Shown: one piece after another, positions 1-36,873 of the stretch
How positions within the stretch are numbered: position 1 is the first letter of the stretch
How the letters are laid out: each line of letters opens with the position of its first letter
From: Rhodospirillaceae bacterium
Lineage (GTDB): Bacteria > Pseudomonadota > Alphaproteobacteria > Bin65
DNA: 36,873 bases
Assembly (NCBI GenBank): GCA_026709535.1
Contig: JAPOST010000056.1
Location: forward strand, 1-36,873
Direction of reading: 5' to 3'
Made by a program: the position numbers and the translations under genes
Notes under the pieces: model-generated
Seen by the model: the letters and a program-made list of their open reading frames with translations, nothing else
The model's database searches: none
What the model was told of the DNA's origin: nothing

Positions 1-381
1 GGCGCCATCGATCGCCACACCCCGTCGCGCCCCTCATTCCGCCGATGGGTCCCCGCGCGCTCATGCCGCCCTCGGTCAACCCACAAACCATCCCAGACTT
101 CAGGAACAGATACTTAGGCCGTACCGATCATCCTTCTCGGACGGCCGATGGGTACGGGTCTGACCAAGTCGCTGATCCTGTGCGAACGGGTTTTCACAAT
201 CATTCTGCTTCACCGCCCGGGATGTTTGGCAATCCTCAGGAAGGCCTGGGCATCTGCCGGGCGAGCGCAAGCGGCGCTGACGGTGCTCGGCACCGTACCG
301 ATAGACCCGCTGGTCAGTCGGTCATCCGGGGTCACCACAACGTCATTTGGTCGGCCAGAGCCTCCTGCCTAATATGCCGGC
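1..381. other. left-edge stretch without a convincing gene
   Basis: I see no credible protein here: the open frames are arginine- and serine-rich and look like chance GC-rich frames. A leftward ATG at 64-62 is preceded by a purine-rich GAGGGC and could be the first codons of a gene leaving the window to the left, but only about 20 codons are visible and they are not recognisable. The right end holds the predicted promoter of the metalloprotease gene. Confidence 0.4.
347..375 (+). promoter_or_regulatory. predicted sigma-70 promoter, possibly leaderless
   Basis: TTGGTC (347-352) and TAATAT (370-375) are separated by 17 bp, a good match to a housekeeping -35/-10 pair. The ATG of the downstream gene is at 382, only 6 nt after the -10 box, so transcription would begin at or next to the start codon. 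No Shine-Dalgarno sequence precedes that ATG, which fits a leaderless mRNA. Confidence 0.45.
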
Positions 382-1887
382 ATGCGCAGACTTCCTGCTT
401 CTTCCCTCGCCTGTATCGCGTTGGCAACGAGCGCAATCGCCAGTCTGTCAGGTACCGATGTCGCTGCCGGTTCCGCAACGGCCGTCGCAGACGGCGGTTG
501 CCACTACCGGTTGGTCATCACCGATCAGCCCGTCACCAGAATCGATATCCGGTTCAGTTGCGCCGGCGATGGCCCCTGGCGATTCGGGGGCCACCGCCTC
601 ATTCCCAATGACCATGTGCGAAATATCCGACCCGGTGCCGGATCGCTGATGAGCCGGGAGGGCTACGACTGGATATTCAGCGGCAGCAATGGCGCGACGC
701 GTGGGGCCTACAGCTTCGATATGATGGACCTGATCGCATCTACCAACGCGGTCTCCATTGCGCAGCGCCACGGCAGCAGCCTGATCACCTCGATCAGCAG
801 CCTGTTGCTCTATCCGGTCTCTCGGCGCCTGCCACTCTCGCTGCACTTCAGCGTTGGCGCAGCTTCGCAGCAGGAGGGCGGCAAGATTGCCACCGCCTTT
901 CACCGAACCTCAACAACACAGGGCGAAATCCAGTGGATCAACAGTCAGGACGTGCCTGATTCCGGATTCATGGTCCTCGGCCGGTTCGCGAAACGCATCC
1001 TGGCCGTCCCTGGTCGTGGCAGCCTGGCACGGGCGGACGAAAAAGCGCCATACCGGGAAGGGCAGGCCAAGATCATCCTGGCTATCGTAGATCCGGGGCT
1101 GGAAGGTGACGCGGCCGTATTCGACGGCTGGGTTTCAGCCTCCGCCAAATTGGTTGCGGAGTATTTCCGCGGTTTTCCGGCCCGCCGAACGCTGCTCGTC
1201 ATCCTGCCCGTAGAGAGCCGTTCCGGCGTCTTCCGCGGCCGGGTCATCTCCGGCGGTGGACCGACAGTTCTATTGACCGTCGGCAGCAAGATTGATCGGG
1301 CGCAGTTGTACGATGACTGGATCCTGCTCCACGAATTGATCCATATCGGTTCACCCTATCTGCGTCTGGCCGGGCGATGGCTCAACGAGGGCATCGCCGT
1401 CTACCTGCAGTCGGTGATCCATGTCCGGGCCGGATGGCTGGAGGCCGACCGGATATGGCGCGGCTTCATGCATCAGATGCCCCGGGGGCTTGACGCGCTC
1501 CAAGGAGCCGGTCTGGGCAGTGCCCGGGGAATCGGCGGTGTCTATTGGGGCGGCTCAACCTTTCTGCTCCTTGCGGACATCGACATCCGCAGGCGCACCA
1601 ATGGCGGGAAGACGCTGGGGGACTGCTTGCGCACAGTCCTATGGGCCGGGGGCGATTCCAGCCAGGTCTGGACTCCCGAACGCATGATGACTGTCTGCGA
1701 CAAGGCTGTAGGCACCGACACCATGGCCCGACTGGCCAGTCAATATGTGTCTCGCGGATCGCCTCTCGATCTGGGCCGACTGTGGCGTGATCTGGGCCTG
1801 ATCCGGGACGAAAACGGCTTCCGCACTGATAATAAGGCACCACTGGCCGTGATCCGCGAGGCAATCATGCGGAAACCACCGCGATAA
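382..1887 (+). CDS. putative secreted gluzincin-type metalloprotease, function unknown
   Basis: 501 residues. The N-terminus has a basic pair (MRR), a hydrophobic Ala/Leu-rich stretch to about residue 24 and small residues (VAAGSA) suitable for signal peptidase cleavage, so export is likely. The central part carries HELIH at residues 317-321 and a downstream NEG with Glu336, which fit the zinc ligands H, H and E of gluzincin peptidases (M1/M61-like families). The N-terminal half resembles the beta-rich domain placed before the catalytic domain in M61-like proteins, but this is weak. It stands alone, converging on the PD-(D/E)XK gene. ATG 382 is chosen because it starts the signal peptide and sits just after a good -10 box. 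Substrate is unknown; a catalytically dead relative cannot be excluded. Confidence 0.75.
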   Translation: MRRLPASSLACIALATSAIASLSGTDVAAGSATAVADGGCHYRLVITDQPVTRIDIRFSCAGDGPWRFGGHRLIPNDHVRNIRPGAGSLMSREGYDWIFSGSNGATRGAYSFDMMDLIASTNAVSIAQRHGSSLITSISSLLLYPVSRRLPLSLHFSVGAASQQEGGKIATAFHRTSTTQGEIQWINSQDVPDSGFMVLGRFAKRILAVPGRGSLARADEKAPYREGQAKIILAIVDPGLEGDAAVFDGWVSASAKLVAEYFRGFPARRTLLVILPVESRSGVFRGRVISGGGPTVLLTVGSKIDRAQLYDDWILLHELIHIGSPYLRLAGRWLNEGIAVYLQSVIHVRAGWLEADRIWRGFMHQMPRGLDALQGAGLGSARGIGGVYWGGSTFLLLADIDIRRRTNGGKTLGDCLRTVLWAGGDSSQVWTPERMMTVCDKAVGTDTMARLASQYVSRGSPLDLGRLWRDLGLIRDENGFRTDNKAPLAVIREAIMRKPPR

Positions 1888-1998
1888 CCCGCGGTGCTAC
1901 ACCTCCCGCTCAAGCTCGTCCCGGCGGCCTTCTGTCTGCCCACCCGCGATACCGCAAGGCTATAAATCGAAATCGCTAAAACGTCAGAACCAGGATAC

Positions 1999-3012
1999 TC
2001 AGGGTTTGGACCATTCACGATAACAGGCAACAAGACGCTTCATCGCTTCCAACGCGTTCTCCGCGACGGCCTCATTAAAGCCGCTTGACTGTTTCATTTC
2101 CGGGACTCTGAGCGAAACTTGGTATCGGTTTCTCATTTCACCGTATGAGCTTATTTCAGCCCTCGCTGGCCTCTTCGCTTCCAGCCTCTCCTGCTCATCC
2201 GATGCCAGATCCGAAGCAATGATCAGGTCGACCGAACCAGTACGGGCTTTCGAGTCGGTCCAGAGTCGATGCCGCAAGAAGATATCGGGGAAACCCTCCA
2301 CACTGATTTTATCTTTCCCGTGTCCTCCAATCCAACTGCTGCCACGAGAGTATTCCTCCCTGAGAGGCGGGAATTGATATCCAAGCCCTTCATCACGACA
2401 TCGCTTCTCCATCCATTTCCGGTAATCAGAATGCAGGCGATGCAACGCAATATCAGGGTTCTTGACACCCTTGTTTGCTTTCTTTTCAAGTGCCCGCTCA
2501 ATAATCTTCCGGCGATACTCGCGCCGGACAGGATCGGGTGAATCGAGCATCTCTCTCACCTTTTCGAGATTCACGGCCACATCGTAGCTCTCCCGCTCGC
2601 CTTTGTAGGAAGCGGGGGCAACAAGAACCGTTACGACCCTGTCCCAACCATCGAGAAGAAGGCGCTGCGCCTCGGCAGCATAGCGCGCCGCCTGCCTGGG
2701 GGCGGCATTAGCGTCAATCTTGTCCTCGATGAGAAGGGCGACCCGGCATCCGTCCATTTCTGCCTCTACCAGAAGATCGCCATAGCCACTCTCTGCAGAT
2801 AACTGTGGCTCAGGTACAGCCTTTTGAACGCGAAACTCCTGGAACGTCAGCTTACAGACTTCCGCAAAGCGCGCCGAAAACTCCGGATCACAGGAAAATT
2901 CCTCTGCAAGAAGATGGTCGATTTCGACTTCTTGCGGACTCTTTCGATTTGTATCGTCTGATTTTGCCATCAAGCAATTCGCAGAGTGCTTCGGACGATG
3001 CCTGACCTCCAT
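1999..3012 (-). CDS. PD-(D/E)XK nuclease-like protein
   Basis: About 337 residues from ATG 3012, which has GGAG six bases upstream; an internal ATG at 2970 (MAKSDD) would give 323 residues and is also possible. The N-terminal third contains GYGDLLVEAEMDG followed by VALLIEDKIDA and PRQAARY, the beta-strand acidic / ExK arrangement of the PD-(D/E)XK nuclease superfamily (acidic residue in the first motif, E-D-K in the second). The rest is charged and helical with no recognised domain. Proteins of this sort often occur alone, and their substrates are mostly unknown. It is leftward, convergent with the upstream metalloprotease gene and divergent from the iron-binding protein gene. A DNA-acting or restriction-like role is inference from the fold only. 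Confidence 0.65.
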   Translation of the reverse strand: MEVRHRPKHSANCLMAKSDDTNRKSPQEVEIDHLLAEEFSCDPEFSARFAEVCKLTFQEFRVQKAVPEPQLSAESGYGDLLVEAEMDGCRVALLIEDKIDANAAPRQAARYAAEAQRLLLDGWDRVVTVLVAPASYKGERESYDVAVNLEKVREMLDSPDPVRREYRRKIIERALEKKANKGVKNPDIALHRLHSDYRKWMEKRCRDEGLGYQFPPLREEYSRGSSWIGGHGKDKISVEGFPDIFLRHRLWTDSKARTGSVDLIIASDLASDEQERLEAKRPARAEISSYGEMRNRYQVSLRVPEMKQSSGFNEAVAENALEAMKRLVACYREWSKP

Positions 3013-3336
3013 AACCCGCTCCGATTGCTGCCGACTGGAGCAAAAGTTGCCGGGCGGAATTCGCACCCGCCAGGGAAAGGCATCCTTTCACGACGTACAT
3101 TACTTTCGTGAGAGTCGGCAAGACCGGCCGACAGGCAATCAGCCGTTCATGAATGCGTCAGAATGCCGGCAACAGAGATAAAAATGCAATTGACAGTCAT
3201 TTGCAAAAAGTCTTTGTCGCCATCTCAAGGCTCGAGAATGAGCACTCCGAAAAAGGACGCGCCTACCAAGCTGCGATTGACAATGGCGAATCGAAATCCG
3301 GCGCAGTCCACCGAACCACTGACAAGGAGTCATCTG
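3013..3336. other. divergent intergenic region with iron-type operator
   Basis: The region lies between the leftward nuclease-like gene and the rightward iron-binding protein gene. An open frame runs back to 3163, but the SD-backed ATG at 3337 followed by a signal peptide argues that this part is not translated. It contains the 21-bp palindrome at 3185-3205. A TTGACA (3190-3195) lies inside that palindrome, with only a poor -10 candidate (TTTGTC) 17 bp further on. Confidence 0.5.
3185..3205. promoter_or_regulatory. Fur-like operator palindrome
   Basis: The 21-bp sequence from 3185 to 3205 is an inverted repeat around A3195: arms TGCAATTGAC and GTCATTTGCA match each other except for one position per arm. 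The core TTGAC-A-GTCAT resembles the centre of Fur boxes, and 12 of 19 positions match the classical GATAATGATAATCATTATC by my alignment. It sits about 130 bp before the start of an Fe(III)-binding protein gene, where iron repression would be expected. Another Fur-family protein (Mur, Irr) could bind instead. Confidence 0.6.
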
Positions 3337-4362
3337 ATGCGCACAACTGGAATCATAGCGGCCGCCGCAGGACTTTCGCTGATTGCTGCAGGACACGTGC
3401 AGGCAGCCGGCGAACTGAACCTGTATTCTTCTCGTCACTACGACACCGACGAGCGGCTCTACACCGAATTCGAAAAGAAAACCGGCATCAAGATCAACCG
3501 TATCGAAGGCAAGGCCGACAAGCTGATCGCGCGCATGAAAGCGGAGGGCGCAAGAAGCCCGGCCGATATCCTGCTGACGGTCGATGCCGGACGGCTCTGG
3601 CGCGCCGACCAGGCAGGCCTCCTGCAGCCTATAATGTCGAAGACCCTCCAGGCCCGGATTCCGGGCTGGCTGCGCCATCCCGAAGGTCACTGGTATGGGT
3701 TCAGCCAGCGCGTCCGGATCATCTTCTATGACAAGAACAAGGTAAATCCGTTAGACATCCAGACCTACGCGGATCTGGCGAAACCGAAACTCAAGGGTAT
3801 GGTTTGCACCCGCAGTTCCTCAAACATATACATGCTGTCCCTCATGGCTTCCGTGATCGCCAACAAAGGCTCAGCGGCAGCCGAAAGATGGGCGTCAGGC
3901 TTGTGGAGCAATCGTGCACGCAACCCCGCCGGTGGCGACACTGATCAGCTTCGCGGCGTTGCCAGTGGCCAGTGCGCGGTCGCCATTTCGAACACCTATT
4001 ACTTCGCACGCGCGCTGCGGAAAAACGTGAAGGGACTGGACAAGGCAGCGAAGGCCCGTATTGGCTGGGTGTTCCCCAATCAGACGTCGTCGGGAGCGCA
4101 CGCCAACATTTCCGGTGCCGGCGTCGCAAAGCACGCGCCGAACAAGGCAAACGCCATCAAGTTCCTAGAGTATCTCTCGAGCGATGCGGCACAAAGCTAT
4201 TTTTCGGCTGGAAACGACGAATATCCGGCAGTCATGGGGGTCGGTCTCTCGAACAGTGTAGCTCAGCTTGGCATCTTCCGGACTGACATCCTGAACCTGT
4301 CGGCGCTCGGCAAGAATCAGGCCGAAGCTCGCAAGATCTACGACCGAGTCGGCTACAAATAG
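3337..4362 (+). CDS. Fe(III) ABC transporter, periplasmic substrate-binding protein (FbpA/FutA/IdiA family)
   Basis: 341 residues. It binds ferric iron in the periplasm and delivers it to an inner-membrane permease. ATG 3337 is chosen over upstream frames because AGGAG (3326-3330) precedes it at good spacing and the protein then starts with a classic signal peptide (MRTTGIIAAAAGLSL... HVQAAG, cleavage near residue 23). Mature hallmarks are ELNLYSSRHYDTDERLY at the N-terminus, the IEGKADKLIARM segment, and NTYYFARAL, whose tandem tyrosines correspond to the iron-liganding YY pair of the FbpA family. It is followed by a strong terminator, so it is transcribed alone. The matching permease gene lies immediately beyond in the opposite orientation. 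Iron control is suggested by the palindrome at 3185-3205. Confidence 0.92.
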   Translation: MRTTGIIAAAAGLSLIAAGHVQAAGELNLYSSRHYDTDERLYTEFEKKTGIKINRIEGKADKLIARMKAEGARSPADILLTVDAGRLWRADQAGLLQPIMSKTLQARIPGWLRHPEGHWYGFSQRVRIIFYDKNKVNPLDIQTYADLAKPKLKGMVCTRSSSNIYMLSLMASVIANKGSAAAERWASGLWSNRARNPAGGDTDQLRGVASGQCAVAISNTYYFARALRKNVKGLDKAAKARIGWVFPNQTSSGAHANISGAGVAKHAPNKANAIKFLEYLSSDAAQSYFSAGNDEYPAVMGVGLSNSVAQLGIFRTDILNLSALGKNQAEARKIYDRVGYK

Positions 4363-4388
4363 ATCAATCCACACACTCGCAATCGCCG

Positions 4389-4422
4389 AAGCCTCGGCGC
4401 CATCCGCGCGCCGAGGCTTTTT
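4389..4422 (+). terminator. rho-independent terminator
   Basis: Perfect 12-bp stem: AAGCCTCGGCGC (4389-4400) pairs with GCGCCGAGGCTT (4408-4419) around a 7-nt loop, followed by a T run (4418-4422). It lies 26 bp after the stop of the iron-binding protein gene and reads rightward. On the other strand the stem is not followed by a T run. Confidence 0.9.
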
Positions 4423-4431
4423 GATTTCAGC

Positions 4432-6132
4432 CTACGGTGCAGGTATTGGCGCAACAATAGCTCCCGGAACCATTTCAGACGCTCTGGACCCAGGGCGAGA
4501 CCGCATGATGGATCGGCTGAGGAGCAATACCGGAATCAAACCGCACGCAAGGATTACCAGCGATGGTGTGGCGGCCTGGGTCAGTCGCTCGTCTTTCGCG
4601 AGATTGTAAGCCTGGATTGCAAGAGTATCGAAATTGAACGGTCGCATGATCAGCGACGCTGGTAATTCCTTCATGACGTCTACGAAGACGATCAACCCGG
4701 CCGTCATCATCCCACCGGACATGATCGGCAGATGAACCCGCACGACAGTCGATGTCGATCCATGACCCAGCGTGCGGGCGGCATCCTCCATATTCGGCGT
4801 GATTTTCGCCATGCTGGACTGCACTGTGTGTAGCGCCACCGCCATGAAGCGGACAAGATATGCAAAGACCAGCGCGGCAATGCTGCCGGTCAGCAGGAGG
4901 CCCGTCTTGATTCCAAACTTCACTTCCAGCCAGTCGCTAAGCGCATGGTCGAAGGCCGCTGCAGGAAGAAGGACGCCCACTGCAATAATCGATCCCGGAA
5001 TCGCGTAGCCCATACCGGCGACAAGCGCTGCCCCGCTTGTGATAGATGATCGGCTGAAGCGGACGGCAAAACCGAGAAGCAGGGCGAGTGCGACTGCAAG
5101 GATTGCAGCAATACCGGCAAGAAGCACGCTATTCGACATGAGGTCAATGTATCGCCTGGAGAAAAGGTCATGGCCACCGGTCAACGCCATCCATAACAGG
5201 ATGCAGAACGGTGCCAGGAACCCGATGACAACAGGCGCCGCGCAAAACAGCGTAGCGCCGCAGGCCTTGACGCCCCGTAGCTCAGCAGGTGCGACCGGGC
5301 GGTATCTTCCGGTGGTATGGTAAAAGCGAGCCTGCTTCCGACTGTAGAGTTCGAGAAGAAGCAGCGCGAAGACGAAGGCCATCAGAATACTGGATAACTG
5401 AGCGGCGGCCACGCGGTCGCCCATGGAAAACCATGTTCGATAGATGCCGGTCGTGAAGGTGTTGATACCGAAGTGGGCGACTGTGCCAAAATCGGCAAGC
5501 GTTTCCATCAGCGCCAGTGCCGTCCCGGCGACGATGGCGGGGCGGGCCAGAGGCAAGGCGATGGTTCGAAACCGATTCCAAGGGGTGCGCCCCAGGATCG
5601 AAGCCACCTCAAGGACACAGAGAGATTGCTCAAGAAACGCCTTTCGCGACAAGAGGTAGGTGTAAGGCATCAAGACCGCAGAAAAGATCACGATCGCGCC
5701 CTCGATGCTCCTGATGTTGGGGAACCAGTAGTCCTGAAACGTCCATCCGGTTAAATCCCTCAGGAGCGTCTGGACGGGGCCGGAACCTTGAAAGAAATCC
5801 GTATATGCATATGCAACCACGTAGGCGGGCAAAGCGAGAGGGAGGATCAGCAGCCATTCGAAGAGTCCACGCCCGGGAAATTTGCACATGACCACAAGCC
5901 ATGCCGGCCCGACGCCCAGGATCGTGACCCCTATTGCAACACCCGCCATCAGCACCAGACTGTTGGCGACATAGCCGGGAAGCACGGTCTGTACCAAGTG
6001 CGGCCAGTTCCCCTGCCCCGGCTGGAACAGGCTCCACAGCACACTCAGAACGGGCACGCTGACCAGACCGGCGACAACCAGCGCCACACTGTTCAGTAGC
6101 GTGAATTGCTTGAGTCTCGATTGCTTGGTCAT
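4432..6132 (-). CDS. Fe(III) ABC transporter permease (FbpB/ThiP-type, duplicated domain)
   Basis: 566 residues, the normal size for a fused two-domain iron permease with about 12 membrane segments. The N-terminus is a short basic stretch then a first hydrophobic segment. Two copies of the cytoplasmic EAA-like loop are visible, near residues 175-203 (ILGRTPWNRFRTIALPLARP) and near 440-470 (LGHGSTSTVVRVHLPIMSGG); these contact the ATPase subunit. It should move Fe(III) across the inner membrane from the binding protein encoded next to it. It converges on that gene rather than following it, leaving 69 bp between stop codons with the terminator inside. No ATP-binding subunit gene is present in the window, so it must be encoded elsewhere. 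No clear Shine-Dalgarno or Fur-like box was seen upstream. Confidence 0.9.
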   Translation of the reverse strand: MTKQSRLKQFTLLNSVALVVAGLVSVPVLSVLWSLFQPGQGNWPHLVQTVLPGYVANSLVLMAGVAIGVTILGVGPAWLVVMCKFPGRGLFEWLLILPLALPAYVVAYAYTDFFQGSGPVQTLLRDLTGWTFQDYWFPNIRSIEGAIVIFSAVLMPYTYLLSRKAFLEQSLCVLEVASILGRTPWNRFRTIALPLARPAIVAGTALALMETLADFGTVAHFGINTFTTGIYRTWFSMGDRVAAAQLSSILMAFVFALLLLELYSRKQARFYHTTGRYRPVAPAELRGVKACGATLFCAAPVVIGFLAPFCILLWMALTGGHDLFSRRYIDLMSNSVLLAGIAAILAVALALLLGFAVRFSRSSITSGAALVAGMGYAIPGSIIAVGVLLPAAAFDHALSDWLEVKFGIKTGLLLTGSIAALVFAYLVRFMAVALHTVQSSMAKITPNMEDAARTLGHGSTSTVVRVHLPIMSGGMMTAGLIVFVDVMKELPASLIMRPFNFDTLAIQAYNLAKDERLTQAATPSLVILACGLIPVLLLSRSIMRSRPGSRASEMVPGAIVAPIPAP

Positions 6133-6401
6133 GCGCGAAGCAAAGCTTCAGCCGGATTGGTTGAGAGCAGGAAGACGAAAACCCCGAGTCTATCAGGTCT
6201 CGACATGAATCTGCCGCGCATTTAAGTCACGTATCAGGACGGTGACAGACAGGTGTGGACGGAAATTGCCCCGCCGCGGGATTCTGTCACCGAAACCCGC
6301 AAGATCACACCCCAACCGTTTCCTGTCCGCGCACTGCACGGCGCTGGGAGGCGGGCGGCCATCGGCATCTCACGAGGCAAATGGCCTGCAGCATGACGGT
6401 G

Positions 6402-6440
6402 CTGCGAACCAACAATCGCTTGAAGGATTGCAGTTCGCAG
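6402..6440. repeat. inverted repeat / hairpin 1
   Basis: CTGCGAAC (6402-6409) pairs with GTTCGCAG (6433-6440), and inside it CAATC pairs with GATTG, giving a two-part stem with a small interior loop and an 8-nt apex. No T run follows on either strand, so it is not an obvious terminator. Confidence 0.6.
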
Positions 6441-6468
6441 TACCGGATACCATGGGTGATATCCGGTA
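6441..6468. repeat. inverted repeat / hairpin 2
   Basis: TACCGGATA (6441-6449) and TATCCGGTA (6460-6468) are perfect 9-bp inverted repeats with a 10-nt loop. It begins on the base after hairpin 1 ends, so the two could stack as one structured element or be paired protein-binding sites. Confidence 0.6.
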
Positions 6469-6656
6469 TTCCGAAGTTAAAGAAGACGACCCGTCACCAA
6501 AGCTTCAAAAGCCGCGGGCTAAGCCGATCATCCAGACAAACTTGACATTCGTTGACTCGCGGGTCATTCCATCGCCTGGCTGGTAGCGCAAGAAGATGAT
6601 GCTTGGGCCGCGCCGCGCGCCGTTTGAAGGAATCGGCAAACCTTGGAGGATAGAAC

Positions 6657-7067
6657 TTGACCTCCGCAGACAATGGCCTGCAGTTCCAGTTGTGCCCCCT
6701 TTCTTCGCTAACACCGCATGAACATTACAACGAACAGGAAGCGCGGGCGATTGCCGATGATATCATCAGGAACAGAGAAATCCGGGACCCGTTGCTGATA
6801 GATCTGCGGCGGAAAATCATTCTCGACGGACATCATCGATTTGCCGCGCTCAAGGACATCCTGGAGCTACACCAGGCGCCTTGCTATCTGATCGATTACG
6901 ATGGACCGGATATTTCGGTATACAGCTGGCGTGAGGATATTGCCGTCACCAAATCGGTCGTGATTGCAGCAGCTTCGTCCGGAAAATTGCTGCCAGAAAA
7001 AACATCGCGGCATGAACTCCGGTTGGAAACCAGGTCCAGACCGACGCTTCTGTCCCTTCTGCGATGA
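6657..7067 (+). CDS. small ParB-like (SbnI/serine-kinase-type) protein
   Basis: 136 residues. The TTG start at 6657 is supported by GGAGGA six bases upstream. The fold is the ParB-type N-terminal domain: a Leu/Pro-rich first strand (LCPLSSLTPHEHYNE), a helix (ARAIADDIIRNREIRDPLL) and the signature DGHHR at residues 57-61. The tail SGKLLPEKTSRHELR resembles the P-K-[ST]-x-x-H segment shared with the ADP/ATP-dependent free-serine kinases SerK and SbnI, and the protein ends soon after, as short members do. SbnI in staphylococci links heme sensing to siderophore synthesis, so proximity to iron genes is suggestive but no more. DNA binding is not implied by the ParB label. Kinase activity is inference. 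Confidence 0.75.
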   Translation: MTSADNGLQFQLCPLSSLTPHEHYNEQEARAIADDIIRNREIRDPLLIDLRRKIILDGHHRFAALKDILELHQAPCYLIDYDGPDISVYSWREDIAVTKSVVIAAASSGKLLPEKTSRHELRLETRSRPTLLSLLR

Positions 7068-7723
7068 CCAAGCAAGGTCCGGGCGGCCCGAAATCGACCG
7101 AAATAACAATATGCCTGCAAACAAGGCACAAGATCGACTGAGCGACGACAGGATGCGGCTGGCCGGATTGCGGTCAAGGCATCAGAATACCTAGTCGTGT
7201 CATGACCTCGCCTGAAGCTCGGAAACCCGTCCCTCGGCACCAGCCGCGAAACAGTCACCGGCTTCGGGTGCCGGGAAGACGATGGAGCGTTAAGGATGAC
7301 GGCCCGATTTCCGAGAAGAAGGCGATCATTGAAGCTTTTGTCGCGGTCTCTGGTCCTGCGCGTCGAACTGGCCGCCGAACTGACCCATGGCGGCATGTAA
7401 GCCGCATCTGAAAGCTGCCCAATGCGGCACTCCACCGGGCGGCAAGAAGTTCAAGGCCGCTCCCCTCGGCTTCTGAGCCTGACAAGGACACGGGCGATTG
7501 ACGGCTACTGCGATATGGTGACCTTCCTTCAGTCGACTGATCGCCCAAAACCGATGGCCGATGTCGGCATAATCGCCACGGGGCTGCTGCACAGGGTTGG
7601 CAAGACGATGGGGTTCGGCAAGGTATTAGAGGCGACGGAAGACGGGACGGCCACGATGAAGCCCTGTCGGTTCCCGTCCTTCCGGCCGACGCGCCGCCGG
7701 AATACCTCAAGGATAGACTTCTC
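7068..7723. other. 656-bp stretch without a convincing gene
   Basis: Several open frames cross this stretch on both strands, but none has a recognisable motif, a good ribosome-binding site or natural-looking composition. One rightward frame around 7550-7690 has a faint hotdog-thioesterase look (ADVGIIATGLLHRVGKTMGF), which could be a decayed gene; this is too weak to annotate. The frame of the ferredoxin reductase is open upstream of 7724 for about 50 codons, but no start codon was found there. Confidence 0.4.
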
Positions 7724-8950
7724 ATGGATGCAGATCGGACTTTTGTCATCGTAGGCGCCGGCCATGCCGGCGGCCGCGCTGCGCAGGCGATGCGACACTA
7801 CGGTTTCGAGGGCCGCGTTATCCTTATTGGTGAGGAGCCGTACGTTCCGTACGAGCGTCCACCCCTTTCAAAAGACCTGATCACAGGTGACGCGGGACTG
7901 GAAAAGGTCCAGCTTCACGACGCAGTCTGGTACGCCGAGAACCAAATCGATCTCGTAACCGGCAATGCAGCCACCGTCATTGATCTGGACCGCAAGACGG
8001 TCAGCCTCGCGGATGGCAAGACAGTCCCCTACGACAAGCTGATGCTCGCCACCGGAGCAAGGGTCCGGAAGCTGCCGATCCCCGGTGCCCATCAGGATGG
8101 CGTGTTCTACCTGCGCACCCTTGACGACTGCGATGCGATCAGGACGCGGATCCGTGAAGGTAGAGATGTCGTCGTTATCGGTGGCGGCTTCATTGGTCTG
8201 GAAATCGCCGGCAGCGCCGTCAAACTGGGAGCTGACGTGACTGTCCTCGAAGCCGCGAACGGCCTGATGGCCCGCAGTCTGGCGCCCGAGGTCGCTGCGT
8301 GGTTCGCAAGCATGCACCGCAACAGAGGCGTGGACCTTCGGCTCAATGCAACCTGCGCCGCCGTCGAGGGAGCTGGCATCGTAACGGGTCTGCGCTTGGA
8401 CGACAATTCGGTCATTCCAGCCGATATCATCATCATCGGGATCGGCATCCTGCCGAATGTTGAAATGGCGGCAGCTGCCGGGCTGGAGGTGGAAAACGGT
8501 ATTGTCGTCGACCATCACGGACGGACGTCACACCCGGATGTCTTCGCTGCTGGAGATGTCGCCAACCAGCCGAATGCTTTTGCCGGGCGGCGTCTCCGGC
8601 TGGAGAGCTACCAGAATGCCCAAGATCAAGCGGCAGCTGTCGCGCGCAACATGTGCGGAGCCGAAGAGGCTTACGAGGATTCACTTTGGGTCTGGTCGGA
8701 CCAGCACGATGTCAACCTGCAGATCACCGGCTGCCCGGACACATGGAACGAACTCGTCTGGCGAGGCAACCCCGATGACGGTGGAGCGACTGTCTTCTAT
8801 CTCGACGGTGGCCGGATCGTGGCGGTGAATACCATCAACAACGGTCGTGAAATGCGCCCTGCCCAGCGGCTGATGAAGAGCGGAAGGACTTTTGATGCTG
8901 CGACGCTTGCCGACCTGTCAGTCAAGCTCATAAAGCTGGCAAAAGAATGA
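7724..8950 (+). CDS. FAD-dependent ferredoxin-NAD(P) reductase
   Basis: 408 residues, standard for the BphA4/PdR-type ferredoxin reductase family that passes electrons from NAD(P)H through FAD to a small iron-sulfur protein. The FAD-binding GxGxxG is at the N-terminus (FVIVGAGHAGGRAAQ), YVPYERPPLSKD follows as in the family, the NAD-binding motif is VVIGGGFIGLEIAG near residues 147-160, and DVFAAGDVA near residues 273-281 is the second FAD contact. The C-terminal reductase domain is present. AAGGA lies about 10 bases before the ATG. The stop overlaps the start of mtnP (ATGA), so the two are translationally coupled. No ferredoxin or cytochrome P450 partner is visible nearby, so its electron acceptor is unknown. 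Confidence 0.9.
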   Translation: MDADRTFVIVGAGHAGGRAAQAMRHYGFEGRVILIGEEPYVPYERPPLSKDLITGDAGLEKVQLHDAVWYAENQIDLVTGNAATVIDLDRKTVSLADGKTVPYDKLMLATGARVRKLPIPGAHQDGVFYLRTLDDCDAIRTRIREGRDVVVIGGGFIGLEIAGSAVKLGADVTVLEAANGLMARSLAPEVAAWFASMHRNRGVDLRLNATCAAVEGAGIVTGLRLDDNSVIPADIIIIGIGILPNVEMAAAAGLEVENGIVVDHHGRTSHPDVFAAGDVANQPNAFAGRRLRLESYQNAQDQAAAVARNMCGAEEAYEDSLWVWSDQHDVNLQITGCPDTWNELVWRGNPDDGGATVFYLDGGRIVAVNTINNGREMRPAQRLMKSGRTFDAATLADLSVKLIKLAKE

Positions 8951-9858
8951 AACGCGGCATGGCAATCGACATCCATTCTCCCGACAGACCGCCGGTCATT
9001 GGCGTCATTGGCGGCAGCGGACTGTACGAGATCGACGGCCTGCAGGATGTGCATTGGGAAACCATTGAAAGCCCGTTCGGCGCACCATCGGACCAGTTTC
9101 TGTTCGGGCGGCTGGAAGATGTCCAGATGGTGTTTTTGCCTCGGCATGGCCGTGGGCATGTTCATTCGCCGTCATCGATCAACTACCGCGCCAACATTGA
9201 TGCGATAAAGCGTGCAGGCGCGACGGAAATCATTTCTGTCAGCGCCTGTGGCTCATTCAAGGAAGCATTGGCTCCCGGCACCTTTGTCCTGCCCGACCAG
9301 TTTATCGACCGCACCTTTGACAGAGAGAAGAGTTTCTTCGGAGAGGGCATGGTAGCTCATGTCGAACTCGCTCATCCGGTATGCGGGCGTCTGAAGAGCG
9401 TTCTGGCGGAGAGTTGTCGGGCCCTCGGCATTCCAGTGGCAGAAGGCGGGACCTATCTGGCAATGGAAGGACCGCAATTCTCGACATTGGCCGAATCGAA
9501 GCTCTACCGTTCCTGGGACTGTTCGGTGATTGGCATGACGAACATGCCGGAAGCAAAGCTGGCCCGGGAAGCAGAGCTTTGCTATGCGACCATTGCGATG
9601 GTTACAGACTATGATTGCTGGCATCCGGATCACGACAGCGTCTCGGTCGAGAGCATCATCAAGGTTCTGATGTCAAACGCCGATCTGGGTTGCGCGCTGG
9701 TGAAGGAAGCCGCGCCAAGGCTGGCGGCGCGGCGGGGGGCGTGTGATCGAGGCTGTCACACCAAACTGGATGCGGCTCTTGTCACTGCGCCGGACGCCCG
9801 TGACCCCGCGATGCTCGCGCGGCTCGACGCCGTGGCGGGCCGGGTCCTGACCGGCTGA
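8947..9858 (+). CDS. mtnP: S-methyl-5'-thioadenosine phosphorylase
   Basis: 303 residues. It cleaves methylthioadenosine, a by-product of polyamine and homoserine-lactone synthesis, with phosphate into adenine and methylthioribose-1-phosphate. Visible signatures are the phosphate-binding VIGVIGGSGLYEI, LPRHGRGH with SINYRANI, the substrate loop AMEGPQFSTLAE, NMPEAKLAREAE and the adenine-side TDYDCW. The start overlaps the stop of the ferredoxin reductase by four bases; an in-frame ATG at 8959 is an alternative. It is followed after 6 bp by a class II aldolase gene, suggesting onward metabolism of the methylthioribose phosphate. A purine nucleoside phosphorylase of the same family is the main alternative, but the NMPEA and DYD segments favour MTA. 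Confidence 0.92.
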   Translation: MKRGMAIDIHSPDRPPVIGVIGGSGLYEIDGLQDVHWETIESPFGAPSDQFLFGRLEDVQMVFLPRHGRGHVHSPSSINYRANIDAIKRAGATEIISVSACGSFKEALAPGTFVLPDQFIDRTFDREKSFFGEGMVAHVELAHPVCGRLKSVLAESCRALGIPVAEGGTYLAMEGPQFSTLAESKLYRSWDCSVIGMTNMPEAKLAREAELCYATIAMVTDYDCWHPDHDSVSVESIIKVLMSNADLGCALVKEAAPRLAARRGACDRGCHTKLDAALVTAPDARDPAMLARLDAVAGRVLTG

Positions 9859-9864
9859 AGACCA

Positions 9865-10518
9865 ATGGCGGGACTCGGTTATCTGAAACAGCGAAAAGCG
9901 CTGATCGCCACTGCGCGGCGACTTGATCCGCTGGGTATCAACCACGGCATGTCGGGGAACGTCAGCGTTCGGGCCGGACAGGGGCTTCTCGTGACGCCAA
10001 CCGGCATTGCCTACGACGACCTTGCTCCAGGTCAGATCGTCTGGATGACGCTGACTGGTGAGTGGTCCAGCGGCTATGCGCCATCCAGCGAATGGCGCTT
10101 TCATTGTAGTATCCTGCGCGCACGTCCTGACCTTGCCGCGGTGGTCCACACTCACGCCCGCCACGCGACCGCGCTAGCCTGCCACCACCAAGGCATTCCT
10201 GCATTCCACTACATGGTTGCCACGGCGGGCGGCGCTAATATCCGGTGCGCGCCGTACGCTACGTTTGGCAGCGAAGAGCTTGCGAAGCGGGCGGTTGAGG
10301 CGCTCGAGGGACGGCGCGCGTGTCTTCTCGCCAATCACGGCATGATTGCCTGTGGCGAAACCCTGGAGAAGGCGCTGGCATTGGCGGTCGAGGTCGAAGC
10401 GCTCGCCGCGATGTATTTGCAAGCCCGGCAGGTCGGCGCGCCGGTCCTGCTGGATGCCGAGGAAATGGCGCGAGTGCTGGCAAAATTCGCCACCTATGGC
10501 CAACAACATCCAAGTTGA
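9865..10518 (+). CDS. class II aldolase/adducin family protein (candidate methylthioribulose-1-phosphate aldolase)
   Basis: 217 residues, the usual length for FucA-like zinc aldolases. The conserved features are HGMSGNVS (residues 27-34), SSE with the likely catalytic Glu76, the zinc ligands in HTH (His95 and His97) and LLANHG with His158. Six bp after mtnP, so almost certainly co-transcribed. In the bacterial DHAP shunt a class II aldolase (Ald2 in Rhodospirillum rubrum) splits 5-methylthioribulose-1-phosphate into dihydroxyacetone phosphate and methylthioacetaldehyde; the position next to mtnP suggests that role here. The isomerase mtnA needed between the two steps is not in the window. Alternatives are fuculose-phosphate aldolase or MtnB dehydratase, which belongs to the same fold. 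Confidence 0.85.
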   Translation: MAGLGYLKQRKALIATARRLDPLGINHGMSGNVSVRAGQGLLVTPTGIAYDDLAPGQIVWMTLTGEWSSGYAPSSEWRFHCSILRARPDLAAVVHTHARHATALACHHQGIPAFHYMVATAGGANIRCAPYATFGSEELAKRAVEALEGRRACLLANHGMIACGETLEKALALAVEVEALAAMYLQARQVGAPVLLDAEEMARVLAKFATYGQQHPS

Positions 10519-10703
10519 GGACTGCCGCAGGTTACAGTATTCGGCAGGGTGTCGCAGAGGCTGGGTGTCACAAGGATGATACCGGAACGCTCTACTACCT
10601 TGTTTTGGAAACAAGGTTGCCGGGGTATGCCTTCTTCGCGGAAGTGCGCGAGGCAGAACCGGTATTTTACAGCCCGGAAATGGATTGAGAGTTTGCAACA
10701 GCC

Positions 10704-11552
10704 ATGCCCGTTCCGATTACCGGGATTGATCATGCCATAGTCGGCGTCCAGGATCTGGAAGCGGCTCAGCGGCAGTGGTCGAGATTGGGGTTCACCATCA
10801 CCCCGCGCGGGCGGCACAGAGGCTGGGGCACGGCAAATTATTGCATCATGTTCGACAGCGACTATGTCGAATTGCTCGGCATTATCGACCCGGCGCAATA
10901 CACCAACAAGCTGGATCAGTTTCTCAGGCTCCGCGAAGGACTCATGGGACTCGCCTTTGCTGCGGAGACCACCGACGCAGTCAGCGCCGCGTTGAATGCG
11001 GCGGCAATCAACCACAAGGGGCCGGTCGATCTCTCTCGACTTCTGGAGTTGCCGGAAGGCAACGTCGAACCGGCGTTCAAGCTGGTATATCTCAATGGTG
11101 CCACGCCCGGTGTCTCGTCATTCGTGTGTCAGCACTTAACCCGCGACCTGGTCTGGCGCTCCGAATGGACGCGCCACGCCAACGGTGCGACCGGCATCGA
11201 ATCCATAACGGCAGTGATCGACGATGCGCCGACGGCGCGAGCCGGCTGGGTCAAGTTGCTGGGGGATGGCGTCGTAACCACCTTCGGCGACGAGGAATTC
11301 AGCGTCGAGGTCGGCGCGACAGAACTGCGGTTCATGAACAAGGCGGCAGCCCGTCAATCACTGCCTGAATTAAAGAAGCTCAGATGGCGACCGCCGTTTC
11401 TCGCCAGCATGACACTCACGGTCCACGACCTCGCGCAGACGATGAAATCGCTGGACGCCGGCGGGATCAAATATCCCCGAATCGAGGCGGACACCTTGAC
11501 CGTCAGCGGTTCCCAAGCGAACGGCGTGAGGCTGGAGTTCTGCGCAATCTAG
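10704..11552 (+). CDS. VOC / glyoxalase-like domain protein
   Basis: 282 residues. The N-terminus GIDHAIVGVQDLEAAQRQW with LGF and the RGRHRGWGTANYCIMF segment is typical of the large glyoxalase-like subfamily of the vicinal oxygen chelate fold, with a second half (ESITAVIDD, ELRFMNK, ASMTLTVHDL) that repeats the fold more loosely. Enzymes of this fold bind a metal and act on varied small molecules; the substrate here cannot be told. It lies 185 bp after the aldolase and may be a separate transcript. Its stop overlaps the stop of the convergent thioesterase gene (CTAG, 11549-11552). The 10519-10703 gap holds no clear gene. Confidence 0.8.
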   Translation: MPVPITGIDHAIVGVQDLEAAQRQWSRLGFTITPRGRHRGWGTANYCIMFDSDYVELLGIIDPAQYTNKLDQFLRLREGLMGLAFAAETTDAVSAALNAAAINHKGPVDLSRLLELPEGNVEPAFKLVYLNGATPGVSSFVCQHLTRDLVWRSEWTRHANGATGIESITAVIDDAPTARAGWVKLLGDGVVTTFGDEEFSVEVGATELRFMNKAAARQSLPELKKLRWRPPFLASMTLTVHDLAQTMKSLDAGGIKYPRIEADTLTVSGSQANGVRLEFCAI

Positions 11553-12043
11553 CCGGATTTCCGGGGCTGCAGCGACTTGATTAGTGCTGTTGCCGACGAG
11601 CGTGCCAGGTCCTCGCCGCCTGATCCGACAATACGACCCTCCAGAAAGACGATGCGGCGACCGGCGTGCCGTAGCCACCCTTCAACGATGACCTCCCCGA
11701 GCGGTACCGCCGCCAAATAGCTTGTCTTCATTTCAAGGGTCGGCAGGAAATAACGGCCACCCAGCTTGAACAGGGCTCCCACGGCCATCGTGTCGTCCAG
11801 CATGGCCGAGATGAAGCCGCCTTGGACGATGCCCATCACATTACCGAATTCCGGCGAGACGTCATACGCGTTGCGGCAGAAACCGCGTTCCGGATCCGCT
11901 TCCAGCGGCCTGATGCCCATCACTTTGGCCGAAGGTGGCCACAACTCCGGGCGGGTCAGCCAGGCCTTGGCGAATTTCGCACCGGTATCGCCGCGCTGCT
12001 CTAGGTCGGCATGCGGCGGGATCGACTCGCGGTCACCGGTCAT
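11549..12043 (-). CDS. PaaI-family hotdog thioesterase
   Basis: 164 residues. A single hotdog domain is shown by the central helix FGNVMGIVQGGFISAMLDDT (asparagine, GG and Asp of the PaaI family, which hydrolyses acyl-CoA esters), followed by the strands LPTLEMKTSYLAAVPLG and VEGWLRHAGRRIVFLEGRIV. The start is taken as ATG 12043, which overlaps the TGA of the upstream hydrolase gene (TGATG), so the pair is translationally coupled; a TTG one codon earlier is possible. Substrate is unknown. It is probably cytosolic. Confidence 0.85.
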   Translation of the reverse strand: MTGDRESIPPHADLEQRGDTGAKFAKAWLTRPELWPPSAKVMGIRPLEADPERGFCRNAYDVSPEFGNVMGIVQGGFISAMLDDTMAVGALFKLGGRYFLPTLEMKTSYLAAVPLGEVIVEGWLRHAGRRIVFLEGRIVGSGGEDLARSSATALIKSLQPRKSG

Positions 12044-12714
12044 CAAACAAGCGCGTCGAAGAAAGATAGGGTCCGGCGCAATGCCAGATCCGCGGCGGTC
12101 TGATCAAAATCGGCGCGCGCGGCGCAATTGAAACCGTGACCAGCGTTGTAGACATGGATCGGCACGGCTCCGTGGGCGTCGCCAATCGCGTTGACGTCGT
12201 CCATCGGGATCATCGCATCGTTGGCGCCGAAATGGAGCATCATCGGAGCCTTGGGCTGCTCATCAGCCAATCCCGCGGTTCGTCCGCCATAATAACCGAC
12301 AGACGGGATTGCCAGCCGTGTTGACGCCAGCCATGCCAGCGACCCACCCCAGCAATAGCCGACGCCGAACACCGGACCACCGAAATCTGCCACTGCCTGA
12401 GCGGCCTCGGCCGCTGCCTGAACATCCATGAGAGGACCATCCCATCCCAGGTCATCGACGATCGCCCGCCCTTTCGTCATGCCATCCTGATCGTAATCCA
12501 GTTCGACGTCTGCCTCCACGCGGTCAAACACGGCAGGGGCGATGGCAACGTAACCGCGCTTGGCGAACTTGTCGGTATCGCGCCGGATGTGGTCATTGAC
12601 GCCAAAGATTTCCTGCATGACCACGACGACACCTTTCGGCGCGCCATCCGGTTTTGCGAGCCAGGCATGGCAGGCATGATTGTCTTCCGCCGTTACGGTG
12701 ATCCAATTTCCCAT
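12043..12714 (-). CDS. dienelactone hydrolase family protein
   Basis: 223 residues from ATG 12714, preceded by GAGGA at six bases; an upstream ATG at 12732 would place that site inside the gene. The alpha/beta-hydrolase catalytic triad of the dienelactone hydrolase family is complete: Cys121 in GVGYCWGG, Asp166 in GANDAMIP and His193 in GHGF, plus Glu36 in the QEIFG motif that orders the nucleophile. These enzymes open lactones or cleave esters; a carboxymethylenebutenolidase-like activity is possible but no aromatic-degradation genes are adjacent. It lies 10 bp after ychF and overlaps the thioesterase gene, so the three probably share a transcript. Confidence 0.9.
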   Translation of the reverse strand: MGNWITVTAEDNHACHAWLAKPDGAPKGVVVVMQEIFGVNDHIRRDTDKFAKRGYVAIAPAVFDRVEADVELDYDQDGMTKGRAIVDDLGWDGPLMDVQAAAEAAQAVADFGGPVFGVGYCWGGSLAWLASTRLAIPSVGYYGGRTAGLADEQPKAPMMLHFGANDAMIPMDDVNAIGDAHGAVPIHVYNAGHGFNCAARADFDQTAADLALRRTLSFFDALV

Positions 12715-12724
12715 GGTTCGTCCT

Positions 12725-13825
12725 CTATACATTGAACCGGAACAGCATTACGTCGCCGTCCTTGACGCTATAATTGCGGCCTTCACTGCGCATCCTGCCG
12801 GCATCCTTAGCACCCTGCTCGCCGCCGTTCGCGACGAAATCGTCAAAGGAGATAGTTTCTGCGCGAATGAAACCGCGTTCGAAGTCGGTATGAATCGCCC
12901 CGGCGGCTTGCGAGGCCTTCGCCCCCTGCGGCACCGTCCAGGCGCGGGACTCTTTTGGACCGGCGGTGAAAAAGGTGATCAGGTCCAGCAGACGGTAGCC
13001 AGCACGGATCACCCGATTGAGGCCCGGTTCTTCCAGACCGAGAGCCGCCAGAAATTCCTGCTGCTCTTCGGCATCCTCCAATTGCGCCAGTTCCTCCTCG
13101 ATAGCCGCCGCGATCACGACACACTCTGTTCCATTTTCGGCTGCAAAAGCCTCAACCTGCAGTGCGTGATCGTTTCCTTCCGCCGCTGATTCCTCATCGA
13201 CATTGGCGACATAAAGAACCGGTTTTGACGTGATAAGGTGCAGATCCCGAAAGGCTTCCTCGTGCCCTTGCGGGATGTCGGCTTTCCACGCCGGCTTCCC
13301 CTCTTGCAGCACCGATAGCGCCGGTTCCATCACGACAAGGCGCGCCTTCGCCTCCTTGTCGCCGCCGGTCGCGCGACGCCGCGCCTTGTCGACTCGACTT
13401 TCAAGGCTGTCAAGATCTGCAAGCATCAGTTCGGTTTCGACCGTCTCGATGTCCCGGGTCGGGTTGACTGATCCTTCGACATGGTGGACATCACTGCCGC
13501 CGAAACAGCGAACGACATGCGCGACGGCGTCAACCTCCCGGATATTGGCTAGAAACTGGTTACCCATGCCATCGCCTTTGCTGGCGCCACGAACCAGTCC
13601 GGCAATATCGACAAACTCAAGTTGAGTTCGAATGATCTCAGCGGATTTTGCAAGGGTGGCGATTTGGGTCAGCCGTTCGTCTGGGACCGAGACACTCCCA
13701 ACGTTGGGCTCTATCGTACAAAAGGGGTAGTTCGATGCTTCCGCAGTCGCTGTGGCGATCAATGCGTTGAACAGCGTGGACTTCCCGACATTCGGCAGAC
13801 CAACGATTCCACACTGAAATCCCAT
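12725..13825 (-). CDS. ychF: ribosome-associated ATPase YchF (OLA1 family)
   Basis: 366 residues, full length. An Obg-family P-loop protein that binds ATP in preference to GTP and associates with ribosomes. Seen directly: [14 protein letters not shown] (Walker A, residues 9-22), [30 protein letters not shown] (switch II region), the nucleotide-specificity segment VLYVANVDE, a coiled alpha-helical insertion, and a C-terminal TGS domain ending ENGDVM-like ([11 protein letters not shown]). Its ATG abuts the stop codon of pth directly, the usual pth-ychF pairing. Confidence 0.97.
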
Positions 13826-14473
13826 CTAGCCGGACTTCCCTTCTTTGAGAGCTTCTGCGGCCTGTTCGTCCAGGGCGTAATCCGGGCCCGGCGGCTTTGG
13901 CGGCGGCGGGTTCAGGACATGGCTGACCCGGGTCATGAACCTGTTGTCGTCGCCAGCGATAAGGATCGGCAGGGACTCGACGACAACCTCCACTACATGA
14001 TCGACAATCTTGCGATCAGCCTTGGTGAAGTCTCGCAGAACATAGCCGGAGACGAGATTCTTGTCGCCCGGATGGCCTATACCCAATCGCACTCGCCTGA
14101 AGCCTGGCCCGATATGAGCCGCGATGTTTCGGATACCGTTGTGCCCGCCGTGGCCGCCACCAACCTTCACCCGTACCTTGCCGGGCACCAAGTCCAGTTC
14201 GTCGTAAATCACCGTGATGTCACCGGGTTCGAGTTTGAGGAACCGCACAGCCTGACCGACAGAAAGACCGGACAGGTTTACATGTGTCATGGGCTTTAGC
14301 GCCAGAACGCGATGCCCAGCGATCGATCCTTCCGCCAACTCACCGGAAAACCGGCTTCGCCACTGACCGAAACCGTGGCGCTGGACGATCGCATCCAGCG
14401 CCATGAAACCGACGTTGTGGCGATGGCCGGCAAATTTCGTTCCTGGGTTACCGAGACCAGCCAGCAGCAACAT
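13826..14473 (-). CDS. pth: peptidyl-tRNA hydrolase
   Basis: 215 residues. It recycles peptidyl-tRNAs dropped from stalled ribosomes. Diagnostic parts are LLAGLGNPG at the N-terminus, HRHNVGF with catalytic His19, the KPMTHVNLSG loop, YDELDL with the essential Asp, and GGGHGGHNGIRNI followed by FRRVRLGIGHP. The C-terminal tail is proline-rich and slightly longer than in E. coli, as often seen in alphaproteobacteria. It follows rplY by 56 bp and abuts ychF, forming a translation-related group. Confidence 0.97.
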   Translation of the reverse strand: MLLLAGLGNPGTKFAGHRHNVGFMALDAIVQRHGFGQWRSRFSGELAEGSIAGHRVLALKPMTHVNLSGLSVGQAVRFLKLEPGDITVIYDELDLVPGKVRVKVGGGHGGHNGIRNIAAHIGPGFRRVRLGIGHPGDKNLVSGYVLRDFTKADRKIVDHVVEVVVESLPILIAGDDNRFMTRVSHVLNPPPPKPPGPDYALDEQAAEALKEGKSG

Positions 14474-14529
14474 GCCCGCGCCTTGATCGTGGACCCGGCG
14501 TCCGGATCAACAGCAGATCTGAGAGGTGT

Positions 14530-15189
14530 TTATTCTTCGCCGCCTTCTTCCTTGGCCGCATCGTCTTCGGCGATGGTCGGAACATCCATATCGTCCTCTT
14601 CCGCTGCCTCTTCCTGGACGATTTGAGTGGGAGCACCGATCGAGGCAATCACGAAATCTCGGTCGGTGATTGAAGGCTTGACACCTTCCGGCAGAGTGAC
14701 GTTGCTGATCCGGACGGAGTCGCCAATTTCCAAGCCACTCAGATCGATCACGACTTCATCCGGAATATCGCCCGCGGCCGTCACTACTTCGACAGCATAT
14801 CTGACGACATTCAACACACCACCGACAGTCAGGCCGGGCGCATCTTCCTGGTTTTCGAATCGAACCGGAATCTCCACGGTTACTCGCGTCCGATCAGTCA
14901 CCCGGAGGAAATCGACATGGATCGGATCGTCTGTCACCGGATGAAACTGCACTTCCTTCGGCAAAACCCGATGTTTGCTGCCCTCGACATCAACATGGAA
15001 CTGGGTGGCAAAGAAACCCGCCTTGCGCATGTGTGTGCTCAGGATCCGCGGGTCCATCTTCAACAGAACCGACGCGTCACTGCTGCCATAAATGACGCCT
15101 GGCACCAAACCCTGCTTGCGGACGGCGCGGGCGGCCCCTTTACCAGCCCGGTCGCGCGCCGTTGCTTCGAGCACAGCGAAGTCGCTCAT
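14530..15189 (-). CDS. rplY: 50S ribosomal protein L25 (general stress protein Ctc type)
   Basis: 219 residues. The N-terminal 5S-rRNA-binding L25 domain is clear (RDRAGKGAARAVRKQGLVPG, VIYG), followed by the C-terminal Ctc-type beta domain (VTVEIPVRF, VVIDLSGLEIGDSVRISNV) and an acidic tail rich in Glu and Asp. The long two-domain form is typical of alphaproteobacteria rather than the short E. coli L25. It is followed by pth. The 206-bp gap between it and prs shows no clear gene or terminator, so either read-through or a weak promoter there is possible. Confidence 0.97.
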   Translation of the reverse strand: MSDFAVLEATARDRAGKGAARAVRKQGLVPGVIYGSSDASVLLKMDPRILSTHMRKAGFFATQFHVDVEGSKHRVLPKEVQFHPVTDDPIHVDFLRVTDRTRVTVEIPVRFENQEDAPGLTVGGVLNVVRYAVEVVTAAGDIPDEVVIDLSGLEIGDSVRISNVTLPEGVKPSITDRDFVIASIGAPTQIVQEEAAEEDDMDVPTIAEDDAAKEEGGEE

Positions 15190-15395
15190 CGTTCGTCCCC
15201 GATAGTCGATAATCCTGCCCGATCAGCCTCGAAAAGCGCTCAGCGCAGAAAATCAGATATGGGGCGAGGGTTGCCTGAAAATCAAGGGGCAGGTGGCCGC
15301 GTCAGGACTTTGCCAGGCATTTCGTCAGTAAAGCCCTGTTGACACCTCATGACGATGACTCACTCACGAATTCCAGCCTGCAAAACTGGTTCAAC

Positions 15396-16340
15396 TCAAT
15401 TGAAAAGGCTGCTGACGCTGGCTTCCTCGCTGATCCGACGAATGGCTTCGCCTATCAGGGGGGCGATGCTCAGAGGCCGCAGTTTGTTGGAAACGCGTAC
15501 CGCCTCTGTTGCCGGAATGGAATCGGTGATCACCATTTCATCCAGCGGTGATCCGGCGATCCGCCCGACGGCACCGCCAGACAGCACACCATGCGTGACA
15601 TAGGCGGAGACGGACTCCGCCCCGGCATCCATGAGCGCTCCGGCTGCATTGCACAGAGTTCCGGCCGAATCGACGATATCGTCGACTAGCAGGCATACCC
15701 GCCCCTTCACATCGCCGATGATGTTCATCACTTCGGAAGAACCAGCCTTCTCGCGCCGTTTGTCGATAATAGCCAAGTCGGCACCGATCCGGCTGGCGAT
15801 GATCCGGGCGCGCACGACGCCGCCGACATCGGGCGACACGATCATAATGTCCGAAGCGGCATCCTTGTCACCGCATTTCGCCTTGATGTCGCCGGTAAAG
15901 ACTGGAGCAGCGAACAGGTTATCCACCGGGATATCAAAGAAACCCTGGATTTGTCCGGCGTGCAGATCAATCGTCAGCATCCGGTTGGCACCGGCGGTTG
16001 TGACCAGATTGGCCACCAGCTTGGCGGAAATGGGCGTTCGTGGTCCGGTTTTCCGATCCTGCCGCGCGTAGCCATAATAGGGGACAACCGCGGTCACCCG
16101 ACGCGCAGAAGAGCGCCGTAGCGCGTCCAGCATGACGAGCAGTTCCATGAGGTTGTCGTTGGCGGGAAAAGAGGTCGACTGGATGACGAAAACGTCCTCA
16201 CCGCGGATGTTCTCCTCCACCTCGACAAATACTTCCATATCAGAAAAGCGCCGCACGTTCGCGCGGGTAAGCGGCCTGTTCAGGTAGGCTGATACTGCCT
16301 CCGCCAGGGGCCGGTTGCTGTTGCCGGCAATCAGTTTCAT
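15396..16340 (-). CDS. prs: ribose-phosphate pyrophosphokinase (PRPP synthetase)
   Basis: 314 residues, class I PRPP synthetase, making PRPP from ribose-5-phosphate and ATP for nucleotide, His and Trp synthesis. Seen: [15 protein letters not shown], the ATP loop [28 protein letters not shown], the metal/ribose segment [14 protein letters not shown], the flexible-loop region [11 protein letters not shown], and the PRPP-binding signature [15 protein letters not shown] good AGGGGA ribosome-binding site precedes the ATG. A small leftward ORF (16408-16545) ends 67 bp upstream on the same strand. Confidence 0.97.
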
Positions 16341-16407
16341 GAAGTTCCCCTACCACGCCCCTGCTCGGAGTGTCCCCGCCCCCAGAAGCGGATGAGTCGG
16401 ACGGGTT

Positions 16408-16545
16408 CTAACAAGCTGTCACAAGCCTGTAAATGAGGGGTCTTCCGATCTGATGGACCGCGGCTTCTTTTCCGTCAATCAATACCAAACCGGGCGATGA
16501 GGGCGGCCCGTCTATCCCGGATGACAGGTCATCTGACGAGGACAT
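16408..16545 (-). CDS. candidate 45-residue small protein upstream of prs
   Basis: ATG 16545 has a strong AAGGAGG ribosome-binding site five to six bases upstream. The peptide is Ser/Asp-rich at the start (MSSSDDLSSGID) and then reads LVLIDGKEAAVHQIGRPLIY, with no recognised family, membrane segment or cysteine cluster. The reading frame is open further upstream to 16611 but without a better start. The ribosome-binding site and start codon sit inside a perfect 7-bp inverted repeat (GAGGACA / TGTCCTC, 3-nt loop), so translation might depend on RNA structure. It could be a small protein or a regulatory leader of prs; it could also be chance. Confidence 0.4.
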   Translation of the reverse strand: MSSSDDLSSGIDGPPSSPGLVLIDGKEAAVHQIGRPLIYRLVTAC

Positions 16546-16649
16546 TGTGTCCTCCTTCTCGCGCTTGACCAAGCGCAATTGGATGGACAAGGCCAATTCG
16601 ATAATCAGCACGCACGGAGGCGTTCACCAAAAGTTCGGTCTCCGGCGCG

Positions 16650-16874
16650 CTATTCTACCGGACTGTCACTGATGTGATGCAACAGATGGGCGTCATTCGA
16701 ACTCAGCACACGCCAGATGTGGTTCGGTACCAGTATTCCAGTCTGCGCCTGTGATGCCCAGGCGCTGAAACCCGGCACCTCGTCTGCGCGCATGGAGCGA
16801 TCAGGCGAGCGCCACCAGACTTCGTCGCAGGAATTACAGTTGTACAACCGACGCCTTCGGCGCCGTATCGCCAT
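16650..16874 (-). CDS. doubtful 74-residue ORF with a CxxC pair
   Basis: An arginine-rich start is followed by LYNCNSCDEVWWRSPD and a tryptophan-containing helical stretch (ILVPNHIWRVL). The CNSC motif could be half of a zinc ribbon, but no second cysteine pair is present and there is no Shine-Dalgarno sequence. It may be a remnant or a chance frame. Beyond it, 16875-17071 holds nothing I can recognise; this 16546-17071 stretch is the left border of the defence operon. Confidence 0.3.
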   Translation of the reverse strand: MAIRRRRRRLYNCNSCDEVWWRSPDRSMRADEVPGFSAWASQAQTGILVPNHIWRVLSSNDAHLLHHISDSPVE

Positions 16875-17071
16875 GCTGAACGCCGCGGACGATAGCCGGT
16901 CGCGAGTGGAAACCAGCCGTGCGGCTTCCGAAATTCCACCGAAACTGTCCGACCAGATTTCATGAAGTTTCCAAGCTGCCGGCTCTTCCCTTGGCGCACG
17001 AATGATCGAATGTCGCTATCGGTTTGGTATTCGGCTTTTCCGAACGACTGGCCGCACCGGTGTGGAGGCGC

Positions 17072-19123
17072 TCAATCAGCCATCAGCAGATCGTCGAGAA
17101 ATTCCGATACAGGTTCGACGCCGGTTACCAACAGGTGATCGCGAGCGCGTGTACAGGCCACATAAAGCAGATGCCGTTCCGTGCTGTAGGTTTCTTCAAG
17201 GTCACCTTGGTCAGCGATATTCTCGATGCGTGATTGCAAGGGCAAGATATCGTCGTCACATGCAACGACCGCCACCGCCCGAAATTCCAGCCCCTTGGCA
17301 GCATGCATGGTACCCACCGTGACCCCCTCCGATACGCCGGTCGCTCTCCCGGTCAGTTCCTGTTCTACCAGTCCTGCGCGCCGAACGGACTCTCGCGCCC
17401 TTGATGTTTCTGCTGCCGATCTGACGAACACTGCGATTTCGGAGGGGATATAGCCTTCCTCGAAGCGTTCCTTGAGCCAGTCGGCAACGGCTGTCATCTC
17501 CTCTTCGGGTGATCCGAACGCCATGACACATGGTTTCGGACCGTTGAAGGCCGAGACCGTGCCGCTTCGTCCTTCCGTGATTCCATCCACATCGGCAAGT
17601 TTGGGCGGCAACAGGCGATCCGCCTGCCTGCGAATCTGGTGAGAGGTTCGATAGTTGACCCGCAGAGTGTGAGAGCGTCCTCGCACATCCACCCCCAACG
17701 CGCGCCAGGAAAAGGGCGTCCGGAAAATACGCTGGCCGAGATCGCCAGCAAAGAACAGCATGTCGGGATGCCCGCGACCGACGGCGGAAAGAAAGCGCAG
17801 TTCTGCGACACCGATGTCTTGAGCTTCGTCAATGACATAAAAATCGAACGGCGGGTGAACCGGTCCGGCGAAGTGGCGTTCCAGACAGCGGAACATGCGA
17901 GGTTCGGTCAGCAGCATTCGGTCATCAAGACCTTGCCGCACGGCATCGAAAATCGACCAAAGAGTCGCCCGCTGGGTTTCCGCCAAGCGGGTCTTGCGGC
18001 CGAGCCGCGTGACGTCTCGATAGGCTTCCCAACTATCCAACTGCCAAGCGTCCACGACAGTCTCCCATTCGGTCATCAGGAAATGCAAACTGAACCGGTG
18101 ATCGCCTGCATCGACAGACGCCCGTCCCATCAGTTCCCGGAGATCATCCTTCGCGACCAGCTGAAGCGGCCCGAAATTGGCTTCGTAGAGTCGCCGACCG
18201 ATGCTGCCCATCGCGTGCACCTCCAGACGCTCGGCGATTCGGGGCTGGTTCTGCACCAGATATCCCAGCCTCAGGCGCAAAGCGTTGGCAAGTGTCTCGG
18301 AAAAGGTGGCAAGGAGAATACGGGCATCGGGATGGGTACGGGCGAGATGAACCCCGCGATGCAAGGCGACAATGGTCTTTCCCGTTCCCGCCGAACCGGA
18401 TACGCGCGCCTGGCCACTGTAATGGGTCTCGACGATCCGTCGCTGCGCCGGGTGCAGAAAGACGATCCATTTTTCCCAGGGACAGTCAAGCGCGTGTCGC
18501 AGTTCTTCAACGTCTTCCACCAAACGGAACCGGCGCTGCGCATCGGGATGATCGAAGGGATCAGAATCGGCGGCGGCGGGATGCTGCTGCGCTGGTGAGC
18601 CACCCGTCGCAAGCTCCAGAAGCGCCTCTGCCGCTTCGGCTGGAAGGTGTCCTGCGAGGTCGAGCACCGTGTTTTCGTCGGCGTTTCGTACATCGTTCAG
18701 CCAGGGCTCTGGAACGCCATAGCCCAATAACTCTTCATCCGACACGGTTGCGAAGAGCGTCGGCGTGGTGACGACGGGAGATCTGGAGGAAACGTCCGCG
18801 ACTCCGTATTGAAGTGTTTCGATCTCGCGAACGGTCTCTCGGATCTCGACGATCTGAGCTGCACCGGTTTTGGGATGCCTTTCGATCCGTCTTCGTTCGG
18901 CCCAGCGATAGGCGGCATCATGATGGCCGACATAAACAAGCATGACGCTTGAGGCTGTCCGGTGAACGATCAGACGGATGGCGCGGTCGACTCGGTGAAA
19001 TGATAATCCTGGCACCGAAGGATCGACCTGTAGGTCGAAGGCCGTGGTCTTTGCCGCCTTTTGCTCTTCCCCGGTGAGCTTCGCGAGACTCGCTGTAAAG
19101 GTGTCGGCGATACGGAACTGCAT
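17072..19123 (-). CDS. SF1 (UvrD/PcrA-like) helicase with RelE-like N-terminal domain
   Basis: 683 residues. Residues 1-80 look like a RelE/YafQ-type fold: FRIADTFTASLAKL then FHRVDRAIRLIVHR and MLVYVGHHDAAYRWAERRRI, the usual helix-then-strands ending in a His/Tyr/Trp-rich segment. The rest is a superfamily 1 helicase: Walker A GSAGTGKT (243-250), DEAQD (432-436), VNYRTS motif IV-type segment, GTMHAAKGLEF (motif V) and YVACTRARDHLLVTG (motif VI). It is the last gene of the operon, starting one base after the stop of the protease gene. A DNA-translocating effector or regulator role is inferred from context; whether the RelE-like part is an active RNase is unknown. Confidence 0.85.
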   Translation of the reverse strand: MQFRIADTFTASLAKLTGEEQKAAKTTAFDLQVDPSVPGLSFHRVDRAIRLIVHRTASSVMLVYVGHHDAAYRWAERRRIERHPKTGAAQIVEIRETVREIETLQYGVADVSSRSPVVTTPTLFATVSDEELLGYGVPEPWLNDVRNADENTVLDLAGHLPAEAAEALLELATGGSPAQQHPAAADSDPFDHPDAQRRFRLVEDVEELRHALDCPWEKWIVFLHPAQRRIVETHYSGQARVSGSAGTGKTIVALHRGVHLARTHPDARILLATFSETLANALRLRLGYLVQNQPRIAERLEVHAMGSIGRRLYEANFGPLQLVAKDDLRELMGRASVDAGDHRFSLHFLMTEWETVVDAWQLDSWEAYRDVTRLGRKTRLAETQRATLWSIFDAVRQGLDDRMLLTEPRMFRCLERHFAGPVHPPFDFYVIDEAQDIGVAELRFLSAVGRGHPDMLFFAGDLGQRIFRTPFSWRALGVDVRGRSHTLRVNYRTSHQIRRQADRLLPPKLADVDGITEGRSGTVSAFNGPKPCVMAFGSPEEEMTAVADWLKERFEEGYIPSEIAVFVRSAAETSRARESVRRAGLVEQELTGRATGVSEGVTVGTMHAAKGLEFRAVAVVACDDDILPLQSRIENIADQGDLEETYSTERHLLYVACTRARDHLLVTGVEPVSEFLDDLLMAD

Positions 19124-19124
19124 T

Positions 19125-21629
19125 TCAGGACCCGACAGTTACAGGCGTGTCTATGCGGTCCGCTACGGCGGTGTATAGATCGACATCCGTTTCCGGCGCC
19201 CGGATGCTGACGACCAGGGAGTAACGCGCTGTTTGATCGTACCGTTCCAAGTTTGGACGCGTTCGCCACCAGCCCATCGCAGGGTAGACGGCTATGTGTC
19301 CTCGACTTGCAAGATCGGCAGCGCTTCCGCGCCAGACATCCCCATGCAAAGAGCCTCTATGACGATTCTGTGCGCCGATCAGCCACGCCGTGTCTCCATG
19401 GCTCCGTGCACGCCCTTCCTCTTCGTCCCGGGCCGCTGCGTTGATCCGGCCTCGAAACGCATCGATTGATTCGAGGGGTCTTTTCACATCGAACCGAAGG
19501 CCATGGGACGCGTACCGGTATCGTGAAGCGACACCCCTCTGCGAAGGGTTCGGTTCGACGAAATAGGAGAGCGTCACGCGCATCTCAACTTGAGTCTCTC
19601 CCATATCCTCAAGTATGTCGACAGGCCATGGCAGAGCGTGGACATGCATGTCGCGCGTGGTAACCCGGCCTCCCGGCTCCCTCCTGAAGGGGTGAAGCCT
19701 CTCTTGCACCACCATGGTCAGGGAATTGGAGACGCTCCAAAGAGCGCGGCGAAGATCGGGCACTCCAAACCCGCAACGCCTCACCAGGGCCTGGTAGTCG
19801 GCTCTCGACGGGTTCCCACCTGCAGGCAGGAACATGCGTTCCATGGCGCCGGTCCATTCCGCAGAGTGGACGATGAGAGCACGGACCGCTTCCGGCCACA
19901 GCCCGGGATACTCGGCCATCACTTGGGCTGCGAGCCGGGATGCAAGTGCGGTCGCCGCGCTCGTGGCGTTCGTCGTTGTAAGGGGCCGGTCTACGGGAAG
20001 ATGGTGAGTCGTCAAGAGGCTGAGACTCGGCATCGGAACCGGTCCCAATGCGTCTTCGGCCGCGTTACCTCCTTCGCACACCACGTCCGGCTTGAACGGC
20101 CAATACCGCTGCCAACTGACGGATGTTGTGCTGAACGGGCTAAGGCCGCCATCGGGAGCGATCGGCGTGTAGGCGCCCGCATCCGGTTCGGTGATCCGGA
20201 CAAGCTCCGTAAAGGCGCCGACCGTGAGAGCGTTCCAGGCCTGGGCCGGGTCATGCACTCCGTCGGTCTCGTTGCTGGCCGGATATTGGGACCACGCGTA
20301 GGGGTCGATGACATTTCCCGCCGAGACGATGAGCAGGCGTGGTTGAGCCCCGTAACCGTCCATATCCGCAGCCAGCGAATCGAGCACTGCGGACCACGCG
20401 GACGGTTGCCCCCGATCCCGGTTGTCCCGGGCCGTGACGGCCATGCCGAAGACCCTTGGTCGGGCCGGAGCGGTGATTTCAGGTCGGCTCACCGCCTCGA
20501 TTGTGAGAAGACCGTGGTGGCGGGAATCGTTTCCGCCGGCGCCGTCGTGCGGCAACAGCTTTACCGATTCGAGGCGATGACTGACTTCTATCGGGCTTCG
20601 GCTGCCGAGTTGTTCCGTCAGGTTTCCAGCCAAGGCCAGTCCGGCCATCTCGGTACCGTGACCGTGGGCGTCGTCGGTTCCCCACGCCGGCTCGACAGTA
20701 TGCAGATCGGTTACGGCGAGCGCGGGCGCGAGGAGAGGGTGGCCCCGGTTGACGCCCGTGTCGAGCAGGCAGACATGAGGCGCCGAGTTGCCATCGGGCG
20801 TGAAACGGGTTCGGGCCAGCAGATCCTCAAGCCACTCGCGTTGCTCTTCGGGTGCAAGGGAATCGAAGAAATCCGCCGTCTCTTTCGGCCGCCGAAGTTC
20901 AGCGATGCTGTTGAGCGTGAGGATGGAGTTCTGCATCTCCGCGACGGAGGCGCGAACCAGCAGCACCGAACGCTCCGGGAATTTCAGTTCTCCCTGCGCG
21001 ACCACCATTCCCTGAGCTGCCGCGAGGCGGCGAAAGGAGGCAAGCACGGCCTCCCGTTGTTTCCGGATCGGCAGCCAGACTTCCCACCACAGGGGGCCTT
21101 CGTCTTCGTCTGGAAATTCTTCGGCATCATCCGTCCAGAGTGCGTGGAGGCCGGCTGCCCGGATCTGTCGAATGGCGTCGATCAAGCGCTGGTTATCGCG
21201 AGGCCGGTCGATGCTGTCCCGCTTCTCTGACAGATAGTCGCCAATAAGGCCTTCAAAATGAGTGAGCTTGCCATCAGGAACGAAAACGGTTGCGTGCGTG
21301 CGGTTTTCTTCCTGGCGAACGTTCAGCAACTCGATGCCCTGGTGTTCCCGGGCGAGGCTCTCGAAAGCCAGTTCGATATCAGGGAAGCTTTTGAATTCGA
21401 CCTGAAGACCAAGCCCATCCTCAAGCCCGGCTTCCCTTTGGGCATCGCCCGCGGCGGCCGCCTCGTTTCGCAGTTCCTCGATTTGGCGCTTCAGGTCGCC
21501 CGCGTGCTGAGCGCGGTTTCGAGCCGGAATCGGTGACCGACTACCTCTGCCTTGCGATCGATAAGCCTCTGTTTCGGTCACTCCTTCAAGGATGAAGTGC
21601 CGACGTCTCTCGTCTATTCCGTTCGGCAT
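19125..21629 (-). CDS. ietS: subtilisin-like serine protease of IetS type
   Basis: 834 residues. The first 280 residues form a mixed alpha/beta region with no signal peptide, so it is cytoplasmic. The S8 catalytic set is complete: Asp290 in LLDTGVN, His324 in GHGTEMAG, oxyanion Asn439 in SAGN and Ser557 in TSAATALAS. A C-terminal region of about 200 residues follows. S8 proteases paired with a small AAA+ ATPase form the IetAS module, first described as a plasmid toxin-antitoxin pair in Agrobacterium and later reported as anti-phage; in that scheme the protease is the toxic partner. It lies 18 bp after the ATPase gene and one base before the helicase gene. The cellular substrate is unknown. 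Confidence 0.85.
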   Translation of the reverse strand: MPNGIDERRRHFILEGVTETEAYRSQGRGSRSPIPARNRAQHAGDLKRQIEELRNEAAAAGDAQREAGLEDGLGLQVEFKSFPDIELAFESLAREHQGIELLNVRQEENRTHATVFVPDGKLTHFEGLIGDYLSEKRDSIDRPRDNQRLIDAIRQIRAAGLHALWTDDAEEFPDEDEGPLWWEVWLPIRKQREAVLASFRRLAAAQGMVVAQGELKFPERSVLLVRASVAEMQNSILTLNSIAELRRPKETADFFDSLAPEEQREWLEDLLARTRFTPDGNSAPHVCLLDTGVNRGHPLLAPALAVTDLHTVEPAWGTDDAHGHGTEMAGLALAGNLTEQLGSRSPIEVSHRLESVKLLPHDGAGGNDSRHHGLLTIEAVSRPEITAPARPRVFGMAVTARDNRDRGQPSAWSAVLDSLAADMDGYGAQPRLLIVSAGNVIDPYAWSQYPASNETDGVHDPAQAWNALTVGAFTELVRITEPDAGAYTPIAPDGGLSPFSTTSVSWQRYWPFKPDVVCEGGNAAEDALGPVPMPSLSLLTTHHLPVDRPLTTTNATSAATALASRLAAQVMAEYPGLWPEAVRALIVHSAEWTGAMERMFLPAGGNPSRADYQALVRRCGFGVPDLRRALWSVSNSLTMVVQERLHPFRREPGGRVTTRDMHVHALPWPVDILEDMGETQVEMRVTLSYFVEPNPSQRGVASRYRYASHGLRFDVKRPLESIDAFRGRINAAARDEEEGRARSHGDTAWLIGAQNRHRGSLHGDVWRGSAADLASRGHIAVYPAMGWWRTRPNLERYDQTARYSLVVSIRAPETDVDLYTAVADRIDTPVTVGS

Positions 21630-21647
21630 GCTACGATCGAGTGCCCC

Positions 21648-22418
21648 TTACAACACAGTCTTGTCATTCAGCCTATCGGAGATGGTCTTGCGCTCCTCCA
21701 GCATGACCAGGATGTCCGGTTCCCGGACGCAGTCGCGTCGATTGATCAATGCATCCTTGAGCACCTCGTCGGCGGCACGCGCGACTTCCGCGTAATTCAA
21801 TCCTGTCGCAGCTTTGGCGAGCCTCGCCCATTGAGTTGTCTCCTCGGTGCAGCTTGCAAGGCGTACCTTGAGAAGCTTTGCGATTTGCGCTTGGACGGGA
21901 AGATCGTAGTGCAGCACGTCATCGAAGCGCCGAAACAGCGCCGGATCAAGGAGGTCCGGATGATTGGTCGCCGCAATGACAAGGCTGTGGGAGCGATCCT
22001 GCTCAATCATTTGAAGAAAGCTGTTCAGCACCCGGCGAATCTCGCCTACGTCGTTGGCCAGCCCGCGCTGCGAGCCGATCGCATCGAATTCGTCGAAGAA
22101 GTAGACACCCCGAGTCTTTGCCGTAGCGTCGAAGACCTGCCTGAGCTTGGCCGCCGTTTCCCCCATGAACTTGGTAATGAGACCATCGAGCCTGACCTGC
22201 AGGAGTGGGAGGCCGAGTTCGCCGGCGAGGACGGAAGCTGTCAGTGTCTTGCCCGTTCCCGATGGGCCAACCAGTAACAGTTTGCGTCTTGGAGCAAGGC
22301 CATGCTCCAGAATGCGGCCGGCATGGCGTTGCTCTCGGATGACACGCTGGATCTGGGCGGAGAGCTCTTCCCCCAGAATCATTTCTCCTAGCCGGGCATT
22401 TGGATAAGAATCTTCCAA
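21648..22418 (-). CDS. ietA: AAA+ ATPase core, IetA type (3' part of a frameshifted gene)
   Basis: 256 residues if begun at the in-frame TTG 22418. It contains Walker A GPSGTGKT (51-58), the pore-like loop DGLITKFMGE, Walker B VYFFDE (105-110), AATNHPDLLDPALFRRFD (sensor 1 and arginine finger) and a C-terminal helical lid. The frame is open upstream of 22418 without a start (reading GRPRGELATLL just before it), and the missing N-terminal helical domain is encoded in the adjacent frame at 22427-22642. The two parts together would make a normal IetA-like ATPase of about 330 residues, so a one-base deletion, a sequencing error or recoding is likely. In IetAS the ATPase is the antitoxin or regulator of the S8 protease encoded next. 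Confidence 0.85.
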   Translation of the reverse strand: MEDSYPNARLGEMILGEELSAQIQRVIREQRHAGRILEHGLAPRRKLLLVGPSGTGKTLTASVLAGELGLPLLQVRLDGLITKFMGETAAKLRQVFDATAKTRGVYFFDEFDAIGSQRGLANDVGEIRRVLNSFLQMIEQDRSHSLVIAATNHPDLLDPALFRRFDDVLHYDLPVQAQIAKLLKVRLASCTEETTQWARLAKAATGLNYAEVARAADEVLKDALINRRDCVREPDILVMLEERKTISDRLNDKTVL

Positions 22419-22426
22419 AAGGGTCG

Positions 22427-22642
22427 CTAACTCGCCGCGCGGGCGTCCGATGTGGGCACAGGCGAACCCAAGCCGCGTCGGCTCTTGGCATCGTCGATGA
22501 TGGCGCGCAGTTCTTGGGCGAGCTTACCATGGCCGCGCTTCGCCTCATGGGCGGCGACCTGCATTGCAACCGAGTAGAAGCGGTCGTCATCGCCGTCCAG
22601 GTGCGATTTCAGCAACGCCTTGACGTGTTCGGCACTAGCCAC
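22427..22642 (-). CDS. ietA: N-terminal helical domain of the IetA-like ATPase (5' part, frame-shifted)
   Basis: 71 residues from GTG 22642, with GGGAG about eight bases upstream. The sequence ASAEHVKALLKSH, then DDRFYSVAMQVAAHEAKRGH and KLAQELRAIIDDA, is the helical N-terminus normally joined to the small AAA+ ATPases of S8-protease modules. The stop at 22427 falls just after PVPTSDARAAS, where the alternative frame reads on into the ATPase core. Moving between frames needs a -1 shift somewhere in roughly 22430-22470. It starts 30 bp after the methyltransferase stop. Confidence 0.7.
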   Translation of the reverse strand: MASAEHVKALLKSHLDGDDDRFYSVAMQVAAHEAKRGHGKLAQELRAIIDDAKSRRGLGSPVPTSDARAAS

Positions 22643-22672
22643 AGGGCTTCTCCCGGTATTGGGCCAAATGCG

Positions 22673-25450
22673 TTACACCCGAAATACCTTCATCGCCTCG
22701 TCACCGAGGTGATTGATGACCTTGACGGCGATCCGACCGGAGGCAGGTTTGGGAAACGGGCGAGAGATGTCGCTGTTCAGTGTGGCCCAAGCGTCGGGGT
22801 CGATCTCGGCCTTGAGCGTTGTCTTGAGCGCCTTGTAGGGGTCGTTCGCACCGAGGAAATAGGCGTGGCGGACGAAAAAGCTCTCCTCGTTATAGTCGGA
22901 GTCGACGAACCAACAGGCGATTCCCTCCGCGCCGTCGCTCCGCACCTCACCGGTGTTGGGGTGAAAGACATCGACACCGTTGATCCGTACTCGGATGTTG
23001 TCGACATCCTCACTGAGGATGTCTATGTCCGGCTCGCCGAAGATAACGAAGAGGTTGCCCTTGCCGGTGTTCTTCAGGTCGCCGGCCATGTGGAGGTCGG
23101 CGTTCATGCGCGCCTTCAGTACCGGGATACGACCGAGGTTCTCGAACTCGGCCGCGTGGGCGTCATAGCTGAAGGCACAGGCAATCAGCACGTCGAACCC
23201 GGCATTGGCCGCCTCCCGCGCAGCGGCAAGCAGATCCTCTCGGGCAACGGTGCCGAACTCGGGCCCGATAAAGACGCCGGCGCGGCGCGTAGCGCCAGTC
23301 TCGCCATCACCCTCCACATAGCGCCCTTCGGCGCAAACATAATGGCCGGGCCAAGGAGAGAGCGCAGCGAATTCGATGCGATCCGCCTTATGCGCCTGCT
23401 GCACTCCGGCGGTCTTCAGGTTCTCCAGGATTATCTCGGTGAAGTTGGGGGCCTCGCCGTAGCCGAGCTTCTTGTCGGTGAGTGCCGAGAAAACTTCATC
23501 GTTTTCGTCCACGGCGAGCATCCTGTGAGGACTTGCACTCTCGACCGTGAAAGGACCGGCGACGCGGATGCGGTTTCTGTCCTCATATGGCTTATCGTAA
23601 AGATACTCTTGGTCCGCCTTGGCGGCGATGGAGGCATCGATTTCCTTTTGCCGAGCGATGCGCGCTTCCCACCATTGGGCATGCACGGTCGCTGCATCGG
23701 CCGACCAGCCACCGCCCACTTCGCGGGGGATTTCCCACTCCTCCCACTGCTTGCCGAGGGCTGCATTGAGTTGGGCGCGGAGCGGCTCCAAGGTCTCTTG
23801 CCACTTCTCCCAGATTACGTCGATCTCGGTATTGTTCGCGATGGATTTGAGCGTGATATGCGGCACGCGCTCATAGACGAAGCCCTGCCGGATATCGCCG
23901 GCCGTCGGCGCTTCCGAGGGCGGACGGCGCGTGATCTCGCCTTCCTTGCGCTGCCCTTCCGGGCTGTCGGCCAGCAAATACCAGGGATAGCGCGCGCCCA
24001 TCACCCGCGCGCGCGCCAGCGCCAGCGCCACGCGGGAGGTGTCAATGGTGATCCAGCGCCGCCCCCATTGCTCCGCGACATAAGCGGTGGTGCCGGAGCC
24101 GCAGGTAGGGTCCAGCACGAGGTCGCCAGGGTCGGTGGTCATCAGGATGCAGCGTTCAAGAACTCGCGGGTGAGTTTGGACCACATAAACCTTTTCCATG
24201 CCGAAACCGCTTATGCCGGTATCAAGCCAGCCGGATCCCATCGGAAAATACGGCGCATCGTCAAAATACCTTACATATCTGGGTGTATTTCCAATTCGGA
24301 TAATACGACCAGACTTCTTTAATCTTTCGATACCAGAACGATTGGATTTCCATCCTCCCTTTTGTGGTTCTTGGATTGATACACCATCTAAAGAAAAGGG
24401 AAAAATCGTCGTTTCGTTTCCAGTTTGTGAGGTTAAATCTCCATGCGCGAATACCCTTCCTTCATTGTCATCATCAAGCGATCGAAATGAACCATCTAAA
24501 CGCATAGAGAAATTATATTGTGTAGCTCCAGACTCTCCTAATCTTCTCTTCAAATATGGACGCCGAAATTTTACCGCCTCTATATCTTTAGCAAACCAAA
24601 CAAGATAGTCAAAAGTTTCGTCTAGGAACTTTCCTCCTAATCCTGAAGTTTTGGAAAACTTGATAGAGACGACAAAATTCTCTTCCCCAAACACCTCATC
24701 CATCAACGCCCGTACGCGATGCACGTTCTCATCCCCGATCTGAACAAAGACTGAGCCGCTGTCCGTCAGCAAATCTCGCGCTACAGTCAGCCGGTCTCGA
24801 AGATAGGTGAGGTAGGAGTGCATGCCATCGCGCCAGGTGTCGCGAAACGCCTTTATCTGCTCTGGCTCGCGGGTAATGTGATCCTCCTTGCCGTCCGTCA
24901 CATCGCGACTGGTGGTGGACCACTGGAAGTTCGAGTTGAACTTGATGCCGTAGGGTGGATCGATGTAGATGCACTGTACCTTGCCACGCAGGCCTTCGCG
25001 CTCCGCCAGCGAGGCCATGACCTGCAGGCTGTCGCCGAGGATCATGCGGTTCGACCAGTTAGCATCGTGCTTGTAGAATTCGGTGCGCGCAGCTTCGCTC
25101 GGCAAGCCGTTGAAATCGGCAAACAGGTTGGGAATTTCCGGCGACTCTTCATCCCGCCGCTCCCTGGTCTGACACAGCAGGTCGTCAATCAGGACCTTGG
25201 GGTGCACCTTCTCCTGGATGTAGAGAGGTGGCGCCTGGACGACGAGTTCGGCAGCATCCTGTTCGTCCTTGCCGCGCCACACCAGTTGCGGGTCGAGGTC
25301 ACGGTTGCGGCGCTCGTAGGCCACTCGGATCGGCTTCTTGTCCTCCTCCGCCATGACGGGTTGGTATTCAGCGGTCGGGATGTTGCGCCGTTGCGCCTCG
25401 TCATGGGTCAGCGTCTCGACGGATTTCGGTCTTGCAGGCCTGCGCGCCAT
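22673..25450 (-). CDS. type III-like adenine-specific DNA methyltransferase (Mod)
   Basis: 925 residues. Catalytic motif IV DPPYG is at 164-168 and the AdoMet-binding motif I DPTCGSGTT at 447-455, the order of beta-class N6-adenine methyltransferases such as type III Mod. The target-recognition region lies between them. A long C-terminal half (500-925) is conserved in appearance but without named motifs. It should mark the host's own sites so that the restriction subunit encoded upstream does not cut them, and in type III systems also supplies sequence recognition to Res. Its ATG directly abuts the HepT stop (TAGATG). DNA for residues about 254-404 is much more AT-rich than the rest. Confidence 0.92.
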   Translation of the reverse strand: MARRPARPKSVETLTHDEAQRRNIPTAEYQPVMAEEDKKPIRVAYERRNRDLDPQLVWRGKDEQDAAELVVQAPPLYIQEKVHPKVLIDDLLCQTRERRDEESPEIPNLFADFNGLPSEAARTEFYKHDANWSNRMILGDSLQVMASLAEREGLRGKVQCIYIDPPYGIKFNSNFQWSTTSRDVTDGKEDHITREPEQIKAFRDTWRDGMHSYLTYLRDRLTVARDLLTDSGSVFVQIGDENVHRVRALMDEVFGEENFVVSIKFSKTSGLGGKFLDETFDYLVWFAKDIEAVKFRRPYLKRRLGESGATQYNFSMRLDGSFRSLDDDNEGRVFAHGDLTSQTGNETTIFPFSLDGVSIQEPQKGGWKSNRSGIERLKKSGRIIRIGNTPRYVRYFDDAPYFPMGSGWLDTGISGFGMEKVYVVQTHPRVLERCILMTTDPGDLVLDPTCGSGTTAYVAEQWGRRWITIDTSRVALALARARVMGARYPWYLLADSPEGQRKEGEITRRPPSEAPTAGDIRQGFVYERVPHITLKSIANNTEIDVIWEKWQETLEPLRAQLNAALGKQWEEWEIPREVGGGWSADAATVHAQWWEARIARQKEIDASIAAKADQEYLYDKPYEDRNRIRVAGPFTVESASPHRMLAVDENDEVFSALTDKKLGYGEAPNFTEIILENLKTAGVQQAHKADRIEFAALSPWPGHYVCAEGRYVEGDGETGATRRAGVFIGPEFGTVAREDLLAAAREAANAGFDVLIACAFSYDAHAAEFENLGRIPVLKARMNADLHMAGDLKNTGKGNLFVIFGEPDIDILSEDVDNIRVRINGVDVFHPNTGEVRSDGAEGIACWFVDSDYNEESFFVRHAYFLGANDPYKALKTTLKAEIDPDAWATLNSDISRPFPKPASGRIAVKVINHLGDEAMKVFRV
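24240..24690. other. AT-rich insert within the methyltransferase gene (target-recognition region)
   Basis: This stretch is near 40% GC by eye, against roughly 60% on both sides, with abrupt edges. It encodes residues about 254-404 between catalytic motifs IV and I, where beta-class enzymes keep the target-recognition domain. The reading frame is intact. The pattern suggests replacement of the specificity domain by recombination. Confidence 0.6.
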
Positions 25451-25831
25451 CTACTCGTCTTCCCTTCCGGCGGTCTCGATCAGATGTCGCAACTGCGGCA
25501 AGAGACTCGGAATATCCTTCGTGACAATATCCCAGACTATGTCGTCGTCTATGCGGAAATAAGCATGTGCCAGTCGGTTGCGGAAACTCACGATGCGCCG
25601 CCAGTCGATTTTCGGGAATGCATCCCGAACCCCCAGGGGAATGTGCGATGCCGCCTCGCCGATCAATTCCAGATTGCGCAGAACGGCATGATAGGTCCGG
25701 GCGTCTTCGACAAATACGGCCATGTCCATACCATCGGTAAAAGACACGACATTTTCTCCGAATTGGATCATGTCCCGGACATACTGATGCCAGCCGCGTG
25801 ACGACCCACCGTCGTCAGACATGGATAGCAT
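25451..25831 (-). CDS. hepT: HepT-like HEPN toxin (DUF86)
   Basis: About 126 residues. The helical HEPN core ends in FRNRLAHAYFRID, containing RX4HXY (Arg81, His86, Tyr88, counted from the internal Met at 25822), the catalytic motif of HepT RNases and the site that the MntA antitoxin AMPylates on tyrosine in the characterised Shewanella pair. HepT acts on RNA in the cytoplasm when not neutralised. Three closely spaced ATGs exist (25843, 25831, 25822); 25831 is chosen for a GGAG just upstream, 25822 gives the family's typical N-terminus. The gene overlaps the end of the restriction gene, whose C-terminus is an MntA-like domain, and abuts the Mod start. Confidence 0.9.
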   Translation of the reverse strand: MLSMSDDGGSSRGWHQYVRDMIQFGENVVSFTDGMDMAVFVEDARTYHAVLRNLELIGEAASHIPLGVRDAFPKIDWRRIVSFRNRLAHAYFRIDDDIVWDIVTKDIPSLLPQLRHLIETAGREDE

Positions 25832-28800
25832 CCCGCTCCACATGGGGACGGATATCTTCGTGCAACGCCTTGTCCGTCACCAGATCGACGGGGCGGCCGA
25901 GGAGATCCTCAATATAGAACTGCGCGCCGAAGTAACGATCCGATGTCGCCGGTCCGTCAAAGCGCACCAGAACATCGACATCGCCGTTGCCGTTGGTCGC
26001 GCCCCGGGCCACGGAGCCGAACAGGAACAGATCAAGGATGTGGAACTGTCGCATCAATTCCGCCTTGTGAGCCCGTAGAAGCGCCAGCACCTCCTCCCGG
26101 CCTCTCGCCTGTGATCCCGCCGCTTCTCCTTTTCCGGTCAATCGCCGGCCGGCTTCGATTTCAGTGAAAGAGCGCAACCGCTCGACCGTCCGGTAGAACG
26201 CGGCCTCCATGTCACGAATATCGGTGAACTCCACGAATTTCCACCGCCCGCAGGAGCCCAGAGCGTTTACGCCCGGCACCCAGTAGGTCTCCATGGCGGA
26301 TCTCTTCTCTGCCGCTTTTCCGTCAGGATAGCCCTTGATTTCGACTACCAGATGCAGCAGGTCGTCCGCACCGTGCCCGTCATCGACCAGCACAACGAAG
26401 TCGGGAATGTAAATCCGGGATTCCGAGCCGTTGCGATAAGGCACCTCAAGGCCAAGACCGTGATTCTTCGTGTAGGCGCGAACGCGCGGATGTCCCTCGG
26501 CAATGCGGCAGAACTCGGCCTCCCAGTCGCTGTCGCAAACGACATGGTTGATGTGGCAATAGCGTGCGTCGGTCTTCCAGGTCTTCTTCGATGTCGCAAA
26601 GCGAACGTGACTTGTCGATCCGGACGGGTTGAACGGATCAAGCACCACCTTGACCGGACGCTCTCTGACATGGTGCGCAACGATGGCTTGCGTGATGCGT
26701 TCGCATGCCCTGTCGGCAAGCTCAAGATACATGAGTTGTGCCGGGTAAGTGCCATCCTCGCAGACGAGATGATTGTCGAGCCACTGGCGCGCGATGCGCT
26801 TGAGCTGTCCGAACAGGTGCAGCTTCGGCTCCTCGCCAGGGTCGCGCCACTTGGTCTCCAGCAGGCGCTTTGTCAGGTGAAACAGCAGCGTCGAACTCCG
26901 CAGGTTGCCGGTGTGAACCAGATCGAGATCAACCCCTTCGCCGATGATTCCTTCGTTGCGTGTGCGGGATGGACCGACCAGAGCAGGCGTCAGGACCAGG
27001 GTAGAATCGTCCCTGAAGTTTGCTTGTAGACGCTCCTCCGGCAACTCGACGCGGTACCCGGCAACGCGCGGGAAACGGATTTCACAGGCATCACGTTCCG
27101 GCGAGATGGCCCTGACCTCCACCGTCTTTCGCGGCTTCTGCGGTAGAGCAACCATGGGTTTGGCTGTAAAGTCGAAGGGGATGCCAAGCACGTCGGCATA
27201 CTCGACGGGCAAGACGCCGTTGTCATTCAATTCATAGGATTGACGGCGCAGCGAGCGGCCAATTGCCTGCTCGCAGAGAAGCTGCGTGCCGAACGCGCGC
27301 ACGCCAAGTACATGGGTCACCGTGTTGGCGTCCCAGCCTTCAGTGAGCATCGACACCGAGACGACGCACCGGGTCACGCCGCCAAGCCGGCCCTCCTTGC
27401 CGACAGTGTTCATCGCCTCGCGCAGCAGGTCCTGATCCGACAGATTCTCGGCGCGCTTCCGATCGCCCGTCCGCTCGACGATCTCGCGGCGAAACCGGTC
27501 GATCTCGTCGGCCGCCATGGTACGGAAATTCCGGTCGAGTGCTTCCCCTGACTCGAGCTGCTCGCTGTCGATCAACAATGTGCGCGGTCGCGCGATGGCA
27601 TTGCCGTAGTCGTCGAAATTCCGGAACAGTTCGAGGCGTCCGTTCACCAGTTGCGTCGAGCCGTCCGGGTTCTCGCGCTCGAAACCCGAGATGTAGTCGT
27701 AAATCAGCTTCGATGTCGACGTGTTGTTGCAGACTACGATGAAACAGGGCGGCACCTCGATGCCTGCCTCCTCCCAAAGCGAGAAAGTCCTTTCGTAGTG
27801 GCCGTACAGCGCTTGTAGCGCTGTCTGCAGAGGCACGGGCAGGAGCAGCGGGTCAAGCTCTGACGCCTTGCCGCGACCTTTCTTCGGCATGTCCTTGCCG
27901 ATATGTTCCCAAAGGTTGCGGAACTTGGGCATGTCTGCGCCGGGAATGTTGTCGGCGACCGGAACCCGCGGCAGCTTGACGATACCGCATTCGATCGCAT
28001 CCATCAGCGAAAAGTCGCTCACGGTCCACGGAAAGAGCGTGCCTTCGGCGTAGCCCGAGCCGCGCAGGAAGAATGGCGTCGCCGAGAGGTCGAGCACGCG
28101 GGACAATCCGAGACTTCGTCCCACCGCTTCCAGCCCGGACATCCAGAGCCTTGCGGCATCCCGATTCTTCTCCGCTTCCTTGCGATCATCGCCCGTGAGC
28201 TTGCCTTCGTCGTCTTCGCCCGGCTTCTCCCGGTAGCAGTGATGCGCCTCATCGTTCAGAGCCAGCACGTTCTTCATGCCCATCAGTTCCGGCATCACGC
28301 GCTTGAGCATCTGGCCTTCGGTCTCCTGTGATCGAAGTTCCGGACCGCGCCCTTGGAGAAGCGCACGGCCGCCCTTGGAGACATCCATTGTTTCGCGGAG
28401 ATTGAAGGCGTGAAAATTGGTGATGACGACTTTGGCGCGATCAAGATCGCCCAGCATGTCGCACGGCACCAGTTCCCGACTGCGATAGTAGCTATCCGGG
28501 TCGTTCGGCTGAAGCACACGGAGCCGGTCCTTGATCGTGATTCCCGGAGTCACGACCAGGAAACCACGGCTGAAACGTCGGCTGTTCGGCCGGCGGACGG
28601 CGTTGATCGTCTGCCAGGCAATCAGCATCGCCATGACGGTCGTCTTGCCGGCTCCGGTGGCGAGTTTCAGGGCGAGCCTGGATAGATCGGGATTTGCCTG
28701 GTTGTTCGCTCGTTCGAGATGTTCGACAAAACGCTTTCCGGTCGCAAGCTGGGGTGCGACTTCCGTCAACCAAATCACCGTCTCTACCGCCTCGACCTGA

Positions 28801-29186
28801 CAGAAGAAGGGTCGGAAGTGGTTGAACTCGTGGTGTCTCCAGTGATGCAGCAGCCGCGCCGTCTCCGGCGTGACCCGCCACTCACCAAGATCCGCCCGCT
28901 GCCGCCAGTCATGAACGGCGTTTCGCACGCTGTTGATAGTCGACGCGAGTTCGTATTGCTGTCCATCAGCGGCGACCCGCCGCGCTTCCTCGTCGAAATT
29001 CAGCGTGTGTTGGGCACCTTTGCCCTTTTTCGGTCCGGGAATCGGCGTGATAAACGAAACATCCCGCCTTTTGTTGACAATGCGGTTGGTAGGCTGGCCG
29101 CTGCCGTCAAGCTCCCAATGCTGCCCGGGGCTCTTGTAAGGTGAGTTGAGAATCGGACGGTCGAAAAACCGATTACCTGCTTCCAT
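25815..29186 (-). CDS. type III-like restriction helicase-nuclease fused to an MntA-type nucleotidyltransferase
   Basis: 1123 residues, first gene of the operon. The N-terminus FDRPILNSPY with PGQHWELD marks the BPTD_3080-like restriction family. Helicase motifs follow: ATGAGKT (176-182), DEAH (312-315) and SATPF (368-372). A PD-(D/E)XK nuclease is visible late in the chain, IPDFVVL with Asp929 and VVEIKGY with Glu949 and Lys951. Unusually the frame continues into a minimal nucleotidyltransferase (about 1030-1123): REEVLALLRAHKAEL, GSVARG (1057-1062), DVDVLV (Asp1069, Asp1071) and RPVDLVT, complete and closely like stand-alone MntA. The HepT gene overlaps its 3' end. So the MNT-HEPN antitoxin appears built into the restriction enzyme. 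It should translocate on and cut unmodified DNA together with Mod. Confidence 0.9.
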   Translation of the reverse strand: MEAGNRFFDRPILNSPYKSPGQHWELDGSGQPTNRIVNKRRDVSFITPIPGPKKGKGAQHTLNFDEEARRVAADGQQYELASTINSVRNAVHDWRQRADLGEWRVTPETARLLHHWRHHEFNHFRPFFCQVEAVETVIWLTEVAPQLATGKRFVEHLERANNQANPDLSRLALKLATGAGKTTVMAMLIAWQTINAVRRPNSRRFSRGFLVVTPGITIKDRLRVLQPNDPDSYYRSRELVPCDMLGDLDRAKVVITNFHAFNLRETMDVSKGGRALLQGRGPELRSQETEGQMLKRVMPELMGMKNVLALNDEAHHCYREKPGEDDEGKLTGDDRKEAEKNRDAARLWMSGLEAVGRSLGLSRVLDLSATPFFLRGSGYAEGTLFPWTVSDFSLMDAIECGIVKLPRVPVADNIPGADMPKFRNLWEHIGKDMPKKGRGKASELDPLLLPVPLQTALQALYGHYERTFSLWEEAGIEVPPCFIVVCNNTSTSKLIYDYISGFERENPDGSTQLVNGRLELFRNFDDYGNAIARPRTLLIDSEQLESGEALDRNFRTMAADEIDRFRREIVERTGDRKRAENLSDQDLLREAMNTVGKEGRLGGVTRCVVSVSMLTEGWDANTVTHVLGVRAFGTQLLCEQAIGRSLRRQSYELNDNGVLPVEYADVLGIPFDFTAKPMVALPQKPRKTVEVRAISPERDACEIRFPRVAGYRVELPEERLQANFRDDSTLVLTPALVGPSRTRNEGIIGEGVDLDLVHTGNLRSSTLLFHLTKRLLETKWRDPGEEPKLHLFGQLKRIARQWLDNHLVCEDGTYPAQLMYLELADRACERITQAIVAHHVRERPVKVVLDPFNPSGSTSHVRFATSKKTWKTDARYCHINHVVCDSDWEAEFCRIAEGHPRVRAYTKNHGLGLEVPYRNGSESRIYIPDFVVLVDDGHGADDLLHLVVEIKGYPDGKAAEKRSAMETYWVPGVNALGSCGRWKFVEFTDIRDMEAAFYRTVERLRSFTEIEAGRRLTGKGEAAGSQARGREEVLALLRAHKAELMRQFHILDLFLFGSVARGATNGNGDVDVLVRFDGPATSDRYFGAQFYIEDLLGRPVDLVTDKALHEDIRPHVERDAIHV

Positions 29187-29870
29187 GTCCTTCGATCATC
29201 CTGCCCTGCATCGCTCACAAGTTCCAAGCTATCGCGGGCCATCCGTAAATTCCAGACATGGCGTCGGTTACCACTACATTTAGCAGTACCCTGTCGCATT
29301 CGAGCCTCTTCACAGAAGACCACCTGTCGTGGTCTTGAACTACAATTCTCTTTGCTTTCCAACCCGGGCGACCTCTATCATCGCTCGCGCTTTCTCGCTT
29401 CAATCTCCACACGGATGTTCGCCACATCCCCGCCATGACGCCGCCCGGCGCAGACTTTGCGTTGTCCATCCAAACAAGCGCTGCACACCCGACCAGCGTT
29501 GTGCTGAAGACTGGACTCGACCGCCAGGATCCCGGTTGAACGCGATACCGCCCCATGTATCTGGCGGCGTTGAATGGGCGGTCACCCGGTGAAGACCCAG
29601 GCATCTGCGGAACCTCGTACGCGGCACGGTCATCATCCGAGATTGTCATCAAGGCTTCTCGGCATCCGGGTTTCCCAACGTCAGGCTCGGGATTGTATCC
29701 GCGCGGATAACCGTTGCATAGGGTCCCGGAGGGCGCCGTCGGCAGTACGGTACCGCACCGAGACACCGTCGTTTCGGGTGTCGGTCGATCGTTTCCGGAA
29801 ATCGGCCTGAATCCGTGTCTCGCCAGCCAGACGGGCGGTGATGGGCGTCTGACCACTGCCGATCCGCTTG
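29187..29870. other. 684-bp region upstream of the defence operon
   Basis: No convincing gene; a leftward 219-codon frame here has no motif and unnatural composition. It contains the perfect inverted repeat at 29316-29336 and, leftward, a possible extended -10 (TGCTAAAT, around 29280) between that repeat and the restriction gene. This is where the operon promoter should lie. No tRNA or direct repeat marking an island border was found. Confidence 0.4.
29316..29336. repeat. perfect inverted repeat upstream of the defence operon
   Basis: AAGACCAC (29316-29323) and GTGGTCTT (29329-29336) are exact 8-bp arms with a 5-nt spacer. It lies about 130 bp before the restriction gene start. No T run follows leftward, so an operator for a dimeric repressor, or a leader hairpin, is more likely than a terminator. 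Confidence 0.6.
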
Positions 29871-30866
29871 TCAAGCGGCGGCGGGCAACCTTCTCCGATC
29901 ATGCGGCTCATCAAAATCGATATCCGGACCAATCGGGATGATCAATGTCGGATTCACGGTCCGGTGGCTGCCGTAATAGTGGCTCTTGATGTGAACGTGG
30001 TTGGTCGTCTCAGCAACACCCGGCCATTGATAAAGTTCCTTGGTGAAGTTCCAGAGGTTCGGATAATCGATGATCTGCCGGATATTGCACTTGAAGTGGC
30101 CGTGGTAGACAGGATCGAAGCGGATCAGCGTCACCCACAAGCGCCAGTCTGCTTCGGTGATATGCTCACCAACCAGATACCGCTGCGAGGCCAGGCGCGC
30201 TTCCAGCCAGTCAAAGGCCTCGAACAGGTCGACGACAGCCTCATCATAGGCATCCTGAGTCGAGGCGAAGCCTGCCTTGTACACGCCGTTATTGACAGCG
30301 CGATAGACACGCTCGTTCACAATATCTACTTCGGATCGTAACGCCTCGGGATAGAAATCGATGGCCGCGTCGACGCCATCCAAGCCATCGAAAGTGCTGT
30401 TGAACATCCGAATGATCTCGGAGGATTCGTTGCTGACGATTGTATTCAGCTGTTTGTCCCACAGGACAGGCACCGTCACCCGGCCGCTGTAGTTCGGCAT
30501 CGCGGCGGTGTAGATCTCCCGCATAAAGGCAGCGTTGTTGACCGGATCGGGAATAACGCCGTCCCCGTCATAAAAGGCCCAGCCATCCTCGTGCATGCGC
30601 CAGTGAACAGCACACAGTCCTACATGCCGCTCAAGCCCTTTCAGCTTGCGGAAGATGAGGGTCCGGTGCGCCCACGGGCAGGCCCAGGAGACATAAAGGA
30701 GATAGCGACCGGCCTCGGCTTTGAAACCGCCTTTCCCGGAAGGACCAGCTCTGCCATCGACCGTGACCCAGTTCCGGAAACCGGAATCCTTGCGGACGAA
30801 TTTCCCGCCTTCAGTCTTTGTCGTGGCGCCATCATCGTGCCAGACGCCATCAAGCAAAAAACCCAT
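29871..30866 (-). CDS. glutathionyl-hydroquinone reductase (YqjG/ECM4 family), copy 1
   Basis: 331 residues. Glutathione-dependent reduction of glutathionyl-hydroquinones uses the cysteine in CPWAHR, here Cys63, the same position as in E. coli YqjG. The xi-class GST features TVPVLWDK with NESSEIIRM (glutathione site), the helical domain and the family-specific SGRVTVP and FNxxF segments are present, as is YPNLWNFTKELYQWPG. Cytosolic detoxification of quinones is the expected role. It follows a paralogue by 14 bp, so both are in one leftward operon. Confidence 0.93.
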   Translation of the reverse strand: MGFLLDGVWHDDGATTKTEGGKFVRKDSGFRNWVTVDGRAGPSGKGGFKAEAGRYLLYVSWACPWAHRTLIFRKLKGLERHVGLCAVHWRMHEDGWAFYDGDGVIPDPVNNAAFMREIYTAAMPNYSGRVTVPVLWDKQLNTIVSNESSEIIRMFNSTFDGLDGVDAAIDFYPEALRSEVDIVNERVYRAVNNGVYKAGFASTQDAYDEAVVDLFEAFDWLEARLASQRYLVGEHITEADWRLWVTLIRFDPVYHGHFKCNIRQIIDYPNLWNFTKELYQWPGVAETTNHVHIKSHYYGSHRTVNPTLIIPIGPDIDFDEPHDRRRLPAAA

Positions 30867-30880
30867 CCGACATGTCCTGG

Positions 30881-31882
30881 TCAGGCGGCCAGAGCCGCAC
30901 GATTGTGAGGGGCGGCAAAATCAATCTCCGGTCCCTTCGACACGATGCCAAACGGATTCCGCAGGTCGCTTTTCGAGTAGTAGCCGTATTTCGAGACAAC
31001 CGGGTCGACGGTTTCGGCCACCGAGGCAGTGACATAGAGATCGCGTGTATAGTTCCACAGATTTGGATAGTCGATCAGGCGTCGCTTGTTGCATTTGAAG
31101 GCCCCGTGATAGGCTGCATCGAACCGAACCAGCGTCGGGAAGACCCGCCAATCTGCCTCTGTCTGGCAAGTGCCGACCAGGTATCGCCGAGTCGCGAGAA
31201 GGTCTTCCAGCATGTCCAGCGTCTCGAAAACCGCTGTCGCCGCAGCCTCGTACGCTTCCTGCGATGTCGCAAAGCCGGCACGATAAACGCCGTTGTTGAG
31301 ATTGTTGTACGTAATCTCGTTCAGTGCATCGATTTCTACACGCTTGTCGACCGGGTAGAAGTCCACATCATTGCCCGCCACGCCGATGAAGGCGCTGTTG
31401 AGCATCCGGATGATCTCCGAACTCTCGTTGCTGACGATGGTCCGCTTCTTCCTGTCCCAAAGGACCGGCACGGTGACCCGCCCCGAATAGGTCGGGTTGG
31501 CCTTGCCGTAGAGCTCGTGCAGCGCCTCGGAGCCATTGAGATCGTCACGGAATTCTTCCGATGCCGGATCGAATATCCAGCCGCGTTCATCCCGCCGCGG
31601 CATGACCATCGACAGACCGACAGCCCCTTCCAGAGCCTTCAGAATACGGAAGATCCGTGTCCGGTGTGCCCACGGGCAACTGATTGAAACATACAAGTGA
31701 TAACGTCCGACTTCGGCCCTGAACCCGCCATCGCCGCCGAGCCCATCCGCGACACGACCTGGCTTGCCATCCGGTGTCACCCAATCGCGAAACCCGGATT
31801 GCGCCCGCGTGTATTCCCCGGACAGGCGGTCGGCGATCGGTGGCTCGTCCACGTTCCAGACCCCGTCGATCATCACACCCAT
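30881..31882 (-). CDS. glutathionyl-hydroquinone reductase (YqjG/ECM4 family), copy 2
   Basis: 333 residues, a diverged paralogue of the downstream copy. The catalytic cysteine is Cys69 in CPWAHR, with TVPVLWDRKKRTIVSNESSE, EADWRVFPTLVRFD and YPNLWNYTRDLY matching the family. The N-terminal part carries a short insertion relative to copy 1. It is first in the two-gene leftward operon and diverges from the FAD-binding protein gene 130 bp away. Confidence 0.93.
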   Translation of the reverse strand: MGVMIDGVWNVDEPPIADRLSGEYTRAQSGFRDWVTPDGKPGRVADGLGGDGGFRAEVGRYHLYVSISCPWAHRTRIFRILKALEGAVGLSMVMPRRDERGWIFDPASEEFRDDLNGSEALHELYGKANPTYSGRVTVPVLWDRKKRTIVSNESSEIIRMLNSAFIGVAGNDVDFYPVDKRVEIDALNEITYNNLNNGVYRAGFATSQEAYEAAATAVFETLDMLEDLLATRRYLVGTCQTEADWRVFPTLVRFDAAYHGAFKCNKRRLIDYPNLWNYTRDLYVTASVAETVDPVVSKYGYYSKSDLRNPFGIVSKGPEIDFAAPHNRAALAA

Positions 31883-32012
31883 GGCAGGAATCCCTCAAAA
31901 GGCTACTTCCTGACATAGACGTCGGGCACTTCGTGAGAAGGGGTACTTTCCCTGCTGTCATGAACGTGCCTGCGACTGGCGGCCTCAATCCTCCTGCCCT
32001 AGATTGGTCACC

Positions 32013-33458
32013 ATGGATCACTGCGCTGTTGCCATTGTCGGTGGCGGGTTTTCCGGAGCAGTCTTCGCGCTTCATCTGTTGCGTGAAGTGAGACGACCGC
32101 TGTGCGTTTCGGTTGTCGAGCCCAGGTCTTCGCTGGGCCGAGGTCTGGCATACGGGACGGATGATCCCGACCACCGACTGAACGGACCAATCGAGGTCCA
32201 CATGGTGTATCCGGAGCAGCCGGGCCATTTGCGGAACTGGTTTCTGGAGTCCGGCGGCATGGAGCGGGATCCCAAGGCAGCATCGGCGGACGGTAACATC
32301 TTCATCCGCCGTTCGGTCTTTGGCGAATATGTGGGAGCGCAACTTGAAGCCGCCGCAATGGACAATCCCTCGGGCTCTCACCTGTCACATGTTCGCGATC
32401 GGGCAGTGGACATCGTCAGGGTCGATACGGGCTACCGCCTTATCCTCGAAAACGCCCCGCCTCTGACCGCACGAACGGTTATCCTGGCTGCGAGCTATGG
32501 ACAGCCAGCAATCCCTCGTCCCTTTGTCGGCGATATTTCCAGTCACGAAGCCTTTCTCGCCAATCCCTGGGACAACGCTCGCATTAGGGCTATCCGACCA
32601 GACGCGCGAGTGCTCGTGCTGGGAGTGGCGCAAACGGGTTCGGAAGTCGTTGACGGTCTATTGCGGCGTGGCCATCGCGGCCCGATCATCGCGCTGTCCC
32701 GTCGCGGGCTTCGCCCAATACCTCGCCCGGTCGGCGCGGCGCCTCTCGATACAAGCCTGCATGACCGGATAAACCGGCACGAATCCCTGTTCAAGGTGCA
32801 GCATGGCGAGATCACGTCGGTTGCCGGCATCTTGCGACAACTGCGGGTCGATGTCCGCGCGGCCCAAGAAACCGGCGCAACCTGGGCCGAACCCTTTGGC
32901 GTTCTGCGAGATTCGCTGTGGCAGGTCTGGCCAGCCCTTCCAATCCGAGAGAAACGCCGCTTCATGCGCCATCTGCGGCGGTGGTATGATGCTCACCGCT
33001 TTCAGTTACCGCCACAGGTAGAAGAACGCCTTCGGGAAGATGAAAAAATCGATCAGAAGGTTTTTCGGGCCGGCTCAGTGTACGCCGCCGAAATTCGTGA
33101 CAAAGTCATCACGGTCAGCTTCCGCGCACGTGGCGTATCGGACGTCTTTGCCAGCGAGTTCGACGCGGTTATCAACTGCGCGGGCCTTACACTCCATCCG
33201 GCTCAATCGACCAATCGTTTCCTGACAAGATTAGTGAAAAATGGGCTTGCAGTCCCCCACGGCACTGGTGAGGGACTGGCGGTCGACTCGCAGCATCGGG
33301 TGATCAATGCCAATGGACGATCGGACCCACGTCTCGTTGTCGTTGGCCCGCTGACCTATGGCTCCTTCGCTGACCAACAAGGCGCAGCGTTCATTGCCGC
33401 ACGCATCAGCAAGATCATGCCGGCATTCGTGCAGAGTTTGACAAATCAGGATATCTAA
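32013..33458 (+). CDS. FAD/NAD(P)-binding protein (NAD_binding_9-like), unknown substrate
   Basis: 481 residues from ATG 32013; a TTG three codons earlier is possible and neither has a good ribosome-binding site. The N-terminus VAIVGGGFSGAVFALHLL is a dinucleotide-binding GxGxxG, followed by VVEPRSSLGRGLAYG, the signature of this uncharacterised flavoprotein group. A second nucleotide-binding segment RVLVLGVAQTGSEVVDGLL lies near residues 199-217, and the C-terminal LVVVGPLTYGSFADQQG closes the FAD site. Likely a soluble oxidoreductase. It diverges from the reductase pair. No partner gene indicates the reaction. Confidence 0.82.
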   Translation: MDHCAVAIVGGGFSGAVFALHLLREVRRPLCVSVVEPRSSLGRGLAYGTDDPDHRLNGPIEVHMVYPEQPGHLRNWFLESGGMERDPKAASADGNIFIRRSVFGEYVGAQLEAAAMDNPSGSHLSHVRDRAVDIVRVDTGYRLILENAPPLTARTVILAASYGQPAIPRPFVGDISSHEAFLANPWDNARIRAIRPDARVLVLGVAQTGSEVVDGLLRRGHRGPIIALSRRGLRPIPRPVGAAPLDTSLHDRINRHESLFKVQHGEITSVAGILRQLRVDVRAAQETGATWAEPFGVLRDSLWQVWPALPIREKRRFMRHLRRWYDAHRFQLPPQVEERLREDEKIDQKVFRAGSVYAAEIRDKVITVSFRARGVSDVFASEFDAVINCAGLTLHPAQSTNRFLTRLVKNGLAVPHGTGEGLAVDSQHRVINANGRSDPRLVVVGPLTYGSFADQQGAAFIAARISKIMPAFVQSLTNQDI

Positions 33459-33488
33459 CATCTAAGGAGGTTGTCGATAGCCCATGAT

Positions 33489-33561
33489 TTGTCCGGTTGA
33501 GGTCGCCCGCGCGTTGTCCGGTTTGGTGTCTCCATGAGGAGGTACCGTGATGAACCGGACA
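33489..33561. repeat. three copies of TGTCCGGTT upstream of the oxidoreductase gene
   Basis: TTGTCCGGTT occurs at 33489-33498 and 33514-33523 (25 bp apart, about two to two and a half helical turns), and the inverse AACCGGACA at 33553-33561. The cluster lies 96 to 168 bp before the start of the indolepyruvate oxidoreductase gene and may be regulator-binding sites. Two to three overlapping tiny frames with good ribosome-binding sites (for example 33534-33602 and 33550-33621) lie in the same stretch. Confidence 0.5.
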
Positions 33562-33656
33562 TCGTGGCTTCCCAACTTCCGGCGCTTGGCAGATTGCTGT
33601 AAGCTGTCTAGATATTGTTGAATCCTGCATGGCAAAGGACCCTGGATATCAAGCCC

Positions 33657-36600
33657 ATGGCCACCGTACAGCATCAGCAAAAGATATCCCTTGAAGACAA
33701 ATATGAGCTGGAGGAAGGCCGGGTTTTCCTGACCGGCGTCCAGGCGTTGGTGCGTCTGCCGATGATGCAACGCCAGCGTGATCTTGCCGCTGGCCTGAAT
33801 ACCGGCGGCTTCATCAGCGGCTATCGCGGCTCGCCGTTGGGCGGTCTGGACCAAAATTTGTGGCGGGCGCAGAAATATCTGGAAAAACAACACATCAAGT
33901 TCCAGCCGGGCGTCAACGAAGACTTGGCAATGACGTCGATCTGGGGCAGCCAGCAGGTCAATCTGTTCCCGGACGCAGCCTACGATGGCGTGTTCGCCAT
34001 GTGGTACGGCAAGGGGCCGGGAGTCGACCGGTGCGGCGACGTGATGAAACACGGCAACGCAGCCGGCGCGTCTCGCTACGGCGGTGTTCTGGTCTGCGCC
34101 GGCGACGATCATGGCGCCAGTTCCTCTACCTTGCCTCATCAGTCTGACCATATGTTCGTCGCGGCAATGATGCCGATCCTCTACCCGGCCAATGTCCAGG
34201 AAGTGTTGGATTACGGCCTGATCGGCTGGGCCATGTCGCGGTTTTCTGGCGCGTGGGTCGCATTCAAGAATGTGGCCGAAGTAGTCGAGAGCGCTGCTTC
34301 CGTCTCGGTTGCGACCGATCGCGTGCAAATCAATCTGCCCAACGCCTTCAACGCACCCGAAGGCGGCCTGAACATCCGCTGGCCCGACGATATCCATGCC
34401 CAGGAAGACCGCCTGCAACGCCACAAGGCCTATGCCGCGCTGAGCTTTGCCCGCACCAACCGCCTGGACCGGATCGTCATGGATGCACCCAAACCGCGTC
34501 TGGGCATCGTGACCTGCGGAAAATCATATCTTGACGTCCGGCAGGCGCTTCAGAACCTGGGAATCGACGATAGGGAAGCGGCGCGGATCGGCATTCGCCT
34601 GTTCAAGGTCGGTATGATCTGGCCGCTTGAAAAAGACGGCGCTCGCGAGTTCGCCGAAGGCCTCGAAGAAGTCATCGTTGTCGAAGAAAAGCGCGCCCTT
34701 ATCGAAAACCAGTTCAAGGAGCAGCTGTACAACTGGAACGAAAAAGCCCGCCCGCGCGTGGTCGGCAAGTTCGATGAAGAGGGCAACTGGCTCCTGCCTG
34801 CCTCGGACGAGTTGTCCCCAGCCATGATCTCCAGGGTCATTGGTGAGCGGATCCTGAAGTTTCACGACGCTCCGGAAATTCGTGCTCGTCTGGACTTTCT
34901 GAATCGCAGGGAAAAGGCGCTGGCCAAGAAGCCGATCAAATTCGACAGGATGCCGTATTTCTGCTCCGGCTGCCCGCATAACACGTCCACGCGGGTTCCG
35001 GACGGCAGCCGCGCCGTCGCCGGCATCGGCTGCCATTTCATGTCTCAATGGATGGATCGCAGGACAGCGACATTCACGCAGATGGGCGGAGAAGGCACGC
35101 CATGGATCGGGCAGGCACCCTTCTCCACCGCCAAGCATATCTTCGCCAATCTGGGTGATGGAACATATTATCATAGCGGTTTGCTGGCGATTCGCGCCTG
35201 CGTTACGGCCGGCGTGAACATCACCTACAAGATCCTCTACAATGACGCCGTCGCCATGACCGGCGGACAACCGGTTGAGGGACAGCCTTCCGTCGCCGAC
35301 ATCTCCATGCAGGTCTACGCCGAAGGCGTGAAGAAGGTTGTCGTCGTTTCCGACGAACCGGACAAATATCCGACCTCATGGTCATTCGCGCCCGGTGTTT
35401 CGTTTCACCATCGGGACGACCTTGACCAGGTGCAGCGCGACCTGCGCGAGTGGAAGGGTGTTTCCGTGCTGATCTACGACCAGACCTGCGCGGCGGAGAA
35501 GCGTCGGCGACGCAAACGCGGTGTGTTCCATGACCCACCAAAACGGGTCATCATCAACGAGCGGATCTGTGAGGGTTGCGGTGACTGCTCCGATCAGTCC
35601 AACTGCATGTCGGTAACGCCCGTCGAGACGGAGTTCGGCCGCAAGCGCAAGATCGACCAGTCGAGCTGCAACAAGGATTTTTCTTGCGTGAAGGGCTTTT
35701 GCCCCAGCTTCGTCACCGTTCACGGCGCGGCACCCCGCAAGATAAGCGCTGTCCAAGGCTCGGCCGCAATGCCGCAGGACGCCATTGCAGACCCCGTGCT
35801 TCCCTCGCCATCAGCGCCATATGGAATTCTGGTGACTGGCGTTGGCGGAACGGGCGTAATCACTGTTGGCGCGCTCATTTCCATGGCCGCCCATATCGAA
35901 GGCAAGGGCGTGACGACGCTGGATCAGACAGGCCTGGCGCAAAAGAACGGCGCCGTCATGAGCCATATCCGTATCGCCGATGCGCCCGAGGACATCCACG
36001 CGGTGCGTATTGCGGCAGGCGACGCCGACGCCGTGATCGGCTGCGACATGGTCGTGACGTCGAGCAATGACGCCCTCGCGAAGATGGCGAAGAACAAGAC
36101 GCAGGTCCTAGTCAACACCCACGAGATCATGACCGCCGGATTCATTCGCGACAAGAACCTGGAGTTCCCGGCCCAGGCCTTGATGGAAATCATCGAAAAG
36201 ACAGTCGGAAAGCAGAAGTTTCTCGGGCTGGAAGCGACAGCGATCGCCACACGGCTGATGGGCGATTCGATCGCCACCAACATGTTCATGCTGGGCCATG
36301 CCTGGCAGCAGGGTCTGGTGCCCTTGAAGCTGGAGTCGCTCATGGAGGCAATCAGGCTGAACGGCGTCGCCATTGCGGCTAACAAGCGCGCCTTTGACTG
36401 GGGGCGGCGCATGGCAGCGGATCCGGAAGGCGTCCACAAGATCGCCTTCCCGGTGCAACCAGTCGAGTTCAAGGCCCGACGCTCCGAAACGGTCGACGAT
36501 ATCGTTGCAACCCGCCGGGAGGAGCTGACTGCCTATCAGAACAAGGCTTATGCGGAGCGATACGAAAAGTTGGTGCACGCAGCCGAGAAAGCGGAACGGG

Positions 36601-36873
36601 ACAAGACAAAAGGCCTGACCGGCTTCGGCATCGCCGTCGCGCGGAACCTGTTCAAGCTGATGGCCTACAAGGATGAATATGAAGTTGCCCGCCTGTATTC
36701 AAACGGAGAATTCCGCCAGCAGGTCGCCCGAACCTTTGAAGACGGCAATCACAGGATGACGTTCCATCTGGCGCCCCCCTTGCTCGCCACGCGGGATCCG
36801 GTGACGAAGCGCCTCCAGAAGAGGGAATTCGGATCGTGGATTTTCAAGGCCTTCGCCGTGTTGGCGCAGTTCA
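33657..36873 (+). CDS. indolepyruvate ferredoxin oxidoreductase, fused subunits (3' end beyond the window)
   Basis: 1072 codons are visible and the frame is still open at the right edge; family members are about 1150-1170 residues. It converts arylpyruvates such as indolepyruvate to aryl-acetyl-CoA with reduction of ferredoxin, anaerobically or microaerobically in amino-acid catabolism. Parts in order: the pyrimidine-side domain (GFISGYRGSPLGGLDQ, VNEDLAMTS), a central domain, the TPP-binding region (FCSGCPHNTS, GDGTYYHSG, NDAVAMTGGQ), a cysteine cluster (CEGCGDC, NC, SC, CVKGFCPS) and the gamma domain starting GILVTGVGGTGVITVGA. The start at ATG 33657 is chosen because it begins the conserved KISLEDKYELEEGRVFLTG; its ribosome-binding site is poor. 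Confidence 0.93.
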   Translation, partial: MATVQHQQKISLEDKYELEEGRVFLTGVQALVRLPMMQRQRDLAAGLNTGGFISGYRGSPLGGLDQNLWRAQKYLEKQHIKFQPGVNEDLAMTSIWGSQQVNLFPDAAYDGVFAMWYGKGPGVDRCGDVMKHGNAAGASRYGGVLVCAGDDHGASSSTLPHQSDHMFVAAMMPILYPANVQEVLDYGLIGWAMSRFSGAWVAFKNVAEVVESAASVSVATDRVQINLPNAFNAPEGGLNIRWPDDIHAQEDRLQRHKAYAALSFARTNRLDRIVMDAPKPRLGIVTCGKSYLDVRQALQNLGIDDREAARIGIRLFKVGMIWPLEKDGAREFAEGLEEVIVVEEKRALIENQFKEQLYNWNEKARPRVVGKFDEEGNWLLPASDELSPAMISRVIGERILKFHDAPEIRARLDFLNRREKALAKKPIKFDRMPYFCSGCPHNTSTRVPDGSRAVAGIGCHFMSQWMDRRTATFTQMGGEGTPWIGQAPFSTAKHIFANLGDGTYYHSGLLAIRACVTAGVNITYKILYNDAVAMTGGQPVEGQPSVADISMQVYAEGVKKVVVVSDEPDKYPTSWSFAPGVSFHHRDDLDQVQRDLREWKGVSVLIYDQTCAAEKRRRRKRGVFHDPPKRVIINERICEGCGDCSDQSNCMSVTPVETEFGRKRKIDQSSCNKDFSCVKGFCPSFVTVHGAAPRKISAVQGSAAMPQDAIADPVLPSPSAPYGILVTGVGGTGVITVGALISMAAHIEGKGVTTLDQTGLAQKNGAVMSHIRIADAPEDIHAVRIAAGDADAVIGCDMVVTSSNDALAKMAKNKTQVLVNTHEIMTAGFIRDKNLEFPAQALMEIIEKTVGKQKFLGLEATAIATRLMGDSIATNMFMLGHAWQQGLVPLKLESLMEAIRLNGVAIAANKRAFDWGRRMAADPEGVHKIAFPVQPVEFKARRSETVDDIVATRREELTAYQNKAYAERYEKLVHAAEKAERDKTKGLTGFGIAVARNLFKLMAYKDEYEVARLYSNGEFRQQVARTFEDGNHRMTFHLAPPLLATRDPVTKRLQKREFGSWIFKAFAVLAQF

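Follow-up and report, generated by a model that had tools for sequence, protein, structure and literature searches.

A two-nucleotide gain places ietA in two reading frames beside an intact ietS protease gene in a Rhodospirillaceae draft genome

Introduction

How does a genome come to hold an intact protease gene next to a broken copy of the ATPase gene that would be expected to restrain the protease? The question is raised by an ietAS pair, which belongs to the anti-phage and toxin-antitoxin systems, in a Rhodospirillaceae bacterium (GenBank assembly GCA_026709535.1, contig JAPOST010000056.1, 36,873 nucleotides, the whole of which is here called the window). Like the ietA/ietS genes of the Agrobacterium Ti plasmid, the pair comprises a gene for an AAA+ ATPase with an N-terminal helical domain followed by an adjacent gene for an S8 subtilase on the same strand, but the ietA of the window is split by a gain of two nucleotides. 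The two-gene architecture is also that of SgiAT from Salmonella genomic island 1, in which the ATPase SgiA, 50% identical to IetA, neutralises a subtilase that has toxic effects in E. coli (PMC5006074). SgiA is intact, in contrast to the ietA of the window, and the toxin and antitoxin roles have been shown for SgiAT, whereas the window pair is known from sequence. Among the genes known at the time of that study, those encoding the protease always adjoined an ATPase gene, and the ATPase genes were about twice as many (PMC5006074). SgiAT thereby lends published support to the premise of an initial annotation of this locus that the ATPase restrains the protease. The same annotation expected a real loss of ietA to be toxic unless the core restarts, which is too strong, since the SgiAT operon caused no killing when expressed from its own promoter (PMC5006074).

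Results

On the minus strand, ietA occupies two open reading frames that lie in different frames. The N-terminal part (22,427–22,642), which runs from a GTG start to a TAG stop and encodes 71 amino acids, matches positions 1–55 of the PADLOC IetA profiles. The AAA+ core (21,648–22,418), which runs from TTG to TAA and encodes 256 amino acids, matches from position 75/81 onward, is recognised by PF00004 (E 1.3e-30) and contains Walker A (GPSGTGKT), Walker B (FFDEFD) and AATN motifs. No stop interrupts the core frame upstream as far as about 22,523, the earliest ATG, GTG or TTG available in it is TTG 22,418, and the frame reads CAHIGRPRGELATLLEDSYPNARL. The linker conserved in the IetA family, IGRPRGELATLL, is encoded in this core frame at the position expected after the N-terminal domain, and it scored 42 bits against a profile of 78 homologues, whereas the best score among 2000 shuffled versions of that region was 15 bits. 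Because the PADLOC matches extend over both parts and the linker scores in the core frame, the two ORFs represent a single ancestral ietA gene that is now spread across two frames. The continuous polypeptide that a working pair, as opposed to ancestry, would need is not encoded in the window. These results agree with the initial annotation, which had identified an IetA-like ATPase with its N-terminal domain and core in separate frames, read the expected linker in the core frame and named TTG 22,418 as the first possible core-frame start.

Nucleotide and protein alignments placed the frame break at 22,451–22,456 on the minus strand, where the window, in net terms, carries two extra nucleotides compared with every homologue in the alignment. 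The exact placement of the gain is ambiguous inside this interval; in the nucleotide alignment it is flanked by the codons of PVP on one side and of IGRPRGEL on the other, is not compensated downstream and looks like a tandem dinucleotide duplication. The break had been described as a −1 shift, which is correct for the change of frame, although the change at the DNA level is a gain of two nucleotides, and the comparison with homologues that had been recommended made this gain clear and private to the window. Phase variation through the short repeat was considered and set aside, as the repeat is probably too short.

We then asked whether the split is natural, as homologues divided at the same place had been named as the observation that would overturn the idea of a broken gene. 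In homologous loci gathered with the ietA core as query, the N-terminal domain and core were in one frame in 79 of 80 loci from other genomes, which led us to reject a natural two-protein IetA. L042, a candidate second split case, is actually a 5'-truncated, rearranged copy beside an intact copy. One continuous ietA was also found in 15 of 17 loci on viral contigs. Likewise, of 460 plasmid records that matched strongly, 447 aligned over at least 80% of the query at a single location, and each of the 60 plasmid matches listed was a single piece. No homologue split at the same place was found among the 80 loci, the 17 viral-contig loci and the 460 plasmid records. The closest relative found, L005 (MAG contig MPMT01000008.1), has a core 81% identical to that of the window and shares the type III methyltransferase-like mod gene on the upstream side, but its ietA is one continuous frame. 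Because homologues, viral-contig loci and plasmid records carry one frame, the break is private to this genome, and is neither a natural split nor a conserved recoding.

Conservation outside the break was evaluated at near-invariant columns of the 78 homologues. The ietA core keeps 106 of 108 such columns and the N-terminal part keeps 29 of 32, with two of the three misses in its misframed tail; together with the PADLOC matches, this conservation places the gene among IetA-type AAA+ ATPases with a conserved N-terminal domain. IetS keeps 261 of 266 columns and retains its catalytic motifs, and the comparison revealed no compensating substitutions that inactivate ietS. Relative to L005, pN and pS were 0.10 and 0.64 for the ietA core and 0.16 and 0.57 for ietS. 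The window branch carries 13 nonsynonymous to 39 synonymous changes and the L005 branch 26 to 53, with no nonsynonymous enrichment on the window branch. These values indicate purifying selection without decay on ietA outside the break. Because the rest of ietA and the adjoining ietS are conserved, the break is either recent or an artefact, and with no further decay the lesion is not demonstrably old or fixed.

The ietS gene (19,125–21,629, minus strand) lies directly downstream of ietA, 18 nt from its stop, a gap inside the range of homologues. It encodes an uninterrupted S8 subtilase of 834 amino acids (PF00082, E 1.7e-55; PADLOC IetS) whose catalytic D, H and S motifs are in place. The combination of an intact ietS and a broken ietA reverses the usual pattern. 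In line with the published gene counts, intact ietA adjoins a frameshifted, deleted or remnant ietS in eight loci (L010, L014, L017, L022, L025, L028, L048 and L057), while no surveyed locus apart from the window paired a damaged ietA with an undamaged ietS. On one plasmid, a mobile-element insertion appears to have damaged the two genes together. Seven further loci (L012, L039, L041, L049, L052, L062 and L070) contain ietA with no recognisable ietS, and some of these ietA genes may serve another effector. The survey offers a slight evolutionary indication of polarity, with ietS lost or broken beside an intact ietA in many loci and the reverse seen in the window only, subject to the bias that loci were found by an ietA-core query, that ietS is 2.5 times longer and that other effectors may replace ietS in some loci. 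An ietS-based scan of viral contigs yielded one locus, which is too few for an unbiased count of toxin without antitoxin.

We also considered the surroundings of the pair. A UvrD-like helicase gene (17,072–19,123, minus strand) directly follows ietS, and a type III-like modification methyltransferase gene, mod (22,673–25,450, minus strand), lies directly upstream of ietA; both are recurrent neighbours of ietAS, and the pairing of ietS with the helicase recurs in many relatives. The N-terminal ~95 residues of the helicase fall outside the helicase domain and look RelE/ParE-like by eye. The block that contains this defence cassette (16,362–33,653) is missing from the corresponding chromosomal site of genomes of the same genus, where prs and the gene at 33.6 kb lie close together; in G005, about 245 bp separate the end of the prs match from the start of the match to the 33.6-kb gene, compared with 17.3 kb in the window. 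The cassette is an insertion at this site. No ietA was found in same-genus genomes, and no second ietA or ietS in the assembled 203-contig draft; trans-complementation by a second ietA was discarded for lack of such a copy in the assembly.

Other features of the region were recorded. The type III restriction-like protein (res; 25,815–29,186, minus strand) has a C-terminal MNT nucleotidyltransferase domain at residues ~1030–1122 in the same frame, and a HepT-like gene (25,451–25,843, minus strand) overlaps res. In the same-genus genome G004 (L232), MNT and HepT genes are apart from res, after mod, and Res proteins of other relatives stop near residue 1000, and for these reasons the MNT-HepT module appears to be fused into the end of res in the window. 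The draft genome to which the window belongs (G000) also contains a second, diverged res-mod-uvrD-like cassette (~50–60% protein identity), split across contigs C141 (L230) and C76 (L231). In this cassette the helicase directly follows mod with no ietAS between them, which suggests that ietAS is an optional module. Short stretches resembling dispersed repeats, at 1–109, 2,984–3,098, 10,626–10,687, 13,766–13,807 and 33,472–33,569 of the window, recur elsewhere in the genome or in same-genus genomes at ~78–98% identity.

Predicted structures were used to locate the break relative to the domains. The model of the intact IetA of L005 (pLDDT 89.7) comprises a three-helix N-terminal domain (residues 4–58), a linker and the AAA+ core, with low confidence in the linker (pLDDT <50 at residues 59–62). 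AlphaFold2 predicted a complete three-helix bundle for the N-terminal part of the window (residues 4–59; pLDDT ~96 over residues 11–50) and a disordered misframed tail (pLDDT <50 at residues 60–67). A Foldseek search with the full-length model returned proteasomal, FtsH and p97 ATPase domains as relatives, and the N-terminal domain had no significant match in the PDB, the top one being an archaeal MIT domain (E 1.7). Since the models locate the break between two domains, a split protein could in principle act in trans.

Discussion

Whether the two nucleotides are present in the cell depends in part on the quality of the assembly, of which the window is one contig (C91) among 203. Contig ends that overlap by 55 nt are a known product of de Bruijn assembly at k=55, and in all three of the overlaps sampled between contig ends here the shared length was exactly 55 nt, which looks like the signature of such an assembly and points to short reads. 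Comparison with same-genus proteins revealed no frameshift in 59 non-redundant genes (53.6 kb), including the 10 testable genes of the window, which sets an upper limit of about one frameshift per 18 kb as an estimate from the sampled genes. Because the assembly resembles a short-read one and these 59 genes are free of frameshifts, we favour a real mutation, although this evidence falls short of proof. The main rival, which we hold to be unlikely but serious, is that the gain arose as an error of sequencing or assembly, or reflects a minor variant captured in the consensus, such that the ietA of the cell would be intact and the IetAS pair would work. That both genes appear fully selected and free of other lesions fits such an error, as do the draft state of the genome and the harm expected from a broken antitoxin beside an intact toxin; set against this are the rarity of indels outside homopolymers in short-read data and the clean record of the sampled genes.

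Next comes the proposal that the split ietA still works, either because one mRNA yields the N-domain peptide together with a restarted ATPase and the two cooperate, or because the restarted ATPase suffices alone, which we consider improbable. The break lies in a linker predicted to be disordered, between domains that fold separately, and the intact ietS hints at some remaining restraint. A candidate restart codon, ATG at 22,380–22,382 (minus strand), has an AGGAG two bases upstream with an anti-Shine-Dalgarno pairing energy (−7.3 kcal/mol) equal to that of the native GTG (−7.4 kcal/mol); TTG 22,418, which the initial annotation had proposed for the restart, pairs at −3.1 kcal/mol, and the ATG is thus ranked best. 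The AGGAG may be incidental, however, because the same letters fall within codons of a motif conserved in homologues, and its spacing from the ATG is just 2 nt. Furthermore, products of either restart would be without most of the linker, at most positions of which conservation is at least 85%, and split homologues are absent from the survey. The narrower claim that a naturally split IetA, as N-domain peptide and restarted core from one mRNA, still restrains the intact IetS is given slightly less credence again. Last is programmed recoding, by −1 ribosomal frameshifting or transcriptional slippage, which would restore full-length IetA and which we regard as highly improbable and have rejected. 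The frames overlap from about 22,523 to 22,427, and a −1 shift within that interval would join both. As the initial annotation had noted of slippery sites, however, the overlap contains no in-frame X XXY YYZ heptamer, and with homopolymers of at most three nucleotides slippage is without visible support. The two-frame arrangement, moreover, recurs in no homologue and arose through a private insertion.

On balance, we lean toward the explanation that an IetAS cassette, encoding the AAA+ ATPase and the subtilase, was acquired horizontally, that the two-nucleotide gain, which falls in the linker joining the N-terminal helical domain to the ATPase core, recently knocked out its ietA, and that ietS is tolerated because it is silent or weakly expressed. 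Ribosomes initiating at GTG 22,642 would produce the 71-residue N-domain peptide and stop at 22,427, and reinitiation at ATG 22,382 or TTG 22,418 would give at most a little N-truncated ATPase, such that full-length IetA would not be made and the system would probably be inactive in defence. The intact ietS could be tolerated if it is expressed only on induction. Alternatively, early termination in ietA may lower the translation and transcript of ietS through polarity and lost coupling to upstream translation. Against the knock-out, the gain may stem from faulty base calling or assembly or from a rare variant, and the direction of loss is the reverse of that in the surveyed loci.

The lesion itself is an ordinary indel in an already known system, and the broken ietA is notable only because the adjoining protease gene is intact and the protease is toxic when unguarded in the studied relative. 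If a split IetA does restrain IetS, the N-terminal domain would be able to act in trans. If the break is real, the locus would offer a naturally occurring example of an intact protease gene next to a disrupted gene for an antitoxin-like ATPase, and would test whether IetS is harmful by default, is silenced when translation of ietA fails or is restrained by a split IetA.
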